Of a stretch of DNA of 64,000 nucleotides, positions 1 to 64,000 are shown one piece after another. Under the pieces are notes generated by a model. It did no database searches, was not told the DNA's origin, and saw nothing but the letters and a program-made list of their open reading frames with translations. The stretch is from Dactylorhiza incarnata (Eukaryota > Streptophyta > Magnoliopsida > Asparagales > Orchidaceae). A program made the translations under genes and the position numbers. Location: positions 8,667,001-8,731,000 of the forward strand of contig JAWHQI010000049.1 in NCBI GenBank assembly GCA_033032865.1. Reading direction: 5' to 3'. Position 1 is the first letter of the stretch; each line of letters begins with the position of its first letter.

Positions 1-1212
1 TCCAAAGCTTGAGGGCGAAAACCACGGTCGCTAGCTCCAAATCATGGACCGGGTAGTTCCTTTCATGAACCTTCAGTTGTCGGGAGCCGTAGGCAATTAC
101 CTTTCCGAACTGCACTAGGACGCAACCCAAACCACTCCCCGAGGCGTCACTATAAATTTCATAGCCTTCTGTACCACATGGCGAGCATAGAATGGGCGTC
201 GTGGTCAGACGGCTCTTCAGTTCTTCAAAAGCTCGAGCGCACTCGGGCGACCAGTCGAACTTGTGATCTTTCCTAGTCAGTTTAGTGAGAGGGAGTGCGA
301 CCCTCGAGAAGTTCTCCACAAAGCACCTATAATAGCTGGCAAGTCCTAAGAAACTTCGGACTTCCGCTACGTTTTTCAACACAGGCCACGCTCGGATCGC
401 TTCTATTTTCGACGGATCAACCGCAATTCCATCCCCACTAACAACATGACCCAGGAATGCTACTGACGATAGCCAAAACTCGCACTTGGAGAACTTGTCA
501 TATAATTGACTCCTCCTCAGGGTGCTCAAAACTGCGTGCAGATGCTCTGCATGCTCCTCCTCCGACTGAGAGTATACCAAAATGTCGTCGATGAAGACGA
601 TCACAAATTGATCCAAATACTCTCGGAACATTCTATTCATTAAGTCCATAAATACCGATGGTGCATTAGATAGACCGAACGGCATAACGGTGAACTCATA
701 GTGCCCAAAGCGGGTACTGAACGCTGTCTTTGGAATGTCACATTCCCTTATACGCAGTTGGTAATAGCCAGACCTTAAGTCTAGCTTAGAGTATACCGTC
801 GACCCAACCAGTTGGTCGAATAAATCATCGATTCTTGGAATCGGGTATCGGTTTTTCTCGGTCAACTTGTTCAGCTCTCGATAGTCGATACATAGACGCA
901 AGCTCCCGTCCTTCTTTTTCACAAAGAGGACCGGTGCACTCCAAGGCGATGAACTTGGATGTACGTAGCCTTGCTCTAGCAGCTCTTGCAATTGAACCTT
1001 CAGCTCTGCCAATTCCTTTGGCGCTATCCGGTACGGTGAGCGGGCCACAGGTTTGGCACCTGGCACTAGCTCAATACAGAAATCAATCTCCCGCTGAGGC
1101 GGAGCCCCAGGGAGTTCGTTAGGAAACACATCGGCGTACTCCGCTACAACTGGGACAACACCAAAGCTGAGCTTAGGCCCCGAATCCTTCAACAAGGTGA
1201 AGAACATCTTCG
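1..1212 (-). CDS. Ty3/gypsy pol fragment: reverse transcriptase and start of RNase H
   Basis: This open minus-strand frame continues past the left edge, so it has no stop here. It begins near the protease-RT linker ([15 protein letters not shown], then [12 protein letters not shown]) and contains the RT core: [25 protein letters not shown], and the catalytic [13 protein letters not shown] near 570-620. After that come [15 protein letters not shown] and the RNase H start [12 protein letters not shown] and [13 protein letters not shown] (1-60). It would copy element RNA into DNA. I saw no stop codon in this part, unlike the protease region upstream, so the RT has decayed less than its neighbours. 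Confidence 0.85.
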
Positions 1213-1485
1213 CGCCTTTTCACAGCTTCTCCTATCCGCGCTCATTCAAGATCTATTGGGCAGCATTACCTCCAATCTATCCTTGACTAAGGTAAACGAC
1301 ACTCCGATTCATAACACGAAGTCCTTAGACAGATAAGAGAGCGATGCTCCCGCACCAACAGACCTCTCGTCGAATAGTCGATAATTAGGACAAGGCCTAA
1401 TTGCACGTAAATGCAAGACATAAAATTTCACTGTCATTGGATACGGTGGCCAAACTGCTATCTCTAACCGCACACGGGGTAGAAA
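1213..1485 (-). pseudogene. Degenerate protease region of the Ty3 element
   Basis: This stretch lies between gag and RT, where an aspartic protease is expected. Translation gives frames broken by several stops, and no D-S/T-G catalytic triplet is visible. At about 270 bp it is also shorter than a normal protease plus linker. I infer that the protease was lost by deletion and mutation, so this copy could not mature its own proteins. Confidence 0.5.
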
Positions 1486-2667
1486 TCATATTAAAAGATG
1501 ATCACCCATACCTGTGGCAACATCGCATTGTTGAATGACCTCTTGCTGGCCATAGGAGTAGAATCTCGGCTGGGTTAGAGAATGCTGGGAAGCCGAAGAC
1601 TCCACCGCCTTGCCTTTTTCCATAAAAGTTGAGCCCATCACACGAGAATAGTCCACTTCTCCGCTTTTTGCCTTTGGGGGACCATTTCGACACACTCGGG
1701 CTTTCTGTCCCACCTTTCCGCAAGTGAAACAAATTAAGGAACACCGTGCAGTCCTAGCTTCCGCAGAGTAAAACTTTCTCTTAACTCTTCTTAACTCAGA
1801 CTTGGACTGAGAGACTGGCGCATGAAACTCTGACTTCTTTACATTGAAGTCCTTCGCGCGCTGCATACTCTTCATATCCATTTCCAGAGATTTTGCTGCT
1901 TTCACTAAGACGTTGAAGCCAAGTAACATTGGACCCACAAGCATTAGTCTTAGGTCATCTCGCAGACCATTGTAGAACTTGTTGACCTTGGTCTCCTCAT
2001 CTTCCCACATAGACCTCTCATAGCGGCCTAGACTGATGAACTCATTTAAGTACTCGTCCACTGAGTGCGCTCCCTGCTCCAGGTGTAAACACTGGTTCTG
2101 TAGTGTCAAATGCTCTGTTGAGAGCATGTACCTAAGAAGGAATGACTCATGGAAGTTTTCCAAAGAGATTTCGGTAAGTTGTCTCCCACCAAACTTGTGC
2201 ACCAACTCTTCTTCCCACCAAAGTCTTGCTTCTCTTATAAGTAGGAAGGTGGCTAAGGCTACCAACCTCTCTTTGCTTATAAGCATTGACATTAAAGTCC
2301 TTTTTATTTCTGACAACCACTCCGCCGCTCTCTTTGGGGATTCGGTTCCCGAGAATGTTGGAGGATTAAAGCTCAGGAAGTGCTTTAATTGTTGGTCACG
2401 TGCTCGTCCCACGACTACTTGCTCAACTCGACGTTCCACCCTCGGCTCTACCGCAGGTTCCACTGCAGCAACAGTTACAGGGGCCACATCCGGAGTCGGA
2501 GTAGTAGGCTGTGCAAGCCGCCCAGACTGAGTGTTGATCATCGCGAAGACCGCTTCAGCGATTAACCTGATCATCTCAGCAGAAGGAGTGATCACTGGTA
2601 CCTCAACAAACGCACTACTTTCAGCAGTGTTACGGGGTTGAAACTGCCCCGCACCACTCCTAGTCAC
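1486..2667 (-). CDS. Ty3/gypsy gag (capsid and nucleocapsid)
   Basis: A 393-residue open frame starts MTRSGAGQFQPRN and has a Gln/Val/Pro-rich N-terminus. The retrotransposon capsid domain covers about residues 95-270 (FNPPTFSGTESPKRAAEWL, ARLWWEEEL, then FLLRYM and EYLNEFISLGRY). A nucleocapsid zinc knuckle follows near residue 315 as CFTCGKVGQKARVC, where the expected His (C-X2-C-X4-H-X4-C) is replaced. Gag packages element RNA in cytoplasmic particles. Primer site and LTR lie just upstream (right), and protease and RT follow. The changed knuckle suggests a decaying copy although the frame is intact. Confidence 0.8.
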   Translation of the reverse strand: MTRSGAGQFQPRNTAESSAFVEVPVITPSAEMIRLIAEAVFAMINTQSGRLAQPTTPTPDVAPVTVAAVEPAVEPRVERRVEQVVVGRARDQQLKHFLSFNPPTFSGTESPKRAAEWLSEIKRTLMSMLISKERLVALATFLLIREARLWWEEELVHKFGGRQLTEISLENFHESFLLRYMLSTEHLTLQNQCLHLEQGAHSVDEYLNEFISLGRYERSMWEDEETKVNKFYNGLRDDLRLMLVGPMLLGFNVLVKAAKSLEMDMKSMQRAKDFNVKKSEFHAPVSQSKSELRRVKRKFYSAEARTARCSLICFTCGKVGQKARVCRNGPPKAKSGEVDYSRVMGSTFMEKGKAVESSASQHSLTQPRFYSYGQQEVIQQCDVATGMGDHLLI

Positions 2668-2879
2668 CTATAATCGTGGAAGACACAATTTAGTGATTGA
2701 AAACAAGGCGAACAACAATCATGGAACGCTCAGGTTCCGCAAACAAGTATGTTTTTTCCATTCCTAAGTGGACATTCTTATTAGTTTTTGTCGTTTTAGG
2801 TGAATGCACATCCCGTGCACACCACCCCTTAACAGGAATTCATCCCGAATTCGCTAAACTACGGATCGACGCCCTAAGT

Positions 2880-2891
2880 CCGATACCAAAT
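2880..2891 (-). promoter_or_regulatory. Primer binding site of the Ty3 element
   Basis: On the minus strand the bases just inside the 5' LTR read TTTGGTATCGGACTT. This resembles the initiator-tRNA-Met primer sites (TGGTATCAGAGC) usual in plant elements, with some mismatches. The position right after the LTR end supports the call. Confidence 0.6.
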
Positions 2892-4872
2892 TGTAACACC
2901 CTGCCAGTATAAATAATATAACAGTAGGCCCGGTCGGGACCTCACGCTATACTAACCACACTAGCTAGGCGTTAAAAGGAGATATACAGAAAAAAACCAT
3001 ACCAGAGTATACTAAACATAAGCGGAAGCATAAAGATTTAACATTTCTTTTAGAATAGTCCACTATCAAAGGAATGAAACAATAAAGTGTAGAGTTACGG
3101 CATAAAGGCCTTACATTCCAAAACGTACAAAACTCCCTAAACATACTTCGGCACGCAGGTCGGCAATACATGAAAAGCAGAAAAGAGGCTGGCCTTCGAG
3201 GGCCAACGCAGCAAAAAGGGCCACCGCCCGCTATTTCCCGCTAGGCTCACCTGCACCTGCATAAGAGGATTCCACCAAGAGATGGCAAACAAAGCAACGG
3301 TCATCACAGCTGACCAAATTATAACGACCCCACCCCTCTCTCGGGGTGACGGAGCTTCTTCCCTGCAAACAAGTCGTACTAGCAGCAAGTAGTACTATAA
3401 GGAAGGTACAAACTACACAAGGTGAGGTTTCAAGCACAATCAATCTTCTAGGTGTAGCAACAAATAGAGTTGATCCTGGGAATGCACATGATGTTGGTTG
3501 GGTTCACCCGAAGGTTCTCCACAACCGCCTAAGCACGCATGAGGCTAATCATAACATCACTCCAAAACCATGACCGTGGGTTCTCACGACCACACGTAAC
3601 CAGCTAAGCTAAAGAGCTTGGTAACGCTTGAGCATTTACCTATTGGAAGAACCCTCCCAAATAGGTCTATCCTATGATCACACGGCGTCCCGAGGTTTCC
3701 CGTACAAGCTTGTGCCCGTTGCTCAAATCATCGCGTTAACAACAACGATGCGGGTGTAGCTTTACCTCAGCCCGTTCGCAAGGAAACACCGACGGGTGTT
3801 CCCAATCACAATAAGTTACGCACCTAAACCAACCAAGTGGACTTAGGCTTCACTAGAACAACCAACGAAGGAGGTATACAATGAATCACTTCAATTTCGT
3901 GGTGAAGGTTTGCATTCCACCACTCTCCAAGCAAGGGGCTTTCGTTAGGATCTTCACACGACGCCTAATCTCAAGTCTCGCAATACTATAGATGATCTCA
4001 CAAAGTTATTCTCCGGCACACATTCTAGGCCTAACCTAAATGCAACGTCGCAAATCAAGCATCACCGATTTGGTCTCACGGCCACGAATAGGCTTCACAC
4101 AAAATGCCTAAATCCGCACGACTACCGGATTTCTAAATGCAATATGCCGGGGACGGACACAATCGGCCCAGAGTTCCGAAGAACTAGAGGAAATCCTACA
4201 CTTCACCCATTTGGTGAAAGGGAGTCCTCATGCAAGCATAGAAAAAGAAAGAGAGGACAAAGAACACGTCCTAAGACCGGGAGAAAGAATCGTTACCCTT
4301 GGAGCTCTATTCCCCGCCATAGATCCGAGATTCCAATCGGAGGGAAAGAACCGCATCGGGCTGCACTTTCCAGATCTGGAAACGTCTCACGAATCGGAGC
4401 TCCGTCAATGGCGGAATCTCCTTCTTCTTCCTCCTTGCCCCTTCTTCTTTCTCAAGCTTAGGAGAGAGAAAGGCTTAGAAATTATGAGGGAATAACCCCT
4501 CTCCAAAGCCCTAAAACCCTCCAGCAAACCCTCTCAGTCGTTGGATCGAATTCCAAAGATTTTGATAGGTCGGATCGTCTTCTCCGCTCTTCTTTACGGA
4601 ATAGAATAAACAGGGCGCACGATCACTGGCGCATGACCAGCGGTCGTGCGCGAAGAGGAGAAATGGTCGTGTGCACTGCTTTGGACAGTGAGCATCCCGA
4701 CGGCTCTCTTTGCCTTGACAAAGCGCACGATCACTGGCTCACGACCAGTGGTCATGCACGAAGAGGAAACATGGTCGTGCGCACTGCTTTGGACAGAGAA
4801 ATTTCAGCCAATTTCGAGCGCAGCACTACCACTCCGCCTACCTCGCTGAACTACGATTTTTGGGGTGTTACA
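2892..4872 (-). repeat. 5' LTR of the Ty3/gypsy element (1981 bp)
   Basis: The plus-strand ends are TGTAACACCC at 2892 and GGGGTGTTACA at 4872, a good inverted terminal pair. It abuts the primer site on the left and an older LTR on the right. It holds no credible gene. A 108-bp-period duplication lies near the right end. Confidence 0.85.
4615..4798. repeat. Tandem duplication inside the Ty3 LTR, period 108 bp
   Basis: GCGCACGATCACTGG at 4615 recurs at 4723, and both copies continue through the same roughly 75-bp block ending CACTGCTTTGGACAG, with a few substitutions. The units are rich in GGTCGTGCGC-type partly palindromic stretches. Confidence 0.8.
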
Positions 4873-6116
4873 CTCTTATCCAGGACGGGGTGGTATAGAA
4901 ATGAAATACTTATAAAGGTGCTGAAATAATATCCGTTCCAACTAACTTAAACAAGTGCTAAAGGAAATTAGCCTCTTATTCAAGATGGGGGTGGTATAAA
5001 CAGTTATATAAGGACTGAAATAAAGCTAAGTTACAAAAAATAAAAACACTATCTCATATACGTACGCACTCTACTTGTAATAAAAAGACTAAATCGAAAG
5101 AAAGCGTTTAAACGAAAGCGATAAATAAAGTGCTAAAGAAAGCGATAAACTATTTTTATGAAAGCAATAAACTAAGTTATGAAAGCAAAAAACTAAGTTA
5201 TGAAAGCAATAAACTATTCTCATACACACACACACTAATATAAACAAAAAAGGAAGATGATCCAAATGAGAAAAACAACTTTTTATTTCCAAAATAAGCA
5301 TTACAACTAGACTAAAAAGGCGAAAATTACAAACGAACATAAACTTAATTACATAAATAACTCACATCCACTCAAAAGAACTCAGAAAAACATTACAAAC
5401 ACTCAAAATTTGGATGAGATTTCCTTCAGCAGAGCCCCTCTATTTATAGGAAAATTTTCATTTTTACACGCCCTAGGTCACGAGCGTGACTTGGATGTCA
5501 CGATCGTAACTTAGGGCGTGACATTTGCTCGGCTGTATTCGCCGACTTCTCGAAGGTTCCGCCGTCAAATAAGGCTGCACACGGGCGTGACTTGGTGTGT
5601 CACGGGCGTGACTTGTAGAGTCACGGGCGTGACTATGGGCAGCAGACGTCGGCAGCATGGGCGCGACTTTGGGTCGTGATGCGCTGGCGGCTCACGGGCG
5701 TGTCTTTGCTGGAACACGGGCGTGACTTGTAGAGTCACGGGCGTGACTTGGTCAACTGGAGTGAGCTGGAAAGGGGGTTCGTCGGACGCAGAGCTTTAAA
5801 TTTACACGCCCTTGGTCACGGGCGTGACCGAGGGCGTGACTTGTCGTTCGTTGAACTCAACTCGCCTTTCGTCGACCTCAGCTCGGGATTCGTCGAACTT
5901 TGAACTTTAAATTTACACGCCCTTGGTCATGGGCGTGACCGAGGGCGTGACCTGAGAAAATTTTGTCAAAAATCTGGAAAAAAAAGAAATAAAGCTAAGT
6001 TAGTAACAAAAATAATAAAATAGGCAATTATTCATTAATTTACATAGAAATTTACAATATTAATTAAAACCATACTAATAGTTATACTAAAAATACGTAT
6101 ATTTTACTACTTATCA
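4873..6116 (-). repeat. 3' LTR (partial) of the gag-protease element
   Basis: It is homologous to 11170-12398 throughout and ends at CTACTTATCA (6116), the inverted counterpart of the TGATGATTAT end at 9979. The remaining part, matching 9979-11169, is separated by the Ty3 insertion and lies off the window to the left. Confidence 0.85.
5466..5960. repeat. Array of GTCACGGGCGTGAC palindromes in the 3' LTR
   Basis: About ten spaced copies or close variants of GTCACGGGCGTGAC, a 14-bp palindrome apart from the central GG, occur here. Examples lie near 5580, 5600, 5620, 5695, 5715 and 5735, and in the repeated block ACGCCCTTGGTCACGGGCGTGACC near 5805 and 5925. Spacing is irregular. The matching array lies at 11780-12265. 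Confidence 0.85.
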
Positions 6117-6133
6117 AATACCCCCATACTTAA
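6117..6133 (-). promoter_or_regulatory. Polypurine tract before the 3' LTR
   Basis: On the minus strand CTTAAGTATGGGGGTATT directly precedes the LTR start TGATAAGTAG. This is the usual position for plus-strand priming. A near-identical tract occurs at 7426-7440. Confidence 0.75.
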
Positions 6134-7625
6134 GCTTTTGCTATTACAGAGCAAAAGTAAGAGAGATCTATACGGGATTAACATAAGTTCTAATTTTTAG
6201 CTATCATTTTATTTTAATCATAAGAGACTGAAAAATAAAAATTCGGAGTAATAAGAGTTAAGTCCTAAATTATGCAAATGATTTAAGTAGAAAGAAATGT
6301 CCTAGCCAAAAGACTTCTTAATTAACCAAATAGCAAACAAAATTGCAATCATTAGTAAACGAGATTAGATCGAAATTATAATAACCTTTATTTAAAGAAA
6401 TGTGAAGGAAATGTGCAATTTACTAATTATGCTCTCAAAGGATTTTTGTGAATTAAGTCAAGAAATAATAAATCGGTTAAGGGAAAGGGGGGGGGGGAGC
6501 TATGGCAAAAAGAAGAGTACTTGAATTAGGAGTGGTGGTTTGTATCTTTCCACCTTTCCTTTTTAGTTTTATTTGGTGCTCACCGTGATATACGGGGGGA
6601 AACTTTTTTTTTCTGTAATAACCCAATGCTTATGTTTACGGAATGAAATCTTATTCCCATTGACATAAGATCATTTAAAATTTTATCGGGTGCCTATGTT
6701 TATGGAACGAAGTCTTATTCCCATTGACATAGGATCTTTTTCTTCTTTTATTTTCTTGCCATGCATACAAAGGGGTTTGCGAGAAAAAATTCTTAGAAAT
6801 AATAAAAAAAGGTTTGAGAGCAACCTTGGTAATTTGAAAGTTCCTAGATTCCTAGAGACATAAAGAAGGGATAATTGCAGTCTAAAGTGGTTTTGCCAAC
6901 ATAATACACATGTCTCTATTTTAGCTAGTAGAAGTAGTGCTTGAAAACAAAGCCTCTATTTAAATTAAAAATAAAAGATATTCTTTAAAACTTAACCCTG
7001 AACGTTTAAATCCATCGATCTTAGATAAACAAACAAATAGTAAAACTAGCGATTATGAAAATCCACAAACATATACTCTCGAAACCAAATGATTTAAGAA
7101 TAAAAGTAAAGTTGGGTTTTATTATTTTTTTGTGTTTTGTTTGTTTTTCAACTACTATATAGTTATATATATATAAACTTGTTTTTTGGATTTTTTTTTC
7201 GGTTTTTTTTTGTAAGTTTTTTTTATGACAAATTAAAAAAGAGAGACAAGTTTTTTTTTTTTGAAAATTTTTGTGATTTTTTTTAAAAAAATTTTTTGTA
7301 GTAGTATAAGCTTATATTTACAAAAGCAAGCAAAATGCAGAATAAAACAGGGAAGATTTTTTTTATAGTTTTGTTCTTTTTTTAAATTTTTTAAGGTTTT
7401 TTTTTGTTAAATAAAGACAGTTAAACACCCCCATACTTAAAACCCAACATTGTCTCCAATGTTGTAATGGAAGTATGAAGAAGAGAAAATAACATTGCAA
7501 TATATACAAAAGGAAAGAGGGAGAAAAAGGCTTCCCTGAATTAAAGTTGGCGGGGCCGGAAGAAACCCTGCAAAAACGTATAAAAAGTACAAAGCATAAT
7601 AAAAGGTTAGATAAATATGGGGTGC
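6134..7625. other. AT-rich non-coding 3' region of the gag-protease element
   Basis: No protein-like frame is seen where pol would be expected. It holds long T runs, a 12-G run near 6487, and a 60-bp-period tandem pair of TCTTATTCCCATTGACATA (around 6650 and 6711). At 7426-7440 there is a second purine-tract-like sequence (minus TTAAGTATGGGGGTG). Confidence 0.7.
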
Positions 7626-7662
7626 CTCCCACGAGCGTTTTGTTTACCGTCGCGTAGCTTGA

Positions 7663-8499
7663 CTAAACTAAAGTATCGGGATCATCGTTTGATAGGGAGT
7701 GCTGTAGTGAGGGATTAACGTGCAGAGTAACTTCGTCGTCTCCTACCCGAAGGAGGAGGAGACCATTACTGACATCAATTAGCGCACGGGAGGTGGCGAG
7801 GAAGGGGCGACCGAGGATGATAGGCACCTCAGCGTCTTCCTCGATGTCCAGGATGACGAAATCTACGGGGAAGATAAACTTGTCTACCTGGACCAGAACA
7901 TCCTCCACTACCCCTATAGGGTACTTTATCGAGTTATCCATAAGCAGGATACTCATCTTTGTCGGGCTTGGGACGCCCAAGTCGAGTTGGTTAAAAGGAG
8001 AAAAAGGCATCAAATTGATGCTGGTGCCCAAGTCTGCTAGAGCATACTTCAATAACATATTGTCGAAGAGGCACGGGATGGAGAACCGTCCCGGGTCATT
8101 TAATTTTGGCGGCAATTTGTTAAGGAAAATAGCCGAGCAGTCCGCGTTAAGGGAAATGCGCTAAACATCGTCGAGTTTCTTTTTGTCAGAAAGCAACCCT
8201 TTAAGATATTTCATGTATTTCGGCATTTGGGAGAGTGCCTTGCAGAAGGGAACATTTATTATAATTTGTTTAAAATTTTGTAAGAATTTTCGATATTGCT
8301 CGTCCTTCCGCTCGTTGCTTATTTTTGAGGGATAAGGAAGAGGCAAGCAAGAAACGTTCGGCACGATCGGAAGACTCAGTGATTTATCTATCGAAGGAGA
8401 GGGTGTAGGGGTCGGTGTCGAAACATGTACCTTAGGCTCGACCCGTTTTGGGGAGGTTACCTCCTTGCCACTGCAAAGATATATGGCATTGGCAGTTTC
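7663..8499 (-). pseudogene. Linker and aspartic protease of the gag-protease element
   Basis: This continues the gag frame on the minus strand but is split by a TGA at 8500-8502 and a TAG at 8161-8163. The linker reads PKYMKYLKGLLSDKKKL. The protease (8115-7663) has the catalytic block YALADLGTSINLMP, the flap-side KYPIGVVEDVLVQVDKF, and the C-terminal DAEVPIILGRPFLATSRALID. These are typical of Tat/Athila-type proteases, and the catalytic Asp-Leu-Gly is present. Gag and protease were probably one polyprotein. The TGA replaces a position that is usually Arg in relatives, consistent with a CGA-to-TGA change at a methylated CpG (inference). Confidence 0.8.
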
Positions 8500-9849
8500 T
8501 CAGGGGTTCGGCTCCGTGTTCCCTAGTATAGCTCCATATGGCCGCTCGGAGACCATCTTTGCCAACTGTCCCACCTGATTTTCCAAGTTTTTAATCGATC
8601 CGGTAATATTCCGGATATTTGACTCGGTGGACGCAACGTATTTAGCAAAAATATCTTCGAGCGGAGAAGGTTTTGGAGGTGGAGGATGAAATCCGTTCGG
8701 AAATCCTTGCGGAAATCCTTGCGGATTTATAATTGGGGGCCTCTGAGCATTGTTAGGATTTCTCCAGGAAAAAATTGGGTGGTTCCTCCAACCCGGATTA
8801 TAATCATTACTATACGGATTGTTATTAAGGTTGAAGGGGGGCCTAACTGGGTTGCCTAGGTAATCTACAGTTTCTTCGACAAAAGTATTATTATTATTAT
8901 TATTAGGAGCCCAAGCGGGAGTGGAGGAGGAAGCAATCATCTCCGCCACTTGCTTACTTAGCCGCTCCACTTGCGAGGCTAGGTGAGCAGTGGTATCCAC
9001 TTCATAAATCCCGGCCGGTTTGGTAGGGCGAGATCTAGGCGCATTCCATTGATAGGCGTTCATGGCCATTTCTTCGAACAGAGCTTGAGCAGCCTCCGAG
9101 GTTTTGTTGTTTAACGTTCCCCTGGCGGCTGCATCGATCATCTGTCCCGTGGAAAAATTTAGGTCATTATAAAACGTCTGGACCTGTAGCCAGGACGTCA
9201 GCGCATGATAAGGACATCTACGCAGGAACTCTTTAAAACACTCCCAAGTCTCATAGAAATACTCATAATCGTATTGAAGGAAAGAGGCGATATCCGTACG
9301 TAACTTAGCGGTTTTTGACGGGGGGAAATATTTAGTTAAAAAGTGTTCCGTCAATTGGGCCCACGTGGTTATGGATCCTCTGGGAAGAGAAGTTAACCAC
9401 ACTTTTGCCTTCGTCCGCAGCGAAAATGGAAATAAGCGTAAACGAATGGCATCGTCAGTAACGCCATTAATTTTAAATGTATCGCATATTTCTAAAAAGT
9501 TAGAAAGATGTAAATTCGGATCCTCATCTGGCAAACCGTCAAATTGGACTGACTGTTGTACCATTTGAATGATGCTAGATTTTATTTCAAAATTATTATT
9601 AGCCACTGTTGGGCGTGTAATGCTTGATCCGGTATCTTCCAGATTTGGCCTGACATAATATGCCATGGTCCGTGGCGGGGCCACATCTGGAATTTGATCG
9701 GCCATAGGTTCAATGTAAGTATCTCCGACAAACTCTTCGGGAAATTCGAGTAAGTTTTGATCACGAAGTCGGAGGCGCTCGCGAAGAGTGAGCTCGATTT
9801 TGGGGTCAAAAGGAATAATCGAATCGTCCGGCGAGCTTCCTCGGGTCAT
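8500..9849 (-). CDS. Gag of the non-autonomous Tat/Athila-like element
   Basis: A 449-residue frame starts MTRGSSPDDSIIPFDP, 106 bp from the primer site. The capsid domain lies at about residues 85-250 (NLHLSNFLEICDTFKINGV, LRLFPFSLRTKAKVWLTSL, LTEHFLTKYFPPSKTAKLR, TWECFKEFLRRCPYHAL). A low-complexity Asn/Pro region follows (NNNNNN near residue 320, then NPYSNDYNPGWRNHP) and a C-terminal LENQVGQLAKMVSERP segment that is standard in this lineage. It would form the particle shell. The frame is intact, unlike the downstream protease frame. Confidence 0.85.
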   Translation of the reverse strand: MTRGSSPDDSIIPFDPKIELTLRERLRLRDQNLLEFPEEFVGDTYIEPMADQIPDVAPPRTMAYYVRPNLEDTGSSITRPTVANNNFEIKSSIIQMVQQSVQFDGLPDEDPNLHLSNFLEICDTFKINGVTDDAIRLRLFPFSLRTKAKVWLTSLPRGSITTWAQLTEHFLTKYFPPSKTAKLRTDIASFLQYDYEYFYETWECFKEFLRRCPYHALTSWLQVQTFYNDLNFSTGQMIDAAARGTLNNKTSEAAQALFEEMAMNAYQWNAPRSRPTKPAGIYEVDTTAHLASQVERLSKQVAEMIASSSTPAWAPNNNNNNTFVEETVDYLGNPVRPPFNLNNNPYSNDYNPGWRNHPIFSWRNPNNAQRPPIINPQGFPQGFPNGFHPPPPKPSPLEDIFAKYVASTESNIRNITGSIKNLENQVGQLAKMVSERPYGAILGNTEPNP

Positions 9850-9954
9850 GTACTAAAAGATAAAAAAAATTTAGTTTTTTTTTTTGTTTATAAAAAAACA
9901 AAGATAAGTGATAAAATTAATAGTGGTTCCTTTTTTAAAATAACAACACAAAGT

Positions 9955-9972
9955 TCCCCGGCAACGGCGCCA
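9955..9972 (-). promoter_or_regulatory. tRNA-Asp primer binding site
   Basis: The plus strand reads TCCCCGGCAACGGCGCCA, matching the 3' 18 nt (with CCA) of plant tRNA-Asp as I know it. On the minus strand it lies six bases inside the 5' LTR end at 9979. The full-length match argues this is a functional-type primer site and not a tRNA gene, since no tRNA body is present. Confidence 0.9.
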
Positions 9973-9978
9973 AAAACT

Positions 9979-12398
9979 TGATGATTATGATTCGGATTTT
10001 TCTTTCTTTTTAATTTGGTTTGCGCAACCTTTATATGACGAGATTAGAATTAGGCTGGTGTTTTCAAAGAGTTTTGCATGTACTCCTACTTTGAGAAATT
10101 AACTGTTATCCTATCGAAAGATAGAAGTAACAGTCTTTTTCTGCTTTCGAAGTATTGACGTTTACACCTTGACTACAATGCCGAATTCAATTGATTTTTA
10201 AAATAGCAATGGAGAGTTTTGCACTAAATTGGTTTGAAAAGCTTTTGTTTAATTTTTTTATCCAAATTAATCATATAATAAAGGCAAGTATACCTTATCA
10301 TGAGTAATACAGGATATTTTGTTTTAGAAAATAACGAGGCCGTATATTTTCGTGGATCGTGTTGATTACACTACTTTGAGGAACGAACTATTATTTTATC
10401 GGAATAATATTTTGGTTAAGTTAACTAGAGTTCTAAATGATAAAATGCGTATAACTAGAGTTAAGAAAACGATAATAAGCGAATAACTAGAGTTCGGAAC
10501 GATGATAATAAATAGCGCCCGATGTCGAATTACCTTGAGGCGTAAATAGTCTTTTTTAGAAGTAAAAGAGATAACTTTTTAAAACATTAAAACGGCTTGG
10601 CCAGGGAGGTTCCATAATTATGAACGCTCCTCTCTCGAGGGTACGCCCACCTAAGATTATGAATATTCGACCGAACTCACATTCTATAATCGAATCTTCT
10701 TAATACTCGCTTTATGTTGTGAACCCCGCTATTGGGTTTTTACTTCCAATTCGGGAGACTTACCTCATCCTCTCTCGAGGGTAGAGCGCACTTCTCTTTA
10801 CCCTTGAGTGATCAGTCCGTACGCACGAGCCTCTCGGCTAACTAGTGTACGGAGATGGAAATGAAAACCACACATCGATCATGTTGCTCCACTCAACGTT
10901 ATTCTCGGGTAAACCTTAAGCGTTAATTATTTTAGAAAGAGATGTTTTATTTTTAGAAAAACTATTTTTGTGTCCCAATGCTCTTCGCCATCGTGCGCTA
11001 AAGGAAATTAGCCACTCATCGGAATGGAGACGACATTAATAGTTGGAAAAAACATGTTTAATTATGTAAGCGGATATAAGCGGATAAAAAGGGAAATAAA
11101 ATGATTTATATAAAAGCAGTAATAGTATCCGTCCCAACCGTCTTAAACAAGCGCTAAAAAGTTCTTAGCCTCTTATCCAGGATGGGGGTAGTATAGAAAT
11201 GAAATACTTATAAAGGTGCTGAAATAATATCTGTCCCAACCGACTTAAACAAGTGCTAAAGGAAATTAGCCTCTTATTCAAGATGGGGGTGGTATAAACA
11301 GTTATATAAGGACTGAAATAAAGCTAAGTTACAAAAAAGAAAAACATTATCTCATATACGCACGCACTCTACTTGTAATAAAAAGACTAAATCAAAAGAA
11401 AGCGTTTAAATGAAAGCGATAAATAAACCGTTAAATAAAGCGTTAAAGAAAGCGATAAACTATTTTTATGAAAGCAATAAACTAAGTTATGAAATCAATA
11501 AACTAAGTTATGAAAGCAATAAACTATCCTCATACACACACAGACACTAACATAAACAAAAAAGGAAGATGATCCAAATGAGAAAAAACAACTTTTTATT
11601 TCAAAAATAAGCATTACAACTAGACTAAAAAGGCAAAAATTAGAAACGAACATAAACTTAATTGCATAAAAAACTCACATCCACTCAAAAGAACTCAGAA
11701 AAACATTACAAACACTCAAAATTTGGATGAGATTTCCTTCAGCCGAGCCCCTCTATTTATAGGAAAAATTTCATTTTTACACGCCCTAGGTCACGGGCGT
11801 GACTTGGATGTCATGGCTGTGACTTAGGGAGTGACATTTGCTCGGCTGTATTCGCCGACTTCTCGAAGGTTCCACCGTCAAATAAGGCTGCACACGGGCG
11901 TGACTTGGTGTGTTACGGGCGTGACTTGTAGAGTCACGGGCGTGACTATGGGTGGCAGACGTCGGTAGCATGGGTGCGACTTTGGGTCATAACGCGCTGG
12001 CGGCTCACGGGCGTGACTTTGCTGGAACACGCGTGTGACTTGTAGAGTCACGGGCGTGACTTGGTCAACTGGAGTGAGCTAGAAAGGGGGTTCGTCGAAC
12101 GCAGAGCTTTAAATTTACATGCCCTTTGGTCACGGGCGTGACCGAGGGCGTGACTTGTCGTTCATCGAACTCAGCTCGCCTTTCGTCGACCTCAGCTCAA
12201 GATTCGTCGAACTTTGAACTTTAAATTTACACGCCCTTGGTCACGGCCGTGATCGAGGGCGTGACCTGTGAAAATTTTGTCAAAAATCTGAAAAAAAAAA
12301 GAAATAAAGCTAAGTTAGTAACAAAAATAATAAAACAGGCAATTATTCATTAATTTACATAGAAAATTTACAATATTAATTAAAACCATGCTAATAAT
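9979..12398 (-). repeat. 5' LTR of the gag-protease element (2.4 kb, right end cut)
   Basis: It begins TGATGATTATGATTC at 9979 and matches the 3' LTR copy from 11170 to about 12398. There the match stops after CATGCTAATA, and copia coding sequence begins soon after. About 40 bp of the LTR terminus is missing. CCTCTCTCGAGGGTA occurs twice (about 10625 and 10770). Confidence 0.85.
11780..12265. repeat. Array of GTCACGGGCGTGAC palindromes in the 5' LTR
   Basis: This is the counterpart of the array at 5466-5960, with the same motif order and several point differences (for example CATGGCTGTGAC for one copy). Several differences fall at CpG positions inside the motif. Confidence 0.85.
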
Positions 12399-12469
12399 TG
12401 GTTAACCATCTATTGGGGTAAGAACTCGCTCTTCTCTTCATTAATCTTATTCAAATATATGTTTTGTTT

Positions 12470-13988
12470 CCGAAAAAGAACCAAAAACTGTTTCTACCGC
12501 TTTAAATGATGAATTTTGGTTTTTGGCTATGAATGAAGAGTTAGAACAATTTGAGCGACATAATGTTTGGAAATTAGTAGAAAGACCATCTAATCACCCG
12601 GTTATAGGTGTAAAATAGATTTATAAAAATAAATTAGATGGTGAGTCTAGAATCATTAGAAATAAGACACGCTTAGTAGCACAAGGATATTCTCAAATCG
12701 AGGGGATAGCTTTTGATGAAACTTTTGCACCCGTTACTAGATTGGAATCTATACAAACTTTTCTAGCATTTGCAAGCTTTAAAAGAATAAAATTATTTCA
12801 AATGGATGTAAAAAGTGTTTTTCTAAATGGGTTGGTAAAAGAAGAAGTTTATGTTGAACACCCCCCCCCCCAGTTTTATTAGTGAAAAATTTCCCAATCA
12901 TGTTTTTAAACTAGAAAAAGCACTTTATGGTTTAAAACAAGCGCCCCGTGCATGGTATGAAAGACTTACATCATTTTTATTAAAGCACGGTTATATTATG
13001 AGAAGTGCCGATAATACTCTCTTCATTAAGCACAATAATGATGATTTGATTATTTTACAAATATGTGTTGATGATATAATCTTTGGATCTACTAATGAAG
13101 AGTTGTGTAATAAAGTTATTTTAGTGATGAAAATAAATTTGAAATGAGTATAATAGGAGAACTTTCTTATTTTCTTGGTTTTCAAATATCACAAAGAGTT
13201 GATGGTATTTTTATATGTCAAACTAAATATGTCTTTGATATGCTTAAACGCTTTGGATTTGAAAACCTTAAACATGCTCCTACACCAATGAATGCATCAC
13301 TAAAATTAGGAAAAGATGAATTGGGAATTTCAATTGATCAAACTTTATATAGAGGTATGATAGGATCTCTACTCTATCTAAGTGCAACTAGACCCGATAT
13401 TATGTTTGTCGTATGTTTATGTGCTCAATTTCAAGCCAATCCAAAAGAATCTCACTTAAAATCGGTTAAACAAATTTTTAGATATCTAATTGGGTCAACT
13501 AGATTAGGATTATGGTAGCCGCATAATAATACATTTACACTTCACGGCTATTCTGATTCGGACAACGCCGGATGCTCACTTGATAGAAAAAGCACTAGTT
13601 GTACTTGCCATTTCTAGGACCTTCATTAGTTGCTTGGTCTAGTAGGAAACAAAATTCGGTTGCGCTCTCCACCACAGAGGCCGAATACATTGCATTAGAG
13701 AGTTGTTGTGCACAAGCACTATGGATGAGCCAAACTCTAGAGGACTTTGGTTTTCATCTAAAACATATTGAATTAAAATGTGACAACAAAAGTGTCATTG
13801 ATCTTACAAATAATCTGGTACATCATTCTAGATCCAAACATATAGATGTACGTCATCATTTCATAAGGGATCACATTAAAAAGGAAAATGTTAGAATAAG
13901 TTTCATTGACACGGACTCTCAACTTGCTGATATATTCACTAAACCTCTTCCTGATGCAAGGTTTCAAATATTAAGGTTGGAATTATGA
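12470..13988 (+). pseudogene. Copia reverse transcriptase and RNase H, frameshifted
   Basis: It opens at ALNDEFWFLAMNEELEQFER, continues with [29 protein letters not shown] and [19 protein letters not shown], then shifts frame in a run of ten C (12860-12869). RT resumes as KLEKALYGLKQAPRAWYERL and ICVDDIIFGS, with Cys for the usual Tyr in the catalytic box. After a second frame break come [13 protein letters not shown] and [13 protein letters not shown] third break near 13518-13600 precedes RNase H (WSSRKQNSVALSTTEAEY, SKHIDVRHHFIRDHI, DIFTKPLPDARF). One TAG interrupts near 12616. The protein is not functional. Confidence 0.85.
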
Positions 13989-15801
13989 GTCTTAGACATC
14001 TTAGGATAAGTTATTTGAAAAAAAGCTAAAGTTTTATGCAATTTGAGCAATCAAGACATCTCCAATAATTACAAAATTCCCGCATAAGACTACTCTAAGG
14101 ACTCTTAATCAAGATCAAAAAATGAAATTTTAAAATTCTCAAAAAATCACTTACTATTTTCTGCGCTAGCACTGGCGCCGGCGCTAGCGTAGGTGTTCGA
14201 TTTTTTCTATTTTTCAAAATTTCTAAAAATCAATAAAAACTACTTAGTTTTTGTTTTTTTGACTTTTGTTATTTTTGTTTAATTTATATTATGAAAAATC
14301 AACTACAAAACTTCAAAATTCAAAAATACAAAAATATGTTTTTGTGGTTTTCTGTTTTTCTTTCATTAAAATTTTTCAAAACAACAAAAAATTTGTATGA
14401 TCTTTATTGCTAATATCAAGTATGTATGAATTCTATTATTTAGAATTATTTACAATGTTAAAACTTATTTCTTCAAACTATTATGAACATTGTTTTGTTT
14501 ATCATGCTTTGATATATCTAATTAAGTGCATCAATTGTATTGAAAAATATGTGTAGAACCAAGCTTAGCATGCCTCTAAGTATGAGTAAATGTTTTGTGA
14601 TTGATAATGATACATTTCACTCACTTATTTTGGTAATCAACCTGTGTGTTTAAATCTAACAATGCTTGCTTGTGTATTGTAATTGTGCAATGAATTAAAA
14701 CTTGCAAATGTTTATTACCTACACTACATTTGAATTGCACTTAAGAAATTAAGAAAAGTGGTTGTTTTCTTAAAAAAAAATTGTTGGTTTTGCAAAACAA
14801 GTGTATTCGGAGAATGTTGTCTCACAAAAAGTGAACAAAAAATATAGACAAATATAACTCCACCAAACACTACTTGAACATCCTGATAAGTCTTCATAAG
14901 CATTGTGAGGTTGAGCACCTTGGAAAGAATAGTAAAGTGTCTTGTGCAAACCTTGGTTAGTACACCACTCTTTCTAAAAAATGTGCATTAAAGTGTGTGA
15001 AAGTTAATTTACTTGTGTTTTATTGTGCACTTTACTCTACATATGTCTTGTATTTTGTGATTAAATCATTTGTTAACATTGCTCAAAATACACTTATGTG
15101 CACTTCATTATCTTTCATAACACTTCTTCTCATGAGTATTGGATTCTAATGCTTTATCTATACTACTCTTTATATAAGAAATGCACTAGATAACCTAGCA
15201 TGATCTCTACAATGTTTGGTATCTCTTAAACTTGAAATTAAGTAACATTGTAGTATAATCTCTTTTTTGATATGTTCATTTCATGCTTGGTAACTTTATG
15301 TAAAACTTTGAGATTTCAAAAAGGTTAAAACAACTTTACATTTTGAACTTATGCTTTTCATGCTTACAAAAAGATGTCTCTTATAATCTTCCGCCTGCTT
15401 ACAACTCTTATCTTTTTATTTGAAATCTCTTATATACTATGCTTAAACTCTTTATCATTTCATATATTACAAAAGCTCGATCATGATTTATAATTCCTAA
15501 GGAATGCTTCCTTACTTCCCTTACCCCACCTTCTTTTGATAATACCAAAAGGGGGAGATTAATTGAAGAAATCTAGAGGAGAAATCTAGAAGATTAAGGA
15601 GAGACTAATTCATGTAATCTATCATTTAGGGGAATTAAAACATAAAATGCATTTATGTAGGGGGCATTAAGATAGGGGGAGTATGCATTATTCTCATGCT
15701 TATCATATACTATAGTTGCACTTTTATCTCGCTTATCATATTCTATAAACACCTTTATTGATTTCTTGCTAAGAGGATTTGTTATTATCAAAAGGGGAGA
15801 T
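13989..15801 (+). other. Sirevirus 3' non-coding region with multiple polypurine tracts
   Basis: No credible gene is present. Purine tracts related to AAAAGGGGGAGATT occur at about 15546, with weaker ones near 15660-15680. The final one, AAAAGGGGAGAT (15790-15801), abuts the LTR. A palindromic GGCGCCGGCGCTAGCG block lies near 14175. Confidence 0.7.
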
Positions 15802-16989
15802 TGTTGGACATGTGTGTCACATCCCTTTGTTTGAGAATAACAAATCCCATATTGTATTTGATCTTTCTTGTCGTGTGTTTATAGTGTGCAGGAACTGTAG
15901 GTGCAATACTCCACAGGTAGCTAGCAGCTTCAAATCAAATTCTCTGAAGGAGAGCTACCGCCAGCGCTAGGGATACTGTAACGTCCCAAGGCCCTGGACT
16001 TACCATCGGGACAACGTCCACCGACAGCCTCGCCTGATGACCGTTACCGGGCTGCAGCCCAAGCACCCCAACCCTAGCTCTAGGGATACCGCCTGGCGCT
16101 AGCGCTACAGCTATCCCTAGCGCTACCGCCTGGCGCTAGCTCAAGTTTGTGCACACAATGCCATATCGCGACGGTTTCGTAATCGTTGCCATACAAATGC
16201 TACCGCATGCGCTATCTCTAAGTTCAATAAATTGATGGCTTCTCTCTCGTTTTGGATAGAGCTTCCAGAGAGATTACTTGTGCCAAAATTCTAGAGTTGT
16301 TACTCTGCAAAAAGTTCTTCTCCCACTCAAAGCCAAAGAAGATTTCTGGAGAAGGAAGCCGTCATGCTGCATCCGAAGAACGATCGCTTCAACCTTGCTT
16401 ATGCTACAACGATCCTTCATCCTCTTCTTCATAAATCTCATACAGGGAGTTCTTGTTATTTACTTTATTTCATTATTGTGAATTTTTGTAGTAAAATCAT
16501 CTTGTGTTGGCGACTAGGTCCTTGCGTGGCTTAGGGGGTAATTCGTCGCATGAGTTGGCGACTAGGTCTAGGAGATTAGATCTAGGGGGTGCTCGAGGCC
16601 ATATCCAGGGTTAGGATTGGCTAGAGTGGCTTGAGGCCATATCCAGGAAAGGATAGGCTAAAGCCAACCGGTTTGTGGGTATACAAGTCGGTATATAAAA
16701 GGAAAAAATATTTACTCTTGTACGCATCCGATTTCTAGCGATATTGAAATCAAATTTATGTAAACACTTTTTATATAATACAATCATGTCTCTATTTGTG
16801 TTTACTTGATTTCTTTCATTTGGCGTAAATTTTATTATTGCAAATTACTTTTTGCTAATTTGATATTTTGCTCTCATTTATTCCTAAACAATTTAGTAAT
16901 TTCCTTAAAATTATAAAAAGAATTTTTATTCTCTTATTCACCCCCCCCCCCCCCCCCCCCCCCCTCTAAGGGCGCCTATCGATCCAACA
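15802..16989 (+). repeat. 3' LTR of the Sirevirus-type element (1188 bp)
   Basis: It runs from TGTTGGACATG at 15802 to CGATCCAACA at 16989, an inverted terminal pair right after a purine tract. A 24-C tract sits at 16941-16964 near the end, where Sirevirus LTRs usually carry a short C tract. GGCGCTAGC motifs recur near 16090-16140. Confidence 0.85.
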
Positions 16990-18172
16990 CTTATGGCTCG
17001 GGATATAGTAGGAATCATAACTGTATATGCATAAAGGTGGTGAGTCATTAGTATTGACGGTCGTCGCACCGACGTCGATACTTTGGCTCGGTAAGTGTGG
17101 TTAACACTTTACCAAAGAAAAGTCTAGTGGATTAGCCAGTAGGAGTACGCAGGAGCTCCATTGTTGTGTTCTTAGCGTTGAGGCGTACGATAGGTCTAGG
17201 TTAGGTAGTGTAGATACCAACCTTTAGGTGGGCGAGGCCCAACCCACCGCTTCCATTTGCCACTACGGAAGTATCCTGAGAGTTTTGTTAGCTCCAAAAA
17301 GGGGGAACTAAAGATCTGTGAGCATAGAGTCGAAGTGTGTGAGTTGCACTTATATGGACATAACATTAAACTGCATAACCTTGCATGACATGGCATAAAC
17401 ATTGCATTTCAACCTCTACCTCTAGCGTATAAATTGGTTATGAGACTTTTTATACGATAGACCCTGCTAAACAACCCCTTAGTCTATAGGTTTGTGTGGG
17501 CATTCCTATAAATTAAGGTTACTTATTCTTATTATTGTCTTTCTTTATTATTGCTTTACTTATTACTACTGCTCACTTGTTACTGTTTTACCTCCTACTG
17601 CTCTACTCATTGTACTATATATTGCTTAGCGATAGACCCTTCCGTAGTTACCCCTGGATGTCCTCTGCTTCATCCTTCCCGCTCGGTGCCTAGGAGTCAC
17701 CAGGGGAGGGGTGGGGGATTGGCTTAGTCTTTTGACTAACGGTCGGTGGACCTTATCATTTTAGGGGACCGAGGAGATGCTGCAGCACCAGTGACCGGTG
17801 CAGATGGAGGCGGGGCAGTCTAGCACGGGAGTACCGATGATAGGATCCGTGAGTGTCTTATTAGTTTTAGTAGATTATGCTTCCGCTAGTGAAATTGTAG
17901 TGAGGAATTGATGTATCGGGCAGGAGCCCTTCTATTACTATCTTTTATTCAGTTATTTCATGTGGACATCTTTTTCTGAGATATTATATTCATGCGATGG
18001 GGACTTGATTTCTAGTTAATCAAATGTATACTTTTATTCTGGTGTGATCATTATGGCCGGCAGAATCAGCGTTTTGTGGTGGCGACCTTCCGGAGTGATG
18101 GTGCCACCGCAAAGCGGCAGTTCTGGGCATAAGACCCGGGTTTTTGATAATAAAAAAATGGGGTCTTACATT
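16990..18172 (-). repeat. Truncated Ty3/gypsy LTR remnant
   Basis: The right end is GGGGTCTTACA at 18172, which on the minus strand gives TGTAAGACCCC, a common start of plant Tekay/Del-type LTRs. The left edge is defined only by the Sirevirus LTR. No coding frame is seen. Assignment rests on the terminus and position. Confidence 0.5.
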
Positions 18173-20252
18173 ACCTGATGTACATTAGAATCTCAATGGG
18201 TATTTATATATTTATAACAGTTAGAAATTGTTTTTGATGGAGCTCTACAACTATATGTATAACTAATGCAATTATAATGTTAAACCTGCTCATTACAGTT
18301 TTATTGTTTCAATTATGGTGTTATTGTTTCATTATGGTGTTATTATTCATAATGAAAGCAGGGTAAAGAACACAAACAAATAGTTTCAATGGATTTTAAA
18401 GGATTTATAATTGGACCCTCACGCTCGACGCCCTCTCACTTGGAAAAATGCATAGGAACATTAAGAGTCCACTTAAACTAAAAATGCAACAAATCTGTGG
18501 AAGCTTACTAAAACAATGACTATTGAAAAAAATGAAAATATATTTCTCTTGGATGTATTAAAAGATGATCAGCACAATGAGATTTTAAACGGATTACTAA
18601 CAACTATGAATCACTATTATTTACATGCTTCAAAATTATCAATTTAAACATTGTTATTCACAATTGTATAATCAAGTCCTTTAATTACATCATTATATCA
18701 AACCTTTTCCTGCAAAACAACTACACATTTTCCTTGTAGAAGAATGCAAAATTTGAAAATAGTTGAGCTTGGAGCCCAAAAAAAGGAACAAAGCATACTA
18801 AGAAAAAGAGTTATGATTTTTGACAATTACAAAGTCCAGGAGAAGTCGATTTTGTAAGAAATCTGAAATATGAGTTCTGAGATTTTCCTAATTACTAAGA
18901 AAATCACTAATAAGAAATCTGAAATAAGAAAAAACGATTTTGTAATTGTCAAGAAATGCTGAAAATTGATTTTGAAACTGAAAAATAGAAATGCAATTCA
19001 GTCCACGAAAATGTTGTAAAGTAATGTCATGAGACCCAAAAATGCAGTCCAAAGCTATTTACAGTCCAGGAAAAGTCGAAAGCTATTCAGTCCAGGAAAA
19101 CTGATATTCAGTCCAAAGCAATTCCGTCCAAATCTGAGAAAACCAGAGAAATGAAAATACAAATGCTATAAAATTCTGAGACCCAAAATGATTTACAAAA
19201 TCACAAACCAGGAGAACTGAAATTATAAATACTATAAAGTTCTGAAAATCATAAATCTGAAAATCGAACCTGAAGGAACGGTGGAGGAGGAGCTACTTTC
19301 CGGAATCTCTCTATCTGCAAATCAAACATGAAGGAACGGTGGAGGAGGAGCTACTTTCCGGAATCTCTCTATTGCGCAGGCAGTTGAAGGAAGTTGTTGA
19401 AGAGGAGGAGAAGCTCTTGAGGAGGGCCTGAAATAGTGAAACTTTAAAGAAATGTTGGACCCAAAATGATATACAAAATCACAAAGCTTTTTAACTGAAA
19501 TTATAAATGCTATAAAGATCTGAAAATCATAAATCTGAAAAATAACACCTCAAGGAACGGTGGAGGAGCTGCTTTTCGGAATCTCTCTATTACACAGGCA
19601 GCTGAAGGAAGTTGTTGAAGAGGAGGAGAAGCTCTTGAGGAGGGCCTGAAATAGGGAAACTTTAAAGAAATGCTGGACGGGAGGAAGAGAGGAGGTAACG
19701 CTGCTCTTGCGTAGGTATCTGAAGAAATAGGGAAGCTGAAAGGTTTGGGAAGAAGCCAACTGATGGAAGCTTGCAACAACGGTGGAGGAGGAGCTTGTCG
19801 GAAGCTTCAGAATCGTGATGGAGGAGGAGCTCTTGAGGTTAGGCACTATGGAGGCAAGGTGAGGCTTTGTCGAGGAGATATACATGATGCTGAATGTAGG
19901 GATCTATCGAGGGGAGGTAGAGTAATGATGCTTTCGGCGGGTGGCAGTCGAGGAAGAGAGGAGGCGATGGAAGCATGCAGGGGAGGAGAAACATGGTGTC
20001 CTTGCTTGCAGGAGGAGAGCAGGAAGCATAAATCTAAAAGGCTTTGGTTGTCGTGTTAAAAAGCAGAACCCAAGATGCTGTTGAGGCTTGTGTGATGTCC
20101 AAAAGACCAAAATACCCCAAAAAAGAGTTATGATTTTTGATTTAATGGGATTTTTGGGGGGTATTTTTGGTATGCAGAATGTTACACCAAGCTCTTTTGG
20201 TCTTCCCTTATATAATAAAGATATATATATATGTATATATATGCATATATAT
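18173..20252. other. Unclassified AT-rich DNA, probably old TE
   Basis: No recognisable protein domain is present. CAGTCCAGGA-type phrases recur around 18830-19120, and a tandem duplication lies at 19181-19700. The right end is an AT microsatellite (20216-20252) that forms the hAT target. Confidence 0.4.
19181..19700. repeat. Tandem duplication, period about 273 bp, with an inner 58-bp repeat
   Basis: The block from GACCCAAAATGATTTACAAA (about 19181) recurs from about 19454. Within it AAGGAACGGTGGAGGAGGAG occurs at 19273 and 19331 (58 bp apart), and a variant lies near 19552. The phrase GAAGTTGTTGAAGAGGAGGA is present in both long copies. Confidence 0.8.
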
Positions 20253-20694
20253 TAGTTTTGAACAGAAAGACTATCACGTCGGTCCAGGACCGGTCTTTTA
20301 AAAGACCTGTCTTTTGGCCGACCGGTCCCGTCTAAATAAGTCCCGGTCCAGGACCGATTTTTCTCCTCTGGAGGAGGACCGTCTGGGACCGGAGAACCGG
20401 TCCCGGACCGGTCTTTTTTATATATTTTTTTAAAATATAAAGTAAATTAATTTGATTTTATAAACTAAATATAAAACTCAAAATGAAATAAAATTTGATT
20501 TTTATTAAAAATTAAATAACATTACAAATTACAAAATTACTTCAATAAATTTTAGAAAAATTAAATAATAATATAACATTACAAATTTACAATTATTACA
20601 TTTAAATTTAAAAATAAAATAAAATACATTTTGTTATTTTATTCTGCGCTACCCAGATTTAAGTTATTCGGTTAGTCTTCAACTTCAGACTCAT

Positions 20695-22305
20695 TATCTT
20701 CAATTGACGAAACATGTTGCCTCCTCCTCAAAGCATTCAAATGATCCTTGTAGCAAATGCAAATCTCCAAAGGTTCTTCAGTCAAACGACTTCTTCGCTC
20801 GTTCAGAATTCTGCCACTAAAAAAAAAACGCAGACTTCGAAGCTACCGTACTAGCTTGGATTGTTAGTAAATCTTGGGACATTAAGACCAAAATAGGATG
20901 CACATTAGTTTAAAATTTTCACCTGTTTAAAATATCAAAATTTTCAATTTCGCTTGCGGTTATATAATCTTGAAATTGTGTTTGCTATATAAACCCAATT
21001 CGTTGAAATTACTTGATGTTCTTTGTTTTTCCTAGAAGCTCATTCTAAACGTTTATATTTTAAAATATCTTTTGGTTTAGGTTGGGTGGATTGTACACGA
21101 GGTCGCGATCCGTACATTTGATCATAATAATTATAAAGGCGAGTAAATTCAGAATTAATTTTGAAACACTAACATTAACAAAAGCACTGGAGGATTCGTC
21201 TAAATTTAAATTTCGATTAATTTCTTCTATAAAATTTTCAACGACGTCTACGCCCATTAAAGGGTTCAAAGTCGTGGCGCAAGAAAACATAGGAGGCATA
21301 TCTTTGTAATATTTAAAAAAAATCTCAATTATTAATATTAACGGACGCTACATTTCGTTCGTTTTGTAATTTTTAAACGTTTCATAAATTAATAAAATAT
21401 TTTCAATAACTAATGAGCTTGTAGGATAATAAACTTCAGATAAAATAGTTATTGCTCGATAAAAACTTTCTAATAAATTTACATAATCTTCGAGTACGGC
21501 CCAGTTCGACGTGCCTAAATCATGTGCTTCGACACAATTATAAAATTCTATTAGTAACACTTTTTGTGACAAAGCTCATTTTAACATTTTATACGTCGAG
21601 TTCCATCGTATAAGCATATCATACGATGGTCCTAAAAACTTTTTCTTTCGTAAATAACATTTTTTTTGAAATCTTGTTTTCTTCTTTTAGAACTATAAAT
21701 AACTCTTAACATGGTGCGTATTTTACTAGCGTAGTCATTCATAAATTGTAAACTATCTTGCACAATTAAATTTCAAACGTGACATGCACAACACGTATGA
21801 AAAAATATTTCATCTAACATTGGTTGCAAATCTGATAACAAATATTTGACGGTCATCCCATTATTTGAAGCGTTATCGAAAGAAATACACATAATTTTTT
21901 CTTTTATTTTAAATTCCCTAATAGTTTTAATAATAACCTGATAAATTTTTTTATCGGTGTGCAGATATTCAAATCATTCAAAACAAATTATATGTTTATT
22001 TAGTTCCCAACTATCTGGATCAACCCAGTGATAAGTAATGCAAATATAAGAAAGTTCATCAATTATACCGCTAGTCCAAACATCGCTCGTTAAGCTAACG
22101 CGACCATTGAATGTTTCAAAAAAGATTTTGTTAAATATTATTTAGATTGTAAGTAAGCCGCTAAAGCATTACGTCTAGTCGTAATGCGACTAAACTGGTG
22201 ATATTTAGGCTGGAGTACGTCGTGAATGTAAGACGTCATTTCTTCATCGTCGTAGTAGTTGAATGAGAGTCCTTTTTTGTTGACGTTCTCCATTTATCGC
22301 TCTCA
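20695..22305 (-). pseudogene. hAT transposase, catalytic core and dimerisation region
   Basis: Minus-strand fragments in order are FFETFNGRVSLTSDVWTSG (near 22090, the conserved D-V-W-T hAT block), YICITYHWVDPDSWELNKHI, CISFDNASNNG, NLIVQDSLQ, then KVLLIEFYNCVEAHDL with EDYVNLLESFYRAITILSE (21348-21572). MPPMFSCATTLNPLMGVDVV follows (21299-21060), and the C-terminal dimer region GRILNERRSRLTEEPLEICI lies near 20730-20830. Frameshifts and stops separate the pieces, so no active transposase can be made. It would bind its own ends and cut them. Confidence 0.75.
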
Positions 22306-22310
22306 TTGTC

Positions 22311-23124
22311 TGTACAACCCGTATTCGACGAGTAGACCAGCAGGTGCTCGGCGAGTCGGCAAGCAGCTTCCGGCGGGTTGACCCAATGCCGGTCCCACTC
22401 GCCCAGGTTAGGGGAAGCGAGTAAGCCCCACCCTGTCGTAGTCTCATATCGACGTAATCTCTTCTCGACGGCACATCCCCATCTCGACGACAAAGCTCCT
22501 TCTCACCCGGGGAGAGGGGAGTTTACCTGGGCTCACGCGAGTTTGCTTCAAGAGAACTTGCCCTTGGCGAGTAGGACTGGACTTAGTCGCCTCAGCCACA
22601 GTCTCAGGGAGGGAGCGAGACGAGTACGGGTCAACCCGACTCATTAGTCCTCCCTCACTATCCACAGACTAGCAGGGGTCGCGGTTAGTATATGCGAAAA
22701 GGCGTGAGGAGTTGTTCGCAGACCATTTTGGTCTGCATATAGTAATTTGGTTAAGGCGGAGGAAGCTATCCGCAGGCCTTTAGGACCATTTTACCCTTCG
22801 AAGAGTTTGTTTATAAATATGACCCATTAAGTCTCAGATCAACACGGATCCACCCCCCTTTGAGAGCCTGTGCTTTCTTCCTTGTGCTATCTGAGACAGG
22901 CTCAACCTCTAGTTTTTGGGAGGGGAAGTCGAGTAAGATTTCTAGGTTAGTGGCGGCACCTCCTCGCTGCAGCCTTTGGGTCCACTCCTAGGCATCCACT
23001 ACAATTCTGTGTGGGCAGATCCTCAGCTCAAAATACTTAGACCTAGGGATCAGACAAAGAGAGAAGTAACTCAAGCTACTCCCCAAGTCTCGAACATTGT
23101 TGGACCGGTATCCGAGTTCCAACA
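22311..23124 (+). repeat. Solo LTR (814 bp) inside the hAT, with TTGTC target duplication
   Basis: It starts TGTACAACCC at 22311 and ends GAGTTCCAACA at 23124. TTGTC flanks both sides (22306-22310 and 23125-23129). The interior phrase CACCTCCTCGCTGC and the TTCCAACA end resemble the Ty3 LTR ending at 55759, so it belongs to a related family. No internal sequence remains, as expected after LTR-LTR recombination. Confidence 0.8.
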
Positions 23125-23129
23125 TTGTC

Positions 23130-23406
23130 GAGCTTGGTCGTACGTCAAAATGTGCCCGGTCACCAAAATTTGAGCTTGGGTACACTCCGGGGCTTGTTTA
23201 AAAAAACAAGATTTCACATGTCGGACCAATGTTGTGTTGCTGTCAACGATCATTAGCTTCCCACAAAGTTTGCACTTCGCCTTTATTTCGCCATTGACCC
23301 GCACTTTATCAAAATTCTCCCATACTGCCGCTTTGTGGTGGTGCTCTATTATCTCATGAGCGACAGACGCGGTGGAGGACGTCGGCGTGGATGAGGAGGA
23401 AGCCAT
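23130..23406 (-). pseudogene. hAT transposase N-terminus with BED zinc finger
   Basis: It starts MASSSSTPTSS at 23406. Residues about 28-72 form a BED finger: VWENFDKV, then CKLCGKLM with the Cys pair, and TTLVRHVKSC with the His and Cys ligands. This domain binds transposon ends. The frame continues to the solo LTR junction and is separated from the catalytic part by that insertion. Confidence 0.8.
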
Positions 23407-23423
23407 TTGGAGAGAGTGTGAAA

Positions 23424-23515
23424 GCGTGAGTGTGTGTGTGTGAGAGAGAGAGTGTGTGAGAGAGTGCGTGAGAGAGAGTGGGTGAGAGAGAGTGATAGAG
23501 AGAGAGAGAGGGAGG
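23424..23515. repeat. GT/GA microsatellite in the hAT
   Basis: Runs of GTGTGTGT and GAGAGAGA alternate here, just upstream of the transposase start on the minus strand. Confidence 0.9.
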
Positions 23516-23697
23516 GGGTCAAATGATAGGATGGGGGGAAGGGTTATAATTTTTTTTAAGTGAAAGAGGGGGGGGGGGGGTAATTAATTCTTAAAAAAAA
23601 ACTTTAAAATAGCCTAGGCCCTAGGCTGCAGGCCGACAATAATAATTGCTGCCGGCCAGGGCCAGGTAATGACTCATTATAGAGCCGTTACCGCAAC

Positions 23698-23886
23698 AAC
23701 TCTTTAAAGAGCTGTTAGCTATTTTAATAACTTTTTTAAAGAGTTGTTTTAACAACTCTTTAAAGAGCTGTTTTAACAGCTGTTAAAAGCTCTTTTAATA
23801 GCTCTTTAAAGAGTAGCAACTGTTTAAAGAGCCCTTTTAACAACTCTTTAAAGAGCCGTTTTAACAGCTCTTTAAAGAGCCGTTAA
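23698..23886. repeat. Array of CTCTTTAAAGAG palindromes near the hAT end
   Basis: Seven or so units of GCTCTTTAAAGAGC and variants joined by GTTTTAACA follow one another. Each core CTCTTTAAAGAG is a perfect 12-bp palindrome, and the linkers pair too (AACAGCTGTT). It lies between the transposase and the terminal GGACCGGTC repeats. Confidence 0.9.
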
Positions 23887-24074
23887 CGGGACCGATCTTT
23901 GAACGGTCCTATCCCAGGACCGGTAAAAGACCGGTCCTGGTCCGGGACCGATCTTTGAGGGAAAAAGGAGGACTCCTAGGGACCCCTGGGATCAGTTCGG
24001 GACCGGACCGGTCCTAACTGGGACCGGTCCCTAGCCGGTCCTAAGGATAGGACCGTTTTTTTTGTGCACGCCTA

Positions 24075-24300
24075 TATATATATATGCATAGACACACACA
24101 CACACACATGAGTGACAGACACTGGGCTCCGGCCCTACGACCAAACACGACAACACTTTGATCCCTACACTATCTCGCTCATGCCGCACCCGACGCTCGC
24201 AAATTTTGTTAGCGATGGTTAATAATTTTATAAAAAATTATATTAAAAAATTGAAATATATATTAATAAAAATTTAAATTAATGTAAATAATTAAATTAT
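24075..24300. other. TA and CA microsatellites, then unassigned DNA left of the tandem units
   Basis: A TA run, a CA run near 24092-24108, then about 190 bp without recognisable content. It shares nothing with the sequence that precedes the matching point in the other units (26190-26283), so the array's left breakpoint falls at about 24301. Confidence 0.6.
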
Positions 24301-25525
24301 GATAATTATTTTTTGAAAACTTGGCTAAGATTTTTCCTTGCTATCTTGCTTCCATTTATTTCAGGTTTTTATAGTGTTTTGACTCGATATGCAGTACTTC
24401 CCATTTATTCATGTTAATGATGGTGTATGAAATCATGTTTTTTACCTTTTAGCTATCTGAATGAGCAAACCCTTGAAACTATATTCATATCTTTGGTGTT
24501 ATCGACTCTTGGACCTTGTTTTCTTATTTAGCTGAAGTTTTAATGGAGAAATGACTTCACACCTTGTGATTCAGTTCTAACCCCTTATTCTCATGGTAAA
24601 AATTTTCCACAAAATGGGATTATATGAGATAGGATAATATAATATTATTGATTCTTTATAGGTTCCCTTGGTCTAAGATTTAATTAGAAATGAACCATAG
24701 TTTTAATTTCTAGAAGATCAAGGTACTTAATTTTTTTTATAAAATTCTTGGGTGATTCTTTAAGTGAACAAGTATCTTCCTTTATCTTCTATTGAGTGGT
24801 TTGCCACCTCGATTCCCCCGTGGAAAGGCAGATTCGGTGGATCAACAAAGAAGGTGTTCAATCGATAAATTTTTTTGGCGGTGGAGGCCGGGTGATTTCC
24901 AAGGACTACTATTGACATTTTCTTTGGATAGGAATCAAATGCATTTTTATTTAATCTCTTTTCTTCAAAAAAAAACCATGTCTGCCCTAATGCATCGTAA
25001 CTACCACCCTAAATTAAAGGGAATTGCAAGATTATTGAAAGAAATTGTAGAAATCCAAAATACAAATATAAAAAAGTATTTATTTCTCCATTTTCTTAAC
25101 CTTTCAATATAAGGATTTGTACAACATACATAGGAAAAAGGGGAGGGCTTGAAATGAAATTCAAATATTTTATTAGCCTTCATTTCTTTATTCTGTTTGC
25201 TGTGCCTTTTGGCTCATTTGGAGCTGTGAGATATCAGCTAAATCTAACTTTTTTTTTTGAAAATAAGCTAAAACTATTTTTTGGGATTGCCTTCTGTACA
25301 TTGGTGTTGTAGCTAGTTGGTCATTTATTTTGTTGCCATTTTCTATTCCATATGCTGGATTCTTAGCTGTCGGGCGTAATCAGAGCTCTGACTATTGTCG
25401 AACAACCCTTTAATTAAAATGCGAGATACATAATATTGAGGTATGCTCGATACCCACTATTGAGGGCAGAATCCCTCAGAGTCGTCTCTCCTATGAGAGC
25501 CTAAACTAGACAATGCCAAGATAAT

Positions 25526-25724
25526 TGTTACAAGAAATAAATAAAAAGTCCATGTATTTAGGCCCATAAAATCTTTCTTCTCTAACTCCTCCCTTACTCT
25601 CATATCTTGAGTTTGTATTTAGCTCTCTCTCTTTCTGTAAAAGAAGACCCATTGTACAATATATGTGGAAGACATGATTATGAGAATAATAAAATATTGG
25701 GCCATTTTATTCTAAATTTCTACA
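25526..25724 (+). repeat. Copia LTR copy in tandem unit 1
   Basis: It starts TGTTACAAGAAATAAAT after ATAAT and ends AATTTCTACA, matching the 5' LTR at 29390-29587. Copia leader follows, and exon 1 starts 346 bp downstream of the LTR. It is a candidate promoter for that exon (inference). Confidence 0.85.
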
Positions 25725-26041
25725 TGTGCCAGGTTCGAATCTTTGTTTTTTTTGGTTGAGCTCTTGCTCCCGTTGCTGACCTGTGAACGCTCGCCCGCAC
25801 CTTTGCATTGGATCTTTGCCCCCATTCTATGGTTGAGCTCATAGTCGCTGACCTGTGATCGCTTGTTCGCACCTCTGGTCGAATCATTGCTCCCATTCTC
25901 CGGCGGCTGAGCTCTCTTCTCCCCTTGTTTCCCCTTCCCCCGCTGCTTCTTTATAGACCTTTTCGCCAGGACCAACCTTTGCGTCTATTCGCGTGATCTG
26001 CGTCTGCTCGCTCACCCCGCGAGTCCGCCGACACTATTCTC

Positions 26042-26059
26042 ATGGTGATCCAGTGTTGA
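26042..26059 (+). promoter_or_regulatory. Short upstream ORF before exon 1 (unit 2)
   Basis: ATG GTG ATC CAG TGT TGA encodes M-V-I-Q-C and stops 11 bases before the deacetylase ATG. It is conserved in the second copy. If transcribed it could lower translation of the main frame. Confidence 0.5.
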
Positions 26060-26070
26060 AGGCCCACAAA

Positions 26071-26107
26071 ATGCCGTCCAAGGACCGAGTTGCTTATTTC
26101 TACGATG
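26071..26107 (+). CDS. HDA9: Class I histone deacetylase, exon 1 (first copy)
   Basis: This 37-bp exon encodes M-P-S-K-D-R-V-A-Y-F-Y-D plus one base, followed by donor GT at 26108 (G|GTAATT). It matches the N-terminus of plant HDA9-type deacetylases (HDA19 types start differently), and its phase fits exon 2 at 62260. The enzyme removes acetyl groups from histone lysines in the nucleus. Only 36 bp upstream looks host-derived, and copia leader and LTR lie beyond. The start was chosen because ATG begins the family-conserved N-terminus. This copy is 36.2 kb from exon 2 and may be bypassed in favour of the second copy. Confidence 0.85.
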
Positions 26108-27515
26108 GTAATTTGTTTTGCCTTCTCCGATTAAGTTTTCTATGGTTCTATCGAATTAATGGCGGATAATCCTCAGGGGAAGGGTTTCGTTTGTGCTAAT
26201 GTTTACTAGTTAGTGCCCTACTCCGCTTCATGATTTTTTTCCCGTACGATTGCATTCGTCTTTGGTGTCGTTGGTATGGCCATGATAACTATTTTTTGAA
26301 AACTTGGTTAAGATTTTTTCCTTGCTATCTTGCTTCAATTTATTTCAGTATTTTATAGTGTTTTTGACTCATATGCACTAGTACTTTCCATTTATTCATG
26401 TTAATGATGGTGTATGAAACCCTGATTTTTACCTTTTAGCTATCAGAATGAGCAAACCCTTACAATTATATTCATATCTTTGGTGTTATCGACTATTGGA
26501 TCTTGTTTTCTTATTTAGTTGAAGTTTTAATGGAGAAATGACTTCTCACCTTGTGATTCTGTTCTAACCCCTTATTCTCATGGTAAAATTTTTCCACAAA
26601 ATGGGATTATATGGGATAGGATAGGATAATATTATTGATTCTTTACATCTTCCTTGGTCTAAGATTTAATTAGAAATGGACCATAGTTTTTATTTCTAGA
26701 AGATCAAGGTACTTGATTATTTTTTATAAAATTCTTGGGTGATTCTTTAAGTGAACAAGTATCTTCCTTTATCTTCTCTTGAGTGGTTTGCCACCTCGAT
26801 TCCCCTGTGGAAAAGCAGATTCGGTGGAACAACAAAGAAGGTGTTGAATCAATAATTTTTTTTGGCGGTGGAGGTCGGGTGATTTCCAAGGAATACTATT
26901 GGCATTTTCTTTGGAGAGGAATCAAATGCATTTTTATTTAATATCTTTTCTTCAAAAAAAAAAAACCATGTCTGCCCTAATGGATCATAACTACCACCCT
27001 AAATTAAAAGGAATTGCAAGATTATTGAAAGAAATTGTAGAAATCTAAAATACAAATAGAAAAAAGTATTTATTTCTCCATTTTCTTAACCTTTCAATAC
27101 AAGGATTTGTACAACATACATAGGAAATGGGGGAGGGCTTGAAATGAAATTCAAATATTTTATTAGCCTTCATTTCTTTATTCGGGTTGCTCTGCCTTTT
27201 GGCTCATTTGGAGCAGTGAGATATCAGCTAAATCTAACTTTTTTTTTGAAAATTAGCTAAAATTAATTTTTTGGGATTGCCTTCTGTACATTGGTGTTGT
27301 TGCTAGTTGGCCATTTATTTTGTTGCCATTTTCTATTCCCTATGCTGGATTCTTAGCTGTCGGGCGTAATTAGAGCTCTGACTATTGTCGAACAACCATT
27401 TAATTAAATTGCGAGATACAAAATATTGAGGTATGCTCGATACCCACTATTGAGGGCAGAATCCCTCAGAGTCGTCTCTCCTATGAGAGCCTAAACTAGA
27501 CAATGCCAAGATAAT

Positions 27516-27694
27516 TGTTACAAGAAATAAATAAAAAGTTCATGTATTTAGACCCATAAAATCTCTCTTCTCTAACTCCTGCCTTAGTCTCATATCTTGA
27601 GTTTTTATTTAGCTCTCTTTCTGTAAAAGAAGACCCACTGTACAATATATGTGAATATGATTATGAGAATAATAAAATATTGTACCATTTTATT
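27516..27694 (+). repeat. Copia LTR copy in tandem unit 2, 3' end deleted
   Basis: It starts TGTTACAAGAAATAAAT after ATAAT, but the match stops near 27694 where CCATTTTATT joins TGCTCCCATTC of the leader. About 100 bp covering the LTR end, primer site and early leader are missing. It ends about 255 bp before the second exon 1. Confidence 0.8.
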
Positions 27695-27919
27695 TGCTCC
27701 CATTCTCTGGTTGAGCTCATAGTCGCTGACCTGTGATCGCTTGTCCGCACCTCTGGTCGAATCTTTGCTTCCATTCTCTGGCGGCTGAGCTCTCTTCTCC
27801 CCTCGTTTCCCCTTCCCCCGCTGCTTCTTTATAGACCTCTTCGCAGGGACCAACCTTTGCGTCTGTTTGCGTGATCTGCGTCTGCTCGCGCACCCCGCGA
27901 GTCCGCCGGCACTATTCTC

Positions 27920-27937
27920 ATGGTGATCCAGTGTTGA
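27920..27937 (+). promoter_or_regulatory. Short upstream ORF before exon 1 (unit 3)
   Basis: This is the same five-codon frame (M-V-I-Q-C) as at 26042, ending 11 bases before the ATG at 27949. Confidence 0.5.
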
Positions 27938-27948
27938 AGGCCTACAAA

Positions 27949-27985
27949 ATGCCGTCCAAGGACCGAGTTGCTTATTTCTACGACG
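27949..27985 (+). CDS. HDA9: Class I histone deacetylase, exon 1 (second copy)
   Basis: It encodes the same protein start as the copy at 26071, with one silent change (GAC for GAT in the last full codon), and has the same donor (G|GTAATT at 27986). It is the copy nearest to exon 2, giving a 34.3-kb first intron. Both copies keep the frame, the donor and the upstream five-codon ORF. The upstream LTR in this copy is 3'-truncated. Either copy could start a transcript reaching 62260; the sequence cannot say which is used. Confidence 0.85.
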
Positions 27986-29389
27986 GTAATTTGTTTTGCC
28001 TTCTCCGATTAAGTTTTTCTATGGTTCTATCGAATTAATGGCGGATAATCCTCAGGGGAAGGGTTTCGTTTGTGCTAATGTTTACTAGTTAGTGCCCTAC
28101 TCTGCTTCATGATTTTTTCCCGTACGATTGCATTCGTCTTTGGTGCCGTTGGTATGGCCATGATAACTATTTTTTGAAAACTTGGCTAAGATTTTTTCCT
28201 TGCTATCTTCCTTCAATTTATTTCAGTTTTTTATAGTGTTTTTGACTCATATGCACTAGTACTTTCCATTTATTCATGTTAATGATGGTGTATGAAACCC
28301 TGTTTTTTACCTTTTAGCTATCAGAATGAGCAAACCCTTAAAACTATATTCATATCTTTGGTGTTATGGACTCTTGGATCTTGTTTTCTTATTTAGCTGA
28401 AGTTTTAATGGAGAAATGACTTCTCACCTTGTGATTCGGTTCTAACCCCTTATTCTCATGGTAAAATTTTTCCACAAAATGGGATTATATGGGATAGGAT
28501 AGGATAATATTATTGATTCTTTACATCTTCCCTTGGTCTAAGATTTAATTAGAAATGAACCATAGTTTTTATTTCTAGAAGATCAAGGTACTTGATTTTT
28601 TTTTATAAAATTCTTGGGTGATTCTTTAAGTGAACAAATATCTTCCTTTATCTTCTCTTGAGTGGTTTGCCACCTCGATTCCCCTGTGGAAAGGCAGATT
28701 TGGTGGATCAACAAAGAAGGTGTTCATTCAATAATTTCCTTTGGCGGTGGAGGCTGGGTGATTTCCAATGACTACTATTGACATTTTCTTTGGAGAGGAA
28801 TCAAATGCATTTTTATTTAATCTCTTTTCTTCAAAAAAAAAACCATGTCTGCCCTAATGCTTAATAACTACCACCCTAAATTAAAGGGAATTGCAAGATT
28901 ATTGAAAGAAATTGTAGAAATCCAAAATACAAATAGAAAAAGTATTTATTTCTCCATTTTCTTAACCTTTCAATACAAAGATTTGTACAACATACATAGG
29001 AAAAGGGGGAGGGCTTGAAATGAAATTCAAATATTTTATTAACCTTCATTTCTTTATTCGGTTTGATGTGCCTTTTGGCTCATTTGAAGCCGTGCGATAT
29101 CAGCTAAATCTAACTTTTTTTTGAAATTAGCTAAAACTAATTTTTTGGGATTGCCTTCTGTACATTGGTGTTGTTGCTAGTTGGCCATTTATTTTGTTGC
29201 CCTTTTCTATTCCCTATGCTGGATTCTTAGCAGTCGGGCGTAATCAGAGCCCCGACTATTGTCGAACAACCCTTTAATTAAAATGCGAGATACAAAATAT
29301 CGAGGTATGCTCGATACCCACTATTGAGGGCAGAATCCCTCAGAGTCGTCTCTCGTATGAGAGCCTAAACTAGACAATGCCAAGATAAT

Positions 29390-29587
29390 TGTTACAAGAA
29401 ATAAATAAAAATCCATGTATTTAGGCTCCTAAAGTCTCTCTTCTCTAACTCCTCCTTTAGTCCCATATCTTGAGTTTGTATTTAGCTCTCTCTCTTTCTG
29501 TAAAAGGAGACCCATTGTACAATGTATGTGGAGGACATGATTATGAGAATAATAAAATATTGGCCCATTTTATTCTCAATTTCTACA
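29390..29587 (+). repeat. 5' LTR of the copia element (198 bp)
   Basis: It runs from TGTTACAAG to TTTCTACA, with the primer site immediately after. It matches 33576-33762 and the copies at 25526 and 27516. Confidence 0.88.
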
Positions 29588-29600
29588 TGGTATCAGGGCC
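29588..29600 (+). promoter_or_regulatory. tRNA-Met primer binding site of the copia element
   Basis: TGGTATCAGGGCC directly follows the LTR and is one base from the usual TGGTATCAGAGC-type site. Confidence 0.8.
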
Positions 29601-30574
29601 ATGTTCGAATCTTCATTTTTTTGGTTGAGCTCTTGCTCCCATCGCTGACCTGTGACCGCTCGCCCGCACCTTTGCTTCAGATCTTTGCTCCCATTCTCTG
29701 GTTGAGCTCATTGTCGCTGATCTGTGATCGCTTGTCCGCACCTCTGGTCGAATCTTTGCTCCCATTCTCTGGTTGAGCTCTCTTCTCCCCTCGTTTCCCC
29801 TTCCCCCGCTGCCTCTTTATAGACCTCTTCGCCGGGACCCACCTTTGCGTCTGTTCGCGTGTTCCGCATCTGCTCACGCACCCTGCGAGTCCGCCGGCAC
29901 CCTATCCGCGCTGCTCCTGCTCGCGCGATCTGCGTCTGCTAGCGCGCCCTGCGAGTCCTCCGGCTCCCTATCTGCGCTGCCCTGCGACCTTCGGGATTGC
30001 ATTCTGTGACCGTTCTTCTTCAGCGACTGCTCCTGGTGCTCGCAGTGAACGCCTTCGTTCCTTCTTCGTGCCTGCTGAGTCCCGCGCCCCATGCGTTCTC
30101 ATCATTTATGTTCGCTGCTCGCGCGCATGCTTCTGTGCGATACCCGACTGAGACCGCAAAGAGACAGCCGTGACCGCAACTTGCGGACCGTGCAAAGTCT
30201 TTTGTTCATCGAGCTCGCAGCTCTCGATTCCTTGCCTAGCTCCTCTTCTGCCGAGCTCCTGTCCCGAGCTCCCTCCTGCCGAGCCCCTGCTTGCTGAGTT
30301 AGTTGCAACCGCCTGGTCCCGTGCTGCTCGCCCTGTGGTCAGTTCCTGTTGCCAACCAGTCATGAGAACGCATGCGTTTTCTTCTAGCCCGCTCAGCGGT
30401 CTGTCTTCTGTTGCAGCTCTCCCCCCTCCAATGGTTTTTGCGGCCGTCGATGCTCTGACTGCCCCTGTTCCCGCGCTGAAATCGACATTCTGCGAGATGA
30501 ACTCCGACACCTGCGGAAGCTGATTGCTTGCAACTCTGGTTTCTTGGCCTCCTCCCATGCCGGTCTCTCTACCT

Positions 30575-33500
30575 TTCCTCTTGTTTCCTCCTGGATTGTG
30601 GACTCGGAATCCACCAATCACGTCTCTCCACAACAACCCTCTCAGTACTTGGACTCTCCGTGTCCAAAGTTCAATACAGTGGCAAATGACGACCACTCCC
30701 GTTACTGGCTCTAGCGATATGTTGCTCACCCCTTCTCTACCTCTCCGCTCCGTTCTTCATGTCCTGGCTTCAATTCAATTTGCTTTCTATCACTCACTTA
30801 ACTCATGATCATGATTTCCTAATTACCTTCTCTTCCTCTTCTTTTGTTGTGTAGGATCGGCAGACGCGAAATGTCATTGGTACAGGGTGGCTTTGCAATG
30901 GGCTGATTGGCATTAGCGTATCGGTCATGCTCCTCTTCCCATTCTCCAGAAAGCTCTCCCCGATGTATCTTTTTCCCTTTTTAATTGTGAATTATGTATC
31001 TATGGGAAACAACATATCTGTTTTCCGTCTTCATTGTACTCGGAGCACTGCTCTTTTTTATTTAGTATATTCCGATATCTGAGGTCCTTGCAAAACTGCT
31101 AGTATATTTGGTTATCGCTACTTTGTTACATTTATTGATGATTATTCACACATGACTTGGTTATATATGATGCGTGATTGCTCTGAGCTTCTGTCCATTT
31201 TCCGCTCCTTTATTGTAGAAATCCACACGCAATTTACCCGTGTTATTAAAATTCTTCGCACTGATAATGCGCGCGAATACACTGAGCATGCTTTCCAGGA
31301 ATTCTGCACCTTGTTGTGCATCATCCACCAAACCTCCTGTGCGCACACGTCACAAAAAAATGACGTTGCTGAGTGGAAGAACCTCCACCTTCTCGAAGTT
31401 GCACGATCTCTCTTATTCCAGATGCAGGTCCCCACCACCTATTGGTATTTCACTATCTCCACTGCTTGTTATCTTATCAACCGCATGCCCTCGTCCGTCC
31501 TCCAATTTGAGACCCCCTCCTCTCTCCTATTTCCTTAATGCCCTCACTTCCCCCTGACCCCATGGGTCTTTGGCTGCGTATGTTACGTTCACCATCTGGA
31601 TCCTCTGTTGACAAGGTGTCCCCTTGTGCTACGCGCTACATGTTCGTTGGGTATTCGCGCACCCAGAAGGGATATGTCTGTTACTTTCCCTCCACTCGGA
31701 AGCTGATCACGTCTGCTGATGTCACTTTTCTGTAAAATCAGCCTTTTCCATCACTCCGTCACCACGTCAATGCCACCTCCTGATTTCCCACGTCCTCTTG
31801 TTCTTACCAATTCTCCTTTACCACCTTTACTACCGACACCACCACCTGCCACAGCTCCTCTTCGCGTCTACTCTATTTGCTATCCTCGATCCGGTGCCCT
31901 GCGACAACCCCCATTTACTACTGATACTCCGCGAACTACTGATTCGATGACACCCTCCACCGCGCATCCGCTTTCAAATTATGTTTCCCTGCATCGTCTC
32001 TCCTCTGATTTGCGCAGATTTGGGACCTCTCTATCGTCTATTTCCACTTCCTCTTCTGTGCTGGAAGCCCTTCAACATTCAAGGTGGCATGTAACAATGG
32101 ATGAGGAAATGACTGCACTTTGGGCCAACCACACTTGGGACCTTGTTCCTCTTCCTCCTAATCAACATACTGTGAGCTGCAATTGACTATTCACTATGAA
32201 GCATCATCCGAATGAGACCGTTGATCGCCTTAAGGCCCGTCTTGTTGCTAGAGGTTTTACTCAACAACACGAACTTGTTTATGAAGAGAACTTTCTCTGG
32301 TGACAAACTCAACACCGTCCGTGTCTTACTCTCACTTGCCGTTCATCGCCATTGGCCGCTCCATCAACTTGACATTAAAAATGCCTTCTTTCACGACGAT
32401 CTTGTGGAGACTGTGTACATGCAACAACCTCTTGGTTATACAACCACGGGGGAGTCCCTTGTCTGTCATCTGAAAAAATCTCTCTATGACCTCAAGCAGT
32501 CTCCACGGGCATGGTTTGAGAAGTTTAGTCAGGTGGTTCGTGAGTTTGGCTCACCCGAAGCTCGACAGATTTCTTCCTTTCATTCGAGAACGTTCATCTA
32601 ATACAATGATTCTTCTAGTCTACGTTGATGACATCCTTGGTACTGGTGATGATCTTCTCGGCATCACCCAAATCAACATCTTGCCTCTCATTTTCAAACT
32701 AAGGATTTGGGACGACTCCGCTGCTTATTGGGAATTGAGGTAGCCTGATGGTCTTGTCTTGTCTCAGCGGATGTATTTTCTCGGTCTACTTCATGATGCA
32801 GGCTATTCTGGATGTAAGCCTGTGGATACGCTTATGGATGTAAATCATTAGCTCCGCGCTCATGGCTTAGACACTGATCAACTTCTCCCTAATCCGGAGT
32901 ATTATCGCCGCCTTGTTGGCAAGCTAATTTATTTTAATGTCACACAACCTGACATTTCCTTTGCGGTCGGTGTGGTCAGTCGCTTCATGCATACCCCTCG
33001 GGTCTCTCATCTTTAGGCCTTTGAGCGTATTCTTCGATACTTGAAGAATGCTCCAGGACAAGGGCTGGTATACAAGCCATCTACTTCTCTGTCTCCCATT
33101 GCATATTGTGATGTTGATTACGCTGGGTCCCTGGACGATCGCCAGTCCACGAGCGACTACTACTCATATTTTGACGGGAATTTGGTTACTTGGGGAAGCA
33201 AGAAGCAGACTGTGGTTGCTCGGTCTTCAGCTGAAGCAGAGCATCGCTCCATGGATGCCGCCGTCTCAGAGCTTACATGGCAAGAAAGTCTCCTCACTGA
33301 TATAGGTGTCAAACTTCCATCACGAGTTGTTCTCTTTTGTGATAGTCAAGCTGCTATTCACCTTGCCGAGAACCCTGAGCTTCATAAGCGTACACAACAT
33401 ATTGAAGTTGATTGCCATTTTGTCCGGGAAAAGGTTCAATTTTGGAAACTGATTCTACGACATGTGCAGGCTTCCGATCAAATCTCCGATATTCTCAGTA

Positions 33501-33575
33501 AGGCCTTATCTCGCCCACTATATCAACAATTCCTCTCCAAGCTTGGCGCCTATGACTTGTACGCTCCAACTTGCG
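30575..33575 (+). pseudogene. Decayed copia pol (protease, integrase, RT, RNase H)
   Basis: The protease site is marked by SWIVDSESTNHVS (about 30590). Integrase (31090-31535) has VIKILRTDNAREYT and DVAEWKNLHLLEVARSLLF. RT (32205-32750) has LHQLDIKNAFFHDDLVE, CHLKKSLYDLKQSPRAWFE and catalytic YVDDILGTGDD (32621). RNase H (33041-33560) has CDVDYAGSLDDRQSTSDY and VARSSAEAEHRS. Many stops and frameshifts separate the blocks. A normal copia gag is not recognisable in the 1 kb between primer site and protease, so gag may be deleted. Once a complete retrotransposon, it is now immobile unless helped in trans. Confidence 0.85.
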
Positions 33576-33762
33576 GGTCACAAGAAATAAATAAAGCGCC
33601 CATGTATTTAGGCCCATAAAGCCTCTCTTCTCTAGCTCCTCCTTTAGTCCCACATCTTGAGTTTGTATTTAGCTCTCTCTCTGAGGCCTATTGTATAATG
33701 TATGTGGAGGACATGATTACGAGAATAATAAATATTGACCCCTTTTATTATCAATTTCTACA
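33576..33762 (+). repeat. 3' LTR of the copia element
   Basis: It matches the 5' LTR from ACAAGAAATAAATAAA to ATTTCTACA. The first base pair is changed (GG for TG). The ATAAT target copy follows. Confidence 0.85.
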
Positions 33763-34020
33763 ATAATGAAAACAACTCACCTTCTCTCCCTTATATAGGC
33801 CAGAGTGGGCATACATTAAATCACGAAAATGCCACTAGAGCTATATAGACTCATATGGTGATGCATGGCTGGACCGGAGAGTTGTCTTTGTATCAACACA
33901 ACCCTTCTGTAAATAGAACTTTCCCTCAAGGTCGAGGTCCGTAGTGGTCATCAATGAGCGTCAGAGAATCCAAGTCAGCTAAGTCAGGATCGTCGTCCGA
34001 TTGGATGATTGGAGGAGGCA

Positions 34021-34234
34021 CTGGAAGCGAAGATGACGCTAAGAGAAGCGATGAAGTGGGATGATTACTCGAGGGGGACGATCCAGGAGGGGGGTGGTAT
34101 AGGAGGTGCATGGAAGATGAAGAGAGGCGCGAGAAAGGCAAGACATCAACCTTGAGGGAGCTGGAAGCGAAGCTGACGCGAAGAGAAGCGCTGGAGTGGG
34201 ATGATTCCTGGAGGGGGACGATCCAGGAGGGGGA
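34021..34234. repeat. Direct repeat of about 74 bp, 140 bp apart
   Basis: CTGGAAGCGAAGATGACGC at 34021 recurs with few changes at 34161. Both continue to GAGGGGGACGATCCAGGAGG. Confidence 0.85.
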
Positions 34235-34236
34235 TT

Positions 34237-35880
34237 GATGGGGATCGCGACACACATCGGCCTACACGACGATCAGAGCCGTCCATTTTATGCGGATCGA
34301 CGATCCGAGTTTTTTTAGTTATTTTTCTGTATTTTTTTTAATTTTATTTCATGTATTTTGAGGGCTTCATGGTCTGAGAATCATGACCGTCCATGATAAC
34401 TCCGTAGTCTATAAATAGGGATGAATGACTCATTTTGAAGGAAAAAAGTTGAGTGAAAGAAGCCTCTACTTTTGATCACCCGGCGCCGAAGTCGGATCCC
34501 AAGGTCCGAAGCTTGGATTTATCCCGTCCCCTCCCCTCCCCTTGGCCGTCCACCACTTTCCCTCCACCACCATTTTCCAGCAGCCTTCCCTCCTCCTCCA
34601 CTCCCTTGCCGTGTAACCACTACACCTTCATCCCCACCCCCCTTGGCCGACCACCCCTTGCTCCCCTCTACCTAGGTCGGCCACTCTCCACCACCCTCCC
34701 CTCCATATTATTCCATTATTCAGTTTCCGACGATCACCGGAAAAGTTTTCCGGTCGCCCGCTACCACCACCACCATCTTCATCATTTTCCTTTTCATTTC
34801 GTTTTCCGGCGATCGCCTGAAGCCACCTCCGGCGACCCTCACCGGAACCACCTCCAGCGACCCTCACCGGAACCACCTCCGGCGACTACCTCCGACAACC
34901 ACCCCCACTATCCCTCAACCACCATAACTACCTCCCACTAACCCCACTACCCCATTATCTCCACCTTCCTAAAATTTAGGCCCACTACCTCCTAAAAATA
35001 CTCCCATCACTCATTCCCCACTCTTCACATAAATCCCTCCATAACCCCCATTTTTAGTATTTGGACAGCCGTATCCCCACTAAAACAACTGCTCCCTCCA
35101 TCTCCTAGATACCAGGCACTGCTTCCACCACCCACAAATCTACGTTCTTCATTCCAGTAACTGGTCCAACCTCTCTTGTTCCCTCCAGGTCCATCCTAAG
35201 GCCGTATGCCTCCTATTCTGCCTGAATTTCACTCCAAAACAACCTCTGGAATTAAAATTCTCAGATCTGGAAATTCATCCTTTTCCCCTCAAATTCCCCT
35301 CCGATTCTTACAAACCTCATTCCTCATCCTCTCCTCCACCATCCACTCAACCCCCATACAACCTACAAAATTCCAACTCCCAGGCAGTCCAAACGCCACC
35401 CAGTCCTTCTCAACTCATACCCTCACCATCATGCTCACAGAAATTCCATTTCAGCACTCACACCGCCACGTACAGCCCTCCAAAGCTTCTTCGACAATCC
35501 ATATTCAACTCCAGCCACTGTAAACCTCAGGTTTCCCCACTTTCCTGCAGCCAACCACTAATTCCAGCTTTGATCTGTGCTGTCCATCAGCCTTCAACAC
35601 CATTGGGAGTTCAGAATTCAGTGCCTACTTCGGTTTCATGCCCTCTACTCCTTAGTTGTGTAAGTTTCAAGTTGGTTGTCATATATTTTATGTTGAAATG
35701 TTTGTGAATTTCCTACTCAAAGAATAGTTGTTTGTAATCGTTATTCCTATTTTCTAGTCATTTGATTTTCTAGCACTATCGCATATTTACAACGTCATGT
35801 GTTTCCAAATTTGAAATCTTTTAATTTTGATGGCAAATCAAGTTCATATTAATTTATAAATATAAATGATTGCAAGTAAA
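34237..35880 (+). other. C-rich unclassified segment with a promoter-like TATA box
   Basis: TCTATAAATAGGGATG near 34397 looks like an LTR core promoter. It is followed by about 1 kb of CCACC/CCTCC-rich non-coding DNA and then AT-rich DNA from 35650. A similar C-rich-to-AT-rich order occurs at 57613-58390, so both may be LTR remnants of one family. I found no clear termini or target duplication. Confidence 0.35.
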
Positions 35881-36248
35881 CAATATCGTTGGGTCTCATT
35901 TAGTAGCATGTGAGAGTTTACCCATTATTTCCCCGTGATATAGCACCGTCCTGCGTCAGGGATGGTCTAGGATGCGCGGGGAAGACGAGACCGACGACGA
36001 TTAGGCTGTCCGAGCTCGCAGAGAGCGCGTGCCAGATCAGCAACACGTACTGCTGGCATTGTGCGGAGGGCGAGGCGAGACGAGCACAAGCGAGAGAGGA
36101 TGCACGGGCTTGAAGTTGCAGCTTCAATCGACGGAAGAAGAGGAGAGCGAGCGACGATGGCTTCTGTGAATAGTGGAAGAGATCCAAATATGGTTCACGA
36201 GGGAACCCTAAGTGAGCAGAAGGTCAGACCAGTTGATTTTTCCAGCTA

Positions 36249-36518
36249 TCGTCAAACAAACCTTTAATAACAATGAGAGATACAAAATATCGACGTATGC
36301 TCGATACCCACTCTTGTGGGCAAAATCCCTCTACAAGTCGTCTCTCCTGTGAGGTCCTAAACAAGACAGTGTTCGAAGATAATGAAAATAACTCACCTTT
36401 ACTCCCTTATATAGCGGGAGTAAGCATACATTAAATGACGAAAATGCCACTATGGCTATATACTCATAGTGGGACGCGTGGTTGGCCCGGGGAATCATCT
36501 TCGTATTACGTAATAACA
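36249..36518 (-). repeat. 5' LTR of the non-autonomous element
   Basis: This 270-bp copy runs from TCGTCAAACAAACC to TACGTAATAACA, with the usual TG start changed to TC. It is the partner of the split LTR at 29260-33898. TGACTAT follows at 36519. Confidence 0.7.
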
Positions 36519-38116
36519 TGACTATGATATGTTGGCTTTTTGGGAAGCTAACCTTGTCATTGGTTTTAAAAACAAGGTTTGAGTTATATTTAGTCCATTA
36601 AAGGTTACTGTTTATGATCATTCTGCCTTGATACTCTCTCAGTTTTTTCTGTCTTTGCCTTCTTCTTCCTACTGGAAACTAACGATTTTGTCTTTTCTCA
36701 CTAAATCTGTGATTCCTTCCCTATTAAAGGTTACCTCACCTTTTGTTCTTGGAAATTTGACACTGGTCGACACTTCCCCTTTGCAACATAGGTAGATCTT
36801 TGATTTGAGTTTGCGCATTTCGCCTTAAAATTAATGGAAGCTCTGTAAATTTTTATATGGAGCCCAACTCCAGTGTGTTTTGCCAATTCTGTTCAAAATT
36901 CTATCCTTATAATGGTAAATAGTAGATGGCCAAAAATACCAATGACCCCAAGGGCAAAGAAAAATGAATGCGAGTTTTTGTTTCTTTTGGTAATGCTTTA
37001 TTTCCTCCTTGGGTTAATTTCACTATGAAATATTTGATATAAAGTGTTACGGTCCTACTTATTGAAAACCACCACAATTTAGACTTTTCATTTCATTCCA
37101 TTTTAAGTATCATCAGAGGCACACGATTAGAACATTTAGCATGCATTAAATAAATATCATATCATAACAGAGTACTACAAGAAAAGTGTTGGACAAAAAA
37201 GATCATTTGCATTAACATTCTTTTTCATGTTCATAAAGCCCTATGCATGATACAGAAAAGTTAGGGCTTTCAAAAAGGAAATACAACAACTACAACACAC
37301 TATCCAACATCTAATAAATATACATCACACATAGATGCGACTATCTTCATAAACTAAAACTTGAAGCTCTTATGAGGGCAGTCTGGATCATTTCAGCTTT
37401 CCCTATGCGTATCCAGTATCTCGATTACATCTAGAGTCACCTCCACCCAAAGGAGGTACTTCTTTTCTATTTGTAGTTTCGTCCTCTCATTGACGTCGGG
37501 GACCACAATGTTCTTTGCCTATATTAATTTAATTATCTAAATAATTAGTCAATAACTAAGCGAATTCTTACATTCTCTACAAAATTATTAACAACAATTT
37601 ATAATAAAGAAAGTACATCAAGTTTTTTTAAGTATTATAAGTTCGATTTCTTGTATCATCATTTATTATTCATTATATGCATTTCATCATTCATTGTATC
37701 ATCATTCATCGGGCACATTTACCATTCCTTCTATTTTCATTCATTGCGTGCATTTAATCATTCCTCGTATTTTTAGCTTCTTTCATTTGGGCAATGTTAA
37801 GAATAAATTCATCATTCATTCATTCATTACGTGCCTTTTTTTTAACATGCTCACATTCTTTCAGATTTAGGGTTATCATCTCGCCTGGTGTCCAACTGGG
37901 ACTCCTGAATCTAATAACATTCATAATGAAAGGACATTCACACCCACCTCCACGAGTTGAGTTAACTCTTAACAAAGCCCTATCAACGATGCTTCATTAA
38001 TATTATTTTCATTTTAGTCATTCATTCATTTCCAGGTTTTGCATTTTAGTCATTTAAGGATGTTACATTGTCGTTTTAGTTCTCTTTAGAGTTTTAATGT
38101 TTGTCCTTTATCATGG
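36519..38116. other. Intron or old repeat DNA, nothing recognisable
   Basis: AT-rich DNA without a recognised domain. ATTCATTCATTC-type runs occur at 37670-37830. A short minus-strand open stretch (about 37385-37515) encodes EKKYLLWVEVTLDVIEIL, which looks protein-like but matches nothing I know. Confidence 0.4.
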
Positions 38117-38967
38117 CTAAGTGAAGTATCTAGTTGCCAATCACCTAGAGGAGGGTGAATAGGTGATAACTGCGTCTTTTGCGGAATTAAAGAACTTAAT
38201 AAAATAGAACGCACATCAAGCAAATCACAATCACAGATAACACAGAAATTTATAGTTGTTCCCCGTTCTTGGGTACTCCACTTGCCGACCTCGTCAATCT
38301 AGCACCACGGCTAGACTAGACTACTTCACTAAAACTCGAATCAAGAAAGATCCTACAATCTCGGAGTCAACACTCCTACAACCTCGGAGACAAATCTCCT
38401 GCAAACTCAGAGAGAAACTCTCTCTTACAACTCGGAGAATAACCTCTCCTACAACTCGGAGAAAACTTCTCCTACAAACAAATGTAATAAAGAATTGATA
38501 CAAGTTTATCAATACATAACCATATCTGAAAGGCCTTGAGATCTTCTTCCTTCTTGAGGCTTGAGAAACTTTGACTTATTGTCGATGAGGAAGAACAACA
38601 AAACTCAGATCTGACCTTCTATGATTCGATTTGATCTAATAGAAACTGTAGATGAAGGAGCAGTGATCAATCGAACCTTCACATCAACTGGAGATGACTG
38701 ATTTAGAACAGCTGATCGATCTCCAGCTTTTTGACAAGGAGGCGGCACTTTCTCGTGTTTCTTGGAACGACAGGAGAAATTAGGGTTGATCAGGAAGAGT
38801 AATGAATTCTTTTTTGGAACTTAAGAACGAGTGTCTTTTATAATAAAAGACTTAACGACATCAGTTAAGGTAGAATGAACCTTAAACGAAATCAAAAGAG
38901 CCGTCTGAAAAGACAGTGATTTAACGTCCCGTCAAAAAGAATTGAAAAATGATTTCAGGATATGAAT

Positions 38968-39320
38968 AGATTTCTCGAGAACAAAAAGAGATTTCGAGAA
39001 AACAGAATTCAGAACAAAGGATTTAATCTCTCGAGAACAAAAGAGCTTCTCGAGAAAAGAATTAAACATCAGAGAACACAGAATTCAAAAGAAGGAATTA
39101 ACTTCTCGGGAACAAAGAACTTCTCGAGAAAATAAATTCAGAACAAAACAATTAATTTCTCGAGAGCAAAGGATTTCTCGAGAAATAAATAGGCTTTGGC
39201 TTCAAGAAGAACATAGAAGGATTTTACAGGAGAGAGAAAAACTTCTCGAGAAATATAAAGACTTCTCGAGAAAAGAATTGGAGAAAGAAAAACAGCATAG
39301 AGTCAATTTCTCGGCCTGAG
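38968..39320. repeat. TTCTCGAGAA palindrome array in the solo LTR
   Basis: About ten copies of TTCTCGAGAA or close variants lie 20-60 bp apart, separated by A-rich spacers. Each core is a perfect 10-bp palindrome containing CTCGAG. Confidence 0.9.
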
Positions 39321-39334
39321 AAGAAAATTCTTCG

Positions 39335-39745
39335 AACTGAGCTCGACGAACTCATTTTAGTTATCAGAAAACATAGAAGCTTCACAAAGCTGAGATCGAC
39401 AAAAGTACTTAGGTTCATCGAACGGAACTTCTGAAGAACAGCGGTCGGCGAAATTATTTCTGTTCGTCGAACGGAGATCGACGAACGCGATCGACGAAAA
39501 CAACTTTAACTTAGGCGAACCGGCGGCCGACGAAAACTTCTTCTGTTCGTCGATCGGAGATCGACGAACGCGGTCGACGAACTCCTTACAGCAAAATCGA
39601 GGTCGACGAAGTTCATTCAGTTCTTCGAACTGAGATCGACGAACGCGGAACTGAGATTTCCAGTAAAACTGAACATCGAACAGAGCTCAACGAAAATGCT
39701 TCCGTTTGTCGAACTGAGATCGACGAACTCATCTAAATTCGTCGA
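39335..39745. repeat. TCGACGAA repeat array in the solo LTR
   Basis: Roughly a dozen copies of GATCGACGAA alternate with its inverse TTCGTCGAAC, so that many neighbouring pairs could fold into hairpins. It follows directly on the TTCTCGAGAA array. Confidence 0.85.
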
Positions 39746-40103
39746 ACGCAGAATTACTTAGAAAAAAAATCTGTTTCTTTCTTGAACACAGAACAACAAC
39801 ACCTCCCTTTAGCTCTTTCTTTGTGTTTGAATAAAAAGTACATCCCAATAGAGAGATTTCACATGAATCAACACCTTGGTCCATACAATGAGGAATTACA
39901 TTGCATATGCCTGTGTTTGATGACCCATTGAAACCTGACATTGGTTTGTACTTAGCCATTTAAAAACCTGCAAACACATTACTAGAGAGCAACATCAAAT
40001 ACACACTCAATTCAACTTAGTTCAAGAGGACTTTTTCAAATCAAGGTAATTATGGATACAATTCCAACACTAAGCATATAAATATGAAAAATATAAGTAT
40101 TCA

Positions 40104-41820
40104 CGAAAGATAAGGGTTGTTATCTAATCACTTAGGGGGGGGGGTGAATAGGTGTTTTAAGATTTTTATGCTTTCTTTTTAAGTATCTACTTTTATGCAT
40201 AACAAAACAACAAAGAAGCACAATCCACAACACAGCACACCAAGATGTATAGTGGTTCCCCAATTATGGGTATATCCACTTTCCCCTTCACCTATCTAGC
40301 AGAGTGCTAGCTTAGGCCAACTCCAAATTTCTCAGATCAAATGATCTTACACTCAGAGTCCTTGACTCCTACAACTCAGGAACAACAGTCCCCTACCTCA
40401 GACCTTTAACACAAGTTCCTACAACTCAGATCTCAAAATACAAGATCCTACACTCAAGCCAAAAGCCGCCCTACCTCAATCACTCCAACAAGAGATCTAC
40501 ACTCAGATCTTTTCAAAGATCCTACCTCAGATCACAATGATCCTATAACTCAGATTTCCACTGGAATCCTACAACAAACTCAGATCCAAAAAGGATCCTA
40601 CAATTACAAAGAGTTTATAAATATTCTGACTCAACGAACAAAACTTTAGTCTTCAATAGAAGCACTGTGAAAGCTTCTTCTTCCTTAATCAGTCCTTGAA
40701 TGTATCAACTTGAAATGGATTTGGCTGGATCAAGAAGACTTACTCAAGAGAGAAATGTTCTTCAATAAAAGAATAGTTCTGTTGAGCCTTGAAAGAAATC
40801 TCTTAGGATTGCAATGACTGTAGACTGGACGGAATTCTATAGCTTGATTACTGCAAAATGCTTGCATAAGAAATCTTTCTTAGTGTATGCACGCGTGCCT
40901 TCTTTGTAAATGTATGTATATGCATCTCTTGTTCATTTTTCATATCCCTTTATATAGAAGACTGGATCGGCAGTGGCCTTGCTTCTAAAAAGGAATGCTT
41001 CAACGACTAGAAATTTTCCCTAAGGAAAATCCTTTAAATGATAGCAATCTGAAATCAATGAGTATAATCTATTTCCTCTTAAAACACCTTGATTATTGCA
41101 GCAGATAGCGGAATTCAAATCAATTTGAATGACTGCGCAATTTGTGGCTTTATTTCAGCATAGGGCTGTTAGAACACGCTTCGGGCCGATAAAATAGTTT
41201 ATGCAGTCGATATAATCTTTCAGCACTTGTAGTCGATAAAATCCTTTAACACTTATAGTCATGATGTAGTCGACAATCTCCATCTTATAAGCATAACCTG
41301 ATGCAATCAATACTTGAGCAATCAATCCTGGAAAGATACTTCTGTCACAGTCTGGATGATGCAATCGATAAATCAGGTAGTCTTCCAGCCGATGCAGTCG
41401 ATAAATTACTTAACTGTCCAGTCGATGCAATCGACAAATGACTTAGCTTCCAGTCGATATTTTCTTTAGTCATTCAGTTGATACAGTCGATATTTTCTTT
41501 AGTCATTCAGTTGATACAGTCGACATTGAACTTATACTAAACTTTGCTTCTCCCTTTAATTTCTTTTATCCATGCTGCTTTTCCTCATGATAATGACATG
41601 TCTAATATAAGATTAGATCATAGGTCAACATGAGTTTTGTACCTTGATGGATTACAAAGGCAAAACCCTGTTTTGGTGTCCATAAGCTTAACATTATATT
41701 AGCCAAACATTTCTGTTGTACCTGTCACATCAAAACTCATACAAGCATCAACTACAAGATGCTTATTGCCATCTTAAGGCCTTCTTCAAATCAGGAATCT
41801 TGTGGACAATATTTCTAACA
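40104..41820 (-). repeat. 3' LTR of the internally deleted element
   Basis: It starts CGAAAGATAAGGG (TG changed to CG) and ends ATTTCTAACA, next to a minus-strand purine tract (AAATAGGGAAAAT). It contains runs of CCTACAACTCAGAT-type repeats (40340-40600) and CAGTCGATA repeats (41150-41530). Confidence 0.75.
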
Positions 41821-42049
41821 ATTTTCCCTATTTGAAGAAGTCAGAACCTCATATGAGAATAGACATATAAACATAAAAATTATAACAAGATAGAAATACT
41901 TAGATAGCAAGAGCATTCCAGATTATATATATAAATATGTTCAGACATTATAGAGTTCAACTATAAGATAAATAAGTGCAATTCCAACAAAAGTTTAAAG
42001 CAAGCTCTAAGGTTTTCAGCTCTCTCCATCAGCAAAAAGGATCTTTTCA

Positions 42050-43284
42050 AAGAGTTTAAAGATCCGACTCGGATCTTTTCAAAGATCCTACAACTCAGAT
42101 TCCAAAAAGGATCCTACTGGAATCCTACAACAAACTCAGATCCAAAAAGGATCCTACAATTACAAAGAGTTTATAGATATTCTGACTCAACCAACAAAAC
42201 TTCAGTCTTCAATAGAAGCACTGTGAAAGCTTCTTCTTCCTTAATCAGTCTTTGAATGTATCAGCTTGAAATGGATTTGGCTGGATCAAGAAGACTTAAT
42301 CAAGAGAGAAATGTTCTTCAATAAAAGAATAGGTCTGTTGAGCCTTGGAAGAAATCTCTCAGGATTGCAGTGACTGTAGACTGGATAGAATTCTATAGCT
42401 TGATCACTGCAAAATGCTTGCACAAGAAATCTTTCTTAGTGTATGAACGTGTCTTTTTTGTAAATGTATGTATATGTATCTCTTATTCATTTTTCATATC
42501 CCTTTATATCGAAGACTGGATCGGCAGGGGCCTTGCTTCTAAAAAAGAATGTTTCAACGACTAGAAATTTTCCCCAAGGAAAGTCCTTTAAATGATAGCA
42601 ATCTGAAATCAATGAGTATAATCCATTTCCTCTTAAAACACCTTGATTATTGCAGCAGAAAGAGGAATTCAAATTAGTTTGAATGACTGCGCAATTTGTG
42701 GTTTGATTTTAGCATAGGGTCGTTAGAACACGCTTCAGGCCGATAAAATAGTTTATGCAGTTGATATAATCTTTCAGCACTTGTAGTCGATAAAATCCTT
42801 CAGTACTTATAGTCATGATGCAGTCAGCAATCTCCATCTTAAAGCATAACCTGATGCAATCCATACTTGAGCAATCAATCCTGGAAAGATACTTCTGTCA
42901 TAGTCTGGATGATGCAGTCGATAAATCAGGTAGTCTTCCAGTCAATGCAGTCGATATTTTCCTTAGTCATTCAGTCGATACAATCGACATTTGACTTAAA
43001 CTAAACTTTGCTTCTCCCTTTAATTTCTTTTATCCATGCTGCTTTTCCTCATGATAATGACATGTCTAATATATGATTAGATCATATGTCAACATGAGTT
43101 TTGCACCTTGAGGGATTACAAGGGCAAAACCCTTTTTGGGTGACCATAAGCCTAACATTATATTAGCCAAGCATTTCTGTTGTACCTGTCACATCAAAAC
43201 TCATACAAACATCAAATACAAGATATTTATTGTCATCCTAAGGCCTTCTTCAAATCAGGAATCTTGTGGACAATATTCCCAACA
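42050..43284 (-). repeat. 5' LTR of the internally deleted element, inner end missing
   Basis: It is homologous to about 40510-41820, at an offset of about 1.5 kb, and ends CCCAACA at 43284. The part equivalent to 40104-40500 is absent. Confidence 0.8.
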
Positions 43285-43289
43285 ATTCA

Positions 43290-44698
43290 TAATCAATAGA
43301 AAAGTACAAAAATAAGAACTCACTCCAATCTTTTCATTTCCATTGTCCTTGCGGTGATCACTATCCCTTCTTCCACGGGACACAATGTCCTACACAATTT
43401 ATTACGTATCAGAATTTAAAACATCTTACATTCAGTTTTCCAATTTCTTTCCACTTACGTGCGGTTTACATTTGCGCGGGTTTTAAATCCCCAATGTCTT
43501 TAAGAGGGTAGATATTCAACTCCTACATACTAATGTGCTCACGTCGAGAGATTTGCGACATTATTTCTCGTGTTACAAATGTTGCTTCCACATTTTCTTT
43601 TACCGATACATCAATGACCTTAAGTCAGCCCTCTTCCAACTCCTCCTACGGTCGCACTAATAGGAATTTGCCCAATGGAAGACAATTAAGTTCATGCACT
43701 ACAATTCCCCTTCCTCTTTCCGCCCTCTTTAATTAATCAGGCGCTAAGACATGCCCAAACTTTCAATTAATTGCACCAGTCATTCCTTTTTTTTGTTTTC
43801 ATGTTCAACCTAAGCCGAAAATAAATCGACGCCTTCAAATTAAATCGCAAGCCAGCTGCCCACTGCCTCTTAAAGCCTCTACGTAAGTTGGCTTGACCTA
43901 ATTCCTCAAAATTAGCACTATGTCACCTACAAGTTGGCTGCCCTTCCACTAAATTGCCACTTTTTGGATGGAATACGCATACGTCGCATAACAACCCTTC
44001 TCCATCCTCCGTCCTACATCATAATGAGAAAAGTTTGCAATTCTTTCCTTAGGGTTTTCTGTTTTTGGGCGAATTTATGAAATGAAAGGAGTATTGACAT
44101 CGAAATTCATTTCAGAAACTTTATTTAGTCTTTTGCATGGAAAGGAAATGAGAAATCCAAGAAAATTCAAATTAGGGTTTTTTGCACTAAGCAATCCAAG
44201 CAAAATCTTCACATAGGAATGAAAAATGAGTTGAGAGGGAGAGATTACCTTGCTATTGAAGGAAGAATTGTGAATATCGGAGTTGTTTTGGACCTTCGGC
44301 GTGGAGCGGCGTGCGTCGACAGTGAAGGGAGACGGGGAGCGCATCAACGAGAAAATGAGGAAAGGCCCGGTCTTTTCCCTTTTTATCATGACCCAGCCGA
44401 AGCAAGTCGTGGCACGTAGCTAATTCCACACGTGAGTCACGCTCGTGGACCGACTCCTTCACTTATCCTTGGTCGGTCCAACCCAGCCAGCCCCTTTGTG
44501 TAATATCATTGGTATGAAATCTTAAGTGTACATTAAATTAACCTTATTTCATTACAATTTCAACCCTAATCACTTACGTATCTCAAATTTCGTTACGACC
44601 CTACAAATACGTACTAAATATTACGTCGTTACATTGATTTTACGTCGTTATTTTGACGTGCACGTTAATTAGTTTAAAATAATTTATTAATTAATACC
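43290..44698. other. Unassigned DNA, possible minus-strand coding remnants
   Basis: No known domain. A short minus-strand stretch (about 43527-43622) reads KVIDVSVKENVEATFVTREI and looks protein-like. A 104-codon minus frame at 44075-44389 has no recognisable motif. These could be pieces of an old element or gene, or chance. Confidence 0.3.
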
Positions 44699-45128
44699 TG
44701 TTGATGTTGTCGGCGTCACATAAAGGCCTTGAGTTGACGGAGGTGGAGATACTACGGAGCCTTGACCGCGGCTGCCTATGCGGGGCGTGCTCGAGAGTGA
44801 GCTTCCAAGATCTCTTTTAGGGTTTAGGAAAATAGACTTTCTTCATTCATACCAATACAAGACCCACTTTGTCCTTTAAATAAGACTTACAATCGACATC
44901 AAAAGGAAAGAACATGAAAGGAAATAACGACAGACTTGGACATGCGACTAAGAAGGACATCTCATAACGACACAACATTGCCCTATTAGGACGCAAGTCT
45001 TATGACATAATAAATGCATATTAGGAAATAATTAATACTAAATAACACCATAAAAGGACTCGTAACATCTCTCCCGCCTTGCAAAACGAGCTTGTCCGCA
45101 AGCTCGAGGGAGATCAATGGTGTTCACG

Positions 45129-46190
45129 TTAGCCGACACCCTCATCATCAGAGTCCATGACGTGCAGATAGAAAAGCCGTTTGCACCTATGACTGCGAGT
45201 GTACTGCTCGTCGTAGTTGAAACATAAGCCCTTGGCGCGCCGTTCCATCATCTCGTCCTGAGATAGTTTCCGGACTAGTGGGGATGGGTGTCCCTCTGAA
45301 TGACCTGGCTGAATGCCCGTGCCGGTGGGCAAATTGACCTCCTGTGCCAGTTGGAGGCGATAGTCACATATCCTATCCAGACTCATAGCAGTCACTAAGT
45401 CTGGAGGACCCTCAAATTCGACATCAAGTCGCAGGCGTTCGCGAAGTCCGGTGGTGAAGATGGCGACCTGCATCTCTGGGGAAAGTGAGACATTTGCCAA
45501 AAGAAATTGAAACTGATCCAGATAATTGTCCGCGGAGCTCGTCTGGCGAAGTGTTGTGAGGGCACCGAGGGGGTTGCTGCGGATTGGAGGGCCGAAACGT
45601 AGGTTGCAAAATCGCTTGAAGTCGTCCCACGTCAAACCCGACTGATCATTGAGGAGACGAGTGACCCAAAGCAATACCGAGTCGAGAAGGTGGAAGGAGG
45701 CCAGAGGAAGCCGTTCAGCTGCCGGAGTTTGTTGATGACCAAAGAATTGTTCGCACCTGGTGAGCCAGCCTAAGGGATCTGTTTTCCCATCGTAGGTGGG
45801 GAACTCCAACCGGGTATAGTGCGGCAGAATGACATCCTCAGGGCGTAAGAGGGTCTGCGGTGGCGGCTCATGGCGGATGATCGGCGGTAGCAGAACTTGA
45901 CTGCTGCTGCCGTGATCTGTGGGTGGAGTAGTAACAATGGGAAGGGAGGCAGTTAGCTCATTAAGCATGACAGTGATAGTGATCATGTCGTCCCGATGCC
46001 AGGTTTCGGCGTCCTAAAAGCGTGCTTCCATGGAGGTCATGACAGTCTGCAACACGTACTGGAGAGCAGCCGTAAAATCTTGTGAGTCCCCCATCGGCTG
46101 ACTTGCTTGCCGAGAGGAGCCGGTGACTGGACGCCCGGGGTCGTTGGAAGCGGTTGAATTTGTGTTGCCGCGAGTACCACGTCGTCTCCC
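45129..46190 (-). pseudogene. Gag of the gag-only Ty3 element
   Basis: The open 285-codon part is 45129-45986. The frame continues upstream to about 46190, interrupted by one TAG near 46013, and the likely original ATG is now ATT. Capsid motifs are FPTYDGKTDPLGWLTRCEQF, LASFHLLDSVLLWVTRL and DDFKRFCNLRFGPP. The nucleocapsid knuckle reads CFNYDEQYTRSHRC, with Tyr in place of the second Cys, so metal binding is probably lost. It ends DSDDEGVG, and a fragment resembling a pol end (NTIDLPRACGQARF) follows in another frame, marking the deletion that removed pol. Confidence 0.75.
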
Positions 46191-46359
46191 AATGGTGGCA
46201 ACACAAATCTTAATTAATTCAATTTAGAATTAATAAGAATAAATTCTTGAATGCATAATAAATTCAGGAATAAATTCCTATATATCCTCACATGTGGATG
46301 CCAGCCCATACATGATTATTCGTACACGTGTGCGTTTACTGTCCACAGAGGAGGATTAG

Positions 46360-46485
46360 ACGCGGGGTTTAATACGCTGGCAACAATGCTTAATTGCGCG
46401 GAAAATTGCGCCCCAGAAGGAAGGTAGACGTGCTTTAATAAGGAAGGCAACACTTAATTGAACGAAAATTGTGCCCCCAGAAGGA
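46360..46485. repeat. Tandem duplication in the gag-only element leader, about 70 bp
   Basis: GGCAACAATGCTTAATTGCG with CCCCAGAAGGAA recurs as GGCAACACTTAATTGAACG with CCCCCAGAAGGAA. Confidence 0.65.
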
Positions 46486-47295
46486 ATCTTTGCGCGTGCG
46501 ATGGGAGCGGATGTGGAAGCCCAGTTGTACGCAGGCCAACGCTCGGGCACGAAGGCGAAGGACAGGGGTACCTGCTTGGACGACGCACGTGCTGGGAGGA
46601 TGAGAATGAACCGTGCGAGGAGCGTCAATCAGAGCGGAAGGAGAAGCGGACGCAGCAGGCGTCGATGGGCTGCGTTGCGGGAGTCAAACAACGGCCGAAA
46701 GGCGTCGCCGATTTCCTCGGGTCGGGAGGATGCTTCGCCGGAGTGCGGAGGGCTCAGTGGAAGCGTGAGCCGGGGTCGCCGCTGGGACGGGGTGCGACAG
46801 ACGACGGAGAAGCCGCCGGGCTGGGATGTTGATGTCGCAGATCTCGCGGGGTTGAGGATCGCCGAGGATGTTGATTCCGATACCAAGGTGTTAGGGACCT
46901 ACTCGGAGGTCGCCGGAAGAGTAGTCGGAGGTGGAGATGACGAAGGCGGAGATACTACCGAGCCTTGACCGCGGCTGCCTATGCGGGGCGTGCTCGAGAG
47001 AGAGCTTCCAAGATCTCTTTTAGGGTTTAGGAAAATAGACTTTCTTCATTCATACCAATACAAGACCCACTGAGTCCTTTAAATAGGACTTTCAATCGGC
47101 ATCAAAAGGAAAGAACATGAAATGAAATAACGACAAACTTGGACATGCGACTAAAAAGGACATCTCATAACGACACAACATAAATGACGACGCCCTATAA
47201 AGACGACGCCCTATAAAGACGCTAATCTTATGACATAATAAATGCATATTAGGAAATAATTAATACTAAATAACGCCATAAAAGGACCGGTAACA

Positions 47296-48569
47296 TATAA
47301 CAGTGAGTGCCCCCATACCCTTTATAATTTGGGGAAATCACTTTGATTATTATGTTATCGGCAATTATCACATTTGAGAAACTGTGGGGGAAGAGGATTG
47401 ATGAGATTGTTTCATTTCTTAGTTCTATTACGAGTTTCAACTGGAAAATTTGATATGATTACAAGTACCTACATTTTTAGTATGTTGTATCTTTATTTGG
47501 ATCCCTAAATTTCTTCTCCCTAGTCCATAAGATTTTTCCTCTAATGTAATGGCTGATGGTAAGCATAGAAAAAGTGATTTTATGAAAATGTGTTTCATGA
47601 GTAAATTTTCATTATCAAGAAGGATTCAGTCTCCATTCTTGTCTCTTTCCTTTGTATAAATGTAGAGTATATTCATGTTACTAACTGAATATTAGTACAT
47701 ATATGTTGTGGAAATATGAAAGTGAAAATTTAAGAAAATGGGGGTGTCCATTGATGCATTGTAGCAAGAGAAGGGTTCACCACCAGGGGTCGGGGTCATG
47801 AATTACCTACCACAAGAATTAAAGAAAATGTTAGTCTAGGTGCCGCAAGACGGCCTTGAACTAGCCTAGCCCTCGACTAGAATTGAAATGTAGCATATGT
47901 CAGGACATGACCAATGGACTAGTAGCCTAGTCTTGCTACATGAGGGGACCCACATAAATAGAAAGAATAATAAATTTACTCATAACTTTGCGGACAAACA
48001 AAATAAGGAAGAAAATATAAAGATTTGTTACAACGAAGTTGTTGAGTTTCATTAATTCTTTAGATTCGCACTTGAGGAAAAGAAAGGTAAATTTTATTAC
48101 TAATCTTCTTATGTATTTTCATTTTTCAGTACTCTTTTTGCTACGTACACCGGCTCATAGTATAAAATGATATTTGCAATGTCAGGTTGCACATATATTA
48201 TGATCACTTCTATATTAGCATGTTAGAATCCTTTGCTCAGCATGTAAGTGCTTACAGTAGTAGAGAATCAGTTAGTTAGTGTGATTGAACATATATTATT
48301 CAACTATTTAGGACGCAAAAGATGACGAAGTGACTAGTAGGATGATTGAGAAAAGACAGTGATGTGGGAGTAGAGTTATTGACTGTGGATAAAATATTGT
48401 GTGCTATTTTTGATGTGATTTGAGGAGCATAGGAAACATTATGAGAAAGTGTTCTAGTCATGAGAGGCTTCAAATAGTTCTTAGGGTAGATGTATAGTTA
48501 AAGTTTACTACTTCTTGGGTTTTGTCACCCAATTGGTTAGTTGCTGTTGTATCTGGAGGGCAGGGGTTT
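47296..48569. other. AT-rich intronic DNA, nothing recognisable
   Basis: No domain, terminal repeat or tandem structure was seen in this stretch. Confidence 0.5.
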
Positions 48570-48765
48570 GAGCTGGCCCGAAAAAAGCTCGACTCGTGCT
48601 CGAGTCTGTTGAACTTCAGCTGGAGCTGAGTAGTTCAAGCTCGCGAGCTCGAGCTCAATATATAGGTCTCGAGCTTGAGCTCGAGCCATGCAAAATGAGC
48701 TCGTCGAGCTCGAGCTCAAAATGGTTAGCTCAATCCCGAGCTTGTGAATTTTGCCAAGCTCGACT
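48570..48765. repeat. GAGCTCGAGCTC-rich repeat
   Basis: Dense overlapping GAGCTCGAGCTC and CTCGAGCTTGAGCTCG words, near-palindromic throughout. The pattern resembles subterminal repeats of some plant DNA transposons, but no termini were found. Confidence 0.7.
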
Positions 48766-48833
48766 CAATCTTTTGTACTTTGACAATTGAATTAATCATA
48801 TAAACATTATCATTTCAACAATGTTGTTCTTGC

Positions 48834-49426
48834 CTATGTTGCACAGACACTTCAAATTGCCCAGTGTGTCGGTGTCGGACTCTCCGACACTCATCGGACT
48901 CTCCGACACTCTCCGACACTTCAGAACACTATAAAGGCCACTATGTGTGATGTTTTATTTTTAAAATTTAGGTACTATATTGAACAATGACTCAATAAAG
49001 ATTCTTCTAGAATTTATCCATACAAGGATAGTGAAATCATTCAAGAAACCAAAAAATGCTTTAGGAACTTTCCTAACATTGAGGATCGCACCAAGGTGAA
49101 TTTAGAATACGCTAATTTTGCTTATATAAATGGAGAATTTAGATAATTTGATTCAGTTCACAGTCGATCTTCGATGGATCATAAGGCTTGGTGGATTATT
49201 CATGGTGCAAGTGCACCTATGCTACAAAGTTTAGCCATAAAGCTTCTTGCACAACCATCTTCTTCATCATGTGTCGAGAGGAATTGGAGAACGTACTCCT
49301 TCATAATTATAAAAAATAAATATTTAATACACGTGTCCCAGCGTGTCGGAATATGGTGTTTTTTGAGAATTAACGAGTGCGTGTCGTGTCGTGTCGCGTC
49401 GCGTGTCGCGTGTCGGTGCAACATAG
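48834..49426 (+). mobile_element. Small hAT derivative with perfect 8-bp target duplication
   Basis: Ends are CTATGTTGCAC (48834) and GTGCAACATAG (49426). GTTCTTGC flanks both sides (48826-48833 and 49427-49434). Subterminal CCGACAC/GTGTCG repeats occur inside both ends. The 593-bp body keeps only the transposase C-terminus, so it is a deletion derivative needing a partner. Confidence 0.92.
49174..49310 (+). pseudogene. hAT transposase C-terminal dimerisation fragment
   Basis: It encodes AWWIIHGASAPMLQSLAIKL followed by LLAQPSSSSCVERNWRTYSF, the signature of the hAT C-terminal dimerisation domain (W-W-x-x-H-G ... S-S-S-x-x-E-R-N-W). The rest of the transposase is absent. Confidence 0.85.
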
Positions 49427-49658
49427 GTTCTTGCTTTCACTCTGTAATGTTAAGAAATGATTGTGATAGTTGTAAGGGCCATTACAATGTGCAATCTTAT
49501 TAAAGAAGAGCTTCATTGGAACTTCATACTTGATTTTCAGGTCGTCCAAGTGGATCTTCATCCATAATAGTCCACATACCTTGTTGCATTGCCCTGAATT
49601 CAACTTCAACATTTGATCTAGCCACCACATTTTGTTTCTTACTCTTTCACGTGATTAA

Positions 49659-50763
49659 GGTAGCGTTTGGGAGAGCTGATAGCCTCCGGTGCGGCAGCTC
49701 AAAAACGCAGGTTTGAGTAAAAGCTGTGTTTGATTGGGCTGATGGATAAAACATAGTTTTTAAAATAAGCTCTCAATAGGCAAATCTTCAACCGCAGGGA
49801 TTTTCTCCGGTTCGTCTGCACCGCAGCGCGATTCCTCTTCCACGCGCGGGATATCCTTACAACCTCCGCGTCTCCCCTCCTCTTCCACGCGCTATCAAGA
49901 AGTTGCCCCTTCAGTCTAGCACCGCCCATAACTCTTCAGCCGGAGTTGCACCCGCGGCCACCGGCGGGAAGAAGATGATAGAGGAGGTGTACCAGAAGAA
50001 AACGCAGCTGGAGCACATCCTCCTCCGTCCCGATACTTACATCTGCTCGATCGAGAAGCATACCCAAACCATATGGGTCTACGAGAATGGCGAGATGGTC
50101 AACCGATCGGTGACCTACGTGCCCGGTCCCCGTGGAGATCCACCAAGAAGAGGGGGTTTATGTGCCGGAGATGATTTTTGGCCGGAGCTGCAGTCCGAAG
50201 CTGGCTAACATTTTCTCCACGGAGTTCATCATCCATACTGCTGACGACAAGAGGCAAAAGAAGTACAAGCAGGGGATCTTTCTGATCAATTTATTTTTTC
50301 TTTTTGTGTTTTTTTTCTTCTTCTTCCTCCTGTTAGTAATTCTTATGGATTTATTTAAATGAGTTCTTGAGCGAATCTCTCTTTTTCTCACTACAAGTTC
50401 TTAAATCATGTAGGATTCTTCAGATTTGGTCAAAAACATGCATATTTGGTTACTGGTTATATGCGTGTGTTTGTATGTGTATGTGTGTGAAGTTTGTTTG
50501 TATATGAGTGTGTGTATATGTGTGTGATTGTATATGTGTATGCATCTAATTTTAAAAAATTGTAGATGGGAAAATCATAATTAATTAGAAAAAATTAACC
50601 TAAAAAACTCTATTTTTGCCAAACAGTTTTTACAAAACAGCTTATCAAAAGCTCTGCAAACTCCATTTCACACAAACAGGTTTTTAACAAAACTCTGTTT
50701 TCCAGAAACAACACTTTTACTATTAGCAGCTATTTATCAGCAACAGCTCACCCAAACTGGCCC
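49659..50763 (+). mobile_element. PIF/Harbinger-like non-autonomous transposon carrying a gene fragment
   Basis: The terminal repeats are GGTAGCGTTTGGGAGAGCTG and, on the other strand, GGGCCAGTTTGGGTGAGCTG. TAA flanks both sides (49656-49658 and 50764-50766), the 3-bp target expected of PIF/Harbinger. The 1105-bp element carries no transposase but a topoisomerase II fragment (49891-50272). The interrupted copia RNase H frame confirms both borders. Confidence 0.85.
49891..50272 (+). pseudogene. TOP2: DNA topoisomerase II N-terminal fragment captured by the transposon
   Basis: The first part encodes KKLPLQSSTA, then IEEVYQKKTQLEHILLRPDT, YICSIEKHTQ (usual Gly changed to Cys) and NRSVTYVPG, the start of the plant topoisomerase II ATPase region. 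A deletion with frameshift near 50130 removes the ATP-binding N-box region. The sequence then resumes as VEIHQEEGVYVPEMIFG and, after a second deletion, KLANIFSTEF and KKYKQ. The start codon is not preserved. The real enzyme passes DNA duplexes through each other using ATP; this piece cannot. I see no intron in it. Confidence 0.85.
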
Positions 50764-51369
50764 TAAGTTACCTTCCAAAAAAGCATAATAGACGGAGGTT
50801 GACCTCGTCCACCAAAAATATCTATAATCAACATATGTATATGCCTCCATTGACAATCCTTTACCCTTTTTACACAACAATCCTCTCCTTGAAGTATTCT
50901 CGAGGTACTGTAGAATCCTGTCCACGGTTTGCAGATGTCTGGGCCTTGGTTCATGCATAAATTGGCTAACCACATTGCCTGCATATACCAAGTTTGGTCT
51001 TGTATGTGCCAGATATATCCGTTTCCCAACCAATCTTAAATTGAGCTTTATCCACCTTTGTGCTTTCTTCAGCATTCTCCATCCTGTAGTTTGGCTAAAT
51101 GGAAACACTACTAGTCTTGCATCCCAGTTTCTTTGTCTGTTTAAGTAAATCAAAGACATGCTTTCACTGTGAGATAAAGACATTTTAAACATTAAATTGA
51201 TGTGTTGCCCAATTAAATTGAACATCGAGGGAAAGAAAGAGTCACGATATTCATCTTTGATATTAAAGCAAAAGGTTCCTGGTAATTTATTCAATATGCC
51301 TGAGTGTACCGTTTTATCTCTTGGTTTTGAGACAATATCCCAAATTTCATTTTTCTTCAGAGCTCTCAT

Positions 51370-52227
51370 CTTCTCATTTGGCTTGAGCCTAATTCTTATT
51401 CTTTAATGCTTCGTGGACTTAGGTTGAGATTGTTATTGAGTTTATGGATAAGATAAAGCTTTTATGTTGCATAAAAAGATTCTTTGCAGAGATAAATTCA
51501 AAAATAAGAAATTTGTTAGAAATGCGTTTTTCTTTTTTGAAAGCAATATGGAGATCATCATGATCAGGATCAGAATTACAGAAAGAAATATCGAAGGAGT
51601 TAGAGTCAATGAAGTTACCTGTCTACTCTGTATTTGCCAATGGTTGTGACAACTGGAATTGCTGGTAGGTACATTTGAGTTGTATCCTTCTCTGGTATAC
51701 TATCCCAGGATGATCATATGTCACAATATTATCGATGTTATTTCTACGAAGAATGTTTTTTATCGATGATAATTCCTATGACTCTTATGTGCTCATGTGA
51801 TCTTGGACCCTAAATGTGACTATGATACCAAAACTCTAAGTTGTAACATTTATGAGGCTTAAGGACATGGTTTACTATAAACAATTTATTTTATTAACTA
51901 AGTGCGAGGTTATATACGAAATAAAATTGCAACGATAACATAATGTCACAAATCCCCATGAATATATAAAGAGCCATTTCAACGTAACATGAACATTTGA
52001 TATCTATCATCATCATCATCATCATCATCAAAATGTAGGATCATTAAAGCATGCATCCAAAAGAGTTAAAGTCCAGTACAAAAAGGTTCGACATGCAGGC
52101 CACAAAAATTCATAAGAAAGACTAAAGGGAAAAAATATGAATCGAAGTCGATCGCAGTGTTCATTCATAGGTTCTCTTCTTCTCTCCCTCGTCTTCTGCA
52201 AATCGCGGGGCTTGAAACACTGATTAT
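51370..52227. other. AT-rich DNA with an ATC microsatellite
   Basis: No gene is recognised. A (CAT)n run lies at about 52004-52030. Confidence 0.6.
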
Positions 52228-52358
52228 TGTTAGAGATACTGTATATGGTAGATATAACTTAGGCTCACATCGGGTGTTGTGATCACCCTCTCATGTATAT
52301 ATATGTATATTCTATTGTTGAAATGACTGATTTTTTCACTCTATCATGGTATCAGAGA
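52228..52358 (+). repeat. 5' LTR (119 bp) and tRNA-Met primer site
   Basis: Termini TGTTAGAG and CTCTATCA are nearly inverted. TGGTATCAGAGA at 52347 is the initiator-tRNA-Met type site. Confidence 0.75.
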
Positions 52359-52702
52359 ATTTAGGGTTTTCCCGCACGCCTTCATCGTGATCCTGCTTCC
52401 GCCTCTCGATCCCGTTCCTGTTTCCGTCTCCCGTGCCGATCCCGTTCCTGCTTCCGACTGCCAATCCCGTCTCCCGATCTGTGGTCGAAGTTGCTTCCAA
52501 ATGCCAATCCTGTCTCCCGCGCCGATTCCGCGGTCTCCCGTTCCGTGCCGATTCCGCGGTCCTGTTCCTTCTTCCGACGTTGACTGCTTGGTCTTGCCCC
52601 GATCTCCTAGACGCAGGTGTTGTTCTCCTCCTCCGGCTGATCCTGCAGCTCCGCCCTCCTCGACGATCTTCTTCTCCCGCCCCTCCGTCCTCCATTGGTT
52701 CG

Positions 52703-53370
52703 ATGACATCGTCTCACATCTCATCTGCCTTCCTCCAGAAGGCTGATGTCATCCTTGACGTGTGGAACTACAAGGCATGGTCCGCCACCGTCGGCGTGAT
52801 CCTCCGTGGCCTCGATCTCTGGGGCCACATTGACAACACCGAGCCTGCTCCGTCCTCACCGGCTGCCAGTCCTGCGGACAAGGACTCCTCCTCTTCCACT
52901 GTTAGCACGACCACTTCCTCCCAGCGTTCCGACTGGGCGAGGTGGCGCTCAGACGACTCTCGCGCGATAACCTTCATCTGTCGGTCCTGCGAGCTCCCCA
53001 TTCGCATAACTGTCTACGAGCTACCTACGACCAAGGCCCTGTGCTACTCTCTATTCCAGACCCTTGGTGTCTTCTACCAGTGTGATCGGTCTATACAACC
53101 TTTCTTTGCTGAGCTCCTGGATCTTTGGCGTCAGTGCGATGGATGGCTCCTCTCCCCTGCACTACTTGCACTCAGTGTGTTGCTACATCCCAGGATCGTG
53201 ACTTCCAACGTATGTATAAGTTTTTTATGCGCATATGCCCTGAGTTCGAGCCTGTTCGAGCACAGCTTCTGCACCGGGATCCTCCGCCGTCTCTCAGCGA
53301 TACCTTGGACTTGGTGATTGCTGAGGAGACTCGTGTCCACTCTTGGACACTGCTACTCCTGGTGTGATAC
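52703..53370 (+). pseudogene. Copia gag, frameshifted
   Basis: It starts MTSSHISSAFLQKADVIL at 52703, with the gag N-terminal phrase NYKAWSATVGVILRGLDLWG and an inserted Ser/Thr-rich patch. The frame changes near 53150, after which it reads FQRMYKFFMRICPEFEPVRA and PSLSDTLDLVIAEETR, the end of a copia capsid domain. It would form the particle shell if intact. Confidence 0.75.
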
Positions 53371-53482
53371 CTCATGTTGTTCTGGATGCTCCCCAACTTC
53401 CACTGCAGTCTTCTTTTGTGAGTGCTTCACTACTGCCTTCGCCTGGTTATAGTGCTCCGATGCGCCCTGTTCCTCGTCCTCC

Positions 53483-55019
53483 TTGGCGCCTTCTACTGCT
53501 CAGTCCGGTGCTCCTCGTCGCCCACATGTCCGCTTCCACTACTGTCAATGTCTTGGTCATGTCAAATCTGAGTGTCGCAAGCTTCAGAGGACTCAACAGT
53601 CTGGTCAGCAGTGTGCTCCCGGTGCACCTTCCGCTCACTTTTCTGTTCCGGTACAGTCACTCTGTATCTGAGCTTACCCAGCCGATTGCCCAACAACTTT
53701 CTCAGGGTTCACTGCCTCGCTCCTCTGCCTCTGTGCTTTAATCGGATGCTTCTGACGCCTCTGCCTCTCAGCCGACTGCCTCCGCCCCTGCAGGTATCTC
53801 TCCCTCTGACCGGTTGTTTGACTCTGGGGCCTCTTTTCACATGACCTATGATGCCACCCACCTCTTGTCCTGTCAACCCGTTTCTTCTGACATTAGTATC
53901 ATGGTAACAGATGATACTATTCTCTCCATCACCAGCCGCGGACTCTTTCATACCAGCCATTTCCATGTTCCCGATGTTGCCTGCATACTCAAGTTATCCA
54001 TGAACCTTATATCCATCAGCCAACTTACATCCCACAATTGTCTTGTTATTTTTGATGTGTTTGCGTGCCGTGTGCAGGATCGTCTGACAGGGACACTCCT
54101 TGGAGTTGGCCATCGCCGTAGCGGGGGGTATGTCCTTGATCGTCTCCATCTTCCATCCACTCCATTGTCACCGACGACTTCTACCTTTTGTCTTCCTTCA
54201 GTGGACTTCTCTCAGTGGCATCATCGTCTTGGTCATCCCAGTGGTTTGCGTCTTGTGTCTCTCATTAGTCATGACTTTCTTGGTCGTGTTTCTGTTGACC
54301 GGTCTCACTCTTGTACGGATTATAAGCTTGGTAAATAGCTACAAATCCCCTATCAGTCTAGTGAGTCTAAGTCTCAGCGTCCTTTTGATTTAGGTCATTC
54401 TGATGTACGAGGTCCCGCACCTTTTATATCCAAGGGCGGATATCGGTACTATGTTCTCTTTGTTGATGACTATTCTCGTTATTGTTGGGGTTACTTTATG
54501 CATTCTCATTCTGACTTCTTTCAGATTTATGTTACTTTTTTCTGCTATGGTGCGCACCCAGTTTTCTGCTTCTATACGTATTTTTCATTCCGAATCAGGG
54601 GGGAGTACCTCTCTCATGCTTTTCGCGATCTGCTCGCTACCCACGACACTCTCCCTCAGCTTGCCTGTCCCGGTGCTCACGCTCAGAATGGTACCGCCGA
54701 AAGGAAGCATCGCCACATTATTGAGACAGCCCACACTCATTTCCTCCCACGTTCCTCCTCATTTTGGGCTGAGGTTGTTTCCATGGTGTCTACCTTATTA
54801 ACCTGCAACCTTCCACTTTCCTTCAGGGCCAGAGTCCTGGTGCGTGTCTGTACTCTCGACCCCCCGTTACACTTATCTTCGTGTTTTTGGCTGTCGATGC
54901 TATGTTTTACTTCCTCCACGTGAGCGTACCAAGCTCTCTGCTCAGTTTGTTTCTTGTGTCTTTCTTGGATACAATCCTGAGCATAAGGGCTATCACTGTT
55001 ATGACCCATTTGCACGTTG
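53483..55019 (+). pseudogene. Copia nucleocapsid knuckle, protease and integrase, decayed
   Basis: The knuckle near 53530 reads FHYCQCLGHVKSECRK. Protease (53814 on) has LFDSGASFHMT with the catalytic Asp-Ser-Gly. Integrase has its zinc-binding start WHHRLGHPSGLRLVSL and SCTDYKLGK (a Cys lost), then HSDVRGPAPFISKGGYRYY, VDDYSRYCW, SESGGEYLSHAF (Glu for the usual catalytic Asp) and NGTAERKHRHIIET with the catalytic Glu. Several frameshifts occur. The protein CYDPFAR near 55005 is cut by the MITE. Confidence 0.8.
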
Positions 55020-55024
55020 ACTTC

Positions 55025-55245
55025 GACTTCGTTTGGCGGGGCGAATGATTTCCGCGAAAATCATCCGCGCCGCTGGACCGCTACTGCGGTTCCCGCGACG
55101 CGGATGATTTCTGCGGAGAATCCGCGGTTTCGCGCAGCGGGGCGGAGCCCCACCGCCTGACCGCGGCCCCGCCAAACAGGCGGAAACCGCGGCGGGGCGG
55201 TTTCATTCGCTCAATCGGCGCGGATCCGCCCCGCCAAACGAAGCC
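55025..55245. mobile_element. GC-rich MITE inserted in the copia element
   Basis: The ends GACTTCGTTTGGCGGGGCG and, on the other strand, GGCTTCGTTTGGCGGGGCG form near-perfect terminal repeats of a 221-bp element. Flanks are TTC and TTT, a possible 3-bp target duplication with one mismatch. Copia codons on both sides join in frame when it is left out (LR then ISCDVTFDESP). It has no coding capacity. The ...GTTTGG start and 3-bp target suggest PIF/Harbinger affinity. Confidence 0.8.
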
Positions 55246-55484
55246 TTTGCATCTCATGTGATGTCACCTTTGACGAGTCTCCCCCTTTCTTTGTGTCCTC
55301 TATCCCCTTGACCTCACATTCATCTGTTATTCCCTCTGATGTGTAGTTTCTCACTCTTCCCATCTCACCGCCTCATGTCTCCTCTCCTCCGATATGTTCC
55401 CCTCCTCTCCCCATGCCGCAGTCTACACCATCTCCGACCTCTCTAGTCTCACCTCCATATGCACCTTAGAAAAGGATTCCAATT
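55246..55484 (+). pseudogene. Proline-rich linker of the copia element
   Basis: It continues the copia frame as SCDVTFDESPPFF and then a Pro/Ser-rich stretch (PHVSPPPICSPP) typical of the integrase-RT linker. It ends where the Ty3 LTR sequence begins. Confidence 0.6.
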
Positions 55485-57612
55485 TCTGATTTCTAGAGAG
55501 AGAGCTTCTTCTTTCTTGCTCTCTGCTTTTCTGAGGTGCCGAGCTCAGTCCTGGTTTGGGAGGGCAAGATCCTTAGATCTTTCGGGTTTGTGGCGGGACC
55601 TCCTCGCTGCGGCTCAGGGGTCTGTTTGGAGGATTCAGTGGTCTTGCGAGTGCCCTCGGTTCCGAGTGCCCAATCGTTAATTCTCGCTCGATAGAAGTAA
55701 TGGCGAGTAGCACCCTTTGTTGGGTCCGAACTCCGTGAATCGAGTTCTTGGTTCCAACATTTTTGGTGCGGTAAGCGTGGATAGCAGCTCGCTCGAAAAA
55801 TACTAGGCGAGAGCTATGGCTGGAAGTGAGGACCTGGGGAACTTGCCCCATTCCAGCGACTACGTGAGAAAGAGCGACTTCGACGAGTTCAAGAAGTCAA
55901 TCCTGGAGACCCTGCGCTTCGCGCTCACCCCCGCGGGCGAATGCTCAACTCCATCGGTGTCTGTTCTCGTCTCGCCTACTATGGGTGAGGCGGCACCAAC
56001 CGGGCGACCCGACAAGGAATTGCAGGTGGAAGATGATCGAACCCTTCATGCATGGGTGCTGTTTCCTAGCCCGACTAGTGCTCTACATATTGGGGAGGAG
56101 GTCGGACGAGTGCTGTCGACTCGCTAGGTGGGAAGAGGGAGCCCTTTTTGCGAGCTGATCCTGTCTGCCCCTGTTCCGGAAGGGTTCAGGGAGCCAACTA
56201 TGTCCCATTACACAGGAAAAGATGACCCCCTCCAGCACCTCTAGTGGTTCGAGGACGCCATGTCCATCAGACAGATGACCGACGCTTTCAAGTGCAGGCT
56301 ATTCGCCATCTCCTTCAAGGGAAAGGCGAGGGACTGGTTTCATCAACTCCCGTCCGAATCCATCTATAACTTCGAGGATTTGAGGCGAAGCTTTCTGCTG
56401 AGATTCTCTACGTCGAAGAAGAGGAGAAAAGGGGCAGAGACACTTTTCGAGATCAAGCAAGGAGCAGAGGAGTCGCTGGGAAGTTACGTAGATTTGTTCC
56501 AGGAAGAGGTCCTTCTCATCAACGAGGTGCCCAGGCACACCTTGCCGCTTTCGCTTACCATCGGGCTGCGACAAGGCTTGTTCCGAATGGGGTTGGCCCG
56601 GGACCCTCCTCTGTCTTTCGAGGAGTTGATGGAGCGAGCAGGGCGAGAGATCGAGTGCGAGATGATGAACCAGGAGTTCGTTGTCAAGCTGACCAAGTAG
56701 ACGGAAGGTGGGGAGAAGTCGAGAGAAGTTCAGCAGCCGGAGCCAAAGAAGAGGGAGGAGCCAAGAAGGCAAGGTTTCCAAGGACCTTTTTTGGGGGGGG
56801 GGGGCAGGAGCCAAGGTGGAGATTCCAACCACCAGCCAACCGACCGGTCTGGAGGCCAGCATGAGGGCTCCCTCAGGGCCAAGGAAGAGGTCATCTTCAG
56901 GGAGGAGGAAACTTCCATGGGGGGCAAGGGCGTTTCAACCTTCCGAGATGGTGTCCGGGCCCGAGGCTGGCATAGCCTCAGCCTCAGCATGCGATGGCGG
57001 TTGGCCAAGGAAGGAGAGGGAGAAGGAACCGCGTTGGTGGTGGCGGTGGCAGAGTGAGAAGGGACATGATGGTGTTGCCTTTTTGTGACTTCCATCAGGT
57101 GGAAGGTCACGCGACAACCACCTGCCCCGAGTTCTTGGAAGTTAGGGAAGGGAGAAGGGCCCCTGCAGGGGGAGAGCAGTTGCTGCTAGGAGATGGAAGA
57201 GAAGGAAGAGGAGAAGGAAAAGGAGACAGAGGAGAGGAGGAAGACCTGTGCGAGGACTGGGTAGACTCGGGGGCACTGGGCAGGATCGGGGTGATCCACA
57301 GAGGGGTAGAGATCGAGGCCACCCACAAGGGGAGCCTTCATGCCGTCTACCGTCGAAGCGTTGCTTCAACTTCCCGAACCCCACCCCCCGAGGAGAAGAT
57401 CACGTTCTCATCAAAGGATATGCTGACGCACGAGGATCCCTTCTGCGACGCGCTTGTGATCGAGGCCCGATCGAGAATTTCACGGTCTCTCGAGTCCTGG
57501 TAGATAACGGGAGTTCGGTGAACGTGGTTTTCAAATGCCTTCGATGAAATGAAGGTAGAGGCAAGGAGGGTGGTTGCGTCGGACGGGCCTCTCTTTCGGT
57601 TTTTCGGGAATT
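55485..57612 (+). mobile_element. Ty3/gypsy (Tat-like) fragment: LTR end, gag, protease start
   Basis: An incomplete LTR ends TTCCAACA at 55759 and is followed by a leader, gag and the first part of a protease. The match to Ty3 coding stops near 57612, where C-rich DNA begins. The LTR shares ACCTCCTCGCTGC with the solo LTR at 22311-23124. The primer site is not clear (TTGGTGCGGTAAGCG). Confidence 0.75.
55816..57612 (+). pseudogene. Tat-like gag and protease, several frame breaks
   Basis: Gag starts MAGSEDLGNLPHSSDYV and is interrupted near 56127. The capsid domain (56260-56700) reads CRLFAISFKGKARDWFHQLP, FEDLRRSFLLRFSTSKKR and ESLGSYVDLFQEEVLLI. A knuckle-like CDFHQVEGHATTTC lies near 57085 (C-X2-H-X4-H-X4-C), as in Tat-lineage gags. 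The protease begins ITFSSKDMLTHEDPFCDALV and has the catalytic VLVDNGSSVNVVFK after a frameshift near 57465. A G run at 56789-56802 may cause another shift. It is truncated before RT. Confidence 0.8.
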
Positions 57613-58400
57613 ATAATCGCTACCATAACCTTCCCCTGTCCTAGATCCTTAACCAACCCACTTCCCTACCACTAATCACATCCACCTTCCAGGAGATTGA
57701 ATACTGTTGTTATGGTTAATTTGCTTGAACTGTCTGCCCCTTCCCCACCCAGAACAACCTTCTGTTCACGTCCAGCCTCAAACTCCTTGCTCCAGAACCC
57801 TGCATCAGTTCACAGCGATACTAACCACCCTAATCCCGTACGGGAACAACCCACTGCCTTCCACTCCCAATATCCACTCCAGTACTTCGTTGCACCAATC
57901 ATTCAACCTCTCCCCACTGCCAAAACTCTCCAGAAATGCCCACTCAGCCATCCCATAGACTTCATCAACCTTTCTTGTACTTCAGCTCCCTGAAATTTGC
58001 ACCGAAACGCCACAATTGTCCAGTCCCTGAATTCATCAACCATTCTCTTCCTTGGGCTTCTATTGCTTATGTAATTTCTTGTATGAAGTCATTAATATTT
58101 GCTGTTGCATATTTGGTGAACAAACATGTTACTTCAAATATTATTTCGTACAAATTTGCCAATTAATTGTCCTATTTGCATCACTTATTTGCTTACCATT
58201 TAGTTGAAGCATTTTCTCTTTAATTTAATTTGATCTAACTTGTTTCTCTAACGTCTAATCTCAAATGTGAATGCTATTAATAATATTAGCACTTGCTGTA
58301 ATTGTTCGTCGGATAATTGTTTGATCGTACATCATTTTAGATCTTTTCAACACTATACTAAACACTTATTTATTAGAGTTTTTTAGGACACATACACTCA
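57613..58400. other. C-rich then AT-rich unclassified DNA
   Basis: CCACTCC/CCTTCC-rich non-coding sequence to about 58020, then AT-rich DNA. It resembles 34237-35880 in composition and order. No domain or terminus found. Confidence 0.4.
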
Positions 58401-58539
58401 CTACAGTCGTCGTTCGTGCATTACTCGCTAACTCATCATTGTTAAGTGTTGGAATTTCATCAATAATATTATCCTCGACTTCACGCCATGCCTCATCTGT
58501 AGTCCCGGATGTAAATTGGCTTGGTTACTTTGGATGCCT

Positions 58540-59650
58540 TTAAATCTACAACTGCTTGGATGTAACTAAGTTGGCCTGGTTACTTTGGATGCCTTTAAAT
58601 CCACCAATACGACTAAGAGCCTATTCTTTTCTATGATGTTTGAAGCAGTTTCCTTGGTATGGCAAGATTTTTTGCAATAAATGCACCCATGATTGTCTCC
58701 ATTGACCATGGGAACAGGATGCGTGAGGGAGTTATCAGATTTTCCAGACTTACTAGTCACAAGGGCAGATGCGTCGTTGCATTTGTCATCCACCATGAAT
58801 GCCCTACGACTCTCTTCTCCTCCAGCAGTATAAGAAACCTCAGAGAGGGACACAAGTCTTTCCTTACCATGAATCTGTACACAAGCGAGATCATACTTGG
58901 AGTTCAATCCAAAAAGAAAATCAAAGATTCCATCTCTCTCAACTAAAGTGGCCAAGGTGGAGACATCTTTGTTGCATCCATCGTAAAATTTGGCACTGAT
59001 CCAGATCGATCCATAGTCCATTCAATATACCTTAGTTGTTGGTAACAGATTAGTTCTCATGTCTTGTGGAAAATATCTTCATCTTCAACTCATAACTTGT
59101 GGCTATATCTTGCTTCATGTAATAAGCTGACAGAGATTGTCCCAAATTTCCCGTACAATTGGCAAGAACATGCAATTCTTGCTCACCTCGCGTGCCATCG
59201 AATTCCACAACCATGTCATTATAACAATCTTCCTCATCCCATTCATCAAATTTAGCACCATTTTTGTCAAGTGTAGCTCCTTTAATATGGTTCAATTTCC
59301 TTCGTTCTTTAAGTGTAGTGCGTATGACTTGAGCCCATTGATTATAATTCTTTCCATTGAGACATAGGTAGACTGGAGAACGGGAAGATCGTTAGGGCTA
59401 ATAGGAGCTACAAACGCGTTGGGAGATTGGAGAGTGGATTTAGAGGACCCTGTCATACTTATCCCTGGATCATGAAAGACCGAAAGAGTGAATAGACGGA
59501 TCAACAATGTTACTGCTATTAACAAGATCTGTTGCAAATAACGAAGATCGTTAGGGCTAAAAGGACTTACAAATGTGTTGGGAGATTGGAGAGTGGATTT
59601 AGAGGGCCCTGCCATACTTACTGGATCAGGAAAGAGAGGATAGACAGATC
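58540..59650 (-). pseudogene. Copia gag fragment on the minus strand
   Basis: It begins MAGPSKSTLQSPNTFVSPF at 59615. The following block is a duplication, so KSTLQSPNAFVAPISPNDLP appears a second time. The middle reads NHIKGATLDKNGAKFDEWDE and QELHVLANCTGNLGQSLSAY. The end (59021-58566) reads DYGSIWISAKFYDGCNKDVS, FLFGLNSKYDLACVQIHGKE and a knuckle-like CIYCKKSCHTKETAS. These are in UBN2-type copia gag order. Stops and frameshifts separate the parts, and no pol follows on this strand. Confidence 0.75.
59383..59620. repeat. Tandem duplication in the copia gag start, period about 159 bp
   Basis: GAAGATCGTTAGGGCTAA and TTGGGAGATTGGAGAGTGG occur in both units. It duplicates the first codons of gag. 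Confidence 0.85.
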
Positions 59651-60345
59651 AAAAGTGTTGATGCAATGCAGGAAGATTAACAAGATTAGCTGCAAATAGC
59701 ACAAGATGACACAACCACTGGATTTGAAGCTGGAAGAGCGCTGATTGAAACTAGAAGTTGGATGAGCTTTGTTGGATGTATTCTGTTGGACAACAATCAC
59801 TGTGAGTTGAAATTGGACGAACTCTGATAGAATAACTCGAAGGCCACTGTCGATTGATGGAAGACGTCAAAGTAGCGGGCTTGAAGGACTCACACATTTT
59901 TGACGATCGACATGAAGATGTAAATGGAAGCCGCAGAAGCAGAGAACAAAGTCAACAAACGTTGTTGAGTCCGTGGATCACGTAGGGAGATGACGCACAC
60001 ATGGAGTCAAATCCATCTATCATGCAGAGAGCTGAATCCATTGATCACACAAGGAGTTGAATCCATTACTCACGCAGGGAGTTGCATTGATCACGCATGG
60101 AGATGGCGAAGAGACTCACAATTGCAATGAAGGCGACGTGCATGTGGAAGGGAGCTAGGTCACGAATCTTACGAGTTTATTACCATGTAGGAAATAATAA
60201 TATCTTAGGGCTTTCATTATTTTAAGTATTTATACATAGGATGGGCATTCACCTAAGAAGACTTTAATCCCCTTAACGAGTAAAGACAAGTGAATAGACT
60301 AATTACGAACAAATTACAAATTATACAAGTAATAATATCTACAAC
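59651..60345 (-). other. Leader and probable 5' LTR of the minus-strand copia fragment
   Basis: The leader carries a short repeat (GAATCCATTGATCAC with GGAGTTG) near 59990-60100. On the minus strand TATTTCCTACA followed by TGGTAATAAACTCG near 60170-60190 looks like an LTR end and a decayed tRNA-Met primer site. The LTR start is not defined. Confidence 0.45.
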
Positions 60346-60399
60346 AATATCATATCATCTTACATCCTTTGCAAAGAACTTTACTATATTTTTGGCTGC

Positions 60400-61940
60400 A
60401 TACTCCACTCCATCTTATTAAGGACGCTCTCTCTCATCCCGGTGTTGTGCTGCTATGAAAGAGGAACTGACTGCACTGAAGCCAAATCAAACACGTACTT
60501 TGGTTCCCTTGGATTCAAGTAAGAAGTGGTTGGTTGAAAGTGGATGTTCATTATTAAGCTGAATTCTGTTGGTATATTTGAACGCTTTAAAGATCGCCTT
60601 GTTGCAAAAGGGTTTACTCAACAATTTGAAACTGACTATACAGACAATTTTTTCATGTAGAATTTTTTTCTATGATACTTGGTCACCTATCCCTCGTAGT
60701 TTCTGTGGTTGATCTCTTCATCAATTAGATGTAAATAACGCTTTCCTCAATAGTGATCTCTTCGAGACTATTTACATGCAACGATCTCCGTGTTTTGAGT
60801 GACTGAGGGAGTCTCTAATATGTATGTTGAAGAAGTCTCTATATGGCTTGAATCAATTGTCGAGTATTTGGTTTGACAAATTCATCATTGTATTACCACA
60901 AATTGGCTTTATCAGAAGTGGCTCTGACACATCTCTCTTCATTCCATCCGAGGACTAAAGGCATGATCGTTCCACTAGTTTATGTTGATGACATCATCAT
61001 CATCATCAATACAACTTGAATCTCCAAGGTCAAATTGCATCTGACTTCATACTTTCACAAACGACCTTGGGCATCTTCACTATTTTTAGGTATTGAGGTA
61101 CTAAAAAAACTACACAAATACAACTATCTCAGGAAATATTCCCTTGATCTCCTCTCCAAAACATGTCATCTTAGGTGCAAACCTGCTGATACTCCTATAG
61201 ACGTCAGGTTATCGCGACTTATGTCATCTTCTGATCCATCTTTATTTAATCTAGCCTGGTTTAGAAGATTAGTCGAGAAACTTATCTGCCTAACAGTTAC
61301 TAGACCAAATATAATATTTCTAATGAGCATTATGAGCCAGTACATGTAAAATCCTTTGACATCTCACATATATGCTGTAAATAGGATTCTACTCTACCGA
61401 AAGTGAACTCTTAGACAAGTACTTCTCTACCGATCATCTTCTATATTGTCGCTCACATCCTTTATTAATGCCGACTTTGCTTGGTCGAGTGATGACCGAA
61501 GATCTATAAGGGGCTATATGATATTCTCGGAAGGAAATCCTGTTACTTGGCAGAACAAGAAACCATAATTGTAGGTCATTCATTTGTAGAAGCTGAATAC
61601 TGAGCAATGACACAAACAATCTCTAAATTAGTATGACTCAATTCTCTTCGTACGGAACGTCAAATCACCAATATGTCTCAGATTGTTTTCTATTGTGTCG
61701 ACAAGTTGCAGTTCACATTGCCGGAAATTCAATATTCCAAAGAAATAAATACATTGAAGTAGAGTGTCACTTTATTAGAGACAAAGTGAAAGAAACGAAA
61801 GTAGTCTTCCAACATGTGCCATCTACAAGATAGATTGCATACATCTTCACAAAGCCTCTCTCCCGAGCACTCTTCACATACTTTACATCTATGCTAGGCA
61901 TTGTCAATATCTATGCTCCATCTTGCGGAGTGTAATCTCA
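60400..61940 (+). pseudogene. Heavily decayed copia RT and RNase H
   Basis: Blocks in order are AAMKEELTALKPNQTRTLVP, RLVAKGFTQQFETDY, LDVNNAFLNSDLFETIYMQ, CMLKKSLYGLNQ, ADFAWSSDDRRSIRGY, NKYIEVECHFIRDKVKETKV and IFTKPLSRALFTYFTSMLG. It is broken by many stops. It is probably older than the copia element at 29390, judging by damage alone. No LTR is recognisable after 61940. Confidence 0.75.
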
Positions 61941-62259
61941 TATTAGTATATGTGTGTATGTGTATATAATCCCACTTCACCTGTGTGAGTTTAGTTATGT
62001 TCCAAGCTGCTATATATATATGTATGTATGTACTCTCATTTGCAAAGCGGAATAATATTTACTCCTCCCACAAACGTAAAAATATTCCAACATGTACCGA
62101 TTCAATTATCTTTGGCACCCTCACATATTATCAAGAATATTTCAATTATTTCTTTTCTCTTGCATAATGTCCTTAAAATTATGTAGTATTATAATCTGCT
62201 TATATAGATGAATACATGTGTGACAGTTATGATGATGCTTATTTATATTGATATTTCAG
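61941..62259 (+). other. HDA9: End of intron 1 before exon 2
   Basis: AT-rich sequence with TATATATATGTATGTATG near 62010, ending in acceptor TTGATATTTCAG. No TE signature is seen in the last 250 bp. Confidence 0.6.
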
Positions 62260-62372
62260 GGGATGTTGGTAATGTTTATTTTGGACCAAACCATCCAATG
62301 AAACCACATCGTCTCTGTATGACACATAATCTTGTTCTCTCATATGAACTTCACAAGAAGATGGAAATATAT
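62260..62372 (+). CDS. HDA9: Class I histone deacetylase, exon 2
   Basis: This 113-bp exon completes the split Gly codon and encodes [28 protein letters not shown] and ELHKKMEIY, the start of the deacetylase fold in HDA9-type proteins. Acceptor AG is at 62258-62259 and donor GTTAGT at 62373. The frame is intact, and phase agrees with both exon-1 copies and with exon 3. The conservation shows the gene was under selection until recently or still is (inference). Confidence 0.93.
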
Positions 62373-62458
62373 GTTAGTTTTGCATAATTATACCTTTTTT
62401 ATTTCTTTTTTTTAGCTGAGGATAGATTTTTGCTTAACTTTTATTTTATTTTATGCAG
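62373..62458 (+). other. HDA9: Intron 2 (86 bp)
   Basis: GTTAGT donor, T-rich body and TTATGCAG acceptor. Phase 0. Confidence 0.9.
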
Positions 62459-62576
62459 AGGCCACACAAGGCATATCCAGTCGAGCTTGCCCAGTTCCAT
62501 TCAGCAGATTATGTGGATTTCTTGCATCGAATTACTCCAGACACACAGCATTTGTTTGCGAATGAATTGACACAAT
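62459..62576 (+). CDS. HDA9: Class I histone deacetylase, exon 3
   Basis: This 118-bp exon encodes RPHKAYPVELAQFHSADYV and DFLHRITPDTQHLFANELTQ plus one base, continuing the HDA9-type N-terminal domain. Donor GTATGA is at 62577, phase 1. The family continues with Tyr-Asn, fitting the split T codon. The catalytic His pair and metal-binding Asp/His residues lie in later exons outside the window, so activity cannot be judged here. Confidence 0.93.
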
Positions 62577-64000
62577 GTATGAATGAAATGGGAATACCGT
62601 CTTTTCATTCCTTGTGTTTCAACTTCTATTTTACTTGAAGCTTATTTATCTAAATATGGGAGAGTAACTTGATTTTGGAGCATATTTTTATCCATCTTTG
62701 AGATGTTCCTTGTGGATATTTGTATGTTTTTGAAATCTGAATATTTTACCCTAGAATTAAGTTGAAATTTTATGAAGCTATGATCTTACTTTTGATTTAG
62801 CAGATTATTGCTTGGGATTACAAGTTTAAGTTTGTTGGAAAGTCCAATGTCAATTGAAGGACATTATTGTTTGCTTGTGTATTGGAAATACTATTCTTTA
62901 AAAATATTATTCTTACTTCGTAGAACAGAAATGACCAGCGAAAGTATTGCCTTAGTCAACCTAAGGCAACACTGCCCAGATCACAACGCAACATGTGGCA
63001 TCGGTGTGATGACGTTGTGGAAATTTTCTGAATCTTGCTCTCTCGCCTTTTCACTCTCTCTCTCTCTCTCAGATTTTCCAGATCAACTCTCCTTTAAGGT
63101 GAATATTGTATCTGCTTCTTTCTCTTCTCCAGAATACACTCCACCAACAGTTTTAGTTGGTTGACTAGAGTTTATGACGAACTTTGTTTACCTTATGTAT
63201 TTTTGTTTTCAAAAGGTTTGACTCTCTTTATCACATGACTGTAATCATTTATGAACACTGTTAGTTGTTCCTCCTGACCTCTTACCATTTTTGCTTTTTC
63301 CTGTGTCTGAAAACTGAAAAGGTATTAGATTTAAGGGTTAGCAGTGAATCAGATTTATGAAGTCATTGATATCTATGGAATGCAAATTTCTGAGATGGAT
63401 TTAGTAAAATTAGATAGGATAAATTAAGGAATGAATGTATAAGAGGAACAATGAAAATAATATCCATTGAAGACAAGATTATGTAAAGTAGAGCATTTCC
63501 ACTACTCCTTTTAATTCTATCATCCGTGGAAACTGTATGAATCTAATGTAAAACCCTAATATTCAAATGCTTATTATGTTTGTTGTTTTCACCATTGTAC
63601 GACACTTGTTTTGTAATGGTCATTAATCTTACGCTCACATACCTTCTTCAAGAAGCTCATTCGCAGATACGCTTGCACACTCTCACATGTGCTTAATTAT
63701 TAAATAGCTATTATGCCCACCTATACTCAAATGTGCCCTTTGCGCCCATATGCACCCGCCTACGCCCGCACCCACCTACGCTTGTTGTATTTTTTCGGCT
63801 TGATGTGCATATTTTTTTGTAGATTATACCCAAAAATCATCAATTCGTAGTTGCACACATTTAGAATGGAGCATATCAATTGTAACACAAATATGCACAT
63901 CATATTGGATTTAGTGTTTGGAAAGATCAGCATTTCTTTTGACCAAATACAAGGATGATAAATTTGTAGGTATACATGTTTTCAAGAGCTGGATTTAAGA
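62577..64000 (+). other. HDA9: Intron 3 of the HDA9-type gene, runs off the window
   Basis: No sequence resembling the next conserved block (acidic, around E-D-C-P-V-F) is found before the window end. A CT microsatellite lies near 63048-63070. Nothing else recognisable was seen. Confidence 0.6.

Follow-up and report, generated by a model that had tools for sequence, protein, structure and literature searches.

Two copies of the first exon of an HDA9-type histone deacetylase gene lie directly behind a copia long terminal repeat (LTR) and leader in the orchid Dactylorhiza incarnata. The question raised by this locus is whether a conserved chromatin regulator may start here from a retrotransposon promoter, as the original prediction proposed, or whether the arrangement came about in another way. 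The window, i.e. the whole stretch of DNA that was analysed, comprises 64,000 nucleotides of contig JAWHQI010000049.1 (assembly GCA_033032865.1, positions 8,667,001 to 8,731,000 of the forward strand), and all coordinates refer to its first nucleotide.

The HDA9-type gene and its first exons

The following features of the gene were annotated, with the two complete first exons termed 1b and 1c:

26035..26070 (+): probable host 5' UTR of exon 1b, not in the full-length copia, with a 5-codon uORF from 26042
26071..26107 (+): HDA9 exon 1b, 37 nt, MPSKDRVAYFYD followed by G, donor GT at 26108
27913..27948 (+): probable host 5' UTR of exon 1c, differing from 26035-26070 at 1 of 36 sites
27949..27985 (+): HDA9 exon 1c, 37 nt, donor GT at 27986, one synonymous change compared to exon 1b
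62260..62372 (+): HDA9 exon 2, identified by protein matches, AG acceptor before 62260
62459..62576 (+): HDA9 exon 3, GT/AG borders, in frame

Translation with exact borders gave 89 open codons for exons 1 to 3 from either exon 1 copy. Among the best 120 of 267 protein matches, this product was closest to histone deacetylase 9 of Dendrobium catenatum (96%), followed by histone deacetylase of Vanilla (94%) and by Cinnamomum (92%), and among the best 60 of 61 matches it also hit the HDAC2 and RPD3 chains of solved structures. The unpadded 89 residues returned short HDAC pieces from other organisms (best 120 of 296). With plant HDA9 as the best match for the protein of exons 1 to 3, the gene is assigned to the HDA9 class of RPD3/HDA1 histone deacetylases. 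In a paper on the HDACs of Dendrobium officinale, 'DoHDA9' is by its own account a homologue of HDA6 (PMC7747690).

The 13 residues of exon 1b are identical to those of Dendrobium HDA9 (P0001), and exon 1c encodes the same protein, the sole difference being synonymous. GT/AG borders and reading frame are intact for exons 1b, 1c, 2 and 3, and exons 1 to 3 carry no stops, frameshifts or splice-site damage. Two intact first exons starting at 26071 and 27949, with ATG, frame and GT donors preserved and with splice borders from 26107 or 27985 to the AG acceptor just before 62260, had been predicted, and all of this was confirmed. Compared to Dendrobium, 4 of the 89 residues differ, and all four states are known from the 11 homologues read. 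N36 is shared with P0003 and P0005, S65 with most of the 11, D70 with P0002 and T88 with P0018. The motif 'YEL' (E42) was considered as a sign of decay and rejected, as it is present in 6 of the 11 homologues, including Dendrobium and Vanilla. An origin of exon 1 as a retrotransposed piece was likewise rejected, as both copies are followed by unspliced intron. At 37 nt, a selection test on exon 1 has no power. Five short exon 4 motifs were searched for in the three forward frames of 62577-64000, up to the window end, and were not found.

Besides the copies at 26035 and 27913, no third copy of the 36 bp in front of the ATG was present within the window. These 36 bp do not belong to the full-length copia, whose sequence diverges from the aligned units at 29901, and from this absence they are probably of host origin. 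As predicted, they are the only non-copia sequence before each first exon, preceded by copia leader and then by a sense LTR.

The copia element in the first intron

29390..33762 (+, sense): full-length decayed copia, 5' LTR 29390-29587, 3' LTR about 33576-33762
33763..33767 (+): right copy of the target site duplication (TSD) ATAAT, left copy at 29385-29389
36246..36506 (+): paralogous repeat without copia, empty site around ATAAT (36379-36383)

The element was identified as a copia LTR retrotransposon by its paired LTRs, TSD, primer-binding site (PBS) and domain order, with rve, SH3_retrovirus and RVT_2 detected and rve ahead of RVT_2 (integrase before reverse transcriptase). The PBS-like sequence TGGTATCAGGGCC at 29588 is presumably the primer-binding site. 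The 3' LTR starts with GG and not TG. The forward frames contain 39, 49 and 60 stops, which marks the element as decayed, and the two LTRs differ at 17 of 186 sites (distance 0.099; 85% identical with gaps counted). The paralogous repeat matches both flanks of the element, 29256-29389 at 83% and 33763-33893 at 81%. Because ATAAT stands on both sides and a paralogous empty site exists, copia must have entered intron 1 inside an older repeat.

Structure of the tandem array

Three head-to-tail units were delimited: unit A (24299-26034), unit B (26035-27912) and unit C, which starts at 27913 and runs into the full-length copia. Outside the first exons and 5' UTRs given above, they consist of:

24299..25525 (+): unit A intron 1 sequence, 94% to 26282-27515, 5'-truncated, exon 1 missing
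25526..25724 (+): copia LTR of unit A, in front of exon 1b, TGTTACAAG...TTTCTACA, 12 of 198 sites different from the copia 5' LTR
25725..26034 (+): unit A copia leader, aligned with 29588-29900, primer-binding site damaged, 7-base deletion
26108..27515 (+): unit B intron 1 sequence, 95.7% to 27986-29389
27516..27694 (+): unit B copia LTR, 3' end and start of the leader deleted (112-column gap)
27695..27912 (+): unit B copia leader, 92.7% to 29684-29900
27986..29389 (+): unit C intron 1 sequence, ending in the copia target site ATAAT (29385-29389)

The duplicated unit is about 1.9 kb long. It begins 36 bp ahead of the ATG, reaches into the copia leader (up to 29900) and contains exon 1, 1.4 kb of intron, the LTR and the leader. 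Identity between units is 93-95% over 1.4-1.9 kb, a similarity that is not attributable to chance. The same junction, copia leader joined to TATTCTCATGG, was found twice, at 26034/26035 and 27912/27913. Head-to-tail units sharing one junction identify the array as a tandem duplication, and since this junction is repeated, the exon 1 copies are not independent events. Two independent LTR captures were rejected on the same ground, the junction being identical at both unit boundaries. The 5'-truncated third unit (24299-26034), the full copia with its TSD and the single repeated junction are additions to what had been predicted for this locus.

The insertion of copia is placed before the duplication, because the junction lies inside the copia leader and an LTR follows ATAAT at the same intron position in all three units. 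The distances fit this order only loosely (0.099 for the LTR pair, 0.064 to 0.097 for the unit LTRs, 0.043 to 0.057 for the introns) and by themselves are no proof of it, so the order rests on structure.

Between intron copies, the differences of 0.043 to 0.057 come together with private indels, which are 1 to 112 bases long. Units B and C differ from each other at 4 of 246 sites over their first 247 bp, compared to 51 of 1229 in the remaining intron (Fisher p 0.064); this lower divergence on the exon 1 side is not significant and may hint at constraint or at recent conversion. The middle unit tends to be C-like on its left and A-like on its right. For this change point from BC-like to AB-like sites, the permutation p was 0.010 with all sites and 0.028 with cleaned sites, and for the intron against the transposable element (TE) part of the unit it was 0.027 and 0.22, respectively; cleaning removed sites next to gaps or other changes, and the hybrid signal weakens with it. 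Unequal crossing-over as the source of the third unit, with a hybrid middle unit, is thus only weakly suggested.

Flanking sequence and intron content

Unit A breaks off at 24298/24299, the equivalent of 26282 in unit B, 174 bp into the intron. Its front 247 bp, on the exon 1 side, were found neither in 1-24298 nor elsewhere in the window (blastn, E up to 0.001), and within the window no native promoter and no original exon 1 were found. The native exon 1 would therefore lie more than 24 kb further left, or may have been lost. Gypsy, copia and hAT-like sequence is present in the left 24 kb, with two gag ORFs in 1-24298:

4873-6083 / 11170-12399: gypsy LTR pair, left of unit A
near 12.6-13.3 kb: frame-shifted copia reverse transcriptase, left of unit A
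20252..24074 (-): hAT-like element in decay, located left of unit A, with a TIR-like TAGGCGTGCAC at its right end and a guessed left end

The hAT dimerisation domain of the last element scored just below the Pfam cut-off. We take TAGGCGTGCAC, which was read by eye, to be its terminal inverted repeat (TIR); at the left end no second TIR was found within 3 mismatches, the total of 2 matches being no more than chance. Dense palindromic repeats TTTAAAGAG / TTTTAACAGC occupy 23697-23886, inside this element near its right end. An unassigned stretch (24075-24298) separates the hAT-like element from unit A; it is AT-rich on the right and may hide the cause of the cut in unit A. A partial local duplication (pieces of about 140 bp, 86-90% identical) was observed at 19180-19678.

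The distance to exon 2 is 36,152 bp from exon 1b and 34,274 bp from exon 1c. A six-frame Pfam scan of 33764-62300 (E 0.01) detected no domains other than those of TEs on the forward strand and nothing on the reverse strand, with a limited sensitivity that leaves room for a host gene in the intron, as its long translations missed a gypsy gag (45129-45986) that a single ORF revealed. This minus-strand gag ORF is flanked by direct repeats (44731-45068 and 46934-47296, 87%), and 44731-47296 is possibly a small LTR element. At 40501-43287 the intron contains a tandem-like duplication (40501-41445 and 42067-42998, 91%; 41451-41823 and 42915-43287, 91%).

Promoter and polyadenylation signals

LTR A ends 346 bp before the ATG at 26071 and LTR B 254 bp before the ATG at 27949, in agreement with the 255-350 bp predicted; the LTR coordinates 25526-25724 and 27516-27694 were also correct. 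An exact-motif scan of both LTRs found no TATAAA or TATATA, only ATAAAA and AATAAA. A canonical TATA is not obligatory. The TATA-like TTTATAGA is located in both leaders, starting 121 bp before each ATG; it also occurs in copia itself and is hence no new feature. Unit A retains a damaged PBS and unit B none, and the 3' end of LTR B is missing.

Transcripts from the early part of LTR A would contain six upstream ATGs (25663, 25674, 25680, 25724, 25829 and 26042), and those from the early part of LTR B four (27649, 27657, 27663 and 27920), every one in a frame that closes ahead of the main ATG. A start just past TTTATAGA meets only the last of them (26042 or 27920), so the upstream ATGs weigh against a start in the LTR and not against one in the leader.

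About 1.4 kb behind each first exon lies another sense LTR with AATAAA-like motifs (AATAAA/AATAAT at 27526-27671 and 29400-29551). Termination there is as plausible as initiation, because the copia LTR in intron 1 of Arabidopsis RPP7 is a known premature poly(A) site.

Origin and possible effect of the array

The origin of the array is clear, namely tandem duplication ending in an intronic copia. As the sequence shows, a sense copia inserted into intron 1 of the HDA9-type gene, after which the unit of about 1.9 kb described above was duplicated in tandem to give three units, so that the LTR before each exon 1 is the copied intronic LTR of the preceding unit. As the unit ends inside the intronic copia, every copy except the first must lack the native promoter and have an LTR in front. 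The absence of a native promoter beside both copies, as stated in the original prediction, was upheld; the step from this absence to a retrotransposon promoter was not, since the absence is expected of internal tandem copies and is no argument for a promoter switch. The original exon 1 and native promoter would have belonged before unit A, and are either beyond the left end of the window through later insertions or lost. Exons 1b and 1c would for the most part be passive internal copies, or at best weak alternative first exons encoding one protein, and an LTR behind them may be as likely to terminate a transcript early as one in front is to initiate it. We regard this reading, with its largely passive exon copies, as probable, and the LTRs at exon 1 are more likely a passive by-product than a promoter. 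Against it, the native exon 1 was not seen in the window; its deletion would leave 1b and 1c as the sole first exons here.

One alternative is a promoter takeover, in which the gene has lost its native first exon and promoter, and the copia LTRs, or a cryptic promoter in the leader, drive transcription into exon 1b or 1c with splicing to exon 2. It would account for the missing native promoter and for the intact state of both first exons, their donors, exon 2 and exon 3 (89 open codons, 96% to Dendrobium HDA9), and the TATA-like motif kept in both leaders would offer a start with one upstream ATG. The LTRs themselves, however, have neither TATAAA nor TATATA, past their first 100 bp or so they place six upstream ATGs before 1b and four before 1c, the PBS and the 3' end of LTR B are damaged or lost as described, and TTTATAGA was already part of a copia that is itself decayed; we consider a takeover unlikely. 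LTR-driven expression of the HDA9-type gene as such is possible, with a weaker case than it had seemed to have. An array of the form LTR-exon1-LTR-exon1-LTR, where every first exon is preceded by one LTR (possible start) and followed 1.4 kb on by another (possible poly(A) end), could further be read as a transposon-built control switch that makes histone deacetylase output depend on the chromatin state of the copia family, which we think very unlikely.

The locus could instead be a dead or dying, TE-filled and unexpressed HDA9 duplicate, with an intact paralogue elsewhere doing the work. The length of the first intron (at least 34 kb), its many TE pieces, the truncated first unit and the lack of a native promoter in the window would suit such a copy, but exons 1 to 3 are undamaged, all four residues that set the product apart from Dendrobium are known from homologues, and the introns of orchids are reported to be typically long (PMC8633000, PMC8408244), which makes a dead copy rather doubtful. 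A false tandem expansion of one locus in the assembly is extremely improbable, as the 4-6% divergence of the intron copies and their private indels (1-112 bases) are above the expected sequencing error, and an identical internal junction stands at both boundaries.

An intronic LTR can thus come to lie upstream of a first exon without inserting there. When a tandem duplication ends inside the element, LTR and leader are placed before every later exon copy, and the end result alone would be taken for promoter capture. If the copies are transcribed, silencing of copia would be linked to histone deacetylase dose.

Comparison with known systems

Tandem segmental duplications with a TE breakpoint have head-to-tail units, one repeated junction and about equal unit lengths. 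The HDA9 array shares all of these features and differs in that its unit comprises a single first exon and a single intronic LTR. No matching report of a plant tandem duplication of a first exon with an LTR promoter was found in the literature searched; a similar combination of subjects turned up in one mammalian review.

In Arabidopsis RPP7, the 5' LTR of the first-intron copia COPIA-R7 is described as a proximal poly(A) site that yields LTR-terminated transcripts containing exon 1 (PMC7529245). A sense copia LTR with AATAAA-like motifs likewise lies about 1.4 kb behind each exon 1 of the HDA9-type gene. Unlike at RPP7, the stretch from exon 1 to the LTR is tandemly repeated, so that LTRs also precede exon 1.

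LTRs in front of regulatory genes are already known from orchids: the HORT1 solo LTR in the PeMYB11 promoter of Phalaenopsis is reported to raise promoter activity twofold (PMC11330024). The HDA9-type gene resembles PeMYB11 in this position of the LTR, but its LTR arrived by tandem duplication from the intron and is at most a candidate promoter. Against this background, the exon 1 array is to be seen as ordinary genome evolution together with one testable regulatory idea.
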